Positions 1-64,000 of a DNA stretch of 64,000 bases are shown here, piece after piece. This DNA is from Streptomyces caniscabiei (GTDB lineage: Bacteria > Actinomycetota > Actinomycetes > Streptomycetales > Streptomycetaceae), in assembly GCF_014930365.1 (NCBI RefSeq), contig NZ_JABXWI010000011.1, forward strand, positions 276,289-340,288. The letters run 5' to 3'. Position 1 is the first letter of the stretch. Every line of letters begins with the position of its first letter. Both the position numbers and the translations under genes were made by a program. A model generated the notes under the pieces. The model was not told where the DNA came from. It saw nothing but the letters and a program-made list of their open reading frames with translations, and did not search any database.

Positions 1-969
1 GCCGACGCCGCCGGCACCACCTGGGAGAAGCTCTCCGAGGACGTCCTCTACGAGCCGGCCGGCATGGACGCCACCAGCTCCCGCTTCAGCGACTACGAGG
101 GCACGAACAACAAGGCGTTCGCCCACGTCGAGAAAGAGGGATCGGACGGCGGGGACCCCGCCGACTGGGAGGCGCGGTACGTCCGGGACGCCGATGCCCA
201 GGCCCCGGCGGGCGGCGCCAGTTCCTCGGCCCGCGATCTCTCGCGCTGGCTGCGGCTCCAGCTCGCCGACGGCGAACTCGACGGCGACCGCGTGATCGCG
301 GCCGACCCCCTCGAACGCACCCACCTCCCCGAGATCGTCTCGCAGCCGCCCCCCGCACCGGCGGGCCGCACCGGCTTCTACGGCCTCGGCTGGAACGTCT
401 CCTACGACGACCTCGGCCGCCTCCGGCTGAGTCACACCGGCGCCTTCGCCCTCGGCGCCCACACCAACGTCACGATGCTCCCCGGCGAGCAGCTCGGCAT
501 CGTCGTCCTCACCAACGGCGCACCGGTCGGCCTCGCGGACGCCGTCGCCCTGGACTTCTTCGACACCGCCCAGCACGGCAAGCCGACCGAGGACTGGCTG
601 GAACTGGCCGCCGGGATCTACGAGCACGAGGAGGACGAACTCCGCTCGCCCACGGACTACTCCGAGCCCCCGGACGACGCCTCCGACGCCCGCGCCGACT
701 CCACCTACACCGGCACCTACGCCAACCCGTACTACGGCCCCCTCACGGTCACCGAGACGGGCGGCGACCTGACGCTGCGCCTCGGCCCGCGTCCCATGAC
801 GTTCCGTCTGACCCACTACGACGGCGACACCTTCTTCTACGAGACGGTGGGCGAGAACGCGACCGGCCCCTCCGGCGTGACCTTCAAGGGCGACGAGAAC
901 GGCCGGGCGACGTCGGTGACGATCGAGGCGCTCGACGCGAACGGCCTGGGAACGTTCAGACGTCCGTGA
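1..969 (+). CDS. Serine hydrolase, beta-lactamase (class C) family, C-terminal part
   Basis: The gene starts upstream of the window; the reading frame is open from base 1 and ends with TGA at 967-969. The visible 322 residues match the second half of a beta-lactamase/D-alanyl-D-alanine carboxypeptidase-type serine hydrolase (YEPAGMDATSS, GLGWNVSY, LSHTGAFALGAH, VVLTNGAP). A small beta-rich domain of DUF3471 type follows (TGTYANPYYGPLTVTE). The SxxK nucleophile box and any signal peptide would lie upstream, so the substrate cannot be judged; many such proteins are secreted esterases or peptidases. The 3' end overlaps the convergent neighbour by 14 bp. Confidence 0.85.
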   Translation, partial: ADAAGTTWEKLSEDVLYEPAGMDATSSRFSDYEGTNNKAFAHVEKEGSDGGDPADWEARYVRDADAQAPAGGASSSARDLSRWLRLQLADGELDGDRVIAADPLERTHLPEIVSQPPPAPAGRTGFYGLGWNVSYDDLGRLRLSHTGAFALGAHTNVTMLPGEQLGIVVLTNGAPVGLADAVALDFFDTAQHGKPTEDWLELAAGIYEHEEDELRSPTDYSEPPDDASDARADSTYTGTYANPYYGPLTVTETGGDLTLRLGPRPMTFRLTHYDGDTFFYETVGENATGPSGVTFKGDENGRATSVTIEALDANGLGTFRRP

Positions 970-1792
970 GCCGGTCCACCAGGCGTGCCAGCGCCTTCGC
1001 GAGCCTCTCCACCCCCGGGCCCGCCGCCCCGCCCGGCTCGGTCATGTAGACGTCCCGGCGGATCTCGATCATCAGCGCGGTCACCCTGGGGTCGTGCCCG
1101 TAGTACGTCAGGGGGACGTACGCGCCCCCGAACGGGCTGTCGACGCCCGTCCCACCGAACCCGGCGAACGCCTCCTCGGCGGCGGCGAGCAGTTCGGCCG
1201 GTGTGTGGAAGGGGTCGGTGCCCAGACAGACCGGCGGCCGGGGCCCGTCGCCGTGCAGCTCGTAGGGCAGAGGCTCGCTCGGGTAGGAGTGGACGTCGAC
1301 GACCACCACCCGTCCCACGGCCGCCAGCCGGTCGGTGACGGCGTCGGTCATGGCGTCGGCGTACGGACGGAAGCAGCCGTCGACGAGCGACCGCGCGCTG
1401 CCGTCGAGGGGCAGCCCGTCGTGGCCGGCCGGACGCAGCACCTCCCCGTGCGTGGTCCTCGTGTAGACCACCCCCATGCCCACGGCCAGCATCTCCTCCC
1501 GCTCGTCCGGGAAGCGCTCGGGATCGACCACGAGCCGGGAGAGCCGGTTCACGAACCGCCACGGGCGCACGGCCGCCCGGCCGGCGGCCCGTTCGGCCAT
1601 CTGGTCCGTGTACGCGTCGGTGATGTGGTCCAACTCCCGCTCCAGCGCGGCGTCGTCGAGCGCGATCCCGCTCCGCACGGCTGCCGGGATCACCCGCGAA
1701 CTGTGCGGCACATGCAGCAGGACGGGCGACGCGGACGCGCCGGGAAGAAGCCGATGGGAGGGCGGTTCGGGCGACGGCGAAACGTCGTTCAT
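956..1792 (-). CDS. N-formylglutamate amidohydrolase family protein
   Basis: A 278-residue protein of the N-formylglutamate amidohydrolase family, zinc enzymes that release formate from N-formyl-glutamate and related amides. Visible family blocks are HVPHSSRVIP near the N-terminus, ITDAYTDQM, RLVVDPERF, the metal/active-site stretch DVHSYP, and EIRRDVYM near the C-terminus. I chose the ATG at 1792 because GAGGAAC precedes it and the conserved region begins about 20 residues later; the open frame extends to 2014 but that part is Arg-rich without homology. The gene is divergent from an APC permease across a 311-bp interval that carries a TetR-type palindrome, so the two may be co-regulated. The exact substrate is inferred. 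Confidence 0.82.
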   Translation of the reverse strand: MNDVSPSPEPPSHRLLPGASASPVLLHVPHSSRVIPAAVRSGIALDDAALERELDHITDAYTDQMAERAAGRAAVRPWRFVNRLSRLVVDPERFPDEREEMLAVGMGVVYTRTTHGEVLRPAGHDGLPLDGSARSLVDGCFRPYADAMTDAVTDRLAAVGRVVVVDVHSYPSEPLPYELHGDGPRPPVCLGTDPFHTPAELLAAAEEAFAGFGGTGVDSPFGGAYVPLTYYGHDPRVTALMIEIRRDVYMTEPGGAAGPGVERLAKALARLVDRLTDV

Positions 1793-2026
1793 CCGGAGGT
1801 TCCTCACCGGGGTCGTCGGAGGTCGGTCCCCGACCGTATCCCGGCGCGACGGGCGTGCTCCGGCCTCTTCGAGCATTGCCGTCGGCCTCCTCGGGCGCCG
1901 ACCGTCGGCCTTCTCGAGATTGTCTCGGTCGCGCCTTGTCGCAACCACCCACCCCTGCCATGGTCGTGAGGATTTGGGCTCCCCCCGGACACGGTCGTGT
2001 GACCCGCGCGACACAGGCCTCCCCTA

Positions 2027-2048
2027 ATTTCTGTCGCCCGACAGGAAT
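2027..2048. promoter_or_regulatory. Probable TetR operator, copy 1 (permease promoter)
   Basis: Arms ATTTCTGTCG and CGACAGGAAT are separated by CC, a 10-bp inverted repeat with one mismatch. It matches the perfect palindrome at 12226-12247 between the TetR gene and the guanidine/urea operon, including the preceding CTA. It lies 55 bp before the permease start. Binding by the TetR protein encoded at 11447-12082 is inferred. Confidence 0.7.
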
Positions 2049-2103
2049 TCGCGCCGCTCGTGCGCGAATGCTCGCGCCGCTTGTGCGAAAGCAGGTTGCC
2101 GCC

Positions 2104-3621
2104 ATGACGAGCACTGCCCCCGACCTCCGTCCGGAGCCGCCCCACTCCCCCGACGACCGCTCGCTGACCGAGTTCGGCTACCCCCAGGAGCTGCACCGCA
2201 GCCTGAGCAGATACGCCTCGTTCGCCGCCGGTTTCTCCTTCATCTCGGTCCTCACGACCGTCTTCCAGTTCTTCGCCTTCGGCTACGCGTTCGGCGGCCC
2301 GGTCTTCTTCTGGACCTGGCCCGCCGTATTCGTCGGTCAATTGCTGGTGGCCGCCTGCTTCGCCGAACTCGCGGCGCGCTACCCGATATCGGGCTCGATC
2401 TACCAGTGGTCCACCCGCCTGTCGAACCGGACCTTCGGCTGGTTCGCCGGCTGGATCATGGTGATCGGGCAGATCGTGGTGGTCGCGGCGGCCGCGCTCG
2501 CGCTCCAGATGGTGCTGCCGGCGATCTGGTCGGGCTTCCAGCTCGTGGGCGGCGACCCGACGCCCACCTCGCCGACGGGCGCGGCGAACGCGGCCGTCCT
2601 GGGCGTGCTCCTGCTGGTGCTCACGACGTTCGTGAACGTCCTGGACAACCGGGTACTGTCCGTGGTCAACCGGGTGGGCGTGACCGCCGAGATCATCGGC
2701 GCCGTCCTGATCGTCGTCCTGCTGTTCACCCACTCCGAACGCTCCCCCGGCATCACGTTCCACATGGCCGAGGGCAGTACCGATCTGCTGGGTGCCCTGC
2801 TGGTGGGCTCGTTCATGGCGGCGTACGTGATGATCGGCTTCGACAGCGCGGGCGAGATGAGCGAGGAGACCCGCCATCCGCGCCGGACCGCACCCCGCAC
2901 GATCCTCACGGCCCTCGGCGCGGCCGGTCTGCTCGGCGGTCTGCTCGTCCTCGGCGGTCTGCTCGCCGCGCCGAGCCTGACCGACGGCAGGCTGGGCGTG
3001 GACGGCCTGAGTTATGTGCTGACCAGCAGCCTCGGTGACGGGGTGGGCCGCTTCCTGCTCGCCGACGTGGTGGTGGCGATCACCGTGGCCACGCTCGCGA
3101 TCCAGACGTCGGCCTGCCGCATGCTCTTCTCGATGGCCCGCGACGGTCAACTCCCCTTCGCCGGGCGGCTCGCCAAGGTCAACCCGCGCACCGGCATGCC
3201 CACCGCCCCCGCCCTGGTCGTCGGCGTCCTCGCGGCCGCCCTGCTGCTCCTCAACTTCGCCTCGCCGGAGGCGTTCCTGGCCATCGGCACCACCTGCATC
3301 GTGATGCTGTACCTGGCGTACGCGATGGTCACCGGCCCGCTGCTGATACGGCGTCTGAAGGGCGGGTTCCCCTCGGCCGGCACCGACGAGACCGGCGAGC
3401 CCCTCTTCTCCCTGGGCCGCTGGGGCGTCCCCGTCAACGCCCTCGCCCTGCTCTACGGCCTCTTCATGACCGTCAACCTGGCCTGGCCCCGAGCAGCCGT
3501 CTACGACCCGGCCGGCGGCCACTGGTGGTTCCAGTGGTTCACCGTGCTGTTCCTCCTGGTCACCGTCACCGCGGGCCTCGCCCACCGCCTCACGCACCGC
3601 CACCGCACGCGCTCCCGGTGA
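2104..3621 (+). CDS. APC-superfamily permease, probably the guanidine/urea-carboxylase-system permease
   Basis: A 505-residue integral membrane protein of the amino acid-polyamine-organocation superfamily, with about 12 hydrophobic segments and typical APC blocks (FGYAFGGPVFF, FAELAARYPISGSIYQW, SAGEMSEETRHPRR, MLFSMARDGQLPF). Length and sequence fit the permease group that accompanies urea/guanidine carboxylase clusters. The ATG at 2104 opens directly on a soluble N-terminus and the conserved frame; in-frame codons upstream lie inside the promoter. The promoter carries the same palindrome as the guanidine operon at 12273-19080, so I infer import of guanidine or a related nitrogen source for that pathway. 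The substrate is not proven by sequence. Confidence 0.85.
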   Translation: MTSTAPDLRPEPPHSPDDRSLTEFGYPQELHRSLSRYASFAAGFSFISVLTTVFQFFAFGYAFGGPVFFWTWPAVFVGQLLVAACFAELAARYPISGSIYQWSTRLSNRTFGWFAGWIMVIGQIVVVAAAALALQMVLPAIWSGFQLVGGDPTPTSPTGAANAAVLGVLLLVLTTFVNVLDNRVLSVVNRVGVTAEIIGAVLIVVLLFTHSERSPGITFHMAEGSTDLLGALLVGSFMAAYVMIGFDSAGEMSEETRHPRRTAPRTILTALGAAGLLGGLLVLGGLLAAPSLTDGRLGVDGLSYVLTSSLGDGVGRFLLADVVVAITVATLAIQTSACRMLFSMARDGQLPFAGRLAKVNPRTGMPTAPALVVGVLAAALLLLNFASPEAFLAIGTTCIVMLYLAYAMVTGPLLIRRLKGGFPSAGTDETGEPLFSLGRWGVPVNALALLYGLFMTVNLAWPRAAVYDPAGGHWWFQWFTVLFLLVTVTAGLAHRLTHRHRTRSR

Positions 3622-4358
3622 CGCGCGCCTCGCTCGGTACCACCACCACATCCCGCCTCGGCAGCTAGCCGCTTGCTCGGCCGGCACACAGGCCCGGCAC
3701 GGACGGCGCGCCGGGCAGAACGGGCCGGAGGGCCGCTCCACGCGCCGGGGTCGCACGCCCTTTCCGGCCGCACCGCGGCCATCGCATGGTGCCAAGTGGT
3801 GGGTCGTCAGGGCGGGTTGCCGTCGCGACAGGGGGCCGGGGTGAGAGAGCGTCCAACGGTGGCTCGTACACCTTTCGCAGGGGAGTGGCCTGTTTTCACC
3901 TGTGTCGCCCTAAATTCAAGCCAAACGGTTGACAAATCCCCATAGGGTTTCCCCGCCCGTCCTGCCGGACGGTCCGCCGAGGTTGACGCAGGACAGCGTG
4001 GAGCGGATGGTGGTTTGGAAGGTCAATTACCCGGAGAGCGTCCAGAGGAAGGCGGGGGCGATTCACGGCCCGGTCGTCGGCGGCTCGGCCGCGGCGGTGG
4101 TGATCACGGATTTTCTGCACCGTCCGTACGTCACCTCGGCGGTCATGGCCGACGACACCGCCAGGCACGCAGGCAACGAGGCCCCGTTCGACCGGTTCCG
4201 CCCAGCAAGCCGCAAGCCCAGTACGTCCGCAGGTCGGCGGTGCCGCGGTGGCAGCGTAGGGAGCACAGCGCGTCATTCGTGACCTGGTGGCGGCCGCACG
4301 CCGTCGACACAGGGCAGAGGGCGGTGCAGAGGCACGTCGTCACAGACAGGAGGCAGCC
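3622..4358. other. Gap without a recognised gene
   Basis: This 737-bp stretch separates the permease from the terpene synthase. I see no RNA gene, repeat or clear terminator. The only coding candidate is a plus-strand frame from ATG 4007 (or GTG 3998) to TGA 4282 with mostly G/C third positions and no recognised family; it is discussed as a finding rather than called a gene. The last 60 bases hold the terpene synthase ribosome-binding site. Confidence 0.6.
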
Positions 4359-5375
4359 GTGGCGGACACCTTCCAGATACCCTCGTTCTACATGCCGTTC
4401 CCGGCCAGGGTGAACCCTCATTTGGACGAGACCCGTCCACGCGTGCGCGCGTGGGCCCACTCCATGGGATTACTCGAACCGCAGCACACCGATTCGCACC
4501 ACGGCGGGTGGAGTGCCGAGATCTTCGACCGGGCGGACTTCACGCGCTTCACCGCCCTGACCTATCCGCACGCGTCGGCCCGTGAGCTGGAACTGCTGTC
4601 CGGCTGGCACAGTGTGATCTGGTGCCTCGACGACATCTTCCTGCCGTGGTGCGAGGCGCTCGGAAAGCGGGAGCAGATACTCGACCGCATAGAGCGTCTG
4701 ATGTCCTTCCTGCCGGTGACGGCGCACGCACCGGACTCGGGCCCGACTCCGAAGGAGCCGCTGGAACACGCGCTGGCGGACCTGTGGCGGCGCACCGCAC
4801 CCGCGGCGTCCCTCGGGTGGCAGTTCCTGTACACCAGGTCCATACGCCAGTTCCTGGAAGCCTCGCTGTGGGAGACGGAGAACCTGACCCGCCATCGGTT
4901 CCCCGACCTCATCGAGCAGACGGAGATGCGCCGTGACTACGGTGCGGCCGGATGCAGCGCCCTGCTGATGGAGCACTCGCTCGGCTGGGAGATAACCGAG
5001 GACATCCGCGCGACCCGCCCCTTCACCGTACTGATCAACGCGTTCCGGGACACCGTCGACCTGCACAACGACATCGTGTCCTACCCCAAGGAGGTGCGCG
5101 AAGGTGTCGCCAGGAACAACATCGTGCGCGTCACCCAGGAACTGCACGGCCTCCCCCTCCGTGAAGCGGTCTCGCTCGTCAACCACATCCTGACGGGCCG
5201 TGTCAGGACCCTGGAGGAGACGGTCGCGTCGGACCTCCCGCAGGCCCTGCACGATCTGCGGACGAGCCAGCACACCCAGCGCGCGGTGCTCCGCCATGCC
5301 AGGGCCATCCAGGGCTGGGCCGCGGGCTCCTACCGCTGGCACGAGGCCACCGACCGCTACCGGTGCGCCGCCTGA
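4359..5375 (+). CDS. Class I terpene synthase (sesquiterpene-cyclase-like)
   Basis: A 338-residue class I terpene cyclase that would ionise a linear prenyl diphosphate with Mg2+. The N-terminal start FQIPSFYMPFPARVNPH is like the germacradienol/geosmin-synthase group. The aspartate-rich motif reads DDIFLP at residues 91-96, the NSE motif NDIVSYPKE is complete at 237-245, and the C-terminal RY pair follows (YRWHEATDRYR). The usual acidic residue closing the first motif is a Pro here. The GTG start at 4359 is fixed by AGGAGG at 4348-4353; the open frame upstream has no homology. A P450 and conservon follow on the other strand. The product cannot be predicted. Confidence 0.88.
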   Translation: MADTFQIPSFYMPFPARVNPHLDETRPRVRAWAHSMGLLEPQHTDSHHGGWSAEIFDRADFTRFTALTYPHASARELELLSGWHSVIWCLDDIFLPWCEALGKREQILDRIERLMSFLPVTAHAPDSGPTPKEPLEHALADLWRRTAPAASLGWQFLYTRSIRQFLEASLWETENLTRHRFPDLIEQTEMRRDYGAAGCSALLMEHSLGWEITEDIRATRPFTVLINAFRDTVDLHNDIVSYPKEVREGVARNNIVRVTQELHGLPLREAVSLVNHILTGRVRTLEETVASDLPQALHDLRTSQHTQRAVLRHARAIQGWAAGSYRWHEATDRYRCAA

Positions 5376-5453
5376 CGCGACCGGCCCCGAGCCCGCTCGG
5401 AAGGGGAACCGGACGGCGCCCGCGCCGCCGGTCCCCTCGTACGCTTGACCGTG

Positions 5454-6419
5454 ATGAGACGCAGAAGTCCGGTCCCCCCTTCTCCCCTGCCGCAGCGCGA
5501 CGGGGTCGACCCGGTACGGGTCCGGCTGCCGCAGGCGGCGGCATGGGCGACCGTGCGTGATCACCTGGTGCAGCGGCTGGCGCCCGGGCCGGGCGTGATC
5601 GACGGCATGCTGGACGCGGGGCTGGTCGTGGACGTCGACGGGCGGGCCGTGGGGCGTGACACGGCGTATGTGCCGGGCATGTACGTGTGGTTCCACCGGG
5701 ACCTGCCGTACGAGGTTCCGGTGCCGTTCGCGCTGGACGTGGTGTACCGCGACGAGCATGTCGTCGTGGTCGACAAGCCGCACTTCCTGGCCACGACACC
5801 ACGCGGCAGCCATGTCGCCGAGACCGCGCTGGCCCGGCTCCGCCGCGAGCTGGGGCTGCCCTCGCTGGGCGCCGCCCACCGCCTGGACCGGCTGACCGCC
5901 GGGCTGGTGCTGTTCACGGTGCGACCCGAGGAGCGGGGCGCCTACCAGTCGCTGTTCCGCGACCGGCTCGTCACCAAGGAGTACGAGGCCGTCGCCCCGT
6001 ACGACCCGGCGCTCGCCCTTCCCCGCACCGTACGCAGTCGGATCGTGAAGGAACGCGGGGTGATGGCGGCCAGGGAGGTCGACGGCGAACCCAACGCGGT
6101 CAGTGGTGTGGAGCTGCTGGAGCGGCGGGACGACGGCCTGGCCCGCTACCGGCTGACACCTCGCACCGGGCAGACGCATCAACTGCGGGTGCACATGGCC
6201 GCCTTGGGCGTGCCGATCCTCGGTGACCCGCTCTACCCGGAGGTGCGGGACCCCGTGCCGGCCGACGACTTCGGACGTCCGCTGCAACTGCTGGCGCGGG
6301 CCCTGCGGTTCACCGATCCGGTCACGGGGCGCGAACACCGGTTCATGAGCGGGCGGGTGCTCCAGGCGTGGACGTCGTACGAGGAATGGGCGGGCACCCC
6401 GTACGACGCCCGGGCCTGA
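5454..6419 (+). CDS. RluA-family pseudouridine synthase
   Basis: A 321-residue RNA pseudouridine synthase of the RluA/RsuA superfamily, which isomerises uridine in rRNA or tRNA. An S4-like N-terminal region is followed by the catalytic domain with the conserved motif AAHRLDRLTAGLVLF, whose Asp is the nucleophile, then KEYEAVAPY and the C-terminal block TGQTHQLRVHMAALGVPILGD. No Shine-Dalgarno is visible. GTG 5451 and ATG 5454 follow a TACGCT hexamer (5440-5445) at the spacing expected for a leaderless transcript, so either codon may start. The gene ends 8 bp from the convergent P450. The target nucleotide is unknown. Confidence 0.88.
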   Translation: MRRRSPVPPSPLPQRDGVDPVRVRLPQAAAWATVRDHLVQRLAPGPGVIDGMLDAGLVVDVDGRAVGRDTAYVPGMYVWFHRDLPYEVPVPFALDVVYRDEHVVVVDKPHFLATTPRGSHVAETALARLRRELGLPSLGAAHRLDRLTAGLVLFTVRPEERGAYQSLFRDRLVTKEYEAVAPYDPALALPRTVRSRIVKERGVMAAREVDGEPNAVSGVELLERRDDGLARYRLTPRTGQTHQLRVHMAALGVPILGDPLYPEVRDPVPADDFGRPLQLLARALRFTDPVTGREHRFMSGRVLQAWTSYEEWAGTPYDARA

Positions 6420-6427
6420 GGGTTCGG

Positions 6428-7894
6428 CTATCGGCCGCTCATCCACAGCAGCACACGGCGCAGGAGACCGGGCCGGGCGGGCGGTTCGGCCGTGGTCGGC
6501 GCCGACCGCGCGGTCCCGGACGGGGCGGCGCCGGACACCGGGCACGCCGTGGCGGCCTGCTGTCCCGCACGCTGTGCCGGTACGGGACGGCCCAGGGGCC
6601 GCGGCTCCAGGACTTCCTTCTCCTTCGGCTCGAAGCGCACCGGGAGCGCGACCAGGTGACGGGTCGAGATCGAGGCCCGCCAACGCAGCTCGTGCTCCTC
6701 GCAGTTGAGCTGGATGTCGGGCAGACGCGCCAGCAGGGCGTCGACGCCGACATCGGCGATCGCTCGGCCCGTGTCCTGGCCCGGGCACTCGTGCGGGCCG
6801 CCGCCGAAGGCGAGATGGGAGCGGTTGCCCTGCATGTTGGCGGTGAGGTCGGGCCGTACCCGCGGGTCGACGTTGCCCGGCGCGATGCCGAAGAGGAGAC
6901 CGTCGCCCTTGCGGATCCGCCGGCCGCCCAGCTCCGTGTCCTGCTTGGCGAAGTAGGCGAGCTGCGTGCTGAACGGGGGCTCGTCCCACAGGGACTGCTC
7001 GACCGCCTCGGGCACCGTCATCTGGCCGCCCTTGAGCTGGGCGCGGAAGCCGGGGTTGGTGAGGACCACGCGCAGCACGTTGGCGAGGAGGTTGGTGGTG
7101 GCCTCGTACGCGGCGATGAGCACGACGCGCAGATGCTGGCTCACCTCCTCGTCGTTGAGCCCGGCCGGGTGGTTGATCAGGTGGCTGGTGAAGTCGTCCT
7201 GCGGGTTCGCCCTGCGGCGGGCGGTGAGTCCCATCAGGGCTTCCATGATGTAGGCGTTGCTGGCGATCGCCGTCTCGGTGCCCTTGAGCATGTCGCGGGC
7301 GGCGTGCACGATCCGGTCGTTGTACTCCTCGGGCATGCCCAGGATCTCGCACATCACCGCCATCGGCAGATGCTCGGCGAACTGGCTGACGAGGTCCGCC
7401 TCGCCCTCCTCGCAGAACTCGTTGACGAGCTGCTGGGTGTAGCGGTTGATGCTGCGGCGGATGCCGCGGAAGTTGATGGTCGACATGGCGCCGGTGACCG
7501 CGCCGCGCAGCCGCAGGTGCTCGTCGCCCTCGGCGTGGCAGCAGATGGGCTGCCACGCGATGTGCGGCATCAGCGGGTTGTCGGGCTTGAACGTGCCGTC
7601 CTGGAGCTTGTTCCACAGACGGGTGTCCCGGGAGTACTGCGACGGCGTACTCACCATGTGCAGGTTCTCGCCGTGTCCCAGCACCACCCAGATGGGTACG
7701 TCGTCGTGGAGCAGGGCGGGGGCCACCGAGCCGTGCTCCGCGCGGAGCTTTTCGTACACGGCTCCCAGGTCCTCTGCCTCGGGGCCGTACAGGCGGCGGA
7801 GCCCGTCGGCGCCCGCGCCGTGGGCGGGGCAACCCGGGGGCGGCCCGAGCGTGGGGTCGTCCGTGCCGGTCAGGGACTTCGATTCAGGCGTCAC
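6428..7894 (-). CDS. Cytochrome P450, CYP157-like, conservon-associated (ExxR-less)
   Basis: A 488-residue P450 at the end of the conservon operon, the position of rarE in the S. coelicolor cvn9/rarABCDE operon. The heme loop is FGGGPHEC with Cys370, and the I-helix is AAYEATTN (261-268). The K-helix ExxR motif is replaced by EQSLW at 299-303 (bases 6986-7000), the signature of the CYP157 family. About 70 residues follow the catalytic domain and are Ala/Pro-rich, ending LLRRVLLWMSGR, possibly a peripheral membrane anchor. The GTG at 7894 starts the conserved frame; longer frames upstream overlap cvnD antisense-like sequence. The natural substrate is unknown and catalysis itself is uncertain. 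Confidence 0.9.
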   Translation of the reverse strand: MTPESKSLTGTDDPTLGPPPGCPAHGAGADGLRRLYGPEAEDLGAVYEKLRAEHGSVAPALLHDDVPIWVVLGHGENLHMVSTPSQYSRDTRLWNKLQDGTFKPDNPLMPHIAWQPICCHAEGDEHLRLRGAVTGAMSTINFRGIRRSINRYTQQLVNEFCEEGEADLVSQFAEHLPMAVMCEILGMPEEYNDRIVHAARDMLKGTETAIASNAYIMEALMGLTARRRANPQDDFTSHLINHPAGLNDEEVSQHLRVVLIAAYEATTNLLANVLRVVLTNPGFRAQLKGGQMTVPEAVEQSLWDEPPFSTQLAYFAKQDTELGGRRIRKGDGLLFGIAPGNVDPRVRPDLTANMQGNRSHLAFGGGPHECPGQDTGRAIADVGVDALLARLPDIQLNCEEHELRWRASISTRHLVALPVRFEPKEKEVLEPRPLGRPVPAQRAGQQAATACPVSGAAPSGTARSAPTTAEPPARPGLLRRVLLWMSGR

Positions 7895-7998
7895 GGTGAT
7901 CGCTTTCGAACTGAGGTGGATCCGGTGTCTGAGGTGATGGGGGAGCGCGGGGATGCGGAGCGGGCTCCGCGGCACGCGCGCGGGGGCGCGCGCGCCGG

Positions 7999-8637
7999 TC
8001 AGGCCGTGGCCGCCCCCGGTGCCGCCGCCCCCGACATGGCCAGGGAGTGCAGGAAGGTCATGAGGGTCATCAGGACGTCCCGGCTGGACGCCCGGCGGCG
8101 GACGTCGCAGCGGATGATCGGGATCTCCGCGGCCAGGTCGAGCGCCTGGCGCAGTTCGTCGACGGCGTAGCGGGGCGCGTCGGGGAAGTCGTTGACGGCC
8201 ACGACGAAGGGCACACCGCGTTCCTCCAGGCGGCCCATGACGTCGAAGCTGACCTCCAGCCGGCGGGTGTCGACCAGGACCACCGCCCCGAGGGCGCCCT
8301 CGAACAGGCCGTTCCACAGGAACCAGAAGCGCTCCTGCCCGGGGGTGCCGAACAGATAGAGCACCAGCTCGTCGGTGATGCTGATGCGGCCGAAGTCCAT
8401 GGCCACGGTGGTGGCCGTCTTGGACTTGGAGCCGAAGTTGTCGTCGACCCCGATGCCGGCCTGGGTCATGGTCTCCTCGGTCGTCAGCGGCCTGATCTCG
8501 CTGACGGACCCCACCATGGTCGTCTTGCCGACGCCGAAACCGCCCACGATCACGATCTTCGCCGCGGCCTGTGCGGTGTGCGGCAGGTGGTCCTCGGTCC
8601 GTGGACCCGTGATGGTGTCAGAGCTTTTGAAGTCCAT
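7999..8637 (-). CDS. cvnD: Conservon GTP-binding protein CvnD
   Basis: A 212-residue small GTPase-like protein. The P-loop reads GGFGVGKTT, the G3-like box FGTPGQERF, and the base-specificity region VVAVNDF. In characterised conservons CvnD is the GTPase of a membrane-associated complex with CvnA, CvnB and CvnC that resembles a receptor-coupled G protein and tunes development and antibiotic production. It overlaps cvnC by 20 bp (translational coupling). A 104-bp gap separates it from the P450 downstream on the same strand. By position relative to the helicase and tat genes this is probably the counterpart of rarD (cvnD9). Confidence 0.93.
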   Translation of the reverse strand: MDFKSSDTITGPRTEDHLPHTAQAAAKIVIVGGFGVGKTTMVGSVSEIRPLTTEETMTQAGIGVDDNFGSKSKTATTVAMDFGRISITDELVLYLFGTPGQERFWFLWNGLFEGALGAVVLVDTRRLEVSFDVMGRLEERGVPFVVAVNDFPDAPRYAVDELRQALDLAAEIPIIRCDVRRRASSRDVLMTLMTFLHSLAMSGAAAPGAATA

Positions 8638-9067
8638 GCATCACCGCTTCGAGGAGGGAACGGTCTGCCCGCGCCTGCTTGACGACCGGTGCGCGCGCCT
8701 GAACCAGTTCGGCCGTCAGCAGCTCGGTGAGCAGGACGGTCACCACGCTGATCGGCAGGTTGAGATAGGCCGAGATCTCGGCCACGGACAGGGGGGCCTG
8801 GCAGATCCGCAGCAACGCCGACTGCTCCGGAGCGGCGGACGGCGGCGGATCGGCACGCGCCACGATTAACGTGACGAGGTCGATCGGTGCTCGCTCGCCG
8901 TCCGCGCCGGTGAGGATGTAGAGCCGCTCGGGCGGCCGGCCGCCCGACCCGCCGCCGGCGTCCTCCCCCTCGGACGGCGAGGACGGCGACGGCGGCGAGG
9001 ACGGCAGGGGTGGCGGGGGCGAGGGCTCGTGCTTGGGCTGGCGCCGTCGGCGTTGCGGAGGCGTCAT
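8618..9067 (-). CDS. cvnC: Conservon DUF742 protein CvnC
   Basis: A 149-residue DUF742 protein. The first ~55 residues are basic and Pro/Ser/Gly-rich (low complexity), followed by the conserved domain starting RLYILTGADGERAPIDLVTLI, with a winged-helix-like part (LSVAEISAYLNLPISVVTVLL). In the conservon model it bridges CvnA/CvnB and the GTPase. It overlaps cvnB by 4 bp (ATGA) and cvnD by 20 bp. Confidence 0.92.
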   Translation of the reverse strand: MTPPQRRRRQPKHEPSPPPPLPSSPPSPSSPSEGEDAGGGSGGRPPERLYILTGADGERAPIDLVTLIVARADPPPSAAPEQSALLRICQAPLSVAEISAYLNLPISVVTVLLTELLTAELVQARAPVVKQARADRSLLEAVMHGLQKL

Positions 9068-9471
9068 ACGGTCTGCCCGTTCCGCCGCGGCGGACTGGTG
9101 AGGTGGGAGCCGATCCGGTCGACGAGGTCGCGCATGCGGTTGCTCATCAGGCCGGGTTCGGCGACCTCGTTGGCGAGCACCGCGAGATAGGCGTTGGCTC
9201 CGGCGGCCATCATGTAGAAGTAGCCGCCGTTGATCTCGATGATGACCATCCGCATGTGGCCGTCGCTGTGCGGGATCTCACCGGCCACGGCGCCGGCCAG
9301 GCTCTGCAGTCCCGCGCAGGCGGCGGCGACCCGGTCGGCGGCGTCCGGGTCGCCGCCGTGGCGGGCGATCCGCAGGCCGTCGGCGGAGAGCACGACGATC
9401 TGCTGGATACCGGGTACGCCGTCGGCCAGATCCTTCAGCAGCCAGTCGAAATTGGCTCGTTGCTGGATCAC
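9064..9471 (-). CDS. cvnB: Conservon roadblock/LC7 protein CvnB
   Basis: A 135-residue roadblock/LC7-domain protein (DWLLKDLADGVPGIQQIVVLSADGL, DAADRVAAACAGL), of the fold of MglB-type GTPase regulators. It starts at GTG 9471 inside the GTGA overlap with the cvnA stop codon. The coupled arrangement cvnA-B-C-D implies co-translation of the complex. Its likely job is to modulate the CvnD GTPase; no enzymatic motif is present. Confidence 0.93.
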   Translation of the reverse strand: MIQQRANFDWLLKDLADGVPGIQQIVVLSADGLRIARHGGDPDAADRVAAACAGLQSLAGAVAGEIPHSDGHMRMVIIEINGGYFYMMAAGANAYLAVLANEVAEPGLMSNRMRDLVDRIGSHLTSPPRRNGQTV

Positions 9472-11105
9472 TTGAGGTCCCCCTCGTCGTCGGCCTCGGT
9501 GCGGGCCGGCTCGGTGTTCGCGGTGAGAGCGGTGGACGCCGTCGGGTCGTCCGGGTTCCGTCGGGCGTTCGGGTCGGGATCGCCCTTGAGCCCGGCCATG
9601 AACGCCTCGACCCACATGCCGGGCGGCGGCAGCTCCTTCTCCGGTTCGGGCTCCGGCTGCCACACGGGGGCGGCGGCCATGGCGGCCTCGGCGGCGGCCT
9701 CCGCGGCGGCGGCCTCGGCGTAGCGCTGGCTCAGCGGGATCTTGCTGCGGCTGCGGCGCTGCGGCAGGCCGTTGGCGGTCCACTCGGTGACGACGGGAAC
9801 GTCGTCCTCCATGTCCCGGCTCATCTCCTCCGCGGAGCTCGGGATCCGCGGGCCGGTGGTGGGGCGGCGGCGCTTGGGCTTGCGGTCGGGGCCCGCGACG
9901 CCGCCGTTGTCGATGGTCGTCACGGCGCCGGCGCCGATGCCGTGCGCGAGGCCGGGGGCGGGTTCGTCGGTCAGCAGGTCGCGGGGCACGACGATCACGG
10001 CGCGGACGCCGCCGTAGGCGGAGGGCCGCAGCGAGACGTGCATCTTGTACATGGTCGACAGACGGCCCACGACGGCGAGGCCGAGACGCGGGGTGTCGCC
10101 CATCTCCTGGATGTCCACGCCCTGCTGCGCCTTGGCGAGCATGTCCTCGACCTTGGCGCGGCTCTCCTCGCTGAGGCTGATGCCGCCGTCCTCGATCTCG
10201 ATGGCGATGCCGGTCTGCACCTCCACGGCGGTGACGTGCACCTTGGTGTGGGGCGGCGAGTAGCGGGTGGCGTTGTCGAGGAGTTCGGCGCAGGCGTGGA
10301 TGACCGGCTCGACGCCGACGCCGTTGACGTTGACCTTGGCGATCGATTCGAGCTCGATGCGGCGGTACTCCAGGATGCGGGACATGGCGCCGCGCAGCAC
10401 GCTGTAGAGCGGGACGGGCCGGGACCACACACGGCCGGGGCGGCTGCCGCCGAGGACGGCGATGGAGTCGGCGAGGCGGCCGATCAGGGCGGTGCCGTGG
10501 TCGATGCGCAGCAGGTCGTCGAAGACCTCGGGGTTGCGCCCGTGGTCCTCCTCCATCTCGCGGAGTTCGTTGTTCTGCTGGTGCACGATCGCCTGGACGC
10601 GGCGGGCGATGTTGACGAACGACCGCTGCGAGGAGTCGCGCAGTGCTTCCTCGCGGTCGACGATGGTGAGCAGGGTGCGCAGCAAGTCGCGCTGGGATTC
10701 CGGAAGTTCGCGCCACTCGGCGTCACCGTCGACGACGTGACGAATCACCTCTGAGGGGGATTCTCCGGTGCGCAGCCGGTACAGGGCGGCGGGCAGGATC
10801 TCCTTGCCCAACCGGATGAATTCCTGGTCGTGGGCGGCGATCCGCTGCTCGAGGAAGGCGGTCCGCCGCTGCTGTTCGGCGCGCAGTTCGCGGACCGTAC
10901 GGCGGCCGCCGCGCACGGCGACGACGGCGACCGTGAGCAGCAGGAGCGTCGCGACGGCTCCGCACAAGCCGACGGCGAGCCGGGCCGGTCCCGTCACCAG
11001 GGAGACGGTGGTCCCGGTCGCCGCGGCCATCAGTATCGCCGGTAGCGGCAGCACGCGCGCGTAGGGAAGTTCACGGCCACCGGGAGGCGATTGAACACTC
11101 ACCAT
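9468..11105 (-). CDS. cvnA: Conservon sensor-like ATP-binding membrane protein CvnA
   Basis: A 545-residue protein. Two N-terminal hydrophobic segments (about residues 20-65) are followed by a helical linker and a GHKL ATPase domain with N-box ELLDNATRYSPP, an EDGG G1-like box and a glycine-rich LGLAVVGRL box. No HisKA phospho-acceptor His is seen, as in other CvnA proteins. The last ~150 residues are charged and Ala/Pro-rich. The start ATG 11105 has an AGAGGG upstream. It heads the operon cvnABCD-P450 and by gene order should be rarA/cvnA9, whose S. coelicolor mutants are altered in aerial development. The ligand is unknown. Confidence 0.93.
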   Translation of the reverse strand: MVSVQSPPGGRELPYARVLPLPAILMAAATGTTVSLVTGPARLAVGLCGAVATLLLLTVAVVAVRGGRRTVRELRAEQQRRTAFLEQRIAAHDQEFIRLGKEILPAALYRLRTGESPSEVIRHVVDGDAEWRELPESQRDLLRTLLTIVDREEALRDSSQRSFVNIARRVQAIVHQQNNELREMEEDHGRNPEVFDDLLRIDHGTALIGRLADSIAVLGGSRPGRVWSRPVPLYSVLRGAMSRILEYRRIELESIAKVNVNGVGVEPVIHACAELLDNATRYSPPHTKVHVTAVEVQTGIAIEIEDGGISLSEESRAKVEDMLAKAQQGVDIQEMGDTPRLGLAVVGRLSTMYKMHVSLRPSAYGGVRAVIVVPRDLLTDEPAPGLAHGIGAGAVTTIDNGGVAGPDRKPKRRRPTTGPRIPSSAEEMSRDMEDDVPVVTEWTANGLPQRRSRSKIPLSQRYAEAAAAEAAAEAAMAAAPVWQPEPEPEKELPPPGMWVEAFMAGLKGDPDPNARRNPDDPTASTALTANTEPARTEADDEGDLK

Positions 11106-11446
11106 GTATGCCCTCTAAAGACGGTTCGGCTGATGGTCGGGGGACTGGCGGGGAGTTGCTGGAGGTTGCTCGGGTTCATCCATGCGTCAAACTGGTTCTT
11201 CGGTATTTTTTGGAACAAGCGCCCGAATACATCTCAACTCGGTGCGCTGCGGGCGAGCTTAGTCCGACCGGATCATCGCTGTGTCATATTCAGCAACCGA
11301 CTGAAATCACCCTCGCGACAGGAGTACGCTCTGTCATTTACACGCCGGGTCGCCGTTCGTACACGCCGAGTAACGGCGAACGGGCGTACGGGAAAAGCCT
11401 CTTGACAGGGTGAATCGACCTCCGGGAAGGAGACCGAGGCGGTCCG
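11106..11446. other. Upstream region of the conservon operon
   Basis: A 341-bp non-coding stretch between the cvnA start and the convergently placed end of the TetR gene. It is noticeably less G+C-rich than its surroundings (for example around 11195-11245), as expected for a promoter region. I cannot assign -35/-10 boxes with confidence and see no RNA gene. Confidence 0.5.
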
Positions 11447-12082
11447 TCAGACCCCGGCGATGCGCAGCGCCGCGTCCGCCGTCGCCTCCGCGAAGGCGGA
11501 GACGGGGCGGTCGGGCTCCGAGCGGTGGACGAGGATGACGCCCTCGATCAGCCCGAAGACGAGATCCGTCCGCAGCTCCAGCTCGCTCTTGGCGAGCGTC
11601 CCGCCCACGGCCGTCGCGGCGATCAACTGCCGGTAGGCGTCCTTGAGTTCGGCCCGTACGGCGTGGAAGCCGGCGAAGCGCTCGGCGCGGACCTCCGGCA
11701 GGAGGTAGAGGCCGCCGAGGTTGTGCGGGCCGCCGCAGAGCAGGGCCACGTCGGCGCGGCACAGCTCCCACAACCGCTCCTCGGCGGGGACGGCGTCCCG
11801 GGCCAGGAGGTCACGGGCACAGGTCAGCGACGGCGTGACGGTGGACTCCAGCAGCCCGGCGAGCAGCTCCTCCTTGCCGGACACGTAGTGGTACATGGAC
11901 GCCTGCCGCATGCCGGCGCGCTCGGCGACCGCACGGGTGGTGGTGGCCGCGTACCCCCGCGTCGTGAACAACTCCGCGGCGGCGGCGAGCAGTTCGTCCC
12001 TGGGCGACAGCCCGCTCTCCGGCCGGCCCTCGGCACGCGGTCTGCCGACCCGCCGGCCACCGCCGCCACCCGCGCTTCCCAT
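11447..12082 (-). CDS. TetR-family repressor of the guanidine/urea operon
   Basis: A 211-residue TetR-type regulator. The N-terminal helix-turn-helix is clear (LLAAAAELFTTRGYAATTTR, then VAERAGMRQASMYHYVSGKEEL) and the C-terminal ligand domain is of ordinary length. It is divergent from the DUF1989/carboxylase operon, and the 190-bp interval between them holds a perfect 10-bp inverted repeat at 12226-12247. I use ATG 12082; an in-frame ATG at 12163 is possible but adds only low-complexity residues. It probably represses the operon, itself, and the permease at 2104, with guanidine or a pathway intermediate as the likely inducer (inference). Confidence 0.87.
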   Translation of the reverse strand: MGSAGGGGGRRVGRPRAEGRPESGLSPRDELLAAAAELFTTRGYAATTTRAVAERAGMRQASMYHYVSGKEELLAGLLESTVTPSLTCARDLLARDAVPAEERLWELCRADVALLCGGPHNLGGLYLLPEVRAERFAGFHAVRAELKDAYRQLIAATAVGGTLAKSELELRTDLVFGLIEGVILVHRSEPDRPVSAFAEATADAALRIAGV

Positions 12083-12225
12083 GTGTTCGATCCTCGCACA
12101 CGGCACCCGGCCACCGGCGAGACCCGACGCCCTGTTCCCCCGCCCCCGGCCAGGCCCGACCATCGTGAGAGAGCGGTAACCACCCGGCAACGCGAGGGAC
12201 ATGGCGTCGACGCGCCCCGCTCCTA

Positions 12226-12247
12226 ATTTCTGTCGCACGACAGAAAT
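12226..12247. promoter_or_regulatory. TetR operator, copy 2 (guanidine/urea operon)
   Basis: A perfect palindrome: arms ATTTCTGTCG and CGACAGAAAT around CA. It sits 26 bp before the first structural gene and in the divergent promoter region of the TetR gene, a typical autoregulatory position. The same element is found at 2027-2048. Confidence 0.78.
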
Positions 12248-12272
12248 ACACGCCGCACCCGGAGGTCCCACG

Positions 12273-13097
12273 ATGGCGACATCGACGACGTACGGAGCAC
12301 GTGATCACGCCCGCGCACAGGAGGGCGCCCGGACCGAGTCCATGCCCGTGGTGCCCGCGACCGACTGGCCCTCCCCTCCCTGCGAACCCGAGCGGCTGGT
12401 CTGGGCGGAGACCGTGGCGGGCGGCAGCTACACGCACCGGGTGCTCGCCCGCGGCACCGAGGTCCGGCTGACCGACCTGCGCGGCGACGCCTGCGCGCAT
12501 CTGCTGCTGCACCACGCCGACCGCCCCTGGGAGCGGCTGAACGTGGCCGACACCGTCAAGGTCCAGTGGAACGCCTACCTGGGCGAGGGCGTCCTGCTGC
12601 TGTCCGACCAGGGCCGTGTCCTGGCCTCGGTGGTCGCCGACACCTCGGGCCGCCACGACGCCCTGTGCGGCACCTCCACCCTGGCGCGCAACACCGAGCG
12701 GTACGGGGACGGCACCCCGCACTCCGCCTCCCCCGCCGGGCGTGAACTGTTCAAGCTGGCCGCCGCCAAGAACGGCCTGGAACCCCGGGACCTGCCGCCC
12801 TCGCTCTCCTTCTTCCAGGGGGTCCGGGTACACGAGGACGGCACCCTCGACTTCACCGGCTCCGCCGGCCCCGGCGCCGCCGTGACCCTCCGTACCGAGC
12901 AGGACGTGACCGTGCTGATCGCCAATGTGCCCCACCCGGCCGACCCGCGCCCCGAGTACGTCAGCACCCCGCTGGAGGTGCTCGCCTGGCGCGCCGAGCC
13001 GACCCGCCCCGGCGACCCCCTGTGGGACGCCTCGCCCGAGGGCCGCCGGGCCTTCCTGAACACCGCCGAGTTCCTCACCGCGAGGGGGCGCGCATGA
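12273..13097 (+). CDS. DUF1989 urea carboxylase-associated protein (long form), carboxyguanidine deiminase subunit
   Basis: A 274-residue member of the DUF1989 family, matching the longer of the two urea carboxylase-associated proteins. Typical pieces are EHARAQ-like YGARDHARAQEGAR at the N-terminus, RLTDLRGDACAHLLLHHAD, DTVKVQWNAYLGEG, DTSGRHDALCGT with candidate metal ligands, and ISV-like FFQGVRVHEDGTL. Family members work as a heteromeric deiminase converting carboxyguanidine to allophanate and ammonia in guanidine breakdown. ATG 12273 has GGAGG at 12261-12265. It overlaps the next gene by 4 bp (ATGA), so the two subunits are likely co-translated. Confidence 0.87.
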   Translation: MATSTTYGARDHARAQEGARTESMPVVPATDWPSPPCEPERLVWAETVAGGSYTHRVLARGTEVRLTDLRGDACAHLLLHHADRPWERLNVADTVKVQWNAYLGEGVLLLSDQGRVLASVVADTSGRHDALCGTSTLARNTERYGDGTPHSASPAGRELFKLAAAKNGLEPRDLPPSLSFFQGVRVHEDGTLDFTGSAGPGAAVTLRTEQDVTVLIANVPHPADPRPEYVSTPLEVLAWRAEPTRPGDPLWDASPEGRRAFLNTAEFLTARGRA

Positions 13098-13699
13098 GCA
13101 CGACGACCGTGGTCGCGGCCCGCGCCGCCTGGTCGTCGGTGATCCGCGCCGGCCAGACCCTCACCCTCACCGACCTGCACGGCAACCAGGCCGTCGACTT
13201 CCTCGTGTACGACGCCCACGACACGGCCGTCCGCTACAGCGCGCCCGACACGATCCACGCCCAGGGCGGCATCTTCCTCACCACCGGCAGTGTGCTGATG
13301 TCCAACGAGCACACCCCGCTGATGACCGTGACCGCCGACGACGTGGGCCGGCACGACACCGTCGGCGGCGCCTGCTCCAAGGAGTCGAACACCCTGCGGT
13401 ACGGGCACCACACCTGGTCGCAGCACGCCTGTGTGGACAACTTCCTCGCCGAGTGCGCCCGGCACGGCCTCGGCAAGCGCGACCTGGTGTCGAACATCAA
13501 CTGGTGCATGAACGTGCCGGTCGAGAAGGACGGCACCCTCGGTATCGTCGACGGGATCTCCGCCCCCGGTCTCGCCGTCACCCTGCGCGCCGAACGCGAC
13601 GTGCTGGTCCTGGTCTCCAACTGCCCCCAGATCAACAACCCCTGCAACGGATTCGAGCCGACGGCCGTGGAGATGACGATCACCGGGACGGGCACATGA
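13094..13699 (+). CDS. DUF1989 urea carboxylase-associated protein (short form), carboxyguanidine deiminase subunit
   Basis: A 201-residue DUF1989 protein, paralogous to its upstream neighbour: LTDLHGNQAVDFLVYDAHD, MTVTADDVGRHDTVGGACS, and NINWCMNVPVEKDGTLGIVDG. The Cys/His/Asp pattern VGRHDTVGGACS parallels SGRHDALCGTS in the partner. Together they should form the heteromeric deiminase step. ATGA overlaps exist at both ends (13094-13097 and 13696-13699), giving strict translational coupling to the carboxylase. Confidence 0.88.
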   Translation: MSTTTVVAARAAWSSVIRAGQTLTLTDLHGNQAVDFLVYDAHDTAVRYSAPDTIHAQGGIFLTTGSVLMSNEHTPLMTVTADDVGRHDTVGGACSKESNTLRYGHHTWSQHACVDNFLAECARHGLGKRDLVSNINWCMNVPVEKDGTLGIVDGISAPGLAVTLRAERDVLVLVSNCPQINNPCNGFEPTAVEMTITGTGT

Positions 13700-16600
13700 C
13701 CTTCGACACCCTGCTGGTCGCGAACCGGGGCGAGATCGCCGTCCGGATCATCCGCACCGCCCGCGAACTGGGCCTGCGCACGATCGCGGTGTACTCCGAC
13801 GCCGACCGCGCCGCCGCCCACGTGCGGCTCGCCGACGAGGCGGTACGGCTCGGCCCGGCGCCCGCGAAGGAGTCGTACCTCGACGCGGACCTGATCCTGA
13901 AGGCCGCCAAGGACACCGGCGCGGGTGCCGTCCATCCCGGGTACGGGTTCCTCTCCGAGGACGCCGACTTCGCCCGCCGCTGCGCGGAGGCCGATCTCGT
14001 GTTCGTCGGCCCCACCGCCGACCAACTGGAGCTGTTCGGCGCCAAACACACCGCGCGGGCGGCGGCCGAGGCCGCGGGCGTGCCCCTCCTGCCCGGCACC
14101 GACCTGCTCGACTCGCTCGACGAGGCGCTCGCCCACGCCGCGGCCATCGGCTACCCGGTGATGCTCAAGGCCAGCGGCGGAGGCGGCGGTATCGGCATGT
14201 CGGCATGCCGATCCGCGGGCGAACTCACCGAGGCCTGGGACCGGGTGCGGCGCGTCGCCGCCGCCTCCTTCGCCACGGCGTCCTCCTCGGGCGTCTACCT
14301 CGAACGCCTCGTCGAGCGGGCCCGCCATGTCGAGGTGCAGGTCTTCGGCGACGGCGACGGCCTCGTCGTCACCTTCGGCGACCGCGACTGCACCCTCCAG
14401 CGCCGCAACCAGAAGGTCGTCGAGGAGGCCCCGGCCCCCGGCCTGCCCGACCACGTCCGCGCACGGCTGACCGCCGCCGCCCGCGATCTGTGCGCGAGCG
14501 TCGAGTACCGCTCCGCCGGAACGGTCGAGTTCGTGTACGACGCCGCGCGCGAGGAGGCGTACTTCCTGGAGGTCAACACCCGCCTCCAGGTGGAGCATCC
14601 GGTCACCGAGGAGGTCTACGGCGTCGACCTCGTCGCCTGGATGCTGCGGCTGGCCCGCGGCGACGTCGCCGTCGTCCGCGCCCCGGGCCCGCCGCGCGGC
14701 CACGCCGTCGAGGCCCGGCTCTACGCCGAGGACCCCAGCCGTGGACACCGGCCGAGCGCGGGCCTGTTGACCCGGGTCGAGTTCCCGCCGGGCGTCCGCG
14801 TCGACGGCTGGGCGGAGACGGGCACCGAGGTCACCACGTCGTACGACCCGCTGCTGGCGAAGATCGTCGCGTACGGCTCCGACCGCGCCCACGCCCTGCG
14901 CCGGCTCGACGAGGCGCTGGCGAGGACCCGGGTCGACGGCATCGAGACGAACCTGGGCCAGCTCCGGGCGGCCCTCACCGACCCGGACGTCCGGCGGGCC
15001 ACCCACTCCACGGCGACCCTCGCCGCCGTCACCGACCCGACCCGCCGCATCGAGGTCCTCTCCGGCGGCACCCTCACCACCGTCCAGGACTGGCCCGGCC
15101 GCACCGGCCACTGGCAGGTCGGCGTCCCGCCCAGCGGCCCCATGGACGACCTGTCCTTCCGCCTCGGCAACCGGGCGCTGGGCAACCCCGAGGGCGCCCC
15201 GGGCCTCGAATGCACCCTCCAGGGCCCCTCCCTGCGCTTCACGCACGCCACCACCGTCTGCGTGACGGGTGCCCCCGCCCCGGTGACCGTGGACGGCTCA
15301 CCGATCGCCCGCTGGGAACCGGTGAGGGTACCCGCCGGAGCCGTCCTGTCCGTCGGCGCGCCCACGGAACACGGACTGCGCACCTACGTCCTCGTCGCGG
15401 GCGGCGGCCTGGACGTCCCGTCGTTCCTGGGCAGCGCGGCCACGTTCACCCTCGGCCGCTTCGGCGGCCACGGCGGCCGTGCCCTGCGCACGGGCGACGT
15501 CCTGCACGGCGGCGAGGTCACGGACCGCACGGGCCCCGTCCCCCCGGAGGACCGCCCCTCCTTCCCCGCCGACTGGCAGGTGGCCGTCCTCGAAGGCCCG
15601 CACGCGGCACCGGAGTTCTTCACCGAGGAGGACATCCACGAGTTCTACGCGGCCGACTGGACGGTCCACTTCAACTCGGCCCGCACCGGCGTACGGCTCG
15701 TCGGGCCCAAACCCCGCTGGGCGCGCGCCGACGGCGGCGAGGCGGGCCTGCACCCCTCCAACATCCACGACACCCCGTACTCGGTCGGCGCCGTCGACTA
15801 CACGGGCGACATGCCGGTCCTCCTCGGCCCCGACGGCCCCTCCCTCGGCGGCTTCGTCTGCCCGGCCACGGTCGTCTCCACCGAGCGCTGGAAGCTCGGC
15901 CAGCTGCGCCCCGGAGACACCGTCCGCTTCCTCCCCGTCTCGGACGACGCCTCACCCCGCCCCGCGATCGTCGACGGCGGCGTCCTGGCCCGCGACGGCG
16001 ACGTGACGTACCGCCGCAGCGGCGACGACAACCTCCTCGTCGAGTTCGGACCGATGCGGCTCGACCTGGCCCTGCGGATGCGCGTCCACGCCCTGATGGA
16101 GGCGGTCGCCGAGGCGGGCCCGCACGGCGTCGCCGACCTCACCCCGGGCATCCGCTCCCTCCAGATCCGCATCGACCCGGCGCTGCTCCCCCAGCCCGAA
16201 CTCCTCACGGCGGTACGCCGGATCGTGGCGTCCCTCCCCCCGACGGACGAACTGGTCGTCCCCTCCCGCACGATCCACCTCCCCCTCTCCTGGGACGACC
16301 CCGCGACCCGCGAGGCCATCGCCCGCTACATGGCGGGCGTCCGCGACGACGCCCCCTGGTGCCCCTGGAACATCGAGTTCATCCGCCGCGTCAACGGCCT
16401 GGACACGGTGGCCGACGTCCACGACACGGTCTTCGCCGCCGAGTACCTGGTCCTGGGCCTCGGGGACGTCTACCTGGGCGCCCCGGTGGCGACCCCGCTG
16501 GACCCCCGCCACCGCCTGGTGACCACGAAGTACAACCCGGCCCGCACCTGGACGGCGGAGAACTCGGTCGGCATCGGCGGCGCCTACCTCTGCGTCTACG

Positions 16601-17223
16601 GCATGGAGGGACCCGGCGGTTACCAGTTCGTCGGCCGCACCACCCAGGTCTGGTCCCCCTGGCAGCAGCGCGGCGCCTTCGAGCCCGGCTCCCCGTGGCT
16701 GCTGCGCTTCTTCGACCGCATCAGGTGGTACCCGGTGGACGCCGACGAACTCATGGCCCTGCGCGCGGACATCGTCTCGGGCCGCTTCGTCCCCCGCGTG
16801 GAACAGGGCACGTTCTCCCTGGCCGCGTACGAGACGTTCCTCACCGAACACGCCGACTCCATAGCCGAGTTCAGGACCAGGCAACAGACGGCGTTCGCGG
16901 CGGAGAGGGCCGCCTGGGAGGCCGCCGGCGAGTTCGACAGAGCGGAGACGGGGACGGCCGAGCCGGTACCGCCCGCCGAGGTCCACGTGCCCGAAGGCGC
17001 CCACCTGATCGAGGCCGAGTTCACGGCGTCGGTCTGGCAGGTGAACGTCCGACCGGGCGACCGGGTGACCACCGGCCAGCCCCTCCTGACCCTGGAGGCC
17101 ATGAAGATGGAGTCCCGAGTCCCCTCCCCCACGGCCGGCGTCATAGACCGGATCCTCACCGTCCCGGGCACCCAGGTGGCCCCAGGCACCCCCCTGATCA
17201 TCCTGACCCCGGACAACACCTGA
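13696..17223 (+). CDS. Biotin-dependent guanidine/urea carboxylase
   Basis: A 1175-residue single-chain biotin enzyme. Domains in order are biotin carboxylase (residues 1 to about 445: LLVANRGEIAVRIIRTARE, AVHPGYGFLSED, a GGGGGIGMS loop, EVNTRLQVEHPVTEE), two carboxyltransferase lobes of KipA type (TTVQDWPGRTGHWQVGVPPSG) and KipI type (GDDNLLVEFG), and a C-terminal biotin carrier domain with EAMKMES, biotinyl Lys1137. Length and order match urea carboxylase/urea amidolyase large subunits. With two DUF1989 partners the favoured substrate is guanidine, giving carboxyguanidine at ATP cost; urea cannot be excluded from sequence alone. ATG 13696 overlaps the previous stop. Confidence 0.92.
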   Translation: MTFDTLLVANRGEIAVRIIRTARELGLRTIAVYSDADRAAAHVRLADEAVRLGPAPAKESYLDADLILKAAKDTGAGAVHPGYGFLSEDADFARRCAEADLVFVGPTADQLELFGAKHTARAAAEAAGVPLLPGTDLLDSLDEALAHAAAIGYPVMLKASGGGGGIGMSACRSAGELTEAWDRVRRVAAASFATASSSGVYLERLVERARHVEVQVFGDGDGLVVTFGDRDCTLQRRNQKVVEEAPAPGLPDHVRARLTAAARDLCASVEYRSAGTVEFVYDAAREEAYFLEVNTRLQVEHPVTEEVYGVDLVAWMLRLARGDVAVVRAPGPPRGHAVEARLYAEDPSRGHRPSAGLLTRVEFPPGVRVDGWAETGTEVTTSYDPLLAKIVAYGSDRAHALRRLDEALARTRVDGIETNLGQLRAALTDPDVRRATHSTATLAAVTDPTRRIEVLSGGTLTTVQDWPGRTGHWQVGVPPSGPMDDLSFRLGNRALGNPEGAPGLECTLQGPSLRFTHATTVCVTGAPAPVTVDGSPIARWEPVRVPAGAVLSVGAPTEHGLRTYVLVAGGGLDVPSFLGSAATFTLGRFGGHGGRALRTGDVLHGGEVTDRTGPVPPEDRPSFPADWQVAVLEGPHAAPEFFTEEDIHEFYAADWTVHFNSARTGVRLVGPKPRWARADGGEAGLHPSNIHDTPYSVGAVDYTGDMPVLLGPDGPSLGGFVCPATVVSTERWKLGQLRPGDTVRFLPVSDDASPRPAIVDGGVLARDGDVTYRRSGDDNLLVEFGPMRLDLALRMRVHALMEAVAEAGPHGVADLTPGIRSLQIRIDPALLPQPELLTAVRRIVASLPPTDELVVPSRTIHLPLSWDDPATREAIARYMAGVRDDAPWCPWNIEFIRRVNGLDTVADVHDTVFAAEYLVLGLGDVYLGAPVATPLDPRHRLVTTKYNPARTWTAENSVGIGGAYLCVYGMEGPGGYQFVGRTTQVWSPWQQRGAFEPGSPWLLRFFDRIRWYPVDADELMALRADIVSGRFVPRVEQGTFSLAAYETFLTEHADSIAEFRTRQQTAFAAERAAWEAAGEFDRAETGTAEPVPPAEVHVPEGAHLIEAEFTASVWQVNVRPGDRVTTGQPLLTLEAMKMESRVPSPTAGVIDRILTVPGTQVAPGTPLIILTPDNT

Positions 17224-17228
17224 CCCGC

Positions 17229-17400
17229 CCCGTAAGGGGCGCGGGGAACCGCGCGAGAACCCCCACGCACCCGCACCCGCCGACGACTCCGAACCCTCCC
17301 CCCTTAGGCGCCCAAGGGGGTCGAAGGGGCGCAGCCCCTGGAGGACGGGACGGGAAGGGGCGGCGGGGGCGAACAACCCCTGAAGCGCACCCCGCCCCAC
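17229..17400. repeat. Dispersed Streptomyces-type intergenic repeat with hairpins
   Basis: The 198-bp gap before the allophanate hydrolase is filled by GGGGCGCGGGGAACCGCGCG followed by AGAACCCCC and CACCCGCACCCGCC, then a hairpin with arms CCCCCTT (17299-17305) and AAGGGGG (17314-17320), and GGGGCGCAGCCCC (17326-17338). The first part recurs at about 20931-20980 in this window. Such elements are scattered through Streptomyces intergenic DNA; here it sits inside an operon and could attenuate transcription. Confidence 0.7.
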
Positions 17401-17421
17401 CCACAGCCCCCAGGAGCCCAC

Positions 17422-19080
17422 ATGCCCCTCTCCCCCACCCTCACCAGAGTCCGCACCGCCTACGCCCGCATCGAAGCCGTGGACCGCCCCGAGATCTGGA
17501 TCGGCCTACGCCCCCAGCCCGACGTGGAGGCCGAGGCCGAGGCCATCGACGCCCGTCTGGCCGCCGGCGCCCACCTCCCCCTCGCCGGCCGCCTCCTCGC
17601 CGTCAAGGGCAACATCGACGTCCACGGTCTCCCCACCACCGCCGGCTGCCCGGCCTACGCCTACACTCCCGACGCCGACGCCCCGGTCGTCGCCCGCCTC
17701 CGCGCCGCCGGTGCCCTCGTCCTCGGCACCACCAACCTCGACCAGTTCGCCACGGGCCTGGTCGGCACCCGCTCCCCGTACGGCGCCGTCCGGGGCGCCC
17801 ACGACCCGTCCCGCATCAGCGGCGGCTCCAGCTCCGGCTCGGCCGTGGCGGTGGCGCTCGGCCTGGTCGACCTCGCCCTCGGCACCGACACGGCGGGCTC
17901 CGGCAGGGTGCCCGCCGCTTTCAACGGCATCGTCGGCCTGAAGCCCACCCGGGGCCTGGTCCCCACCACCGGCGTGGTCCCGGCCTGCGCCTCCCTCGAC
18001 TGCGTCACGGTGTTCGCCCGCACCCTCCCGGAGGCGGAACAGGCCCTCGCCCACATGGCCTCCCCGGCCGCCCGCGCCCTCCCGCCGCTCCCCGCGCGCA
18101 CCCCGGGCCCCTGGCGCGTCGCGATCCCCCGGCCCGAACAGCTGGGCGAACTGGACGAGGGCTGGGCGGAGGCGTTCGAGGCGACGGTGACCCGTCTGCG
18201 GGCCACGGGCGCGGACGTACGCCATCTCGACCTCGCCCCCTTCACCGAGGCGGCGGCCATGCTCTACCAGGGCGCCTTCGTGGCCGAGCGCTACACCGCG
18301 GTCGGCGCCTTCGTCGACAAGGCGATCGCGGACGGCGTCGACGGGCTGGACCCCACGGTCGCGGGGATCATCACCCGGGCCCGGGACATCCCGGCGCACC
18401 GGCTCTTCGCCGACCAGGACCACCTGGCCGCGCTGCGCACCCGCGCGCTCGCCGAACTGGCCGACGCGGACGCCCTGTTGCTGCCGACGGCACCCGGCCA
18501 CCCCACGCTCGCCGAGGTGGCCGCCGACCCGCTGGGCGCCAACGCCCGCCTCGGCCGGTTCACCAACTCCACGAACCTGTTCGACCTGGCGGCGGTGGCC
18601 GTCCCGGCGGGCGAGGTGAACGGTCTCCCCTTCGGCGTGATGCTGATCGGCCCGGCCTTCACGGACGACCGCCTGGCCCGCGTGGCCGCCGAGCTCCCAC
18701 CGGAGACCCGGCTGGCGGTCGTGGGCGCCCACCTCTCGGGCCAGCCCCTGAACCCCCAACTGCTGTCCCTGGGCGCCCGTCTGGAGCGCACGACCACGAC
18801 GGCACCGGTCTACCGCCTCCACGCCCTGCGGACGACCCCGCCCAAGCCGGGCCTGGTGTACGTGGGCGACGGCGGCGCCCCGATCGAGACCGAGATCTGG
18901 CGCCTCCCGGCAGCGGGCCTGGGCCGCCTCCTGACGACCCTCCCCCGCCCCATGACCCTGGGCACCGTGCAACTCTCCGACGGCACCCGCACCCCCGGCT
19001 TCCTCTGCGAACCCGCCGCCCTCCAGAACGCCCAGGACATCACGGGACACGGCGGCTGGAGGAACTACCTGACACGCTGA
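17422..19080 (+). CDS. Allophanate hydrolase
   Basis: A 552-residue amidase-signature enzyme that hydrolyses allophanate to two ammonia and two CO2, the last step after carboxylation and deimination. The Lys-Ser-Ser triad region is visible: Lys62 in AVKGNID, the GGSSSGS loop at 134-140, and nucleophile Ser160 in DTAGSGR. A C-terminal domain of about 120 residues (VYRLHALRTTPPKPGLVYVGDG to the end) is typical of full allophanate hydrolases rather than generic amidases. It follows the carboxylase on the same strand after 198 bp of repeat sequence. Confidence 0.91.
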   Translation: MPLSPTLTRVRTAYARIEAVDRPEIWIGLRPQPDVEAEAEAIDARLAAGAHLPLAGRLLAVKGNIDVHGLPTTAGCPAYAYTPDADAPVVARLRAAGALVLGTTNLDQFATGLVGTRSPYGAVRGAHDPSRISGGSSSGSAVAVALGLVDLALGTDTAGSGRVPAAFNGIVGLKPTRGLVPTTGVVPACASLDCVTVFARTLPEAEQALAHMASPAARALPPLPARTPGPWRVAIPRPEQLGELDEGWAEAFEATVTRLRATGADVRHLDLAPFTEAAAMLYQGAFVAERYTAVGAFVDKAIADGVDGLDPTVAGIITRARDIPAHRLFADQDHLAALRTRALAELADADALLLPTAPGHPTLAEVAADPLGANARLGRFTNSTNLFDLAAVAVPAGEVNGLPFGVMLIGPAFTDDRLARVAAELPPETRLAVVGAHLSGQPLNPQLLSLGARLERTTTTAPVYRLHALRTTPPKPGLVYVGDGGAPIETEIWRLPAAGLGRLLTTLPRPMTLGTVQLSDGTRTPGFLCEPAALQNAQDITGHGGWRNYLTR

Positions 19081-19101
19081 ACAAAAGCCTGGCCCTCGCT
19101 C

Positions 19102-19176
19102 AGGGACGAGAAACGACACTAGAACCCCAACGGTCCTAGGGACACGAGAAACCGACTCTAGAACCCCAACGGTCCT
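19102..19176. repeat. Two tandem degenerate copies of an AGGG...GAACCCC repeat
   Basis: Two units (19102-19137 and 19138-19176) share AGGGAC, ACGAGAAAC, then CTAGAACCCCAACGGTCCT. A third relative (GGGAAACCGACTCGAGAACCCCAAC) and a fourth lie at about 20888-20965, on the far side of the insertion-sequence remnants, so the IS material appears to have landed within the repeat series. Confidence 0.65.
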
Positions 19177-19206
19177 AGGCCGTGTATCGAAAGTGGATCA
19201 TGGACT

Positions 19207-20411
19207 GTGAATGAATCACGGTTCATGGGTCGGGGAGATCTCACGGACGAGCAGTGGGCGGTGCTGGAGCCGTTGTTGCCGAAGGGGGCCAGGGCAGGGC
19301 GGCCGCCCGTCTGGCCTCGGCGGCAGCTGATCGACGGCATACGGTTCCGGGTCCGACCGGTGTTCCATGGCGGGACGTCCCCGTCGAGTACGGACCGTGG
19401 AGCCGGATCTACGACCTGTTCCGCCGATGGCAGCGGAACGGCACATGGCAGCGGATCCTCACCCGGCTCCAGTCCCTGGCCGACGCGAAGGGCGCGATCG
19501 TGTGGGACCTGAGCGTCGACTCCACGGTGTGCCGCGCCCATCAGCATGCGGCCGGGGCTCGCAACCAAGGCGACCTGCAGAAAGAACCACCAGGTGGCGT
19601 CTTCACCGAGCCCCGTGATCACGGGCTGGGTAGGTCGCGCGCCGGGTTCACCACCAAGCTGCACCTGGCCGTCGAGCAGGGTCAGAAGCCCATGTCGATC
19701 GTGGTGACGGCAGGGCAGCGGGGACTCGCCGCAGTTCGAACCGGTGCTGGAGAAGGTCCGCGTGCCCCGCATCGGGCCGGGCCGGCCACGCGTCCGCCCC
19801 GATCGGGTGCGTGCCGACAAGGCCTACGCCTCCCGCAGAAACCGCGCCTACCTGCGTCGCCGCGGGATTCGCTGCACCATCCCGGACAAGGCCGACCATG
19901 CGCGCAACCGCCGAAAGCTCGGCTCCCGCGGCGGCCGCCCGCCGCATTTCGACCCGGTCGACTACCGCGAGCGCCATGCGGTCGAGTGCGGGATCAACCG
20001 CCTCAAGAGACACCGCGCTGTCGCCACGCGATACGACTGTGAGGATGTTGGGGTCCGCCTTGGGCGGTGTCAGCCCCGTGGAAGCATCGTCTGGAAAGAC
20101 CCAGCGCCGCAGGCTCAACCGCGGCGGCGACCGCCAGGCCAATTCAGCGCTCTACACCATCGTCATCGCCCGTCCGCGCCGGGACACTCGCACCCGTTCT
20201 TACGTGGAACGACGCGTCACCGAGGGCAAGACACGACGCGAAGCCATCCGATGCCTCAAACGCTACGTGGCCCGCGAGATCTACCAAGCCCTCCACACAT
20301 CCAAGAGGCGATCGACACCAACCCCTGCCGATTGACATCCATAGGGGCATCAAACTCGCCGTCCGCTACGAGGCGACCGTGCTGATCGCAGCCATCAACG
20401 AATGGCTTTGA
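19207..20411 (+). pseudogene. IS5-family transposase remnant, frameshifted and interrupted
   Basis: Pieces of one IS5-type transposase are spread over three frames: MGRGDLTDEQWAVLEPLLPKG from 19225, then VPWRDVPVEYGPWSRIYDLF to VVTAGQRG, then [19 protein letters not shown] through [13 protein letters not shown], and finally [19 protein letters not shown] ending at TGA 20409-20411. A one-base loss near 19355 and a two-base loss near 19722 explain the frame changes. An insertion of about 315 bp (20038-20351) splits ATRYD from KLAVRYE. A left-end sequence resembling CGTGTATCGAAAGTGGATCA is present at 19180-19200, but no matching right end follows the stop, so the element is dead. Confidence 0.85.
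20038..20335 (+). pseudogene. IS110-family transposase C-terminal fragment nested in the IS5 remnant
   Basis: The frame ending at TGA 20333-20335 reads [56 protein letters not shown] and [11 protein letters not shown], the C-terminal IS110/IS116 (transposase_20) domain. The N-terminal DEDD catalytic domain is absent. The fragment lies exactly between two halves of the IS5 transposase, so it entered later than the IS5 copy. Confidence 0.8.
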
Positions 20412-20436
20412 CCGAAGTCGGCCTGCCCGTCCTCGT

Positions 20437-20778
20437 TCACCAGTCCCGACCTGAGGTCAGCTCCTCCGCATCCGCGTCCATGAACCCGTATGCCGACGTG
20501 ATAAAGCAAAACTCGTCACAGATCCACTCACGCGCAACCGTCTCGATCCCGCTCCCGGCCGCCACGAACTCCCTGTCCAGCAGGTTGAACTCCTCCGTTG
20601 CAGCCTGGGTGAGCGCATACAAGGTCTCCAGATCCGACGGCTGCTCGACCTCCACGCGTTCGCACAGCCGCAGCAGGATCGCCTTCCCCCGATCGACCAC
20701 GTGATCAGGGAAGTACGAGTCGTCGTACATCTGCTGCAGGAACGTGTGTCCCGCTACCTGCTGGTTTGTGATCGGCAT
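20437..20778 (-). CDS. DUF5713 family protein
   Basis: A 113-residue, acidic, probably cytoplasmic protein. The opening MPITNQQVAGHTFLQQMYDD and the middle HVVDRGKAILLRLCERVEVEQ match the DUF5713 family as I know it; no function is established. No catalytic motif or membrane segment is seen. It stands alone between IS remnants and the helicase, on the minus strand, with GGAGGTAGGGAAG upstream of ATG 20778. Its setting suggests lateral arrival. Confidence 0.75.
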   Translation of the reverse strand: MPITNQQVAGHTFLQQMYDDSYFPDHVVDRGKAILLRLCERVEVEQPSDLETLYALTQAATEEFNLLDREFVAAGSGIETVAREWICDEFCFITSAYGFMDADAEELTSGRDW

Positions 20779-20887
20779 GGTGCTTCCCTACCTCCGCGAA
20801 AGCTGACGCGCCGATCATGCACAGCACTACTGACAACGACGCCCCCATCGATGCGAGACCCGCGCGACCAGGACTTCCATAACAGGC

Positions 20888-21047
20888 CCTAGGGGCGCGG
20901 GAAACCGACTCGAGAACCCCAACCGGTCTAGGGGCGCGGGGAACTGCGCGAGAACCCCCACTCACCCGCACCCGCCCACGAACCCCAGCTCACCCCTACC
21001 CCAGGCGAACCCACCCCAAGCGAACCCACTGCAGGCGACCCCACCCT
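20888..21047. repeat. Dispersed intergenic repeats and a short 16-bp tandem repeat
   Basis: From 20888 there are two units beginning AGGGGCGCGGG, with GAGAACCCC in each; the second (20931 on) matches the repeat at 17229 nearly base for base (GGGGCGCGGGGAACTGCGCG, then AGAACCCCCA). From about 21000 to 21047 three 16-bp units of the form CCCAGGCGAACCCAC are tandemly arranged just after the helicase stop codon. Confidence 0.6.
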
Positions 21048-23851
21048 CACCCGACCGACGAGTAAGCCACAACCCCCCGCAGCACCCCATCCACCGCCCT
21101 ACGCGCACTCTTCCCCACCGTCGACCCAGCCGGCGCCGCCGCCGAAAGCTGCCCCAGCACATCGATCACCTGCTTGCACCACCGCACGAAGTCCCCCGCC
21201 GGCATCTCCGCCTCACGCAACACCTCGTCGAGCCCCGCCCCCGAAGCCCACATGTACGCGGCCCAGGCGAAGCCGAGATCGGGCTCCCGCTGCCCCACCC
21301 CTTCGCTCTGCGTGATCCGGAACTCCTCCTCCAGCGCGTCCAGCCGCCCCCAGATCCGCACCATCTCTCCCAGCGCGGCCTTCGCGTTCCCGGACGGCAG
21401 CTTCGGCGCCATCGCGTCGTCCCCCACCCGGGCCTCGTAGACCAGCGCCGAGACGCACGCCGCGAGCTCCGCCGGCCCGAGCCCCTCCCAGACACCCGCC
21501 CGCAGACACTCACTGGCGAGCAGGTCCAGCTCGCCGTACAGCCGGGCGAGCCGCTTCCCGTGCTCGGTGACCTCGTCACCCCGCAGATAGTCCAGCTCGG
21601 ACAGCAGCGCGACGATCCGGTCGAAGGTCCGCGCGATCGTGTTCGTACGGCCCTCGATACGCCGCTCCAGCTGCGCGGTGTCCCGCTTGAGCCGGTGGTA
21701 CCGCTCGGCCCACCGCGCGTGGTCCTCGCGCTCGTCGCACCCGTGGCAGGGATGCGCCCGCAGCGCGGCGCGCAGCCGGGCGATCTCGCGGTCGTCCGCG
21801 GCGGCGGCCCGCCGCTTGCGGTGCCGGTCCGGCACCAGATGCCCGGCCTTGGTGCGCAGCGCCGACGCCAGATCCCGGCGCGACTGCGGCGAGCGCGGGT
21901 TGAAGGACTTCGGGATGCGCATCCGCTCCAGCGCCTCCACCGGCACCGGGAAGTCGATCGACGCCAGCCGCTTGACCTGCCGCTCGGCGGTCAGCACCAG
22001 CGGACGCGGCCCGTCGTGGTGCTCGAACCCCCGGTGGCCGTTGGACCGCCCGGCGGGCAGCCCCGGGTCCAGCACCAGCGCGAGCCCGGCGTACTTGCCG
22101 GTCGGCACATGGATGACGTCCCCGGGCTTGAGCTTCTCCAGCGCGACGGCGGCCTCGGCGCGCCGCTGCGCGGCCCCCTGCTTGGCCAGCTCGGTCTCGC
22201 GGTCCTTGAGCTCCCGCCGGAGGCGCGCGTACTCCTCGAAGTCCCCGAGGTGGCAGGTCATGGACTCCTGGTAGCCCTCCAGGCCCTCCTCGTTGCGCTG
22301 CACCTGCCGGGAGATCCCGACGACCGACTTGTCGGCCTGGAACTGCGCGAAGGAGGTCTCCAGCAGCTCGCGCGAGCGATGCCGCCCGAACTGTTCGACC
22401 AGGTTGACCGCCATGTTGTACGACGGCTTGAAGCTGGAGCGCAGCGGATACGTACGGGTGCCGGCGAGCCCGGCGAGGTGGTCGGGGTTCATGCCCCGCT
22501 GCCAGAGCACCACCGCGTGGCCCTCGACGTCGATGCCGCGCCGGCCCGCACGCCCCGTCAGCTGGGTGTACTCACCGGGGGTGATGTCGGCGTGCTGCTC
22601 GCCGTTCCACTTGACGAGCTTCTCCAACACCACCGAGCGGGCGGGCATGTTGATGCCGAGCGCGAGGGTCTCGGTGGCGAACACGGCCTTGACCAGGCCG
22701 CGTACGAAGAGTTCCTCGACGACCTCCTTGAACGTCGGCAGCATGCCGGCGTGGTGGGCCGCGATGCCGCGCTCCAGGCCCTCCAACCACTCGTAGTAGC
22801 CGAGGACATGGAGGTCCTCGCGGGGGATGGAGGCGGTGCGCTCCTCGACGAGGGCGCGCACCTTGTGCCGCGACTCGTCGTCGTTCAGCCGGAGTCCCGC
22901 GTACAGGCACTGCTGGACGGCGGCCTCGCAGGCGGCGCGGCTGAAGATGAAGGTGATGGCGGGCAACAGGCCTTCGGAGTCGAGCCGTTCGATGACTTCG
23001 GGCCGGCTCGGGATCCAGATCCTCGACCGCTGTCTGCGCTCGCGCTCACGGTCGGCCTCGCGCATGGAGCGGCCGCGACGGCGGTCCTGGAAGGAGGGCC
23101 GACTGGCCTCCATCCGCGCCATCCGGGTCAGGTCGGGGTTGACGGCCTTCTTGCTGCCCTCGCCCTCCTCGAACAGGTCGTACATCCGCCGTCCGGCGAG
23201 CACGTGCTGGAACAGCGGCACCGGCCGGTGCTCGGAGACGATCACGTCGGTGTCGCCGCGCACGGTGTCCAGCCAGTCGCCGAACTCCTCCGCGTTCGAC
23301 ACGGTGGCGGAGAGGGAGACGAGGGTGACCGACTCGGGGAGGTGGATGATCACCTCCTCCCACACCGCGCCCCGGAAGCGGTCGGAGAGGTAGTGCACCT
23401 CGTCCATGACCACGTACCCGAGGCCGAGGAGGGTCTGGGAGCCCGCGTACAGCATGTTCCGCAGCACCTCGGTGGTCATCACGACCACGGGGGCTTCGGA
23501 GTTGACGCTGTTGTCACCGGTGAGCAGACCGACCTTGTCGGCGCCGTGACGGCGGCACAGGTCGGCGTACTTCTGGTTCGACAGGGCCTTGATCGGTGTC
23601 GTGTAGAAGCACTTCTTGCCCTGTCGCAGGGCGAGGTGGACGGCGAACTCGCCGACGATCGTCTTGCCCGAGCCGGTCGGGGCGGCCACCAGGACGCCCT
23701 TGCCCGCCTCCAGCGCCTGGCAGGCCTCGATCTGGAAGGGGTCGAGACCGAAGTCGTACATCTCGCGGAAGGAGGCGAGCGCGGTGGCCTGCTCGGCAGC
23801 GCGCCTGCGTGCTGCCGCGTACCGCTCGGCCGGTGAGAGATCCTCTGTCAT
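21047..23851 (-). CDS. helY: Ski2-like DEAD/DEAH-box helicase (HelY type)
   Basis: A 934-residue superfamily 2 helicase of the Ski2/Mtr4 group common in actinobacteria. Motifs in order are I AAPTGSGKT, II MDEVHYL, III SLSATVSN, and VI QLTGRAGRRGID, followed by a long C-terminal DSHCT-type domain. The role is probably RNA unwinding in decay or ribosome-related processing. ATG 23851 is preceded by GAAAGC; the frame runs upstream to 23968 without homology. Linkage with tatC/tatA and pafB/pafC is the usual actinobacterial order. Confidence 0.92.
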   Translation of the reverse strand: MTEDLSPAERYAAARRRAAEQATALASFREMYDFGLDPFQIEACQALEAGKGVLVAAPTGSGKTIVGEFAVHLALRQGKKCFYTTPIKALSNQKYADLCRRHGADKVGLLTGDNSVNSEAPVVVMTTEVLRNMLYAGSQTLLGLGYVVMDEVHYLSDRFRGAVWEEVIIHLPESVTLVSLSATVSNAEEFGDWLDTVRGDTDVIVSEHRPVPLFQHVLAGRRMYDLFEEGEGSKKAVNPDLTRMARMEASRPSFQDRRRGRSMREADRERERRQRSRIWIPSRPEVIERLDSEGLLPAITFIFSRAACEAAVQQCLYAGLRLNDDESRHKVRALVEERTASIPREDLHVLGYYEWLEGLERGIAAHHAGMLPTFKEVVEELFVRGLVKAVFATETLALGINMPARSVVLEKLVKWNGEQHADITPGEYTQLTGRAGRRGIDVEGHAVVLWQRGMNPDHLAGLAGTRTYPLRSSFKPSYNMAVNLVEQFGRHRSRELLETSFAQFQADKSVVGISRQVQRNEEGLEGYQESMTCHLGDFEEYARLRRELKDRETELAKQGAAQRRAEAAVALEKLKPGDVIHVPTGKYAGLALVLDPGLPAGRSNGHRGFEHHDGPRPLVLTAERQVKRLASIDFPVPVEALERMRIPKSFNPRSPQSRRDLASALRTKAGHLVPDRHRKRRAAAADDREIARLRAALRAHPCHGCDEREDHARWAERYHRLKRDTAQLERRIEGRTNTIARTFDRIVALLSELDYLRGDEVTEHGKRLARLYGELDLLASECLRAGVWEGLGPAELAACVSALVYEARVGDDAMAPKLPSGNAKAALGEMVRIWGRLDALEEEFRITQSEGVGQREPDLGFAWAAYMWASGAGLDEVLREAEMPAGDFVRWCKQVIDVLGQLSAAAPAGSTVGKSARRAVDGVLRGVVAYSSVG

Positions 23852-23970
23852 CGTGCTTTCGAGCGTACCGGGCCCCACTGACAACAGGACGATCATTATC
23901 CGGATCGTGGCACCGTCGAGATCAGGACCGTCCACCGTCCGAAAACGAATCCCGGCGAACGCACGCACGA

Positions 23971-24020
23971 CGACGGCGGTGGGTCCCGCCCGGGATGCCG
24001 GGTGGGGCCCAACGCCGTCG
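23971..24020 (-). terminator. Hairpin terminator after tatC
   Basis: Arms CGACGGCGGTGGG and CCCAACGCCGTCG (one mismatch) flank a G+C-rich inner stem. It lies 45 bp beyond the tatC stop codon and upstream of the helicase start, so tat transcription probably ends here. Confidence 0.6.
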
Positions 24021-24064
24021 TGGCCCGCTCGGTGCGGGCTCCGCCGCGTGCCGTGTGCCGGTGC

Positions 24065-25024
24065 TCAGGTCACGTCGTCGTACCCGTTGATCCGTTCCCG
24101 CTCGGGCTCGGCCTGCGCGGGGAGCGCCTTGCTCGCGGACACGGTCTCGATCTCGCCGATGTCCTCGGGGGTGAGGTCCAGCTCGGAGGCCTCGTCGTCG
24201 TCCGGCTGCAGCGCCTGGACGCGGGCCCGGCGCCTGTCGTTGGTCAGCGCGATGGCCGACGCGACGAAGTAGAGGACCCAGATGGGGCCCGCCAGCGCCA
24301 GCATCGAGATGGGGTCGGTGCTGGGGGTGGCGATCGCCGCGAAGAGCGTGATGCCGAGGATCATGCCCCGCCACCAGCCGGCCATCTTCTTGCCCGAGAG
24401 GACGCCGCCGAAGTTCAGCATCACGAGCAGCAGGGGCAGCTCGAAGGAGAGGCCGAAGACGACGATCATCCGCATGATCAGGTTCAGCAGATCATCGAGG
24501 GGAAGCTGGTTGTCGCTTCCGATGATCGAGAACTGGAGCATGACCGACGCCATCTTGGGCAGCGACCAGTAGGCGAAGTACGAGCCCATGAGGAACAGCG
24601 GGAAACCCGCCGCCACGAAGCCGAGACTGTACTTCTTCTCGTTGCGGTGCAGACCTGGAGCGACGAACGCCCAGAGCTGGTACAGCCAGACCGGGGCGGC
24701 GAGCACCACGCCCGACGAAAGCGACACCGTGAGAGCGAGCGTGAACGGGCTCAGCAGACCGTTCTGCACGATGCGCGCGCATTTGACCTGGCTGGTGTCC
24801 TCCGCCAGCTCGGCGAAGCTGTGTTGGCATCCCACCGCCTGGAGAATGGGATCCGTGAAGAACTGGATGATGTCCTTGTAGAACATCACCGCGAGAACCG
24901 TCGTGACGACGATGGCCAGCAGGCTCTTGACAAGGCGGTTTCGCAGCTCGCGCAGGTGCTCCGCGAGGGGCATCCGCCCCTCGGGATCCTTGTCCTTCTC
25001 CGTCTTGCGGGCAGACTTGAGCAA
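24065..25024 (-). CDS. tatC: Sec-independent protein translocase subunit TatC
   Basis: A 319-residue membrane protein with six hydrophobic segments and the TatC signature blocks MPLAEHLRELRNRL, FYKDIIQFFTDPI, LYQLWAFVAPGL and FGLSFELPLLLVML. It recognises twin-arginine signal peptides and forms the receptor of the Tat translocon. The acidic C-terminal tail of about 60 residues is typical of Streptomyces TatC. Start is TTG 25024 with TGAGGACG upstream. It lies 50 bp after tatA in the same direction. Confidence 0.95.
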   Translation of the reverse strand: MLKSARKTEKDKDPEGRMPLAEHLRELRNRLVKSLLAIVVTTVLAVMFYKDIIQFFTDPILQAVGCQHSFAELAEDTSQVKCARIVQNGLLSPFTLALTVSLSSGVVLAAPVWLYQLWAFVAPGLHRNEKKYSLGFVAAGFPLFLMGSYFAYWSLPKMASVMLQFSIIGSDNQLPLDDLLNLIMRMIVVFGLSFELPLLLVMLNFGGVLSGKKMAGWWRGMILGITLFAAIATPSTDPISMLALAGPIWVLYFVASAIALTNDRRRARVQALQPDDDEASELDLTPEDIGEIETVSASKALPAQAEPERERINGYDDVT

Positions 25025-25074
25025 CCCACGTCCTCATCTCGTGCGGCAGGCCGGACGTCCGGTCCGGCCTTGCG

Positions 25075-25353
25075 TCATCGCTTCGTGGTGTCCGTGGGCT
25101 CGGCGACCGGGCGGGAGCTGGTCACATCGCCGGGAGCGGCCTGGATGGTGCGCTGTGCCGGAGCCTCGGCGCTGGAGGGGGCCGACGTGGGGGTGTCGTC
25201 CTGGCCGTCGGACTTCATGGCCTTGGCCTCGCTCTTGAGGATGCGGGCGGACTTGCCGAGCGAGCGCGCCATGTCCGGAAGCTTCTTCGCACCGAACAGC
25301 AGGATGACCACGACGAGGATCAGAATGATCTCGGTGGGACCGAGATTGCCCAT
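25075..25353 (-). CDS. tatA: Sec-independent protein translocase subunit TatA
   Basis: A 92-residue protein: one N-terminal transmembrane helix (IILILVVVILLFGAKKLPDM), the FG hinge, an amphipathic helix (ARSLGKSARILKSEAKAMKSD) and a disordered tail. It forms the translocation pore with TatC, encoded just downstream. ATG 25353 starts MGNLGPTEI. Confidence 0.95.
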   Translation of the reverse strand: MGNLGPTEIILILVVVILLFGAKKLPDMARSLGKSARILKSEAKAMKSDGQDDTPTSAPSSAEAPAQRTIQAAPGDVTSSRPVAEPTDTTKR

Positions 25354-25611
25354 AGCTGTCTACCTTCTTCACCGAGGCGGCGGGTGGTGGCTGTCCGACC
25401 GGTCGGACAGGTGTCCGAACGATCGTACTGGCAGCGATCGTAACGCTCAGGGGTAAACGCTGGGCAATCCCCGTGCGTACTCCCGCTCCGCGACCCGGGC
25501 CTCGTTCTCCGTGCCGCGACAGGCAGCGTACCTGCCGAAGGTGAGAAGGTGACAGGGCGAAGTGGCGCAAAACGCACCGCGCGGTCAAGTCACAGGAGCC
25601 TCGGCCGTACC

Positions 25612-25806
25612 TCACAGTGCGTCCGCGGAGCGAGCCGCGCTCGCCGTCGCCCGCTCCAGGTCCTCCGCGGCCCGGCTGATTCTCCGCGCCGACTCCGTGA
25701 CCTGCGCACCGAGCCGCCTGGCCTCCAGGAAGACCCGTACGGCCAGCACCCCGAGCACGACCAGCCCCACGAAACCGACAGCCACCGCGAACATCGCCCA
25801 GAACAT
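25612..25806 (-). CDS. Small single-pass membrane protein
   Basis: A 64-residue protein with a hydrophobic helix at residues 2-27 (MFWAMFAVAVGFVGLVVLGVL) and an amphipathic, coiled-coil-prone tail (ESARRISRAAEDLERATASA). It lies between the pafBC-side gene and tatA, reading the same way, which is a conserved position in Streptomyces. The function is unknown. Confidence 0.65.
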   Translation of the reverse strand: MFWAMFAVAVGFVGLVVLGVLAVRVFLEARRLGAQVTESARRISRAAEDLERATASAARSADAL

Positions 25807-25828
25807 GAGCCGACCCTAGCCCCTGGCC

Positions 25829-26167
25829 CTATCCCGCCGAATGCAGCCTGAGGGTCCGCACCCCGCCCCCGGTCAGCAGCTCCACGATGCGCTCACCGGC
25901 CGGCTTGCGGACGGCGGTGCCGCACTCGGGGCAGGTGAAGGAGTAGAAGGTCGTCTTGCTGGTGGCGCCGATGGCGAGGCGCAACGCGCTCGCGCCCAGC
26001 TCGAAGTTGGCCCGGCAGTCGGGGCAGCCGGCCCGGAACACCACGTCGACGGCCTTCTTCATCCCCGCGAAGGCGACCGCCACGGTCATCTCCCGGATCT
26101 CCTGGATCTCCTGCACCCCGGACTTCACACCGGCCTTCACACCCGACACAACAGACCTGCCGCTCAC
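25829..26167 (-). CDS. Zinc-ribbon-like hypothetical protein
   Basis: A 112-residue protein with two CxxC pairs (CPDCRANFEL and CPECGTAV) about 35 residues apart, the pattern of a zinc ribbon. Before them is a helical region (MTVAVAFAGMKKAVDVVFRAG); the end is GGGVRTLRLHSAG. No known catalytic motif is visible. It is the first small gene after pafC on the same strand; the function is unknown. Confidence 0.72.
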   Translation of the reverse strand: MSGRSVVSGVKAGVKSGVQEIQEIREMTVAVAFAGMKKAVDVVFRAGCPDCRANFELGASALRLAIGATSKTTFYSFTCPECGTAVRKPAGERIVELLTGGGVRTLRLHSAG

Positions 26168-26273
26168 AGCCCTCGCATCTCCCTTTTCCGGTCGTACGTC
26201 GTCGTGCCCCGCCGTGACGGCCCCGCGCTCCCGAAGTCACCCGGTCACGCCGCCGCCCGTCACGGCCCGGTCG

Positions 26274-27275
26274 TCACGGCCTGGTCGTCACGTCGGCCTC
26301 GTCGTAGGCCGCCAGCGCCTCCCGCGCCGCCCGGCGGGCACTGTCGGCAAGGTCCTGCGGGGAGACGATCCGGCCGTCACGCCCGAGCCGCAGCGCCAGA
26401 CGCCGCAGCGAGGCCGGCTCGGGGGTGCGCAGACTGATGCGCAGCCCGCCGTCCGGCAGCTCCTCGGCGCTGTCGTGCGGGTAGTACTCGGCGACCCAGC
26501 GCCCGCCGGGACCGACCTCGACGACGACCTCGGGGTCCTCGGCGGCCGGCTGCACCAGCGCCTCCGACAGGTCCCGCAGCTCGATCTCGGGCGGCGCGGA
26601 CGGCTCGTCGAGGATCTTGATCTCGGCGACCCGGTCCAGCCGGAACGTACGCCGGGCCTCGGAGCGGCGGCACCAGGCCTCGACGTAGGTGTGACCGACG
26701 CTGACCAGGCGGATCGGGTCGATCTCCCGCTCGGTGACCTCGTCCCGGGCGGGCGAGTAGTAGCGGATCCACAGCCGCCGGCGCTCCGAGATGGCCCGGT
26801 CCACGTCCGCGAAGACCCCGCCCTCCGCCTCGAAGGTGACCGACAGACGTGAGCTGGCGCCCGCCGCCTCCCCGGCCGCGGTCTCGACCTTGGCGGTGGC
26901 CCGCAGCAGGGCCTGCCGGTCGCTCTCCCGCAGCCCGGGCAGGGTGGCGACCGCGCGCGCGGCCACCAGCAGGGCGGTGGCCTCGTCGGCGGCCAGCCGC
27001 AGCGGCTCGGCGGCCTCCGCGCCCAGGGCGGCCGGGTTGTGCCACCAGATGCGCTCGCCGTCGGTGTCGATGTCCAGCAGATCACCGCCGCGGAAGCTGG
27101 TCCCGCACATGGGCAGCACATCGAGGTCCGAGACCAGCTCGTCCTCGGTGATCCCGAAGGCTCGGGCCACGTCCTCGATCCGGGCCCCGGGCCGCTCCCG
27201 CAGATACGTCACCAGGGAGAGCATCCGCCGGGTCTGGTCGATGGCGTTCGCCGGCCGGGCCGGTTTTCCCACCAC
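26274..27275 (-). CDS. pafC: WYL-domain transcriptional regulator PafC
   Basis: A 333-residue regulator: N-terminal winged helix (RMLSLVTYLRERPGARIEDVARAF-type, shown as MLSLVTYLRERPG and IEDVARAFGITEDEL), then a WYL domain (WIRYYSPARDEVTEREIDPIR) and a WCX extension. In mycobacteria PafB and PafC act as a pair activating most LexA-independent DNA-damage genes. The gene follows pafB by 15 bp; GTG 27275 and GTG 27272 are both possible starts after GAGGGGGA. Confidence 0.9.
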   Translation of the reverse strand: MVGKPARPANAIDQTRRMLSLVTYLRERPGARIEDVARAFGITEDELVSDLDVLPMCGTSFRGGDLLDIDTDGERIWWHNPAALGAEAAEPLRLAADEATALLVAARAVATLPGLRESDRQALLRATAKVETAAGEAAGASSRLSVTFEAEGGVFADVDRAISERRRLWIRYYSPARDEVTEREIDPIRLVSVGHTYVEAWCRRSEARRTFRLDRVAEIKILDEPSAPPEIELRDLSEALVQPAAEDPEVVVEVGPGGRWVAEYYPHDSAEELPDGGLRISLRTPEPASLRRLALRLGRDGRIVSPQDLADSARRAAREALAAYDEADVTTRP

Positions 27276-27290
27276 GTTCTTACGTCCCCC

Positions 27291-28268
27291 TCAGCCCTTG
27301 GCCACGGCACGCAGCCGGTCCACCACGTCGGCCCGCAGCTCGGCGGGCTCCAGGACCACCACGTCGGGCCCGAACTCCACCAGCCAGGCATCCAGACCGT
27401 GCCCGTACGGAATCTCCAACTCGTCCCAGCCGTCCCCGAGTTCCCGGACGAGGGAGGCCCTCGCACGCAGCGGGTAGCCGGCACCGGAGCGCAGCCGGAT
27501 CAGCGCGGAGCGGTCGGCGGTCTCCCCCGCCCAGCTCGCGACGGTCTCCCGCACGGTGACGACGTCGGGGACCTCGGCGGTGAAGGCGGCCCCCCGGCTG
27601 CGGACCTTGCCGGTGATGCGGGAGAGCCGGAAGACACGCTCGGCACCCCGGTCCCGGTCGAAGCCGGCCAGGTACCAGTGACCGCGCCAGCACTCCAGCG
27701 CCCACGGCTCGACATGGCGGGGCTCTGGGCGCGCGGCGGTCGCCTTGCGGTACTCGAACACGACCGGGCGCCGGTCACGGCAGGCCAGCATCAGCGGCTC
27801 GAACGCGGCCTCGTGCACCGGGATGCGCGGCTCCAGCGCCCCATGGGCCTCGTACGGGTCGACGTCCTCGGGCAGTCCGGCCGCACGCAGCTTCTGCAGC
27901 GCGCCGCTCGCGGCCCCGGCGAGGCGGGCCTGCTGCCAGACCTTCGCGGCGAGCCCGAGGGCCGCGGCCTCCTCGGCGTCCAGGGTGATGGGCGGAAGGC
28001 TGTTGCTGTCGCGGCGCGCCAGATAGCCGACCTCGCCGTCGAGGTTCTCCACCGTCTCGATGACCAGGCCGAGTTCGCGCAGATCGTCCTTGTCGCGCTC
28101 GAACATGCGGTTGAAGGAATCGTCGCTGCCGGCCGCGCCGCTGCCCGATCCGGCGGCCTCGACGTACGCCTCGATCGAATCCCGCAGCTCCCGCTTGCTG
28201 AGCGGCCGGCGCGTCCCCAGCAGACACAGCGCCAGGTTCATCAACCGCTCGGCCTTGGCAATGGCCAT
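27291..28268 (-). CDS. pafB: WYL-domain transcriptional regulator PafB
   Basis: A 325-residue paralogue of PafC: MAIAKAERLMNLALCLLGTR, a winged-helix segment, then WYL-type residues (RPVVFEYRKATAARPEPRHVEPW, YLAGFDRDRGAERVFRLSRI). It probably pairs with PafC. ATG 28268 starts the conserved frame with GGAGGAAG upstream. The transcription unit pafB-pafC and the downstream small genes is separated from the FKBP gene by a terminator-like hairpin. Confidence 0.9.
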   Translation of the reverse strand: MAIAKAERLMNLALCLLGTRRPLSKRELRDSIEAYVEAAGSGSGAAGSDDSFNRMFERDKDDLRELGLVIETVENLDGEVGYLARRDSNSLPPITLDAEEAAALGLAAKVWQQARLAGAASGALQKLRAAGLPEDVDPYEAHGALEPRIPVHEAAFEPLMLACRDRRPVVFEYRKATAARPEPRHVEPWALECWRGHWYLAGFDRDRGAERVFRLSRITGKVRSRGAAFTAEVPDVVTVRETVASWAGETADRSALIRLRSGAGYPLRARASLVRELGDGWDELEIPYGHGLDAWLVEFGPDVVVLEPAELRADVVDRLRAVAKG

Positions 28269-28336
28269 CGACGCCCTTCCTCCGGGTGTTTCCGCGGCAC
28301 GACCGTACCGCTACGAAGCGTCGCGGCAAAAGCCGA

Positions 28337-28364
28337 GGGTCCATGCCCGAAAAGGCATGGACCC
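28337..28364 (-). terminator. Terminator after the small FKBP gene
   Basis: A perfect 11-bp stem: GGGTCCATGCC and GGCATGGACCC around CGAAAA. It lies about 55 bp beyond the stop of the FKBP gene and before pafB. Confidence 0.75.
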
Positions 28365-28418
28365 CAGACAGTCGGGACCGGTCACGGCACGATCACCGCG
28401 GACCCGGCATCCGTCGGA

Positions 28419-28790
28419 TCAGACCCCGAGGAGGTCGACCACGAAGATCAGCGTCTCACCGGGCTTGATCGCCGGAGTCGGGCTCTGGTTCCCGTAGGCG
28501 AGGTGGGCCGGAATGGTCAGCTGGCGACGGCCACCGACCTTCATGCCCTGCACACCCTGGTCCCAGCCCTTGATGACACGACCGCCGCCGAGCGGGAAGC
28601 GGAACGGCGTCCCACGGTTCCAGCTGGCGTCGAACTCCTCACCGGTGGAGAAGGACACACCCACGTAGTGCACGGTGACGGTCTGGCCGGCCTGGGCCAC
28701 CTCACCGTCGCCCTCCCAGATGTCCTTGATCTCCAGGTCCGCCGGCGGCTGGCCCTCGGGAAAGTCGATCTCGGGCTTGTCAATGCTCAC
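28419..28790 (-). CDS. FKBP-type peptidyl-prolyl cis-trans isomerase (cytoplasmic)
   Basis: A 123-residue single-domain FKBP: VTVHYVGVSFSTGEEFDASW, GGRVIKGWDQGVQGMKVGGRR, LTIPAHLAYGNQSP. It has no signal peptide. It lies next to a secreted two-domain FKBP and pafA, a conserved neighbourhood in Streptomyces. Confidence 0.94.
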   Translation of the reverse strand: MSIDKPEIDFPEGQPPADLEIKDIWEGDGEVAQAGQTVTVHYVGVSFSTGEEFDASWNRGTPFRFPLGGGRVIKGWDQGVQGMKVGGRRQLTIPAHLAYGNQSPTPAIKPGETLIFVVDLLGV

Positions 28791-28850
28791 GTCTTCAGGC
28801 TCCTGCTTGTGTACGTACGAGGCAACGCGGACAGTCTCGCATCCCGGGGT

Positions 28851-29846
28851 TCACATCTTCGCGAGGATGTCCACGGTGAACACCATCACGGAGTCCTTCT
28901 TGATGTCGCTGCCGCTCGGCGGCGTGTCCCCGTAACCCAGCTCCGGGGGGATGACGATGAGGAGGCGGCTGCCCACCTTCTTGCCGGTCATGCCCTGCGA
29001 CCAGCCCTTGACGACCTGCTTCAGCCCGAACGAGCTGAGCGCCTCCCGGCTGTACGAGGAGTCGAACTCCTTGCCGGTGTCCCAGAGCACGCCCTTGTAC
29101 TGCACCAACAGGCTGTCGTCCGCGCCGACCTCGGGGCCGTCGCCCTCGATGATGTAGTTCGCGACGAGCTTCTTCGGCGGGTCCACCTTCGGCACCTCGA
29201 TGGAGGGCGCCTTGCCGTCGGTGTTGGTGCCCACCTTCGGCAGGTTCCCGTCGTCCTGCGCGACCTTCGTGCCCTTGGCGGAGCTCTTGGCGTTGAAGGT
29301 GTTCTGGATGTCGACGACGAAGACCAGCGTGTCGGTGCCCTTGATCCCCGCCTGCGGGTTGCCGTTCGTCCCGTAGCCCCAGGTCGGCGGCACGGCCATC
29401 TCGACCCGGCTGCCGGCCTTCTTGCCGGTCAGCGCGTACCGCCAGCCGTCGATGATGCCCTGCGGGGAGAGCTGGATGACCAGCGGCGTCTTGCGGTCGT
29501 AGGAGTTGTCGAAGACCTTCGCCGTGGACCAGATCTGCCCCAGGTAGTTCGCCTGGATGTAGTCGCCCTCGGCGACCGTCCTCCCGTTGCCCGCGATGAC
29601 CGTCTTCACCGCCAGGTCCTTCGACGGATCACCGCTGCCCTTGGCGACGGTCGGCTTCTCGTCGAACTTCGCACCGGCCGTGATCGCCGGCAGCGGACCG
29701 TCCACGATCTTCGGCGGCTTCGCCGCGCCGCTCGCCGACGCGGACGGGCTGCTGCTGGCCTTGGCCGAGTCGGACTCGCCGTCACCACAGGCGGCGAGCG
29801 TGACCAGTCCAGCGGGGACAGCGATGAGGAGTGAGCGTCGGCGCAC
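28851..29846 (-). CDS. Two-domain FKBP-type isomerase lipoprotein
   Basis: A 331-residue lipoprotein. The signal peptide RRRSLLIAVPAGLVTLAAC has a lipobox with Cys at about residue 20, followed by a Ser/Ala linker. Two FKBP domains follow (first around GWRYALTGKKAGSRVEMAVP, second around VVKGWSQGMTGKKVGSRLLIV). It probably folds exported proteins at the outer face of the membrane. The GTG at 29846 gives the signal peptide; the open frame upstream has none. Confidence 0.92.
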   Translation of the reverse strand: MRRRSLLIAVPAGLVTLAACGDGESDSAKASSSPSASASGAAKPPKIVDGPLPAITAGAKFDEKPTVAKGSGDPSKDLAVKTVIAGNGRTVAEGDYIQANYLGQIWSTAKVFDNSYDRKTPLVIQLSPQGIIDGWRYALTGKKAGSRVEMAVPPTWGYGTNGNPQAGIKGTDTLVFVVDIQNTFNAKSSAKGTKVAQDDGNLPKVGTNTDGKAPSIEVPKVDPPKKLVANYIIEGDGPEVGADDSLLVQYKGVLWDTGKEFDSSYSREALSSFGLKQVVKGWSQGMTGKKVGSRLLIVIPPELGYGDTPPSGSDIKKDSVMVFTVDILAKM

Positions 29847-29909
29847 GGTGAAGGCCTCGTATCGGTCGATCTTGTCGGATGGCGTGCGCGCAACTCTACG
29901 GCGTGCGAA

Positions 29910-29938
29910 GGGCGCCGTACGGCAAACGTACGGCGCCC
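29910..29938 (-). terminator. Terminator after pafA
   Basis: A perfect 12-bp stem: GGGCGCCGTACG and CGTACGGCGCCC around GCAAA, 40 bp beyond the pafA stop codon. Confidence 0.78.
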
Positions 29939-29977
29939 CGCGTTGCGTTCCGACTATCCGGGCCGGAACATTCCGGC

Positions 29978-31339
29978 TCACATTCCGGCGATCAGCTTCT
30001 CCACCCGGTCGTCCACCGAACGGAACGGGTCCTTGCACAACACCGTGCGTTGTGCCTGGTCGTTGAGCTTGAGATGCACCCAGTCGACCGTGAAATCCCG
30101 GCGCTGTTCCTGAGCGCGCCGGATGAAGTCACCGCGCAACCGGGCCCGAGTGGTCTGCGGCGGAACCGACTTGCCCTCGAAGATCTTCAAGTCATTGCAG
30201 ATGCGGGTGGCTTGACCTTTCCTCTCCAGCAGGTAGTAGAGGCCACGACGGCGGTGGATGTCGTGATACGCGAGGTCTATCTGCGCGACCCGCGGATGCG
30301 ACATGGTCATGTTGTGCTTGGCGCGGTACCGCTCGATGAGCTTGTACTTCATCACCCAGTCGATTTCGGTGCCGATCCGGTCGAGGTCCTCCGCCTCGAT
30401 CGCGTCCAGCGTGCGGCCCCACAGCTCCAGGACCTGCTCGACGGTGCCCGTACGGATGCCGCGGCGCTCCACGAAGTCCACGGCCTTCTCGTAGTACTCG
30501 CGCTGCACCTCCAGCGCGGACGCCTCCCGGCCACTGGCCAGCCTCACCTTGCGGCGGCCGGTGATGTCATGGCTGACCTCGCGGATCGCCCGGATCGGGT
30601 TCTCCAGGGTCAGGTCACGCATGACCGTGCCCGCCTCGATCATGCGCAGCACCAGGTCGGTGGCACCGACCTTGAGCAGCATGGTCGTCTCGGACATGTT
30701 CGAGTCGCCCACGATGACGTGGAGACGGCGGTACCGCTCGGCGTCCGCGTGCGGCTCGTCCCGGGTGTTGATGATCGGCCGGGAGCGCGTCGTCGCCGAG
30801 CTGACGCCCTCCCAGATGTGTTCCGCGCGCTGGCTCACGCAGTACACCGCACCACGCGGCGTCTGCAGCACCTTGCCCGCGCCGCACAGCAGCTGTCGGG
30901 TGACCAGGAACGGAATCAGGATGTCCGCGAGACGGGAGAACTCCCCGTGCCGGGCCACCAGATAGTTCTCGTGGCAACCGTACGAGTTGCCCGCCGAGTC
31001 CGTGTTGTTCTTGAAGAGGTAGACGTCGCCCGCGATTCCCTCCTCGTGCAGGCGGCGTTCGGCGTCGACCAGCAGTCCTTCGAGAATGCGCTCGCCGGCC
31101 TTGTCGTGAGTGACGAGTTCGGTCACGTTGTCACATTCGGGTGTCGCGTATTCCGGATGTGAGCCCACGTCGAGATAGAGGCGGGCCCCGTTCCGCAGAA
31201 ACACATTGCTGCTGCGGCCCCATGACACGACACGGCGGAAGAGGTACCGCGCCACCTCGTCAGGAGACAGACGGCGCTGTCCCCTGAACGTGCACGTGAC
31301 GCCGTACTCGTTCTCCAGCCCGAAAATGCGGCGGTCCAT
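29978..31339 (-). CDS. pafA: Pup--protein ligase PafA
   Basis: A 453-residue Pup ligase, carboxylate-amine ligase fold. It joins the C-terminal Glu of deamidated Pup to substrate lysines with ATP. Visible blocks are [34 protein letters not shown] (catalytic Asp/Glu area), [21 protein letters not shown], and [20 protein letters not shown], shared with Dop at 47914. It is normally followed on its 5' side by an MFS gene, which here is split by a transposon. Confidence 0.96.
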
Positions 31340-31348
31340 GACTGAACA

Positions 31349-32252
31349 TTACGCCCGATCCACCGAGCTGAAACGGGGTTCGGCAGCACGGTTTGGATCA
31401 TTTTCCGATGAGACCGCAACCACCGCACCCTCGGAGGGAACAGCGAGAACCCGCCCGGTCGCCAGCAGAACCAGCAACGACACGGCCCCCGCCGCGCCCG
31501 GCACCACGAACCCCCACAGCGTCCCGCCCCACTCCACGACCGGCCCCGCCACCGCCGTTCCCACCGACTGGCCCACCGTGAACGTCGTCACGATCCAGGA
31601 GAACGCCTCCGTGACCGTGCCCCGCGGGGCGTGCCGGTCGACGAGGACGAACACACAGGCGATCGACGGCGCCAGGAACACCCCCGCGAGCGTCGTGAGC
31701 CCCGTCATCCCCACCGGACCCGGCATCAGCGTCAGCGGCACGTAACACACCGCCAGCAGCGCCACCAGCACCTGGAGCCGCCGCTCCGGCGCCCCGCTCC
31801 ACCGCCGCGCTCCGTACGCCGTGCCGCCGACCAGCGCACCCAGCCCGAGACCCGCCATCAGCCAGCCGTACACCGCGTCCCCGCCGTGGCCGTCCGCGTA
31901 CGAGACCGCCGCGACGGTGATCGAGCCGAGCGCGACTCCGACGAAGAAGAACGCGCCGAGCAGCGCCAGCAACCCGGGCGAACGCAGCGCTCCCAGCCAG
32001 TGCGCCTCACGCGGGGCGGACCGCCAGGCCCGCGAGGGAGGCGAGACGACCACCCACAGCGCCCCCAGCACCCCGATCGCACTCAGCACGACGAGCGCGG
32101 CCGACGCGGACCACAGCGCCACGCAGAGCGTCACCAGCAGCGGCCCCACGGTGAACATGACCTCCTGGGCCACGGCGTCCATCGCGTACGCCGTGTGCAC
32201 CTGCTCCTCCTTGCGGAGCACCGTGGACCACAGCGCCCGCAGCCCGCCCTCC
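31349..32252 (-). pseudogene. MFS transporter, C-terminal fragment (split by the 11.5-kb element)
   Basis: About 300 residues beginning GGLRALWSTVLRKEEQVHTAY, with transmembrane helices 4-12 of a 12-helix major facilitator. It has no start of its own. The missing N-terminal half lies at 43741-44102, preceded by TPPLEG. Joining 44102-43747, one hexamer and 32246-31349 gives 1260 bases, exactly 420 codons in one frame. The gene normally lies between pafA and a LacI regulator and is now inactive. The substrate is unknown. Confidence 0.9.
32247..32252. repeat. Left copy of the hexamer core flanking the element
   Basis: CCCTCC directly abuts the left end of the element; the same hexamer abuts the right end at 43741-43746. 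Only one copy is needed to restore the broken MFS gene, so it is either a 6-bp target duplication or the exchanged core of a tyrosine-recombinase reaction. Confidence 0.8.
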
Positions 32253-32276
32253 TTCCCAGTCAAGTCCTTGTGTTCA
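32253..32276. repeat. Left terminal motif of the element
   Basis: TTCCC at 32253-32257 and CTTGTGTTCA at 32267-32276. The inverted counterpart is at 43717-43740 with identical spacing. This is probably the recombinase-binding end. Confidence 0.78.
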
Positions 32277-32337
32277 GATCGAGGATCTCCTCCACGGGCG
32301 TGACGAGGGAGGGCGATCGGGGATCCGGCGGGTGCGG

Positions 32338-32790
32338 CTATTCGGGCAGCGGTCTGTCCTGGACGACGTTCTTCATCACAAGGGTCGAGGTCAGGCGTTG
32401 GACGCCGGGGAGCCGGGCGAGCTGCTGGTCGTAGAGCTGCTGGAACGCGGCCAGGTCCGCGGTCGCGACCCGTAGGAGGTAGTCGGGCTCGCCGAACAGG
32501 CGCTGCGCCTGCAGCACGTGCGGGACGGCGGCCACGGCCTCTTCGAAGGCGGTGACGGTGTCGGGGGTCTCCCAGCGCAGGGTGGCGAAGACGAGGGCCT
32601 CGAAGTTCAGGCCGACGGCCGCCGGATCCACCACCGCCCGATAGCCGCGGATGGCGCCCTCGCGTTCGAGGTCGCGCAGTCGGCGGTGGCAGGGCGAGAC
32701 GCTGAGCTGCACACGGGCGGCTAGCTCGGTGACCGTCAGGCGGCCGTCGAGCTGCAGCTCGGTAAGAATCTTCCGGTCTATGGCGTCCAT
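32338..32790 (-). CDS. Lrp/AsnC-family transcriptional regulator
   Basis: A 150-residue Lrp/AsnC protein: helix-turn-helix (LDGRLTVTELAARVQLSVSP, CHRRLRDLEREGAIRGY) and the C-terminal RAM ligand domain (VLQAQRLFGEPDYLLRVATADL). It is divergent from a LysE exporter gene, the classic pairing in which the regulator senses an amino acid and switches on its exporter. The 111-bp interval carries an inverted repeat. It lies just inside the left end of the mobile element. Confidence 0.92.
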   Translation of the reverse strand: MDAIDRKILTELQLDGRLTVTELAARVQLSVSPCHRRLRDLEREGAIRGYRAVVDPAAVGLNFEALVFATLRWETPDTVTAFEEAVAAVPHVLQAQRLFGEPDYLLRVATADLAAFQQLYDQQLARLPGVQRLTSTLVMKNVVQDRPLPE

Positions 32791-32801
32791 GGAGAAGATT
32801 C

Positions 32802-32894
32802 TCCCTCACATTGCGCGATCATGGGGTAAAGACGCAAACACCTTCGGGCGAATCCGGCCTAGCCTTCCCTCCAGGGCAAGAAATGTGAGAGGGA
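32802..32894. promoter_or_regulatory. Divergent promoter region with paired Lrp-type half-sites
   Basis: TCCCTCACATT at 32802-32812 and AATGTGAGAGGGA at 32882-32894 form an inverted pair sharing CTCACATT/AATGTGAG plus flanking bases, about 70 bp apart. The right arm overlaps the LysE ribosome-binding site. Binding by the neighbouring Lrp protein is inferred. Confidence 0.5.
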
Positions 32895-32901
32895 ACGATC
32901 G

Positions 32902-33519
32902 ATGGACACGACGACGCTGGCGGCCTTCCTGGCTGTGGACCTGCTGCTGGTCTTCACTCCGGGTGCGGACTGGGCCTATGCGATCTCCGCCGGGCTGCGG
33001 GGGCGCTCGGTCGTCCCAGCCGTCACCGGACTGATCGCTGGCCACGCGGCCTATGCGCTCGTGGCCGTCGCGGGCCTGGCGGTGATCGTGGCGAGTTCCC
33101 CGGCCGCGCTCACCGCCCTGACCGTGGCGGGCGCGGGCTACCTGTTGTGGCTGGGCTGGGGCGTTCTGCGGCAGCCGGCCATACCGGCGGCCGCCGGAGA
33201 GAGTGCGGGCGCCTCCCGCGTGCAGGTGATGCTGAAGGGGGCGGGGATCAGCGGCCTGAACCCGAAGGCGCTGCTGCTGTACTTCTCGCTGTTCCCGCAG
33301 TTCATCGACCCTGCCACGGGCTGGCCGGTCGCCGCGCAGACCGGTCTGCTCAGCGCGGTGCACCTGACCGCGTGCGCCGCCGTCTACCTGACCGTCGGCG
33401 TCCTGGCCCGCACGGTCCTGAGCACCCGGCCCTCTGCCGCCCGGGTCGTCACCCACGTCAGCGGTGCCATGATGATCGCCATTGGCGCCTTCCTACTGGT
33501 GGAACGCCTGGCCGGCTGA
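32902..33519 (+). CDS. LysE/RhtB-family amino acid exporter
   Basis: A 205-residue LysE-family membrane protein with about six helices and the family blocks FTPGADWAYAISAGLRGR near the N-terminus and GLNPKALLLYFSLFPQFI in the middle. It exports an amino acid or small metabolite. ATG 32902 has GAGGGAA upstream. It is followed 46 bp later by the thioesterase gene in the same direction, suggesting an exporter-thioesterase-MBL operon. Confidence 0.9.
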   Translation: MDTTTLAAFLAVDLLLVFTPGADWAYAISAGLRGRSVVPAVTGLIAGHAAYALVAVAGLAVIVASSPAALTALTVAGAGYLLWLGWGVLRQPAIPAAAGESAGASRVQVMLKGAGISGLNPKALLLYFSLFPQFIDPATGWPVAAQTGLLSAVHLTACAAVYLTVGVLARTVLSTRPSAARVVTHVSGAMMIAIGAFLLVERLAG

Positions 33520-33565
33520 GGAACCCGCCCCGCTCCACCCGACGCACCCAAAGGAGAGCAGGCAA

Positions 33566-34024
33566 GTGGAAGACCGGATACAGCAGGAACAGGCGGGCCC
33601 CGCGGTGCAGAAGCGCATCCAGGACAGCTTCGACCTGCAGGGCCTGATGTCCCACCTCGGCGCACGGATCACTCACATCGGCCCCGGCCGCGTCCACATC
33701 GTGCTCCCGGCCCGCCCCGAGGTGACCCAGCAGCACGGCTACATCCACGCCGGCGCCACCAGCGCCATCGCCGACAGCGCCGGCGGCTATGCCGCGCTCA
33801 CCCTGTTTGACGAGGACTCCGAGGTCCTCACCGTCGAATACAAGATCAACCTCCTCGCGCCCGCCGCCGGCGCCCACCTCGAAGCAATCGGCACCGTCCT
33901 CAAGCCCGGACGCACCCTGACCGTCTGCCAACTGGAGGTCTACGGCGTCCAGACCGACGGCGCCCGCAAGCTTGTCGCCAACGGCCAGCAGACCCTCATC
34001 CGCGTCAACAGGCCCGCCGAATGA
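33566..34024 (+). CDS. PaaI-type hotdog-fold thioesterase
   Basis: A 152-residue hotdog protein: QQHGYIHAGATSAIADSAGGYAA carries the usual HxGxxxxxxD pattern, then EVLTVEYKINLLAPA and the terminal strands. It should hydrolyse an acyl-CoA thioester. The GTG at 33566 follows AAGGAGAG at 33551. It overlaps the next gene by 4 bp (ATGA). Confidence 0.88.
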   Translation: MEDRIQQEQAGPAVQKRIQDSFDLQGLMSHLGARITHIGPGRVHIVLPARPEVTQQHGYIHAGATSAIADSAGGYAALTLFDEDSEVLTVEYKINLLAPAAGAHLEAIGTVLKPGRTLTVCQLEVYGVQTDGARKLVANGQQTLIRVNRPAE

Positions 34025-35007
34025 GCGCCTGGCCGTCCCCTCCGGCCCTGCCCTCGTGGCTGACGTGGTGGCAGCGCCCCTTCCCCGACGCCAACATCCT
34101 CCTGCTGCCCGGACAGCAACCGGCCCTGGTCGACACCGGCTTCGTCGGCCACGCCGACGAGACCACCACCTGGGCATACGCGCACGCCGGAACCGTCGAC
34201 CTGGTCGTCAACACCCACTGGCACTCCGACCACGTCGGCGGCAACGCTCTCCTCCAGGCCCGGGGCGCCGCCATCGCCGCCGGAACCCCGGAGGCCGAGG
34301 CGATCACCCGCCGGGACCCCGGCTGCTGTGCCGCCGAGTATCTCGACCAGCCGGTCGCCCCGTACACCGTGGACGTTCCGCTCGACGACGGCCAGGTCTT
34401 ACAGCTGGGCGATGCCGACTGGGAGGCCGTCCGCACCCCCGGCCACACGCCGGGCCACCTGGCGTTGTGGCAACCGGACGAGCGGCTACTCGTCGTCGGT
34501 GACGCGCTGTCGGACTACGACGTCGGCTGGGTCAACCTCGCTCTCGACGGCCTCGACGCGGCCACCACCGCGCTCGCCTCCCTCAAGCGGATGGCCGACC
34601 TCGACCCCCGCGTGCTCCTCCCCTCCCACGGCCCGATCCCCGCCGACCCCGCAGCCGCGTTCGCCGCTGCCCTGCGCCGTGCCCAGCGGCTCGTCGACAA
34701 CCCGGCCGGAGCGGTCTGGTACGGCGCACGGCGGATCCTCGCCTTTGCCCTGATGATCCGCGACGGGATCCCCTCCGACGAGGTCGAGCCGTACCTCCAC
34801 GGTCGCGCCTGGCTGACCGACGCCGCCCGCCTCCTGGACGTGACCCCCGAGGTCCTCGCCCCCGAACTGGTCACGACCATGCTCCGCAGCGGCGCCATAG
34901 TCCTACGCAACGGCCGCCTGCACGCCGCCGCCGACCACACTCCTGTGGCGCCCGAGGCATTGCGCGTGCCCTACCCCCGAGCCTGGCCGGTGACCGAGCC
35001 GCGCTGA
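34021..35007 (+). CDS. MBL-fold metallo-hydrolase
   Basis: A 328-residue metallo-beta-lactamase-fold enzyme. The zinc motif is NTHWHSDHVGGN, followed by PGHTPGHLALW, GDALSDYDVGWVN and a distal His in LPSHGP. A C-terminal winged-helix-like region (AWLTDAARLLDVTPEVLAPEL) resembles the LACTB2-type subgroup. It is coupled to the thioesterase by ATGA overlap, so the two may act on the same acyl or lactone compound. The substrate is unknown. Confidence 0.9.
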   Translation: MSAWPSPPALPSWLTWWQRPFPDANILLLPGQQPALVDTGFVGHADETTTWAYAHAGTVDLVVNTHWHSDHVGGNALLQARGAAIAAGTPEAEAITRRDPGCCAAEYLDQPVAPYTVDVPLDDGQVLQLGDADWEAVRTPGHTPGHLALWQPDERLLVVGDALSDYDVGWVNLALDGLDAATTALASLKRMADLDPRVLLPSHGPIPADPAAAFAAALRRAQRLVDNPAGAVWYGARRILAFALMIRDGIPSDEVEPYLHGRAWLTDAARLLDVTPEVLAPELVTTMLRSGAIVLRNGRLHAAADHTPVAPEALRVPYPRAWPVTEPR

Positions 35008-35022
35008 CACCTGCTGAAACGA

Positions 35023-35060
35023 GGGGCGGGCGAGGCGGCCTCCAGCCGCTCGCCCGCCCC
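35023..35060. terminator. Bidirectional terminator between the MBL gene and panB
   Basis: Arms GGGGCGGGCGAG (35023-35034) and CTCGCCCGCCCC (35049-35060), a perfect 12-bp stem, lie between two convergent genes. Confidence 0.72.
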
Positions 35061-35077
35061 ATACCCGTCCGCTCCGG

Positions 35078-35929
35078 TCAGAAGGTGTGCTCCGGTGCCG
35101 GGAACGTCCCCGCCGCCACATCGGCCGCGAAGTCCCGGGCCGCCTCGCGCAGTACGCCGTGCACATCGGCGTACTGCTTCACGAACCGCGGCAGCCGCCC
35201 GGTCCGCAGGCCCGCCATGTCCTGCCAGACCAGCACCTGCGCGTCACATCCGTTCCCCGCTCCGATGCCGATCGTCGGCACCGCCACATTCCGCGTGATC
35301 TCCGCGCCGACGTCCTCGGGCACCATCTCGATCAGCACGGCGAACGCACCGGCCGCCTCCAGCGCCTTCGCCGCCGACACCAGCCGCTGCGCATCCTCGC
35401 CCCGCCCCTGCACCCGGTAGCCACCGAGGCCATGCTCGGCCTGCGGTGTGAACCCGATGTGCGCCATCACCGGGATCCCGGACCGGGCCAGCAGCTCCAC
35501 CTGCGGCACCATCTCCTCGCCTCCCTCCAGCTTCACCGCGTGCGCGCCGGCCTCCTTCATGAACCGCACCGCCGTGTGGAAACACTGCTCCGCGGACGCC
35601 TCGTACGAGCCGAACGGCAGGTCCGCGATCACCAGAGCCCGCCGGGAGGCCCCGGACACCGCGCGCACGAGCGGCAGCAGTTCATCCACCGTCACCGGCA
35701 GCGACGTCTTGTTCCCGAAGACGTTGTTAGACGCCGAGTCCCCGATCAGCAGCACCGGGATGCCCGCCTCGTCGAAGGTCGCCGCGGTGTACATGTCGTA
35801 CGCCGTCAGCATCGCCCATTTCTCCCCGCGCTCCTTCATCTCGCGCAGGTGGTGGATCCGGACCCGCTTCGGGGTCGGGGCGGTGGCGGTTGTCGTGCCG
35901 CCGCCGTACGGAGCGGGCTGCTCGCTCAT
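35078..35929 (-). CDS. panB: 3-methyl-2-oxobutanoate hydroxymethyltransferase (ketopantoate hydroxymethyltransferase)
   Basis: A 283-residue PanB, which transfers a hydroxymethyl group from methylene-tetrahydrofolate to 2-oxoisovalerate in pantothenate synthesis. Family blocks are MLTAYDMYTAATFDEAGIPVLLIGDS, LVIADLPFGSYEAS, KLEGGEEM, MAHIGFTPQ, and GIGAGNGCDAQVLVWQDM. It looks complete. ATG 35929 has GGAGGAC upstream. A biosynthetic housekeeping enzyme as transposon cargo is unusual; a chromosomal panB elsewhere is expected but not in this window. Confidence 0.93.
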   Translation of the reverse strand: MSEQPAPYGGGTTTATAPTPKRVRIHHLREMKERGEKWAMLTAYDMYTAATFDEAGIPVLLIGDSASNNVFGNKTSLPVTVDELLPLVRAVSGASRRALVIADLPFGSYEASAEQCFHTAVRFMKEAGAHAVKLEGGEEMVPQVELLARSGIPVMAHIGFTPQAEHGLGGYRVQGRGEDAQRLVSAAKALEAAGAFAVLIEMVPEDVGAEITRNVAVPTIGIGAGNGCDAQVLVWQDMAGLRTGRLPRFVKQYADVHGVLREAARDFAADVAAGTFPAPEHTF

Positions 35930-36231
35930 GGAAGTCCTCCGGACGTGCCTCTCGAGGCTCCCTGCTGGAGTCCCCGGATTCACCACGGGACGCTAAGCGA
36001 TTTCGAGCCGAAAGTGTTGCCGTCCTACGCCCGTCAACCGGTAAAGCGGAGGAGACTTTTCTACCAATGCCCAGTCGGCTGGAAGAATCTTGCCGAGCTT
36101 TCAAGGGAAGGACGTGCCCGGTGTCGCCGCTCGGTAGTGCTCACGACGGGGTCCCACGGGATGACGGCCGGACTGGCGAGCATGATGCTGACCTGCTGCC
36201 AGCAGCAAGGAACGCCGGTCCTGTCGATTTA

Positions 36232-36372
36232 TCGGTGCACCGTCCTGCCGTGCAGTTCCTCGACGAACAGCTCACCGCGGCCACCGTCGCGGGCACGGCC
36301 ATCCTGCTCGGGGCCATCGCCGCCCTCGCCCTCGCCGAGTCCCAACTGCCGGCCCAGCCCGACATAGCGTGA
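36232..36372 (+). pseudogene. Remnant of an EamA/DMT-type transporter C-terminus
   Basis: The frame ending at TGA 36370-36372 reads FLDEQLTAATVAGTAILLGA and AALALAE, like the last helix of EamA-family permeases (gene end ...GE.L....G...I..G). Nothing upstream in this frame resembles the other nine helices. I take it as a decayed tail left in the element; it may also be chance. Confidence 0.4.
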
Positions 36373-36395
36373 GGTGACACAAGGCCCGCGGGGTG

Positions 36396-36536
36396 TCAGT
36401 CCTCGCCGTCGCCGACTTCGTCGAGTTCCAGTGCGTCCGGGGTCGAGGCCGTGAAGCTGCTGCAGTGCTTGAACCGGGAGAGCCGGGCGATGTCCTCCTC
36501 CCCCGTTTGGACCCGAAGTACTTCGGCGACGGCACT
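36396..36536 (-). pseudogene. Possible Tn3-family transposase C-terminal remnant
   Basis: The minus frame ending at TGA 36396 reads AVAEVLRVQTGEEDIARLSR, recalling the conserved EDVARLSPF segment near the end of Tn3-family transposases; the rest of that C-terminus is not recognisable. It is weak evidence, listed because it sits beside another remnant in an otherwise gene-free 640-bp stretch (35930-36568). Confidence 0.25.
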
Positions 36537-36568
36537 GCGCAGACCGTGCGGATGGCGCGACACCGGGG

Positions 36569-37762
36569 TCAACCGACACCAACCACCACCTCGGCCTGGA
36601 CCGGCCGGGCCAGACGGGCCCGGGACAGTGCGAGGACCACGGCACCCGCCGTGACCCCGCAAGCGCCGAGTGCCGCGGCAGCGGCCAGCGCGAAGTCGGC
36701 GAGGAGCAGGCCGGAAACGGCGGAGCCGACCGCGATGCCCGCGCTGATCAGGGTCACGAGCCAGGCGAACGCCTCGGTCACCGTCCCTTCGGGGGCGAGG
36801 TCGCCGACCATCCCGAAGGACACCGTGAGCAGCGGCGCGAAGAAAACGCCCGTGCCGACCGCGACCAGACAGGCAACGAGCGGGCCCGGCACCAGAGCCA
36901 CCAGCCAGTACGCGCCCGCCATCCCGCCGCACAGGAGGAGGGCCTTGAGCGGGGCGGCAGCGCTCCAGCCGAGTGCGCCGTACGTCACGGCGCCGAGCAA
37001 CGCGCCGAGCGCCGACAGGGCCATGAGCGTGCCGGCGCCGCCCGGTACCGCGAACTGTTCGGCGTAGGCGACGCTGAAGACGTTGAAGGTGCCGACCGCC
37101 CACCCGGCCCCGAACAGGGCGAACAGCAGCAGAAGCAGCGCGGGGCTGCGGAGCGGGCCGAGCCAGTGCGCGTCGCGGGCTTCCGCACGCCAGTCGCGCG
37201 AGGGCGCCGCGGTCGCCATGATCAGGGCGCCGATCAGGCCGAGCACCGCGGCGAGGCCAAGGGCGAGCGGAGCGGGCCCGAATGCCGCCACACCGGCGAC
37301 CGCCAGCGGACCGATGATGAACATGATCTCCTGCGCCCCGGCGTCCACGGCATACGCCGACTCCAGCTGGTCCTCCTCCACCAGGGCGGGCCACAGTGCA
37401 CGCATGCATGGTTCGAGCGGCGGCGCGGCAGCTCCCGCGAGCACGGCCCCGGCCACGACCGCAGACGCCGACTCCGGGGTGAGCGCGAGCACCGCGTACC
37501 CCAGGCCCGAGACGACCGCGGACACCACGAGCACCCGCGGTTGCCCGGTGCGGTCAACGAGCCGCCCGAGCAGCGGCCCTCCGATGGCCCCGGCCACGGC
37601 GAAGATCCCCGTGACCACACCGACGAACCGGTAGCCGGACCCCGCCTCACGCACGGTCAGCGCAATGGCGAGCGCGGCCATCGCGCTCGGCATCCGCCCG
37701 ATCAGCGAACCCGTCAACAGCCTTATGACGTACGGCCGTCGGATCAGTCTCAGATACAGCAT
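36569..37762 (-). CDS. MFS transporter carried by the element
   Basis: A 397-residue, 12-helix major facilitator. It is clearly related to the chromosomal MFS gene that the element splits: IGRMPSAMAALAIALTVREAG against VGRLPNATAAIAIVLFVRAEG, PPLEPCMRALWPALV against PPLEGGLRALWSTVL, and GPLRSPALLLLLFALF against GALRSPGLLALLGAFF. It appears intact, starting at ATG 37762. The substrate is unknown; the family contains drug and metabolite exporters. Confidence 0.9.
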   Translation of the reverse strand: MLYLRLIRRPYVIRLLTGSLIGRMPSAMAALAIALTVREAGSGYRFVGVVTGIFAVAGAIGGPLLGRLVDRTGQPRVLVVSAVVSGLGYAVLALTPESASAVVAGAVLAGAAAPPLEPCMRALWPALVEEDQLESAYAVDAGAQEIMFIIGPLAVAGVAAFGPAPLALGLAAVLGLIGALIMATAAPSRDWRAEARDAHWLGPLRSPALLLLLFALFGAGWAVGTFNVFSVAYAEQFAVPGGAGTLMALSALGALLGAVTYGALGWSAAAPLKALLLCGGMAGAYWLVALVPGPLVACLVAVGTGVFFAPLLTVSFGMVGDLAPEGTVTEAFAWLVTLISAGIAVGSAVSGLLLADFALAAAAALGACGVTAGAVVLALSRARLARPVQAEVVVGVG

Positions 37763-37882
37763 GTCTCTCCTGTTGCGGTTCGGTTCGGGGCATCAACAGC
37801 CGAAGGAGCAGGACCCTCGTCCGGGCAGAGGTCCGTATGTCACCAGGCGGCCATCGCGTCGGCGCGTGAGGCGGCGGCATGG

Positions 37883-40439
<2,557 letters not shown>

Positions 40440-40443
<4 letters not shown>

Positions 40444-42170
40444 GAGGCCAGGTCTCCCTTGAGCAACAGCGTGACGAGGGCGCGGTCCGCCTCGTCCGCA
40501 CGGTCGAGGGCGGCTTTCCAGGCTGCGGGCCCGACACGCTCGCGCAGGTCCTCCAGACGCAGCCGGTGATCGTTCCAGCGCGTCGTCCAGGTGTCGTCAG
40601 GCAGCACGGAGCGCAGGCTGTCCATCTGCTGGTGGAGGTGGGCGAGGCGCGGGTGGTGGCCTGGGTGTACGTGTGCGTTGGTGCAGGCGAGGCAGAGCAG
40701 GAAGTCCGCGCCGCATCCACCGTCGGGCGCGGGCCAGGGGCTGTTGGTGTCGTCCCCGCAGTCCGCGGTGGCGGTCTGCTGGTGGGCCGGATCCGCCTTA
40801 TTGGTGAGGTGGCCGCCGAAGGTGACGGCGCGGGCCTGGGAAAGCGCCTCCTCGGCGCCCGCCTCGAAGACCTCCCGTGAGGCTTCCTGCACACGCTTGT
40901 CGGGCAGGACGTAGACGCTCTCGTGGGTTCCTTGGGTGTGCTGCAGCGGACGTCTCTCACGGGTCACCGTGGTCCGCCGTGTGCGTTGGAACGGGGAGCC
41001 GGCCAGTCCGTGCGACCTGGCCCAGCCCTTCGCGTCGTCCTTCGAGACCCCGAAGACCAGCAGGCCGACGGGACCGGGCCGGTCCGCGTTCTTGCTGCTG
41101 CGTCCCGGCCGGGCTGTGCGGGCGGTCATCAGCAGGTCGTGGCCGGGGGACAGCTGCGCGGCCAGCACCCGGCCGGGCGCGGTGGCCTGCAGGGCCTGGG
41201 TGATCAGGCGGCCGGGCGAGTCCGCGCCGGAGTCGGTCACGTTCTCGGTGGAGTACCAGCGTCCGCCGGAGGCCCGGTGCTTCTCCACCGTCACCTGGTA
41301 GGTCACCGTGCCGCTCTCGCCCGCCGACGGCGTCCGCGTCGGGGCCGGCATGTGATCGTAGAGGGAGAGATTCCAGGCGAACCGGTCGGTGAGCAACACC
41401 GAGAGCGCCGTCAGTTCACCCTTCGTCAGGAACAGACGGGCCCACGTGCGTGCCGCACTGGTTCCGCCGAGCAGTCTCCTGTTCGTCGCGAAGGATCCCG
41501 ACGGCGTCTGGGTACGCGGTACGTCACCGGTACGCGCGAGGTGATCCAGGACCTGCCCGATGCGCCACGGCCTACTCCCGGGTTCCAGCTCGCCGGTCCG
41601 CCACTGCTCCAGCAGCCGCTCGTTCTCGGTGATGCGCAGCCAGGCGGCCCTGAACTGCCGTTGCGCAGTGCTGATGACCCGCTCACGCTCGGCGTCGTCG
41701 TAGGACTGCTTGCCAGGCTTGAGCCCGGGGACGCGGCGGGCGACTTCCTCCGCCGCCGGGCCGGTCACGATCCGGGGGTCCTGCTTCAGCAGCGTACGAA
41801 TCTTGGTCAAGCGGGCCTTGCCCGTGTTCGTGCCGATGTTCACAGCGCGCCAGCGCTTGAGCAGGGCCGCCGACAGGCCGTCGAGGTCCTTGGAAGGGGC
41901 ATCCTGTCCAGAGATGAACCGGGCGAAAAGCTCCAGCACCTCCCAGTACGAGTTCGCCGTGCTGTGGCTGGTCCACTGACTCGACTGGGCTGCGAACGCG
42001 GCGGCCAGCGACCGCTGCATCGGCTCCGCCACCGACAGCTCGGAGAAGTCGAACTCCTTCGGATGCCCGGCCTTGTTGATCACCGTCACCACGAGTCCCT
42101 CCGGCGTCAGCGGGGGCTCGCTGCGGTGGTCGGGCGGGGGCAGGACCGCTCGCCTTCCTATCCTGCTCAC
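40440..42170 (-). CDS. Degenerate tyrosine recombinase-like protein, second of the trio
   Basis: A 576-residue protein between two clearer integrases. A SAM-like N-terminal domain (SYWEVLELFARFISGQD) is followed by a box-I-like helix pair (LTKGELTALSVLLTDRFAWN) without the catalytic Arg in its usual place, and a late segment (QRTRRTTVTRERRPL, THESVYVL) that could hold an Arg and the Tyr. The C-terminus has CGADFLLCLACTNAH, a likely zinc-binding Cys/His cluster. The GTG at 42170 overlaps the upstream stop (GTGA). Confidence 0.72.
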
Positions 42171-43696
42171 CCGGCCGCCTCCAGGATCGTGTCGATGTCC
42201 TGGATGCCCTCTGACTCCCTGGCCAGCCGCGCGAAGACACCGTCGAGGTTCTCGACATCCTCGCCATCGCTCGTGGTCTCCGCGGCGGCAAGGATGGACT
42301 CCAGCTGCAGGTGCGTGACCGGCGCGAGATAGTGACGCTTCGTCGTTTCCACGTCGGAGTGCCCCAGCAGCGTCTTCACCAGCCACCACGGATCACCGAA
42401 CAGCAGGGCGAAGTCTCTCCGCTCCTCCCGGGTGAGCCCGTAGCGGGACTCGAACAGCTCGTTGAGCAGGACCAGCATGTACAGCGCGAACGAATGCCGG
42501 CACGAGTGCGGCGTCGCGTACGGCGTCTTCCCCTTCACCTCCGCGAGCCTCAACTCCCGCTTGACCGCCCGCTCCTGCGGCGTGAGAAGCGCCTCCTCGC
42601 AGCGGCCGTTCGAGCTCCGGAACACCCCGTTCCATCGATCCGGATCCATCGGCAGCCCTTGCTCGGTCAGCCACAGCCACGCCGGCTCGGGCCCGTCCGG
42701 CCCTTCCAGGAACAGCCACTGCCGCTCCCGCCAGTCCAGCAGGTTCAGCTCCCGTTCCCCCGCTACACCATGGGCGTCGATCCAGGCGACCTTCGGCTTC
42801 AACCCGTGCGTCACCTTCGTGACCAGCCGCATCATCGGCAGACGGTCGTAGCGACCCGCAGTCTGAGCGCGCCGCACCGCCCACGCCCGCTCGGAGACCA
42901 CATACGCCTCCACTTGCCCTACCGCGTCCGCCGACGCGTAGAACGTCCGGCCTCTCTTGGCCCGGGTCAACGCCCCGGCGATGCGCCCGTGCACGTATCG
43001 GCCGTGACGGAGGCGCCGAGCCGGCACCTCGAAGGTGAGCAGCGCCCCGCCTTCTTGCCGCCGCAGCCCCGAGCTCAACAGCAGCTGCACAAAACTCGTG
43101 TTGCGCAGCTCCGTCCGCGACTCCCACCCCGGCGCCGGTACCCCGGCACGATCACACCCGCGCAGCCCGACGTCCGACCACAACGCCCACGTCCTGGGCG
43201 TCAGCCACGACACCCGCGCACTCACAGAGTCCGCGGCCCGATCCTCCCGACGCGACACGTCCACCGGCAGGGGATCGACCCGTCCCCACTTGAACAGCTT
43301 GGTGTACGCCGCCGCTTCCCGATCCCACTTCGCGCCGCTGATCCGCCCCGGATTCTCCGGCGCCCGGCACCGCCAGTGCCGGTAATCCCTCAGATCCTGC
43401 CGCGTCGCCTTCCGCCACGGCACCCCACGCGAGGACAGGAACGTCAGCAGCGCCCGCGTATCCGTCGCGTAGTTCCGCTTCGACTCCCGCTCCAACAACT
43501 GGAACTCGGCCGACCTGACGTAGTCCAGCAGGTCCCGATCCACCCTGCAGTCCGGCGTCAAGAACACCGGATCGCCAGGACGCAACCCGATCCGGTCCAC
43601 CGCCGCCGGAAGATCTCGCACCCCCAGAACACCTTCAGGCGGCAACGAACCCCACCGCTCCGGATCCGGCACCCACACCACACGCCACTCGCTCAA
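42167..43696 (-). CDS. Tyrosine recombinase, first of the trio
   Basis: A 509-residue site-specific recombinase with a complete catalytic set: Arg in LLLSSGLRRQEGG, HxxR in PHSCRHSFALYML, His in TLLGHSDVETT and Tyr in KRHYLAPV. The N-terminal core-binding domain is visible (LLERESKRNYATDTRALLTFL). I choose TTG 43696 because GGGAGAGG precedes it; the frame continues up to 43729 within the terminal repeat. It is the first gene of the recombination operon, 44 bp from the right end. Confidence 0.88.
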   Translation of the reverse strand: MSEWRVVWVPDPERWGSLPPEGVLGVRDLPAAVDRIGLRPGDPVFLTPDCRVDRDLLDYVRSAEFQLLERESKRNYATDTRALLTFLSSRGVPWRKATRQDLRDYRHWRCRAPENPGRISGAKWDREAAAYTKLFKWGRVDPLPVDVSRREDRAADSVSARVSWLTPRTWALWSDVGLRGCDRAGVPAPGWESRTELRNTSFVQLLLSSGLRRQEGGALLTFEVPARRLRHGRYVHGRIAGALTRAKRGRTFYASADAVGQVEAYVVSERAWAVRRAQTAGRYDRLPMMRLVTKVTHGLKPKVAWIDAHGVAGERELNLLDWRERQWLFLEGPDGPEPAWLWLTEQGLPMDPDRWNGVFRSSNGRCEEALLTPQERAVKRELRLAEVKGKTPYATPHSCRHSFALYMLVLLNELFESRYGLTREERRDFALLFGDPWWLVKTLLGHSDVETTKRHYLAPVTHLQLESILAAAETTSDGEDVENLDGVFARLARESEGIQDIDTILEAAG

Positions 43697-43716
43697 CGAA
43701 CCTCTCCCTGATCGCT

Positions 43717-43740
43717 TGAACACAAGCAATCATCAGGGAA
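43717..43740. repeat. Right terminal motif of the element
   Basis: The complement reads TTCCC, nine bases, CTTGTGTTCA, like the left end. It also lies in a nested palindrome: CCCTGAT (43706-43712) with ATCAGGG (43732-43738), and GCTTG (43714-43718) with CAAGC (43723-43727), the kind of paired arms a tyrosine recombinase dimer binds. Confidence 0.78.
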
Positions 43741-43746
43741 CCCTCC
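43741..43746. repeat. Right copy of the hexamer core
   Basis: CCCTCC directly follows the right end of the element, identical to 32247-32252. Confidence 0.8.
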
Positions 43747-44102
43747 AGCGGCGGCGTGCACAGCCCGGCGACCGCCATCGCGAGGTACGCCGGCCAGAGC
43801 GGGTCCAGCCCCGACAGCGCGAAGACGACCATGGCGAGGGCCGAGACGACCGCCGCGGGCAGCTGCACCCTCAGCTGTCCGTACAGGTCCACCAGCCGCC
43901 CCAGCAGCGGCTGCCCGACGGCGTTGGCCAGCCCGTACACGGCCGCCAGCGCGCCCGCGAGGCTGTAGGTGCCGCCCTCCGCGCGGACGAAGAGCACGAT
44001 CGCGATGGCGGCGGTGGCGTTCGGCAGCCGGCCCACCAGCGTGCCGGCGAGCAGCCGCGCGGCATGCCGCGTCCTGAGAATCTCGAGATATCCGGCGGCC
44101 AT
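43741..44102 (-). pseudogene. MFS transporter, N-terminal fragment
   Basis: About 120 residues starting MAAGYLEILRTRHAARLL, with helices 1 to about 4 (LGRLVDLYGQLRVQLPAAVV) ending TPPLEG at the junction. Read on, the frame enters the element and stops at 43635 after about 35 foreign residues, overlapping the recombinase start. The complementary C-terminal part is at 31349-32252. The original start ATG 44102, with GAGAGGCAGG before it, and the promoter remain intact, so transcription can still enter the element. Confidence 0.9.
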
Positions 44103-44132
44103 GTCCTGCCTCTCCACGGGCTCTCGCGAGCG

Positions 44133-44150
44133 ACGTGTTACGTATAACGT
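44133..44150. promoter_or_regulatory. Candidate LacI-type operator
   Basis: ACGTGTTACGTATAACGT is nearly palindromic (GTTA and TAAC around CGTA) and sits between the divergent MFS fragment and the LacI regulator gene. Such sites are typical of LacI/GalR autoregulation. Binding is inferred. Confidence 0.45.
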
Positions 44151-44208
44151 CCTCCGTCATACGTACCATGTGCCTGACCACGAGTCCAGACGAAGGAGCA
44201 GGCCGACG

Positions 44209-45231
44209 GTGGCACGAGGTAGTACGCGCCCCACGAGCCGTGACGTCGCCCAGGCCGCCGGCGTCTCCCAGGCCGCCGTCTCCCTGGTCCTCGGCGACAA
44301 ATGGCGCGGCCGCGTCTCCGAGCCCACGGCCGAACGCGTCCGCGAGGCCGCACGCGAACTGGGCTACCGGCCCAACCTCGCCGCCCGCAACCTCCGCCTC
44401 GGCCGCACCCGCACCGTCCTGCTGGTCGTCCCCGCCCTGACCACCGAGTTCTTCGCCGGCGTCTACACGGGCGCCGCCCGCGTCGCCGCCCGCCACGGCT
44501 TCGGCGTGGTCCTCTACCCCTCCCCCGAGGGCGTCGGCCCCGCCCGCGACCCCTTCGCCTCCGCCCAGGCCGCCCTCGACGGCGTGATCGCCTCCTCCAT
44601 GGCCGCCGACGCGCTCACCGCCATCCGCGGCGACCAGCTCCCCCTCGTCATGCTGGACAGCGACCCCGACGGCAGCCTCGGCGCCGCGACCGTCAACCTC
44701 GACATCCGCGACGGCGTCCGCCAGGTCGCCGACCACCTCCTCGCCCTGGGACACCGCCGCTTCCTGCACCTGGCCGCCGACATCCCCTCCTGGACCTTCC
44801 ACGTCCGCGCGCGGGAGCTGGCGGACCGGGTGGCCTCGGTACCCGGCACGTCCCTGCGGACGGCCGCCGCGCCGATCTCCATCGAAGGAGCCCTGGCCGC
44901 GGCGGAAACGGCCCTGAGCGACACCGGCGGCACCGAAGGACGCCCCACCGCCGTGGTCTGCGACGACGACAAACTCGCCGCCGGGGTCTACAAGGCCGTA
45001 CGACGCCTCGGGCTGCGCATCCCGGAGGACGTGTCCGTGACCGGCCTCGACGACCTCGCCCTCGCCACGGCACTCGACCCCGAGCTGACCACCGTACGGC
45101 TGGACGGGGAACTGTTCGGAGAACGCGGGATGGAGGCCCTGCTGGCCGTCCTGGAGGGGCGTACGCCGGCGGAGGGGGACATCCCGGTGGAGCTGGTGGT
45201 GCGGGGGTCCACGGCACGGGCAGGGGGCTGA
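44209..45231 (+). CDS. LacI/GalR-family transcriptional regulator
   Basis: A 340-residue regulator: N-terminal helix-turn-helix (TSRDVAQAAGVSQAAVSLVL) with hinge helix (LGYRPNLAARNLR), then a periplasmic-binding-protein-like effector domain (VVPALTTEFFAGVYTGAARVA, VTGLDDLALATALDPELTTV). The start is GTG 44209 after GAAGGAGCAGG. It is divergent from the split MFS gene and probably controlled it. Confidence 0.92.
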   Translation: MARGSTRPTSRDVAQAAGVSQAAVSLVLGDKWRGRVSEPTAERVREAARELGYRPNLAARNLRLGRTRTVLLVVPALTTEFFAGVYTGAARVAARHGFGVVLYPSPEGVGPARDPFASAQAALDGVIASSMAADALTAIRGDQLPLVMLDSDPDGSLGAATVNLDIRDGVRQVADHLLALGHRRFLHLAADIPSWTFHVRARELADRVASVPGTSLRTAAAPISIEGALAAAETALSDTGGTEGRPTAVVCDDDKLAAGVYKAVRRLGLRIPEDVSVTGLDDLALATALDPELTTVRLDGELFGERGMEALLAVLEGRTPAEGDIPVELVVRGSTARAGG

Positions 45232-45275
45232 GCACCCCGGCCGTCCACCGGTCCGTCACCGGCCCCGAACGCCGC

Positions 45276-45303
45276 GCGCCCCGGCCTGGGCCGGCCGGGG
45301 CGC
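45276..45303. terminator. Terminator between LacI gene and prcA
   Basis: Arms GCGCCCCGGCC (45276-45286) and GGCCGGGGCGC (45293-45303), a perfect 11-bp stem with loop TGGGCC, between convergent genes. Confidence 0.72.
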
Positions 45304-45333
45304 ACTACGGGCGGGAGCGTACGACGGTGCGGA

Positions 45334-46080
45334 CTACTCGTCGTCCTCCTCCGCGGAGCTCTCCGCCTCCGTGGCGGCACCGTCCGCCTCCAGCAGACGG
45401 TCGAGCTGACGGCCGACGATGCGCTTGAACTTGCGCTGCTGCGGACGCGTACGGTCCAGGACGGCCACCTCCAGACGCTCGGCGGGAATCTCCCGCTGCG
45501 TGCCGTTGGTGTCGCGCGACAGGGCCTGGACGGCGAGCTTCAGCGCCTCCGCCAAGGACATGCCGTCCTGGTGCCGCTGGTCCAGATAGCTGCTGATCTG
45601 CTCGGCGTTGCCGCCGACCGCCACCGAGCCGTGCTCGTCGACGATCGAACCGTCGTGCGGCAGCCGATAGATCTGGTCACCCTCGGGGGTCTCCCCCACC
45701 TCGGCCACGACCAGCTCCACCTCGTACGGCTTCTCGGCCGCCGAGGAGAAGATCGTGCCCAGGGTCTGGGCGTAGACGTTGGCGAGACCACGGGCGGTCA
45801 CGTCGTCACGGTCGTAGGTGTAACCCCGCAGGTCGGCGTAGCGCACACCACCGATCCGGAGGTTCTCGTACTCGTTGTACTTGCCGGCGGCCGCGAAGCC
45901 GATCCGGTCGTAGATCTCGCTGAACTTGTGCAGCGCGCGGGACGGGTTCTCGCCGACGAACACGATGCCGTCGGCATACTGCAGCACGACCAGGCTGCGG
46001 CCACGGGCGATGCCCTTGCGGGCGTACTCCGCCCGGTCCGCCATCGCCTGCTGGGGTGAGACATAGAACGGCGTCGACAC
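45334..46080 (-). CDS. prcA: Proteasome alpha subunit PrcA
   Basis: A 248-residue alpha-type 20S subunit ([20 protein letters not shown], the family N-terminal gate region; [21 protein letters not shown]). It forms the outer rings that gate the chamber. The acidic tail AEESS-like end (ESSAEEDDE) is usual in Streptomyces. The start GTG 46080 follows AAAGGGACGG. It lies 70 bp after prcB. Confidence 0.96.
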
Positions 46081-46150
46081 CGGTTATCCGTCCCTTTCTG
46101 TCGAAGTCACTGGATCACCTTGATAAGAGGGCCGTCGCGGGCCGGACCGG

Positions 46151-46996
46151 CTAGAGCAGCGCGGCCCGGGGACCGTCCGGCTGCTCCAGACGGCGTTCCA
46201 GGATCGAACGGGCGATCTCGGAGGACTCCTCGTCGGTGAGCCGGCGGAAGCCGTCCTCGGTGATCACGGTGACGATGGGGTAGATCCGGCGGGCGACATC
46301 GGGACCACCGGTCGCCGAGTCGTCGTCTGCCGCGTCGTAGAGGGCCTGGATGACGAGGGTCGTCGCCTCGTCCTCGGAGAGATCGGCACGGAACAGCTTC
46401 TTCATCGCGCCGCGCGCGAAGATCGAGCCCGAGCCGGTGGCCGCGTAGCCGCTCTCCTCGGAACGGCCGCCCGTCACGTCGTACGAGAAGATGCGGCCCT
46501 TCTCCCGGTCCACGTCGTAACCGGCGAAGAGCGGGACGACGGCCAGGCCCTGCATGGCCATGCCGAGGTTGGAACGGATCATGGTGGAGAGCCGGTTCGC
46601 CTTGCCCTCCAGCGAGAGCTGCGCGCCCTCGACCTTCTCGAAGTGCTCCAGCTCCAGCTGGAACAGCTTCACCATCTCCACGGCCAGACCGGCCGTGCCG
46701 GCGATCCCGACGGCCGAGTACTCGTCGGCCGGGAACACCTTCTCGATGTCCCGCTGGGCGATCATGTTCCCCATCGTGGCCCGGCGGTCACCGGCGAGCA
46801 CCACACCGCCGGGGAACGTCACGGCCACGATCGTCGTGCCGTGCGGAGCTTCGATGACACCCTGGGTCGGCGGCAGCTGCCGCTTGCCGGGCAGCAGCTC
46901 CGGCTGGTGGTCCGACAGGAAGTCCATGAAGGACGACGACCCAGGCGTCAGGAAGGCAGCTGGTAGACGCCCGGTGCTACGAGTGTTGGCTTCCAC
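46151..46996 (-). CDS. prcB: Proteasome beta subunit PrcB
   Basis: A 281-residue catalytic subunit. A 53-residue propeptide precedes the autoprocessing site, giving Thr54 in [10 protein letters not shown] as the N-terminal nucleophile; Asp/Lys of the core follow (GDRRATMGN). GTG 46996 is the start. Its first 49 bases overlap the end of the frameshifted HNH gene upstream. Confidence 0.96.
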
Positions 46997-47492
46997 GGAG
47001 TTCCTTCCAGGTAGGCGGCAGCCCGACGAACAGCGTCGGGATCGTCTCCCAACTTGCCGATGGCCGAATTACAGTTGAAGCACAGTACGCCTCGGACCCT
47101 ACCCGTCTTGTGGCAGTGATCCACATGCACGGACGGGGGCTTTCAAACAGATCACGCAGAGCCCCATCTGGCACGCGACCATCTCGTCACGTTCGGCTTC
47201 GGTGAGGCCGTAGTTGCGCTTCAGATGCCCCGCGCGCCCCTTGACCGCGCGGCAGGCCTCGCAGCTTGTCGAGAGGCCGTCGGACGCCGTTACGTTGCGA
47301 TGCCACTCACTGTGCGGCTTGACCTGCCCACAGCAACGACAGAACTTGCGCCCTTCGGGCGTGTCCACACGCGGGGTCGCACATTCTTGCCCTTGGCCAG
47401 CTGTTACTGGCGAAGGCTGCCCGCGGCTTGCACTCCTTGCACCGCGAGCAGCGCTTCACACCCTCTTCACTTGCCAACCCGTACGCCCCCAT
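46948..47492 (-). pseudogene. HNH recombination endonuclease VII-like gene with two frameshifts
   Basis: Three frames together give one Phage_endonuc_VII-type protein: MGAYGLASEEGVKRCSRCKE to AAFASN from ATG 47492, then QGQECATPRVDTPEGRKFCR through CVICLKAPV, then [20 protein letters not shown] to QLPS at 46948. The first shift is near 47405, the second near 47131, each equal to one extra base or two lost. Zinc Cys pairs and the HNH-like DHCH are present, so the decay seems recent. In related genomes an intact gene seems to occupy this place between pup and prcB. Confidence 0.78.
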
Positions 47493-47509
47493 CACCTTCG
47501 AATCGAAGG

Positions 47510-47725
47510 CTACTGGCCGCCCTTCTGAACGAAACTTCGAACGAAGTCCTCCGCATTCTCCTCGAGGACATCGTCGATCTCGTCCAGAACCGAGTCCACG
47601 TCGTCGCTCAGCTTCTCCTGGCGCTCCTTGAGGTCCTCCGATGCCTGCGCCTCCGGCGCCGCCTCGGTCTCCTCGGTGGAACGGGTGGCCTTCTGCTGGC
47701 CGCCGCCGGTGTCCTTGGTCGCCAT
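47510..47725 (-). CDS. pup: Prokaryotic ubiquitin-like protein Pup
   Basis: A 71-residue disordered tag protein ending in GGQ, so it needs Dop to deamidate the final Gln before ligation. The C-terminal half SVLDEIDDVLEENAEDFVRS is the helix that binds ARC. I use ATG 47725 (MATKDTGGGQQ); GTG/ATG codons three residues upstream also exist. It lies between dop and the HNH remnant, then prcB. Confidence 0.96.
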   Translation of the reverse strand: MATKDTGGGQQKATRSTEETEAAPEAQASEDLKERQEKLSDDVDSVLDEIDDVLEENAEDFVRSFVQKGGQ

Positions 47726-47913
47726 AACCCTCACCCCGCTCTGTTGCCCGACATGGTCGACAGGTCGGCATTCCCGCCGATCGGTGATGATCAGACCCTA
47801 CAAGCCGGGTCTGACATTGGCCCCGTTGTTTCCACAACGTCCGGGGACCACCTCGATGATTCCCGGACGGCGGTGTTTCCACCCTGCCCGGCTGATCACG
47901 ATTGAACCCCGGT

Positions 47914-49425
47914 TCAGTGCCCGGACAGCACCCTGACCAGGTCTTCTGCCGTGCGGCAGCGGTCCAGGAGCTCCTTGACGTGATTTCGCGTTCCGCGAAG
48001 CGGTTCGAGGGTTGGGACGCGCTGGAGCGAGTCCCGGCCCGGCAGGTCGAAGATCACCGAGTCCCAGGAGGCCGCCGCGACGTCGTCCGCGTACTGCTCC
48101 AGACAGCGACCGCGGAAGTACGCACGGGTGTCCTCCGGCGGCTTCGTACGGGCTTCGTCGACGCCCTGCTCGGTCAGCAGCCGCTTCATCTTGCCGCGGG
48201 CCACCAGACGGTTGTAGAGGCCCTTCTCGGCGCGTACGTCGGCGTACTGGAGGTCGACGAGGTGCAGGCGCGCGGCGTCCCAGTCGAGGCCGTCACGGCG
48301 CCGGTAGCCCTCCATCAGCTCCCGCTTGGCGACCCAGTCGAGCTCCCCGGAGAGGCTCATCGGGTCGTTCTCCAGGCGGTTGAGCGTGTCTTCCCACCGG
48401 CTCAGGACGTCCTTCGTCTGGTCGTCCGCGTCCGCCCCGAAGCGCTCCTCGACGTACTTGCGGGACAGCTCGTAGTACTCCATCTGGAGCTGTACGGCGG
48501 TCAGGGTGCGGCCGCTACGGAGGGTGATGAGGCGTTGCAGGGTCGGGTCGTGGGAGACCTGGTGGAGGGTGCGTACGGGCTGGTCGACGGCGAGGTCTAC
48601 GGCGATGAAGCCGTCTTCGATCATGGAGAGGACGAGGGCCGTCGTGCCCAGTTTCAGATAGGTCGAGATCTCCGAGAGGTTCGCGTCGCCGATGATCACG
48701 TGGAGGCGGCGGTACTTCTCCGCGTCGGCGTGGGGTTCGTCGCGGGTGTTGATGATGGGGCGCTTGAGGGTGGTCTCCAGGCCGACTTCCACCTCGAAGT
48801 AGTCGGCGCGCTGGCTGAGCTGGAAGCCGTGTTCGTGGCCGTCCTGACCGATGCCGACGCGGCCGGCGCCGGCGAAGACCTGGCGGGAGACGAAGAAGGG
48901 GGTGAGGTGGCGCACGATGTCCGAGAAGGCGGTTTCCCGCTTCATCAGGTAGTTCTCGTGCGTGCCGTAGGAGGCGCCCTTGTTGTCGGTGTTGTTCTTG
49001 TAGAGGTGGATCGGCTGGGCGCCGGGGAGCTGTGCCGCGCGTTCGGCGGCTTCGGCCATGATGCGCTCGCCGGCCTTGTCCCACAGGACGGCGTCGAGGG
49101 GGTTGGTCACCTCGGGGGCGCTGTACTCGGGGTGGGCGTGGTCGACGTAGAGCCGCGCGCCGTTGGTGAGGATGACATTGGCGAGGCCGATGTCCTCGTC
49201 GGTGAGCTGGCTGGAGTCGGCGGCCTCGCGGGCGAGGTCGAAGCCTCGCGCGTCCCGCAGCGGGTTCTCCTCCTCGAAGTCCCAGCGGGCCCGGCGGGCC
49301 CGGTGCATCGCCGCTGCGTAGGCGTTGACGATCTGGGACGAGGTGAGCATTGCATTGGCATTGGGGTGGCCGGGGACGGAGATCCCGTACTCCGTCTCGA
49401 TGCCCATTACTCGCCGTACGGTCAT
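47914..49425 (-). CDS. dop: Pup deamidase/depupylase Dop
   Basis: A 503-residue homologue of PafA that deamidates Pup and removes it from substrates. Blocks are [39 protein letters not shown] (catalytic Asp), [20 protein letters not shown], and the Dop-specific insertion around [20 protein letters not shown] absent from PafA. Confidence 0.96.
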
Positions 49426-49615
49426 GCGGCCCTCCTTGCCCGGCGGCGTCCTCGGTCGGGGACGCTGCTCAAGTACCGCTGGCGCTCCGGTGCGTGTGCG
49501 GTGCCCGTCCCCGCACTGCGCGACTCGGCGGTACGAAAGAGCCTAGAACGGCTCTGCGCTGGTGGGGAGATCATTTGCGTCATTGCTGTGCTCCGGCCTT
49601 CACCTGGAAAACAGT

Positions 49616-49650
49616 CGGCTGCGGGTACCCACTGAGGGCACCCGCAGCCG
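49616..49650 (-). terminator. Terminator after the proteasomal ATPase gene
   Basis: A perfect 11-bp stem CGGCTGCGGGT / ACCCGCAGCCG about 10 bp beyond the stop codon. It separates arc from dop-pup-prcBA, which then need a promoter in 49426-49615. Confidence 0.75.
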
Positions 49651-49659
49651 CCCTGTGTT

Positions 49660-51426
49660 TTACAGGTACTGTCCGGTGTTCGCCACCGTGTCGATGGAGC
49701 GACCCGTGTCCGCGCCCTGCTTTCCGGTGATCAGGGTACGGATGTAGACGATCCGTTCGCCCTTCTTACCGGAGATTCGGGCCCAGTCGTCCGGGTTGGT
49801 GGTGTTGGGCAGGTCCTCGTTCTCCTTGAACTCGTCCACGCAGGCCTGGAGCAGGTGGGAGACGCGGAGACCCTTCTGGTTCTTGTCGAGGAAGTCCTTG
49901 ATCGCCATCTTCTTGGCGCGGCCGACGATGTTCTCGATCATGGCGCCGGAGTTGAAGTCCTTGAAGTAGAGGACTTCCTTGTCGCCGTTGGCGTAGGTGA
50001 CCTCCAGGAAGCGGTTCTCCTCGGATTCGGCGTACATGTGTTCCACTGCCGTCTGGATCATGCTCTGGACGGTGGTGGTCTTCGAGCCGCCGTGTTCGCC
50101 GAGGTCATCCGTGTGGAGGGGGAGACGCTCGGTGAGGTACTTCTGGAAGATGTCCTTGGCCGCTTCGGCGTCCGGACGCTCGATCTTGATCTTCACGTCG
50201 AGCCGGCCGGGGCGCAGGATCGCGGGGTCGATCATGTCCTCGCGGTTGGAGGCGCCGATGACCACGACGTTCTGCAGGCCTTCCACGCCGTCGATCTCGG
50301 CGAGCAGCTGCGGGACGATGGTGTTCTCCACGTCCGAGCTGACGCCGGATCCGCGGGTGCGGAAGAGGGATTCCATCTCGTCGAAGAAGACGATGACGGG
50401 GGTGCCCTCGCTGGCCTTCTCCCTCGCACGCTGGAAGACCAGGCGGATCTGTCGCTCGGTCTCGCCGACGTACTTGTTGAGGAGCTCGGGGCCCTTGATG
50501 TTGAGGAAGAAGCTCTTGCCCTGGGCCTGGCCGGTGACTTCGGCGACCTTCTTCGCCAGTGAGTTGGCGACGGCCTTGGCGATGAGCGTCTTGCCGCATC
50601 CGGGGGGTCCGTAGAGCAGGACGCCCTTGGGCGGGCGCAGTTCGTGCTCCTTGAACAGGTCCGGGTAGAGATAGGGGAGCTCGACCGCGTCGCGGATCAT
50701 CTCGATCTGGTTGCCGAGGCCACCGATCTGCTCGTACCCGATGTCGGGGACCTCTTCGAGGACGAGTTCCTCGACCTCGCTCTTGGGCACGACCTCGTAG
50801 ACGTAGCCGGAGCGGGGTTCGAGCAGGAGGGCGTCGCCGGGGCGGATGGTGATGTCCAGCAGGGGCTCGGCGAGCCGCACCACCCGTTCCTCGTCGGTGT
50901 GCCCCTGGACGAGGGCGCGCTCGCCGTCCTCGAGGATCTCCTTGAGGGTGACGATGTCGCCGACGCTCTCGTACTCCATGGCCTCGACCACGTTGAGGGC
51001 CTCGTTGAGCATCACTTCCTGGCCGCGCCGGAGCTCTTCCAGGTCGACGCTGGGGCTGACGTTCACCCGGAGCTTTCGGCCCCCGGTGAAGATGTCGGCC
51101 GTGCCGTCCTCGTTCGCCGCGAGGAAGACTCCGAAGCCGGCCGGCGGCTGTGCGAGCCGGTCGACTTCCTCCTTGAGGGCCACGATCTGGTCGCGGGCCT
51201 CACGGAGCGTATTGGCGAGCCGCTCGTTCTGTGCGGACACGCCGGCCAGATTGGTCTGCAGCTCGACGATCCGCTCTTCGAGAATCCTCGTGTGTCGCGG
51301 AGAGTCGGCGAGCTTGCGTCGCAGGACGGCGATCTCCTGCTCAAGGTAGGCAATCTGCCCGGCCGGGTCGTCGGACCCTCGTCCCGGGCGGATGCCGCGG
51401 TTCATGTCGTCGTCGTGGGCTGCCAC
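49660..51426 (-). CDS. arc: Proteasome-associated AAA ATPase ARC/Mpa
   Basis: A 588-residue hexameric unfoldase. An N-terminal coiled coil ([20 protein letters not shown]) captures Pup; two OB-type domains follow, then the AAA module with Walker A GPPGCGKT and Walker [13 protein letters not shown]. The C-terminus TGQYL has the penultimate Tyr that docks into the proteasome. GTG 51426 has GGAGGAGGTGAGG upstream; a few in-frame codons before it are unlikely to be used. Confidence 0.96.
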
Positions 51427-51662
51427 GGTCCTCACCTCCTCCAAGGGGAGCTGGACGCTTCCAGACCCTACCTGGGTGGGTGTCGATTGAAACCCCTAGA
51501 TCACAAAGACGGTCGGGGTGTGTCCGATCTTCACCCTTGCGCTCTCCCTCACGCCAGGGGAATACCCACCGAACATGATTGGGAAGCCGCCCCGGGTAGG
51601 GTCGAAGTGTTCAACACCCGTCAGAGCCTGCATCGTTCCCGACCGGCTCGACGAATGAATCG

Positions 51663-52013
51663 ATGAATGACTCGATGAGTGACCCGACGCATGAGGCGGC
51701 AGGAGAGATGAGCGTGCAGCAGGAGGCCGGGGCCGCGGGCGAGGCGCTCGAGGTCTGGATCGACCAGGACCTCTGCACCGGTGACGGCATCTGCGTGCAG
51801 TACGCGCCCGAGGTGTTCGAGCTGGACATCGACGGACTGGCCTACGTGAAGAGTCCGGCCGACGAGTTGCTGCAGGCCCCGGGGGCGACAACGCCCGTTC
51901 CGCTGCCGCTTCTCACGGATGTCGTGGACTCCGCGAAGGAGTGTCCGGGTGAGTGCATCCATGTACGTCGCGTTTCGGACAGGGTCGAGGTCTTCGGACC
52001 TGACGCGGAGTGA
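51663..52013 (+). CDS. Ferredoxin, probably [3Fe-4S]/[4Fe-4S] single-cluster type
   Basis: A 116-residue ferredoxin. Cluster ligands are in CTGDGIC and CPGEC near the C-terminal end. Such small ferredoxins often serve P450s. Several ATGs (51663, 51675, 51708) are possible; ATG 51708 is only two bases from an AGGAG, too close, so I keep 51663. It is divergent from arc, a position conserved in streptomycetes as far as I recall. Confidence 0.85.
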   Translation: MNDSMSDPTHEAAGEMSVQQEAGAAGEALEVWIDQDLCTGDGICVQYAPEVFELDIDGLAYVKSPADELLQAPGATTPVPLPLLTDVVDSAKECPGECIHVRRVSDRVEVFGPDAE

Positions 52014-52103
52014 CCCTGCGGGCACTCCGCGTGGCCCGTTGTCTGCTTTCTCACACCGGGTTTGCCGGATGATCACTTCCCGTTCGTCCGGGAGCGGCCG
52101 GTG

Positions 52104-52679
52104 TCAGACGCTTTGTGCCCCGGCGGGCGTGGAGCGCACGAACGCCCCGTTCTTCCACTGCCACTTGACGGGGTCCGTGACGTCCGGGCAGCAGTTGGGG
52201 ACCTCGGCGGAGGAGTAGCCGTGCAGGGTGGCGGTGACGGCGGCGTCGCGGACGGCGAAGTCGGAGACGGTGGTGCGGTCCTTGGGGTTCACCAGGGTGG
52301 CGACGACCCGGGGCTGCGCGGCGTCGGTGGAGCGGGTGAGTACGTACACGCCGTCGGGCGGGGTGCCCATGCTGGCGTCGCAGTGGACGACCGCCACGGT
52401 CTCGGGCCGGCCGTCCCCGTCGAGGTCCCCGGACGCCTGCTTCTTCACGACGACGCCGACGGGTCCGCAGTCGAGCGGGAGGTCCACCTCGGCGGGGTCG
52501 GGGGGTGTCACGGCGGCGGGGGCGTGGGCCGCCTCGGGGGCCGGCTGGGCCGCTCTCGCCGCGTCGGGCTGGAGGGCGGACGACAGGGCGACGACGCCGG
52601 CGAGGGCGGTGGCCGTGGCGAGCCAGTGGATGGGGCGGGTGTGCGTGTGTGCCAGTTCCGGGACGGCGGATTGCTGCAC
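52104..52679 (-). CDS. Exported hypothetical protein with a calcium-binding-like motif
   Basis: A 191-residue protein. A signal-like segment (HWLATATALAGVVALSSAL) ends at an Ala-rich cleavage region, followed by a mature part with SGDLDGDGRPETVAVV, an FG-GAP/EF-hand-like Dx(D)GDG loop, and Cys residues (DCGP, VHCDAS, NCCPD) likely paired outside the cell. GTG 52679 has AGGAG nine bases before it. The function is unknown. Confidence 0.7.
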   Translation of the reverse strand: MQQSAVPELAHTHTRPIHWLATATALAGVVALSSALQPDAARAAQPAPEAAHAPAAVTPPDPAEVDLPLDCGPVGVVVKKQASGDLDGDGRPETVAVVHCDASMGTPPDGVYVLTRSTDAAQPRVVATLVNPKDRTTVSDFAVRDAAVTATLHGYSSAEVPNCCPDVTDPVKWQWKNGAFVRSTPAGAQSV

Positions 52680-52807
52680 TAGGAGCGTCTCCTGAGGGTG
52701 CTGTGCCGGTTGGGATGACCCGCATGGTGCCACACGTCACAGGGGGGTGGAACGGCGGGGTACGTGGTTCCCGCAGCTTTTCGGTGGCGCGTCAACGGGA
52801 AAGCGCC

Positions 52808-52845
52808 GTGGCCGAGTTCCCGGGCGCTGCGGGGAACTCGGCCAC
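52808..52845 (-). terminator. Terminator after trmI
   Basis: A perfect 14-bp stem GTGGCCGAGTTCCC / GGGAACTCGGCCAC, about 27 bp beyond the methyltransferase stop codon. Confidence 0.78.
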
Positions 52846-52872
52846 GTCGAGGGCGCGTTCGTCGTACGTAGG

Positions 52873-53775
52873 TCAGCGGCCGGAGCCGCCGTCGGCGTTG
52901 GGGCCGGCGTAGTCCTCGCCGTAGGCGCCCTTGGCGGGGCGGCGGCGGCGCATGGGGGGCTCGACGCCGTCGGCGAGGCGGCGGGCGGTGAGCAGGAAGC
53001 CGGTGTGGCCGATCATGCGGTGGTCGGGGCGGACGGCGAGGCCCTCGATGTGCCAGTTGCGGATCATCGATTCCCAGGCGCTCGGCTCGTTGAAGCAGCC
53101 GATCTCGCGGATGGACTCGACGGTCCGGGCGAGCTGGGTGGTGGTGGCCACGTAGCAGCAGACGATGCCGCCGGGGACGAGGGCCTTGGAAACGGCCTCC
53201 AGGCACTCCCAGGGGGCGAGCATGTCGAGGATGACGCGGTCGACCTCGGTGTCGCTCAGGTTGTCCTGGAGGTCGCCGACGGTGAGCTGCCAGGCGGGGT
53301 GGGGGCCGCCGAAGTAGCGCTCCACGTTGGCCTGGGCGATCTCGGCGAAGTCGGCGCGACGCTCGTAGCTGTGCAGCATGCCCTGGTCGCCGATGGCGCG
53401 CAGCAGGAAGCTGCTGAGCGAGCCGGAGCCGACGCCGGCCTCGACGACGCGGGCGCCGGGGAAGATGTCGGCGAAGGCGAGGATCTGCCCCGCGTCCTTG
53501 GGGTAGACCACGGCGGCGCCGCGGGGCATGGACAGGACGTAGTCGGGGAGCAGGGGGCGGAGCGCCAGGTAGGCGACGTTCCCCGTGGTGCGGACAACAC
53601 TGCCCTCGGGAGCGCCGATCAGCTCGTCGTGCGGGAAGGAACCCTTGTGGGTGTGGAAGTTCTTTCCCTCTTCGAGCGTGAACGTGTAGTGGCGTCCCTT
53701 GGGGTCGGTGAGCTGGACCTGGTCCCCGACCTTGAAGGGCCCGCGACGGCGGGCGGCACCGGTCGGTTCGGACAT
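52873..53775 (-). CDS. trmI: tRNA (adenine-58-N1)-methyltransferase TrmI
   Basis: A 300-residue class I methyltransferase that puts m1A at position 58 of the T-loop of tRNA. An N-terminal beta domain (FKVGDQVQLTDPKGRHYTF) precedes the SAM site VVEAGVGSGSLSSFLL and the DMLAPWECL motif. ATG 53775 (MSEPTGAARR) begins the conserved protein. It lies downstream of the site-2 protease gene on the same strand. Confidence 0.93.
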   Translation of the reverse strand: MSEPTGAARRRGPFKVGDQVQLTDPKGRHYTFTLEEGKNFHTHKGSFPHDELIGAPEGSVVRTTGNVAYLALRPLLPDYVLSMPRGAAVVYPKDAGQILAFADIFPGARVVEAGVGSGSLSSFLLRAIGDQGMLHSYERRADFAEIAQANVERYFGGPHPAWQLTVGDLQDNLSDTEVDRVILDMLAPWECLEAVSKALVPGGIVCCYVATTTQLARTVESIREIGCFNEPSAWESMIRNWHIEGLAVRPDHRMIGHTGFLLTARRLADGVEPPMRRRRPAKGAYGEDYAGPNADGGSGR

Positions 53776-53946
53776 GTGACTCAGCCTACCGGCGTTTGAC
53801 GGGGCCGCCGACCACCGGGTGAGCCAGGGCCCGTGGGGCACTCCGGGTTCGTCGTGGCTGGTCGCGCCCACGTGGCGGAGCCGCACGTCGATACCGCCTC
53901 GCGCCCCTTCAGCTGCGGTACCGCACCGGGGTCCTCGAGGACCCGC

Positions 53947-55833
53947 TCAGCTGGGGCGGGCCATGGCCTTCACGAAGGCTCGTTCCACGTCGGCTGCCGA
54001 CAGGACTCCGTAGATCTCTCCGGACGCCTCGACCACCAGGTACTCCGTCGCCGGGGCCGCGCGGAGGGCGTCGAGGAGTTCCTCGCCGGCGAGTTCGGCG
54101 GAGACGCGCATGCCGTCGGTGAGGTCCTGGGCGAGGCCGCTCACGGCGACCCAGGGGCGGCGGTGTTCGGGGACGCCGACGATGGCGGCCTCGCGGACGA
54201 GGGAGAGGGGTTCGCCGTCGGGGTCGACGACGACGAGGGCGCGGGCGCCGGCCTCGTTGGCGCGGCGGAGGGCCTCGGAGAGGGGGGTGTCGGTCTCGAC
54301 GGGGACGGCGCGGCGGGTGAGGGCGCGGGCCTGGAGTTCGGGCAGGTGTTCGCGCAGGCGGGCCATGCGGAGGCTGTTGCCGGCGCCGGTCCAGATGATC
54401 GCGGCGAGGATCGCGGCGAGCAGGGCGTCCAGGACGGTGTCCATGCCGACGCTGTCCTCGGCGGCGGAGCCGAGCAGGCCGGACTGGGTCAGCAGCGGGA
54501 GTCCGATGAGGACGGAGACGGCGAGGGCGCGGCCGACCCAGGCGGCGGCGATGGTGCCGCTCATGGGCTTGCCGGTGATCTTCCAGACGACGGCGCGGAG
54601 CATGCGGCCGCCGTCGAGGGGCAGGCCGGGGAGCAGGTTGAACGCGGCCACGATCAGGTTGGAGATCATCAGGCCGGCGAGCAGGACGCCGGGGACGGTG
54701 CCCGGCTCGACGGCCAGCAGGGCGACGTAGAAGACGCCCGCGAGGATCAGGGAGAGGAGGGGGCCCACGAAGGCGAGGACGAACTCGCGGCCGGGGGTCT
54801 CGGACTCCTTCTCGATCTCGGAGACGCCGCCGAAGAACTGGAGCTGGATGCGGCGCACGGGCAGCTTGTAGCGCAGGGCGGCGATGGTGTGGGCGAGTTC
54901 GTGGACGAGTACGGAGCCGTAGAAGGCGACCGCGAAGAAGAGGGCTACAAGGTAGCGGAGGGCGCCGAGTTCGGGGAGGACGCGGTCGAGTTGACCGCCG
55001 AAGACCCAGGTGATCAGGGCGGCGACCAGGAACCAGCTGGGCGCGACGTATACGGGCACGCCGAAGGGGCGGCCCATGAGGATGCCGCCGCCGGGCTCCT
55101 TGGGGCGCTCGGGGGGCTTGGGCGCGGCGTCCGAGTGGGCAAAGGGGCGCGAGGACGTGGCGGTGCGCTCCGACTCGTCCGCCGGGGCGGGTGCCTTGGT
55201 GAGGTCGGCGGGGGCGGAGGCCTCGTCCCGGCCGTCAGGCGCGGGAGCCTGCTCCGGGTCGGCGGGGGCGGGAGCCTGCTCCGGGTCGGCGGGCGCGGGG
55301 GCCTTCACCGGGTCGGTGGGGGTGGAGGCGGTGGGCGGGTCGCTCGGCGGCGTCGCCGTTCCGGCGTCGGCTGGCGTCCCGGTGCCAGGGGGCGTGGCGG
55401 AGGGGTCTGGAGCCTCGCCGTTGCCTGCCGTCTTGCCGTTTCCGGCCGTCGTGCCGGTGTCGGCCGTCGCGCCGTTTTCAGCAGGCGTGCCCTTGCCGGG
55501 TGTCATGCCCGTGCCGGTCGTCGTACCGGTGTCGGCCGTCGAGCCATTGCCGGCCGACGCCGAGTCAGCAGCGGCCTTGCCGTTGTCGGCGGCCTTGGCG
55601 TCGTCGGCGGGCGTGGCGGCGTCGGTGGTTTCGCCGTCGGCGTCGGACGCGGTGGGACTCTGCGCTCTGTCCGTCGGGTTCGCGGTCGTCGGGGCGGGGG
55701 CGGCCGGGCGGTCGGTGGTGGGGTCGGTGGGGGCGTCCTGGTTCGCCGGTGTCCCGGTCGCGTCGCGGTGGGCGCGCTCGGGCGCCTGCTCGCTGTCGGA
55801 CCGCGGCTGCCCGCTCCCGCCGCTCGTCTCCAC
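53947..55833 (-). CDS. Site-2 protease family membrane metalloprotease with CBS domains
   Basis: A 628-residue M50-type intramembrane protease. The first ~245 residues are disordered and repetitive (PADPEQAPAP twice, NGxT-type motifs). The membrane part has HELAH (His311, Glu312, His315) and the second metal motif NLLPGLPLDGGRML. The C-terminal ~120 residues form a CBS pair (RAVPVETDTPLSEALRRANE). It probably cleaves a membrane anti-sigma factor or similar. ATG 55833. Confidence 0.92.
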   Translation of the reverse strand: METSGGSGQPRSDSEQAPERAHRDATGTPANQDAPTDPTTDRPAAPAPTTANPTDRAQSPTASDADGETTDAATPADDAKAADNGKAAADSASAGNGSTADTGTTTGTGMTPGKGTPAENGATADTGTTAGNGKTAGNGEAPDPSATPPGTGTPADAGTATPPSDPPTASTPTDPVKAPAPADPEQAPAPADPEQAPAPDGRDEASAPADLTKAPAPADESERTATSSRPFAHSDAAPKPPERPKEPGGGILMGRPFGVPVYVAPSWFLVAALITWVFGGQLDRVLPELGALRYLVALFFAVAFYGSVLVHELAHTIAALRYKLPVRRIQLQFFGGVSEIEKESETPGREFVLAFVGPLLSLILAGVFYVALLAVEPGTVPGVLLAGLMISNLIVAAFNLLPGLPLDGGRMLRAVVWKITGKPMSGTIAAAWVGRALAVSVLIGLPLLTQSGLLGSAAEDSVGMDTVLDALLAAILAAIIWTGAGNSLRMARLREHLPELQARALTRRAVPVETDTPLSEALRRANEAGARALVVVDPDGEPLSLVREAAIVGVPEHRRPWVAVSGLAQDLTDGMRVSAELAGEELLDALRAAPATEYLVVEASGEIYGVLSAADVERAFVKAMARPS

Positions 55834-56051
55834 GATGTCCCCTCGTTCGAAGCGTCTTCCGCACCCGGTGGCCGGGCGGAAGGGTCTGTCGTCGATGCTA
55901 TGCCGTCACCGGGACACGTTCCGCCCCGGCACCCCCTCTGTTTTCCCCCGCGTCGCACGAGGCACACAGGTGCCGGCGGACACGGTGTCGGCCGGCGGTC
56001 GTACTGGCCCGTGGCTGTCACTGTCAGTGGTGGGCCGTATGGTCTGTGGTC

Positions 56052-56975
56052 ATGGAAACCAGCACCGAGGGCACCCCCGCCGTTCCCGTGGGTGGCGAGG
56101 GCGACCGTCCTGTCGTGCGGGCCGCCGCGCCGCCCGCCTCGCTGTCGCCGTCGCGGGCCAGTGACTTCATGCAGTGTCCGCTGCTGTACCGGTTCCGGGT
56201 GATCGACCGGCTGCCGGAGAAGCCGAGCGAGGCGGCGACCCGCGGCACGCTGGTGCACGCGGTGCTGGAGAGACTCTTCGACGCGCCGGCGGCCGAGCGG
56301 ACGGCGCCGCGGGCCAGGTCGCTGGTGCCCGGGCAGTGGGACCGGCTGCGGGAGTCCAGGCCGGAGGTCGTGGAGCTGTTCGCGGACGACGCGGAGGGCG
56401 AGCGGCTGGCGCGCTGGCTGGCGGAGGCCGAGCAGCTGGTGGAGCGCTGGTTCACGCTGGAGGACCCGACGCGGTTGGAACCCGCCGAGCGGGAGTTGTT
56501 CGTGGAGGCGGAGCTGGAGTCGGGGCTCAGGCTGCGCGGGATCATCGACCGGGTGGACGTGGCGCCCACCGGCGAGGTGCGGATCGTCGACTACAAGACG
56601 GGGAAGGCACCGCGACCGGAGTACGCCGAGGGCGCGTTGTTCCAGATGAAGTTCTACGCGCTGGTGGTGTGGCGGCTGAAGCAGGTGGTGCCGCGCCGTC
56701 TTCAGCTGGTCTATCTCGGCAGTGGTGACGTGCTGACGTACGACCCCGTGGTCGCCGATCTGGAGCGGGTGGAGCGCAAGCTGCTGGCGCTGTGGGAGGC
56801 GATCCGGCTGGCCACGGAGACGGGTGACTGGCGGCCGCGGCCGACGAAGCTGTGCGGCTGGTGCGATCACCAGGCGGTGTGTCCGGAGTTCGGTGGGACT
56901 CCCCCGCCGTACCCCCTCCAGGTGAGGTCACCCGAGTCTGTCGGCGAGGCGCAGGGCAGAATGGGCCCGGACTAG
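56052..56975 (+). CDS. RecB-family PD-(D/E)XK exonuclease with Fe-S cluster
   Basis: A 307-residue nuclease of the RecB/Cas4-like domain (PDDEXK_1). The active site is GIIDRVD then VRIVDYKTGK. The Cys in FMQCPLLYRF and the three in LCGWCDHQAVCPEF suggest a [4Fe-4S] staple as in AddB. It is a solo domain without helicase, common in actinobacteria; its role in DNA repair is inferred. ATG 56052. Confidence 0.9.
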   Translation: METSTEGTPAVPVGGEGDRPVVRAAAPPASLSPSRASDFMQCPLLYRFRVIDRLPEKPSEAATRGTLVHAVLERLFDAPAAERTAPRARSLVPGQWDRLRESRPEVVELFADDAEGERLARWLAEAEQLVERWFTLEDPTRLEPAERELFVEAELESGLRLRGIIDRVDVAPTGEVRIVDYKTGKAPRPEYAEGALFQMKFYALVVWRLKQVVPRRLQLVYLGSGDVLTYDPVVADLERVERKLLALWEAIRLATETGDWRPRPTKLCGWCDHQAVCPEFGGTPPPYPLQVRSPESVGEAQGRMGPD

Positions 56976-56990
56976 CCGAAGGAGATTTTC

Positions 56991-57662
56991 GTGGCCATCC
57001 GCGTCCTACTGGTCGACGACCAGCCGCTGCTGCGTACCGGTTTCCGGATGATTCTGGAGGCGGAGCAGGACCTCGCGGTCGTCGGGGAGGCCGGGGACGG
57101 CCTCCAGGCGATCGACCAGGTGCGGGCGCTCCAGCCCGATGTGGTGCTGATGGACATCCGGATGCCCCGGATGGACGGGGTGGAGGCGACCCGTCAGATC
57201 ACCGGCCCCGGACGGGACGGCCCGGCGAAGGTACTGGTGCTGACCACGTTCGATCTGGACGAGTACGTGGTGGAGGCGCTGCGGGCGGGGGCCAGCGGCT
57301 TTCTGCTGAAGGACGCTCCGGCCAATGAGCTGGTGCAGGCGATCCGGGTCGTGGCGAACGGGGAGGCGATGCTCGCGCCGAGCATCACGCGCCGGCTGCT
57401 CGACAAGTACGCGGAGCATCTGCCGTCGGGCGAGGAGCCGGTGCCGGACACGCTGCACACGCTGACGGACCGTGAGGTCGAGGTGCTGAAGCTGGTGGCC
57501 CGGGGGCTGTCGAACGCGGAGATCGCCGCCGATCTGTTCGTCAGCGAGACCACGGTGAAGACGCATGTGGGCCATGTGCTGACGAAGTTGGGGCTGCGGG
57601 ACCGTGTGCAGGCGGCGGTGTACGCGTACGAGAGCGGGCTGGTGCGCCCCGGCGCGCAGTAG
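56991..57662 (+). CDS. NarL/FixJ-family response regulator
   Basis: A 223-residue regulator. The receiver domain has acidic pocket Asp9/Asp10, phospho-acceptor Asp55 in LMDIRMP and Lys107; the C-terminal LuxR-type helix-turn-helix reads LTDREVEVLKLVARGLSNAE, with SETTVKTHVGHVLTKLGL. No histidine kinase is adjacent, so the partner must be elsewhere. GTG 56991 has AGGAG 7 bases upstream. Confidence 0.94.
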   Translation: MAIRVLLVDDQPLLRTGFRMILEAEQDLAVVGEAGDGLQAIDQVRALQPDVVLMDIRMPRMDGVEATRQITGPGRDGPAKVLVLTTFDLDEYVVEALRAGASGFLLKDAPANELVQAIRVVANGEAMLAPSITRRLLDKYAEHLPSGEEPVPDTLHTLTDREVEVLKLVARGLSNAEIAADLFVSETTVKTHVGHVLTKLGLRDRVQAAVYAYESGLVRPGAQ

Positions 57663-57682
57663 CGCGCACCGGGCGGTACGCA

Positions 57683-57721
57683 CCGAGGGCGCTCCCTTCT
57701 TGTGGAAGGGAGCGCCCTCGG
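57683..57721. terminator. Strong bidirectional terminator
   Basis: A perfect 16-bp stem CCGAGGGCGCTCCCTT / AAGGGAGCGCCCTCGG with loop CTTGTGG between convergent genes. Confidence 0.85.
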
Positions 57722-57756
57722 TCGTACGGGGCCGTGGTGTCGGCCCGTGCTCGGTG

Positions 57757-59340
57757 TCAGCCCTTGCTGATCTCCCAGAAACGGAAGACGGTCGAGGCGT
57801 CCAGGCAGTACTCCAGGCCGTAGACGTCGTCGCGGACGACGGCGTACTGCTTGGCCTGCCAGACGGGGATGAGGGGGACGTCGGTGGCGACGATGTTCTG
57901 GAGCTCGGCGTACTCCTGCTCCGTGGAGGAGCGCTCGCTCTCGGCGGCGGTCTTCGTGAGGAGTTCACCGGTGATGGTGTTGTTGGTGTAGTTGTTGTCC
58001 AGCACGTTGCCCTTGCCGAAGAAGGGGCCGGTGAAGTTGTCGGGGTCCGGGTAGTCGGGGACCCAGCCCTTGACGTAGACGCCGTACTTGCCGGCGGCGA
58101 TGTCCTTCTCGTACCGATCGAAGGCGACGGACTCCACCTTGGCGTCGAACAGCCCACTGTCGTTGAGCTGCTTGGCGACGGCCTTCAACTCCTGGTCGGT
58201 GGCGGGGCCGTAGCGCGACGGGGTGGACCAGAGGGTCAGTTCGACCTTGTCGTCGATGCCGTCGGCGCGGAGCGCGGCCTCGGCCTTGGCCTTGGAGGGG
58301 CGGGCGCCGTAGGTGTCGAAGAAGGCCGTGTTGTGGCCGGTGATGCCGGCCGGGATGATCGAGTACAGCGGGGTGGCGGTGCCCTGGTAGACCTCGTCGA
58401 CGAGTGCCTCGCGGTCGAGGAGGTAGGCGATGGCCTGGCGGACGCCGAGCTTGCCGGTGACCGGGTCGTCCATGTTGAAGACGAGGTGCTGGACCTCGGC
58501 GCCGGTGCCGTCGACGATCTCGATGCCGCTGGCGGTGGAGGTGTCGGTCTCGATGTCGGAGATGTCGGAGGCGCTGAGGCCGCGGTAGGTGACGTCGAGG
58601 TCGCCCTCCAGCAGGGACTTCTTCAGGGCGTCCTGGTCACCGTGGAAGAACTTGAGGGTGACGCCGCTGTTCTCGACGTCGGCGGTGCCCTGGTAGTTCT
58701 CGTTGACGGTGAAGACGGCCTCGTCCTCGCCGAAGGACTCCAGCTTGTAGGGGCCGGAGCCGACCGCCTGGCCGTCCTTGCGGAGGCCGTCGGCGTCGTA
58801 GGAGCTCTCGTCGACGATCGAGCCGGCGCCGGAGGCGATCTTGCTGGGGAAGGTGGCGTCCGCGTACTTGAGGTCGAAGCGGACGGTCTTGTCGTCCGGG
58901 GTCTCGACCTTGTCGAGCATCGGGAACATGATCGCCGGGCCGGCGTCGTCGTTGATCTTCAGCATGCGGTCGAAGGAGAACTTGACGTCCTTCGCGGTGA
59001 GCGCCTCACCGTTGCTGAACTTCAGGCCGTCCTTGAGGGTGCACTCGTAGACCGTGGTGCCCCCGGCCGCGAAGGAGCACTCCTTGGCGAGGTCCGGTTC
59101 GGGCTCGGTGGCGCCGTTGGGGAAGCTCAGCAACGACTGGAAGACGTTGTTGAAGAGGAGCCAGGATCCCGGGTCGTAGCCGGAGGCGGGGTCGGTGGCC
59201 AGGACGTCGTCGGACATTCCCATCACGACGTTGGAGCCGGAGTCACCGGATCCCCCCGAGTCGGTGCCGCAACCGGTCAGCAGGCCGGCGGCAAGCCCTG
59301 TCGCCATGGTCAGGACGGGCCACTGGGTGCGTATGTTCAC
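57757..59340 (-). CDS. ABC transporter substrate-binding lipoprotein, peptide/nickel family (1)
   Basis: A 527-residue family 5 solute-binding protein. The lipobox LLTGC is near residue 24. SBP_bac_5 features are CTLKDGLKFSNGEALTAKDV, FSFDRMLKINDDAG, GSGPYKLESF, VKGWVPDYPDPDN and VPLIPVWQAK. It lies 91 bp after a paralogue with the same direction; no permease or ATPase genes are in the window. Confidence 0.92.
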   Translation of the reverse strand: MNIRTQWPVLTMATGLAAGLLTGCGTDSGGSGDSGSNVVMGMSDDVLATDPASGYDPGSWLLFNNVFQSLLSFPNGATEPEPDLAKECSFAAGGTTVYECTLKDGLKFSNGEALTAKDVKFSFDRMLKINDDAGPAIMFPMLDKVETPDDKTVRFDLKYADATFPSKIASGAGSIVDESSYDADGLRKDGQAVGSGPYKLESFGEDEAVFTVNENYQGTADVENSGVTLKFFHGDQDALKKSLLEGDLDVTYRGLSASDISDIETDTSTASGIEIVDGTGAEVQHLVFNMDDPVTGKLGVRQAIAYLLDREALVDEVYQGTATPLYSIIPAGITGHNTAFFDTYGARPSKAKAEAALRADGIDDKVELTLWSTPSRYGPATDQELKAVAKQLNDSGLFDAKVESVAFDRYEKDIAAGKYGVYVKGWVPDYPDPDNFTGPFFGKGNVLDNNYTNNTITGELLTKTAAESERSSTEQEYAELQNIVATDVPLIPVWQAKQYAVVRDDVYGLEYCLDASTVFRFWEISKG

Positions 59341-59431
59341 GTATGGATGCCTTGTGTCGTGGGTGCATTGCGGGCGCTCCGGGCTCCCCCGAGGCCGAAC
59401 GGCCCTGGTCCGGAGGGGTGGTGAGGTCCGG

Positions 59432-61036
59432 TCAGTCGCTTCTGCCGCGGCCCAGCTCCCAGAGCTGGAGGGTGGAGGCGGCGTTGAGGGCGTACTCGGC
59501 GCCGGTGACGTCGTCGCGGGCGGCGACGTACTGGTTGCCCTGCCACAGCGGCAGGACGGGCACGTCGTCGGCGACGATGTCCTGGATGCCGGCGAGGCTC
59601 TCCGCGGCGGAGAGCCGGTCGGCGGCGCGGCGGGACTCGGGGATCAGCTTGCCGCGGATCTCGCTGTTCGCGTAGGGCGAGCCGAGGAAGTTGTCCTTGT
59701 CGAGGAAGGGCGCGAGGTAGTTGTCGGCGTCGGGGAAGTCCGGGAACCAGCCCATGCCGTAGACGGCGTACTCGCCCTCCTGCTCGGCGGGGCGGAACGT
59801 GGACCAGGGGGTGCCCTTGATGGTGACGTCGAACAGGCCGCTGTCGTCGAGCTGCTTCTTCAGCAGCTCGAACTCCTTCTTCGTGGCGGCGCCGTAGTGG
59901 TCCGTCGTGTAGTGCAGGGTCAGCTTGACCGGGGCGGTGACGCCGGCCGTCTCCAGGGTCGACTTCGCCTTGGCGACGTCCGGGTCGCCGTACTTGTTGA
60001 AGAACGAGTTGGAGTGGCCGGTGATCCCGGCGGGGACCAGCGAGAAGAGGGGTTCGGCCTGGGAGCCGTACACCTTGGAGACGAGTTCGCCCCGGTCGAT
60101 GACCTCGGCCATGGCTCGGCGGACGGCGGTGCTCCTGACCGGTGAGGCGTCGGTGTTGAAGGCGAGGTAGCGGATCTCCAGCCCGGCGGACTCGATGACG
60201 TCGATGTCGCTGTCGGCCGCGTCGGAGAGCTTGGTGATCTGCTCAGGGGTCATCGTGCGGGTCATCAGGTCGATGTCGCCGTTCTTCAGGGCGGTGCCCA
60301 TGGCGTCGGCGCTCGCGTAGGAGCGCAGCTCGACCTTGTCGTTCTTCGGGTCCAACTGGCCCTTGTAGTTCGGGTTCTTGGTGAAGACGGCCCGGACCAG
60401 CTCGTTGTTCTCGACCTCGGCGTCCAGGGTGTACGGGCCGGACCCGTCGACCTCGAAGCCGTCGCGCAGCCTGCCCTTGTCGTAGTCGGCCGGGTTGACG
60501 ATGCCGGCGACCGGGGTGGAGAGCTTGTACGGGAGGGTCGCGTCGGGGCTGTTGAGGTGGAAGATCACCTCGTTGTCGCCCTTGGTCTCGACGAGGTCGA
60601 TGGTGGACAGCAGGGCGAAGACACCGCTGTCGGCCTTGAGGGAGCGGGCCCGGTCGATGGAGAACTTCACGTCCTCGGCGGTGATCGGGTCGCCGTTCGC
60701 GAACTTCAGGCCGTCGCGCAGGGTGCAGGCGTAGCGCTCGTTGCCGGAGTCGGTGAAGGAGCAGCTGGAGGCGGCCTCGGGCTCCGGTTCGCCGTCGCCG
60801 CGCGGCTGGACCAGGAGGGTCTGGACGGTCTGGCGGAGGATGTTCCAGGTGCCGACGTCGTAGGCGTAGGCCGGGTCGATGGGGGCCGGGGCGCCCTTCG
60901 AGGCGGTGAACTGGTCGGTGGTGCCGACGACGATCGCGTCACCGCTGTCGCCCGCGCTGTCGGTGGCACCGCAGGCGGCGAGTACCGGGGTGAGCAGACC
61001 GATCACGGCCGACAGCACCAAGGTCTTGCGGTTCAT
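59432..61036 (-). CDS. ABC transporter substrate-binding lipoprotein, peptide/nickel family (2)
   Basis: A 534-residue paralogue of the downstream gene: lipobox VLAAC, CTLRDGLKFANGDPITAEDV, GSGPYTLDAE, GMGWFPDFPDADN and VPVLPLWQGN. Peptides or related oligomers are the usual ligands. Tandem duplication with divergence is likely. ATG 61036. Confidence 0.92.
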   Translation of the reverse strand: MNRKTLVLSAVIGLLTPVLAACGATDSAGDSGDAIVVGTTDQFTASKGAPAPIDPAYAYDVGTWNILRQTVQTLLVQPRGDGEPEPEAASSCSFTDSGNERYACTLRDGLKFANGDPITAEDVKFSIDRARSLKADSGVFALLSTIDLVETKGDNEVIFHLNSPDATLPYKLSTPVAGIVNPADYDKGRLRDGFEVDGSGPYTLDAEVENNELVRAVFTKNPNYKGQLDPKNDKVELRSYASADAMGTALKNGDIDLMTRTMTPEQITKLSDAADSDIDVIESAGLEIRYLAFNTDASPVRSTAVRRAMAEVIDRGELVSKVYGSQAEPLFSLVPAGITGHSNSFFNKYGDPDVAKAKSTLETAGVTAPVKLTLHYTTDHYGAATKKEFELLKKQLDDSGLFDVTIKGTPWSTFRPAEQEGEYAVYGMGWFPDFPDADNYLAPFLDKDNFLGSPYANSEIRGKLIPESRRAADRLSAAESLAGIQDIVADDVPVLPLWQGNQYVAARDDVTGAEYALNAASTLQLWELGRGRSD

Positions 61037-61441
61037 GCTCGCGATTCTCCAGAGCTGTGTTCCGAGACGGGTGCTGGCGGGGTGGTGCGAGCGTGTCCCG
61101 GGAAGTACGGCGATGTTCTCGCGACGAGATTAGCCCGCACCGCCAGAGGGGCCCGCGCGCACCGGAGTTGAGTTCCCATCACGCTGCGGAACCGGGTGTG
61201 GACACAAATGGTGTAGTGCCCACGGAATGTTTGGGGCACGCTTCGCCAATCAGGACACAAAGGCGGGCCCGACGCCCTCGAACTCGGGGTCTGAGGGCGT
61301 CGGGCCGCCGCGTCGGCGGCCCTGGGAAGTGGGCAACGTCACAGGTGGAAAGGTATTCCCCTGTGCGGGAATTCAGTCATCGCGGCCCGTCGAATTCCGC
61401 GTGGCGGGGCCGTGGGCGCGATCTTGGAATTCCTTGCGTTT
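61037..61441. other. Intergenic region upstream of the binding-protein pair
   Basis: 405 bp without a gene. It contains the hairpin listed at 61266-61306. The part 61037-61265 must hold the promoter of the binding-protein genes; I cannot place it with confidence. Confidence 0.5.
61266..61306 (-). terminator. Hairpin terminator downstream of the HAD gene
   Basis: A perfect 14-bp stem GGCCCGACGCCCTC / GAGGGCGTCGGGCC around a 13-base loop, 135 bp beyond the HAD stop codon. Confidence 0.65.
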
Positions 61442-62146
61442 TCAATTGGCCGTGATCGCCATGAGGCCGTGCAGAAATGGCAGGTCGACCTCTTCCAGCG
61501 AGGTCACGACGGTGCGCCGGACGGCGGGGGCGATGGGGGCCACGGACGGGACGGCGACGACGTGGCATCCGGCGGCCTCCGCGGCGGCGACACCGGTCGC
61601 GGTGTCCTCGATGACCGCGCAGCGGGTCGGATCCGCGCCGAGGCCGGAGGCCGCGAGCAGGTAGGGGTCGGGGAAGGGCTTGGTCCGCTCGACCTCGTCG
61701 CCGGCGACGGTCAGCGCGAAGTGCTGGGGGCCGAGAGAGGTCAGCACACGGTCGATGATGCGCCGGTGCGAGGCGGAGACCAGGGCGGTCGGGACGCCGT
61801 GCGCGGCGAGTTCGGCGAGGAGCCGGGAGGCGCCGGGCATCAGCGGCAGGGAGCGCCCGATGCGTGCCTCGAAGCCGTCGTTGAGCAGCACGGTGAGCTC
61901 GGCGAGGGTGATGTCGGCGCCGGTGGCCTCGATCAGGAAGCCCGCGCTGCGGGTCATGGGTCCGCCGACCACGACATGGCGCCAGGAGTCGTCGAGGGCG
62001 TGTCCGAGGCCGGCGAAGACCTCGACCTCCACGTCCCACCAGAATCCCTCGGTGTCCACCAGGGTGCCGTCCATGTCCAGGAGCACGGCCTGGAGGGCCG
62101 AGCCTTCGGCCGTACGGGTTCCTGGCGCGGGAATCGTCGTGGTCAT
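61442..62146 (-). CDS. HAD-family hydrolase (beta-phosphoglucomutase-like)
   Basis: A 234-residue HAD phosphatase: motif I DMDGTLVDTE, motif II VSASHRR, motif III KPFPDPYLLAA, motif IV VIEDTATGVAAA, with an alpha-helical C1 cap (FWWDVEVEVFAGLGHALDDS). It hydrolyses a small phosphorylated metabolite. ATG 62146 is preceded by AAGGAGGTG. It lies 128 bp after metH on the same strand. Confidence 0.9.
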   Translation of the reverse strand: MTTTIPAPGTRTAEGSALQAVLLDMDGTLVDTEGFWWDVEVEVFAGLGHALDDSWRHVVVGGPMTRSAGFLIEATGADITLAELTVLLNDGFEARIGRSLPLMPGASRLLAELAAHGVPTALVSASHRRIIDRVLTSLGPQHFALTVAGDEVERTKPFPDPYLLAASGLGADPTRCAVIEDTATGVAAAEAAGCHVVAVPSVAPIAPAVRRTVVTSLEEVDLPFLHGLMAITAN

Positions 62147-62274
62147 CCGGCGCACCTCCTTGTGGGACGAGCAGGCCGGTTCCCGGGTGGGGAACCGGCC
62201 TGCGGTGGACCGACTAGTCTACGACGCCGCGCGGACAAGCGCCTTTCGATGCGGCTGAGGCCCTGTGTGGGGGC

Positions 62275-64000
62275 CTACCGGGCGTTGAAGTACTTCGCCT
62301 CGGGGTGGTGGATCACGATGGCGTCGGTGGACTGTTCGGGGTGGAGCTGGAACTCCTCCGAGAGCTGGACACCGATCCGCTCGGGTTCGAGGAGCTGCGC
62401 GATCTTGGCGCGGTCCTCCAGGTCGGGGCAGGCACCGTAGCCGAGGGAGAAACGCGCGCCCCGGTACTTCAGGTCGAACATGTCCTCGATCGCGGCGGGG
62501 TCCTCGCCGGCGAAGCCCAGCTCGGAGCGGACGCGGGCGTGCCAGTACTCGGCGAGGGCCTCGGCCAACTGCACGGACAGGCCGTGGAGTTCGAGGTAGT
62601 CCCGGTAGGCGTTGGCCTCGAAGAGCTTGGCGGTCTCCTCACCGATGCGGGAGCCGACGGTGACGACCTGGAGACCGACGACGTCGATCTCGCCGGACTC
62701 CTCGGGGCGGAAGAAGTCGGCCAGGCAGAGCCGGCGGCCACGGCGCTGGCGCGGGAAGGAGAACCGGGTCCGTTCGTTGCCGTCGTCGTCCAGGATGATC
62801 AGGTCATCGTCCTTGGAGACGCAAGGGAAGTAGCCGTAGACCACGGCCGCCTCCAGCAGGTTCTCGGTCTGGAGCCGGTCCAGCAGCCCGCGCAGCCGGG
62901 GCCGCCCCTCGGTCTCGACCAGCTCCTCGTACGTCGGCCCGTCGCCCGTGCGGGCCTGCTTCAGCCCCCACTGGCCCTTGAACAACGCCCCCTCGTCCAG
63001 CCAGGAGGCGTACTCCTTGAGCTGGATGCCCTTGACCACGCGGGTGTCCTGAAACGGGGGCGTGGGCACGGGGTTGTCGGTGGCGACGTCGGAGCGGACG
63101 TGGCCCTCCTCCGGCCGGTCCTCCACCACCGTGGCCGCGGCCGTGGCCTTGACCCGGCGCTGCCGCAGCTCGGGCAACTGCGCGCCCGGCACCCCGCGCT
63201 TGACGCCGATGAGGGCGTCCATCAGGCGCAGCCCCTCGAAGGCGTCGCGGGCGTAGCGGACCTCGCCCTCGTAGATCTCGTGCAGGTCCTGCTCGACATA
63301 CGCCCTGGTGAGCGCGGCGCCGCCGAGGATGACGGGGTAGTCGGCGGCCAGGCCGCGCTGGTTCAGCTCCTGAAGGTTCTCCTTCATGATCACTGTGGAC
63401 TTCACCAGCAGGCCCGACATGCCGATGACGTCGGCGCGGTGCTCGGCGGCGGCGTCCAGGATCGCCGAGACCGGCTGCTTGATACCGAGGTTGACGACGT
63501 TGTAGCCGTTGTTGGACAGGATGATGTCGACGAGGTTCTTGCCGATGTCGTGCACGTCACCGCGGACGGTCGCCAGGACGATGGTGCCCTTGCCCTCGGC
63601 GTCCGACTTCTCCATGTGCGGTTCGAGGTGGGCGACGGCGGTCTTCATCACCTCCGCCGACTGGAGCACGAACGGCAACTGCATCTGGCCGGAGCCGAAG
63701 AGTTCGCCGACGACCTTCATGCCGTCCAGGAGGGTGTCGTTGACGATGTCGAGGGCGGCGCGGGTCTGGAGGGCCTCGTCGAGGTCGGCCTCCAGGCCGT
63801 TCTTCTCGCCGTCGATGATGCGCCGCTTGAGACGCTCCTCCAACGGCAGAGCGGCCAGCTCCTCGGCCTTGCCCGCCTTCAGGGACTTGGCGGTGGCGCC
63901 CTCGAAGAGCGCCATCAGCTTCTGCAGCGGGTCGTAGCCCTCGGCGCGGCGGTCGTGGATGAGGTCGAGGGCCGTGTTCACCTCCTCCTCGCTGAAGCGG
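62275..64000 (-). CDS. metH: Cobalamin-dependent methionine synthase MetH, C-terminal part
   Basis: 575 residues of the C-terminal half; the gene continues beyond 64000. Order is the four-helix cap (EERLKRRIIDGEKNGLEADL), the B12 domain with DVHDIGKNLV (axial His) and GMSGLLVKS, a linker, and the AdoMet reactivation domain (FSLGYGACPDLEDR, ending HPEAKYFNAR). It transfers the methyl of 5-methyltetrahydrofolate to homocysteine. The stop is at 62275; no cobalamin riboswitch is visible because the 5' end is outside. Confidence 0.96.
   Translation of the reverse strand, partial: RFSEEEVNTALDLIHDRRAEGYDPLQKLMALFEGATAKSLKAGKAEELAALPLEERLKRRIIDGEKNGLEADLDEALQTRAALDIVNDTLLDGMKVVGELFGSGQMQLPFVLQSAEVMKTAVAHLEPHMEKSDAEGKGTIVLATVRGDVHDIGKNLVDIILSNNGYNVVNLGIKQPVSAILDAAAEHRADVIGMSGLLVKSTVIMKENLQELNQRGLAADYPVILGGAALTRAYVEQDLHEIYEGEVRYARDAFEGLRLMDALIGVKRGVPGAQLPELRQRRVKATAAATVVEDRPEEGHVRSDVATDNPVPTPPFQDTRVVKGIQLKEYASWLDEGALFKGQWGLKQARTGDGPTYEELVETEGRPRLRGLLDRLQTENLLEAAVVYGYFPCVSKDDDLIILDDDGNERTRFSFPRQRRGRRLCLADFFRPEESGEIDVVGLQVVTVGSRIGEETAKLFEANAYRDYLELHGLSVQLAEALAEYWHARVRSELGFAGEDPAAIEDMFDLKYRGARFSLGYGACPDLEDRAKIAQLLEPERIGVQLSEEFQLHPEQSTDAIVIHHPEAKYFNAR

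Follow-up and report, generated by a model that had tools for sequence, protein, structure and literature searches.

Introduction

The regulon of AmtRsav in Streptomyces avermitilis is reportedly the subject of a study by Chen et al. 2013. A permease (sav6709), a carboxylase (sav6698), an amidase (sav6697) and AmtR itself (sav6701) make up the S. avermitilis set according to the accessible parts of two articles (PMC4222082, PMC8864220). For Mycobacterium smegmatis, the accessible part of the former describes an AmtR that binds ahead of the permease homologue and keeps the permease, carboxylase and amidase genes repressed, with targets that also depend on GlnR (PMC4222082). In the portions of this literature open to us, the AmtR regulon is presented as a urea/nitrogen regulon, and no small effector is named for it.

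We analysed a window of 64,000 nucleotides from Streptomyces caniscabiei, which we consider with high probability to carry a split guanidine regulon controlled by AmtR and GlnR, a reading resting directly on the operator sites, their conservation, protein homology, a specificity residue and the spacing of boxes. Since the permease/carboxylase/amidase set has already been tabulated together with AmtR, including for S. avermitilis, the regulon is known in substance. Repressor family, gene set, a permease located apart and a 22-bp box are all shared with the AmtRsav system. The present locus belongs to another species, and a guanidine substrate, an asymmetric permease operator and a fixed GlnR-type box are unmentioned in the accessible parts of the citing literature, although part of this may be in Chen et al. 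M. smegmatis AmtR (MSMEG_4300; 5e57) provides the closest solved structure and likewise governs a small regulon under GlnR; its gene lies away from its targets, as far as the excerpt goes (PMC4222082), whereas amtR here adjoins the operon. C. glutamicum AmtR (5dxz, 5dy0, 5dy1, 5mqq) shares the fold and the RQAS motif in the DNA-binding domain, and its box CTAT-N6-ATAG, as given in the accessible part of PMC8864220, has a geometry like that of the box described here. In contrast to the C. glutamicum regulator, which according to the accessible text controls at least 35 genes (PMC4222082) and for which release by GlnK has been proposed, only two sites at up to three mismatches were found in the present genome. 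Carboxylase/guanidinase operons under guanidine riboswitches use the same carboxylase pathway, but with RNA control in place of what is apparently a protein repressor here.

What this analysis adds is the guanidine-type aspartate of the carboxylase, the fixed spacing of the GlnR-type boxes, a permease operator whose asymmetry is conserved and a probable common operon origin, together with the exclusion of a neighbouring N-formylglutamate amidohydrolase and the result that, under strict filters, no guanidine-I or guanidine-III riboswitch was found beside the operon in 12 sampled genomes carrying UAAP2. The AmtR switch being known, the points of interest in this soil Streptomyces are its likely fuel, guanidine over urea, and the signal that opens it.

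Two copies of one operator

The perfect palindrome ATTTCTGTCGCACGACAGAAAT (12226–12247, + strand; 10+2+10) lies between the divergent genes for a TetR-family protein and UAAP1, and the same palindrome with one mismatch, ATTTCTGTCGCCCGACAGGAAT, occupies 2027–2048 (+ strand), leaving a gap of 55 bp to the permease start codon (ATG at 2104). Both are directly preceded on their 5' side by CTA (2024–2026 and 12223–12225), so that the original prediction was right about the coordinates of the first palindrome and about every detail of the second. A TAATTT motif overlaps each operator (2025–2030, with the conserved columns CCCTAaTTT, and 12224–12229, likewise in conserved columns; both + strand), and these columns suggest a possible role as −10 elements.

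At up to three mismatches the window holds two matches to the palindrome (0.00 expected from 100 shuffles), and a search of the whole genome (10,932,736 bases, 73 contigs; up to three mismatches over 20 fixed bases) returned the same two places only, both at regulon loci, while the backward control pattern gave no match in these 10,932,736 bases. Across 120 genomes this control matched in two (G034, G113). Short palindromes do arise by chance, and among the matches listed from a scan of public genomes (one genome per species; at least 119 stretches with the palindrome) five of 119 stretches lacked UAAP1, permease and TetR gene. The shuffles, the two occurrences in 10.9 Mb and the positions kept in 22 and 19 loci nevertheless refute two chance palindromes, a reading to which we assign practically no probability. 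Many unrelated genomic copies, which would have spoken against the prediction, were not seen: among the matches listed, 114 of 119 stretches had the site at regulon genes. At a distance of up to 500 bp, it preceded UAAP1 in 99 of them, the permease in 10 and only the TetR gene in 5.

In Streptomyces-type loci, the window included, the box precedes UAAP1 in 22/22 and the permease in all 19 that show the latter stretch; 20 of the 22 loci were entered via the pattern search, and a search with the TetR protein reached the same 20 genomes. This second search gave 29 same-genus genomes with a TetR match, and the box was present in all 24 that had operon genes in the fetched stretch. As the Streptomyces loci are related to each other, these counts are of non-independent events. 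The single "mismatch" of the permease operator is a conserved asymmetry, as the permease-proximal half GACAGGAAT was kept in 19/19 loci, with GACAGG always on the permease side. The linkage of box and regulon was found elsewhere in Streptomyces as well as in less close relatives, which bears out that one TetR-type operator at two loci connects the permease with the operon of DUF1989 proteins, carboxylase and allophanate hydrolase. The presence of this box at the operon is not universal, however: three of 12 UAAP2-positive genomes in a phylum-wide sample (L080, L098, L099) were without an operon-side box at up to one core mismatch. Both operators probably descend from a single ancestral operon; the order of events would be that one operon with one operator split, each half now having one operator.

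Identity of the repressor

The TetR-family protein (211 aa; 11447–12082, − strand) had 5e57, M. smegmatis AmtR, as its best PDB sequence match (6.3e-36), and the six best matches were all AmtR entries (E 6.3e-36 to 1.1e-29; next 9.8e-12). The predicted structure (pLDDT 91.3) gave the same entry as best fold match (Z 22.5, 43% identity), and its five best structure matches were AmtR entries. By sequence and modelled fold, the protein is thus identified as AmtR, and the gene is linked here to permease, DUF1989 pair, carboxylase and amidase. The published 22-bp AmtR consensus, TAtCTGTCa-n2-cGACAGATAT in the accessible part of PMC8864220, shares the core CTGTC-N4-GACAG with the palindrome, the flanks being slightly different, and we therefore regard both palindromes as predicted AmtR boxes. 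With only two places within three mismatches, many operators across nitrogen genes, as for a global AmtR of the C. glutamicum type, were not found.

A different regulator, from the TetR family or beyond, might bind the palindrome and leave the adjacent AmtR to other targets. In its favour, some box-bearing loci (e.g. L121, L132, L173) show no AmtR gene in the 500 bp around the box. Against it stand the identity of the box core with the published one and the way the box tracks AmtR and operon genes: all 20 same-genus genomes with operon genes close to an AmtR gene (identity 64% or more) also have the box, while five genomes with such an AmtR but without operon genes in the 20-kb stretch lack the box there. 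We consider this alternative very improbable and retain AmtR as the predicted repressor.

Enzymes of the operon point to guanidine

The operon begins with two DUF1989 genes, UAAP1 (12273–13097, + strand; TIGR03425, 315.7 bits, cut-off 205.95) and UAAP2 (13094–13699, + strand; TIGR03424, 328.7 bits, cut-off 284.7), whose products are probable carboxyguanidine deiminase subunits. A biotin-dependent carboxylase named urea carboxylase follows (13696–17223, + strand; TIGR02712, 1799.9 bits), and then, after a 198-bp gap and without a box of its own, allophanate hydrolase (17422–19080, + strand; TIGR02713, 704.1 bits and above cut-off; Pfam Amidase, AH_C). UAAP1, UAAP2 and allophanate hydrolase, all above their NCBIfam cut-offs, are the genes looked for in a guanidine carboxylase pathway. 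The distant APC-family permease (2104–3621, + strand; Pfam AA_permease_2) is a probable guanidine importer; its best NCBIfam model, TIGR03428 "permease, urea carboxylase system", scored 650.8 bits, below the cut-off of 740.45, with the next model at 178.0. An APC permease is used together with guanidinase in Nitrospira inopinata according to the accessible part of PMC11410670.

Asp701 of the carboxylase aligns with Asn1330 of the Kluyveromyces lactis urea amidolyase 5i8i. An aspartate marks guanidine carboxylases and an asparagine urea carboxylases, as stated in the accessible part of PMC12186494. Asp occupies this position in 35 of 36 loci (L099 has Ile) and in 70 of 71 of a second, partly overlapping set. 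The specificity position is presumably the one numbered N1330 in the K. lactis enzyme. With its guanidine-type Asp, the carboxylase points to guanidine as the substrate, and the enzyme is predicted from its sequence to be a guanidine carboxylase, not a urea carboxylase.

The database names, urea carboxylase (TIGR02712) and urea amidolyase associated proteins (TIGR03424/03425), would favour an operon serving urea, with urea as the carboxylase substrate and an accessory role for the DUF1989 proteins, and one box-bearing relative, the Kitasatospora locus L197 with box and UAAP genes, does have Asn at the specificity position. A urea operon is nonetheless unlikely in view of the Asp in place of Asn and of the UAAP1/2-type DUF1989 proteins, which we take to be carboxyguanidine deiminases; this role fits the title given to a 2020 Biochemistry paper that PMC12186494 cites. 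Urea also left the DNA binding of M. smegmatis AmtR unaffected in the accessible part of PMC4222082. Where the original prediction spoke of a guanidine/urea operon, it is hence the guanidine half that is supported by the guanidine-type Asp and the urea half that becomes unlikely.

GlnR-type boxes and proposed regulation

Each AmtR box is preceded by a GlnR-type box on the + strand. At the UAAP1 promoter, GTAAC-N6-GCAAC (12176–12191) starts 50 bp before the operator and is exact, with a further half-box GTGAG nearby (12165–12169); at the permease, GTGAC-N6-GACAC (1999–2014) starts 28 bp before the operator with one mismatch to GTNAC-N6-GNAAC. A half-box pair like gTnAc-n6-GaAAc, looked for in a GlnR-controlled promoter, is present under this relaxed form, in which GNAAC replaced the published half-box GaAAc once the window had been inspected (consensus from the accessible part of PMC10704036). 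At up to one mismatch, 22/22 loci have the box at −50 relative to the UAAP1 operator (18 exact) and 18/19 have it at −28 relative to that of the permease (11 exact); the remaining locus (L065) has it at −48 from the better of two operator copies. Random 110-mers contained a GlnR-type box at any position in 102 of 2100 cases under the same tolerance. In a second, partly overlapping set, the −50 box was exact in 78/95 and within one mismatch in 86/95, and twelve other offsets gave 0 to 3 of 94. Single-operon relatives had it exact in 0/9 and with one mismatch in 3/9, and it was absent in Microbacterium, Agromyces, Cellulomonas and Salinibacterium loci (L173, L207, L226, L232). The operator reading of the original prediction is kept; it had overlooked the GlnR-type box at both promoters, the identity of the repressor as AmtR and the earlier description of the regulon.

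From these features we infer binding, repression, GlnR action, substrate and ligand. With AmtR bound to both boxes, the promoter start region would be covered and two transcription units shut off, the APC permease on the one hand and UAAP1-UAAP2-carboxylase with the following allophanate hydrolase on the other, and GlnR, the global nitrogen regulator, would activate both promoters under nitrogen limitation via the box upstream of each AmtR box. With boxes arranged in this way, expression would require both low nitrogen and release of AmtR, and the composite GlnR/AmtR promoter would amount to two-input logic. Guanidine would be imported and carboxylated, the carboxyguanidine deiminated and the resulting allophanate hydrolysed to ammonia and CO2.

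A riboswitch-controlled operon was considered and rejected, no guanidine aptamer having been found upstream: positions 1–24000 of the window gave four Rfam matches with E up to 5, and no guanidine family was among them. Among 18 loci chosen from the at least 119 listed stretches, none had an Rfam match at the gathering score, and the 12 sampled UAAP2 genomes, searched genome-wide for guanidine-I and -III with stricter filters that lose weak matches, showed neither beside the operon. In the S. caniscabiei genome a guanidine riboswitch stands before an SMR exporter gene. Read as guanidine catabolism, the regulon suggests that these actinobacteria divide the tasks, with guanidine-III riboswitches serving export and AmtR together with GlnR serving import and assimilation.

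Release of AmtR

Two kinds of releaser appear about equally probable, namely a small molecule of the pathway (guanidine itself or an intermediate) and GlnK, the PII protein, in its adenylylated form. Under the latter, AmtR would sense no small molecule and would be released as proposed for C. glutamicum, which is quite possible: GlnK-dependent derepression is reported there, with no small effector named in the accessible part of PMC8864220, and M. smegmatis AmtR was not released by urea or different amino acids at 0.5–5 mM in that of PMC4222082. However, the latter text, whose named effectors do not include guanidine, also reports that nitrogen control of the M. smegmatis targets survived the loss of AmtR and vanished without GlnR, so that the nitrogen signal need not run through AmtR. 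Residue conservation bears on the same question, as E130 is kept in 36 of 37 and E180 in 37 of 37 compared AmtRs and both in M. smegmatis AmtR, whereas C. glutamicum AmtR has Ile and Met at these positions; orphan AmtR relatives without operon genes nearby keep both, though.

The guanidine catabolism read from the regulon enzymes suggests guanidine as the first effector to try. We tentatively propose, as a possibility still rather doubtful, that Streptomyces-type AmtR is guanidine-responsive, with the guanidinium held by E130, E180 and perhaps D111, and that this frees both operators. If true, the guanidine riboswitch would have a protein counterpart in AmtR, possibly the first guanidine-sensing transcription factor; in our literature search, thin on subscription journals, no earlier proposal that AmtR senses guanidine came up.

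Neighbouring genes and orphan AmtR relatives

The N-formylglutamate amidohydrolase gene (1792 down to 956), for which regulon membership had been considered possible, is rejected as a member, with no match in 46 compared loci, among them 16 other Streptomyces-type loci whose sequence extends 1.6 kb or more past the permease operator. As to the proposed splitting of the two halves by a conservon and a terpene cluster, the conservon recurs, together with a pseudouridine synthase, between permease and AmtR in 13 of the 19 other loci showing both, and the terpene synthase does so in 0/19.

Three matches with three mismatches (G046, G054, G118) lie distant from all regulon genes; those of G054 and G046 (L096, L097) share one orthologous region and look like a relic or chance. 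Five AmtR relatives (68–72%; L090–L094) without operon genes in their 20-kb stretch all lack the box there, and no common palindrome is evident upstream of them. A pseudouridine synthase gene adjoins four of these five.

Operator occurrence and gene content of the regulon

Sequence inspection confirmed the two 22-bp palindromes on which the original prediction of one operator at two loci was built, a perfect copy upstream of UAAP1 (12226-12247) and a copy with one mismatch upstream of the permease gene (2027-2048). Allowing up to three mismatches, ATTTCTGTCGNNCGACAGAAAT matched the window twice against 0.00 expected, and the genome-wide search proposed as a check returned only these two places in the 10,932,736 bases of the own genome, in which a backward control pattern had no match. 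At the same tolerance, 27 of 120 genomes (own included) were matched, compared with two (G034, G113) for the backward control. Within the genus, 22 of 73 genomes (own included) carried a match and 17 of these 22 carried two; in G046 and G054, both among the 22, and in the distant genome G118, the sole match had three mismatches and lay near none of the genes.

For comparison, 57 stretches from related genomes were picked via pattern, TetR, UAAP2 and riboswitch searches. Among the Streptomyces-type loci (window included), the box preceded UAAP1 in 22/22 and the permease gene in all 19 showing that stretch; most box-bearing loci of this type entered via the pattern search, and the TetR search reached the same genomes. 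The latter gave 29 same-genus matches (own included), of which 24 had the operon genes in the examined stretch, each with a box, and five had neither. In a 346-genome sample of the phylum, UAAP2 exceeded its cut-off in 12 genomes, and a box with at most one core mismatch was found at the operon in nine of these; L080, L098 and L099 had none. When one genome per species was scanned for ATTTCTGTCRNNYGACAGAAAT, in a set partly overlapping the first, at least 119 stretches were obtained. Among the 119 matches listed, 114 lay no more than 500 bp upstream of UAAP1 (99), the permease gene (10) or amtR only (5), and the other five (Anaerovibrio, Tractidigestivibacter, a Leptospiraceae MAG, bacterium OL-1 and an Ignavibacteria MAG) were near none of the genes.

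The permease gene (2104-3621) encodes an APC amino-acid-type protein that scores best with the NCBIfam model for the urea carboxylase system permease, at 650.8 bits and thereby under the cut-off of 740.45. UAAP1, UAAP2, the carboxylase and the allophanate hydrolase exceeded their curated cut-offs. UAAP1/UAAP2 and UAAP2/carboxylase overlap by 4 bp, and a gap of 198 bp precedes the allophanate hydrolase gene, just 3' of which lies an IS4/5-type transposase fragment (DUF4096; 19254-20042).

Sequence and fold identify the TetR protein as AmtR

Among solved structures, the TetR protein (11447-12082, minus strand) matched M. smegmatis AmtR 5e57 best by sequence (6.3e-36), followed by five AmtR chains; 5dy1, 5dy0 and 5dxz were among the AmtR matches. 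A structure model built from 29 aligned homologues (A1; pLDDT 91.3) likewise had 5e57 as top fold match (Z 22.5, rmsd 2.3, 187 aligned residues, 43% identity), ahead of four entries for AmtR of C. glutamicum (Z 19.1-20.9). PMC8864220, citing Chen et al. 2013, gives a 22-bp AmtR consensus for S. avermitilis and others (TAtCTGTCa-n2-cGACAGATAT), which shares the core CTGTC-N4-GACAG with the window boxes but differs slightly in the flanks, and CTAT-N6-ATAG for C. glutamicum.

PMC4222082 tabulates permease, carboxylase, amidase and AmtR for ten actinobacteria including S. avermitilis, in which the permease lies apart. In M. smegmatis, AmtR bound upstream of the permease gene, expression rose in the amtR mutant and needed GlnR, and binding was unaffected by urea or amino acids. 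Since this source lists the gene set and demonstrates AmtR control in M. smegmatis, the predicted regulon was known in substance: it is an AmtR regulon, real, strongly conserved and mostly known. New here are the interpretation of its control in terms of guanidine, the composite promoter, the asymmetry conserved in the permease operator and the probable history of the split.

Operator asymmetry and the probable split of one operon

The mismatch of the permease operator is itself conserved: GACAGG replaces GACAGA in the permease-proximal half of 19/19 permease operators and in none of 22 UAAP1 operators. At nine more distant loci (L081-L089), permease, UAAP1, UAAP2, carboxylase, hydrolase and AmtR genes form one apparent operon with a single box, always before the permease gene. 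Because these single-operon boxes carry CCTGTC/GACAGG in both halves (6/9) or in one (3/9), the permease operator looks like an intermediate form.

Of 19 other Streptomyces-type loci showing both genes, six have permease and AmtR adjoining or within about 2 kb, and 13 have, like the window, a pseudouridine synthase and a conservon (kinase, roadblock, DUF742, GTPase-like) between them. In the window, a terpene synthase (4287-5375) also lies between permease and AmtR; it is absent from all 19 of these loci and is probably a later insertion, a weak match (22%) being present on one contig without the permease (L067). We consider an ancestral single operon that was rearranged and then spread apart the best reading. 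The N-formylglutamate amidohydrolase, put forward as a possible member, was dropped, as it was found at none of 16 loci in which the sequence extends 1.6 kb or more past the permease operator. At a Nocardia carnea-type locus (L078), the AmtR box is followed, ahead of UAAP1, by a sodium/solute symporter-family transporter (8980-10509), where other loci have the APC permease; one transporter appears to have replaced another while the operator stayed in place.

Guanidine versus urea

Asp701 of the window carboxylase aligns with Asn1330 of K. lactis urea amidolyase, a position we take to be the one meant by the Asp/Asn specificity rule. Under this rule, Asp denotes guanidine and Asn urea carboxylases (PMC12186494). 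Asp was present in 35 of 36 carboxylases covering the position in the first set (exception L099, Ile) and, among the matches listed, in 70 of 71 of the second set (exception L197, Asn), and the predicted substrate is guanidine, not urea. L197, from Kitasatospora sp. DSM 101779, combines its Asn carboxylase with an AmtR box, AmtR and UAAP1/2, and offers a natural opportunity to test both substrate and effector.

None of the four Rfam matches (E up to 5) in window positions 1-24000 was a guanidine riboswitch. Elsewhere in the own genome, a guanidine-III riboswitch (contig C11, 166560-166635, equal to L105, 2561-2636; 41.3 bits, cut-off 36) is directly followed by a gene for an SMR exporter of the SugE/Gdx type (L105, 2649-2984; 119.3 bits, cut-off 126), and an SMR gene lay 3' of the riboswitch in 11/11 loci fetched from 45 guanidine-III places. 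Nine of the 12 UAAP2-positive genomes have guanidine-III somewhere (the match of G090 being below cut-off), but never on the same contig at 300 kb or less from the UAAP2 operon, and guanidine-I matched in 0/12.

A GlnR-type box at a fixed distance

Upstream of each window operator lies a half-box pair resembling the GlnR consensus, given as gTnAc-n6-GaAAc in PMC10704036. With a relaxed pattern picked after the window was seen (GTNAC-N6-GNAAC), the box occurred at -50 from the UAAP1 operator exactly in 18/22 loci and with at most one mismatch in 22/22, and at -28 from the permease operator in 11/19 and 18/19, respectively; L065, which has two operator copies, carries it at -48 from the better one. 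Among random 110-mers drawn from these loci and searched at any position, 18/2100 held it exactly and 102/2100 with at most one mismatch. Among the matches listed for the second set, position -50 gave 78/95 exact and 86/95 with at most one mismatch, compared with no exact box and at most 3/94 at twelve other offsets. Additional half-boxes are arranged on an 11-bp grid, with GTGAG at -61 in both promoters; the adjacent grid positions, -61 and -39, were not among the twelve control offsets. The single-operon loci form a group without the box (0/9 exact), which is also absent from L173, L207, L226 and L232 of the second set. This arrangement suggests that GlnR may act as a second control layer on both promoters; the homologous M. 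smegmatis genes are GlnR-dependent (PMC4222082).

The AmtR ligand domain

The comparison covered 37 AmtRs (22 Streptomyces-type, nine single-operon and six others), each of them, L079 excepted, from a stretch that also has operon genes. D111, Y126, P129, F139, R143 and E180 are conserved throughout, as are E130 and N121 in 36. M. smegmatis AmtR retains all of these, whereas C. glutamicum AmtR has Glu at 111, Ile at 130, Tyr at 139 and Met at 180. As five orphan AmtR relatives also keep E130 and E180, these residues are not confined to AmtRs linked to the operon. Judged from sequence, the acidic ligand-domain residues would be suited to a cation like guanidinium but not to urea. AmtR is a specific, if still rather doubtful, candidate for a guanidine-responsive regulator.

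AmtR relatives also occur apart from the operon. In genome G090, one AmtR relative (L079) has two boxes of the AmtR type in front of its own gene, in a 20-kb stretch devoid of guanidine genes; the operon is at L080, together with another AmtR relative, and no box was found there. Five further Streptomyces genomes (L090-L094) encode an AmtR relative (68-72% identity) with neither guanidine operon genes nor an AmtR box in the 20-kb stretch, and in four of them a pseudouridine synthase adjoins it.
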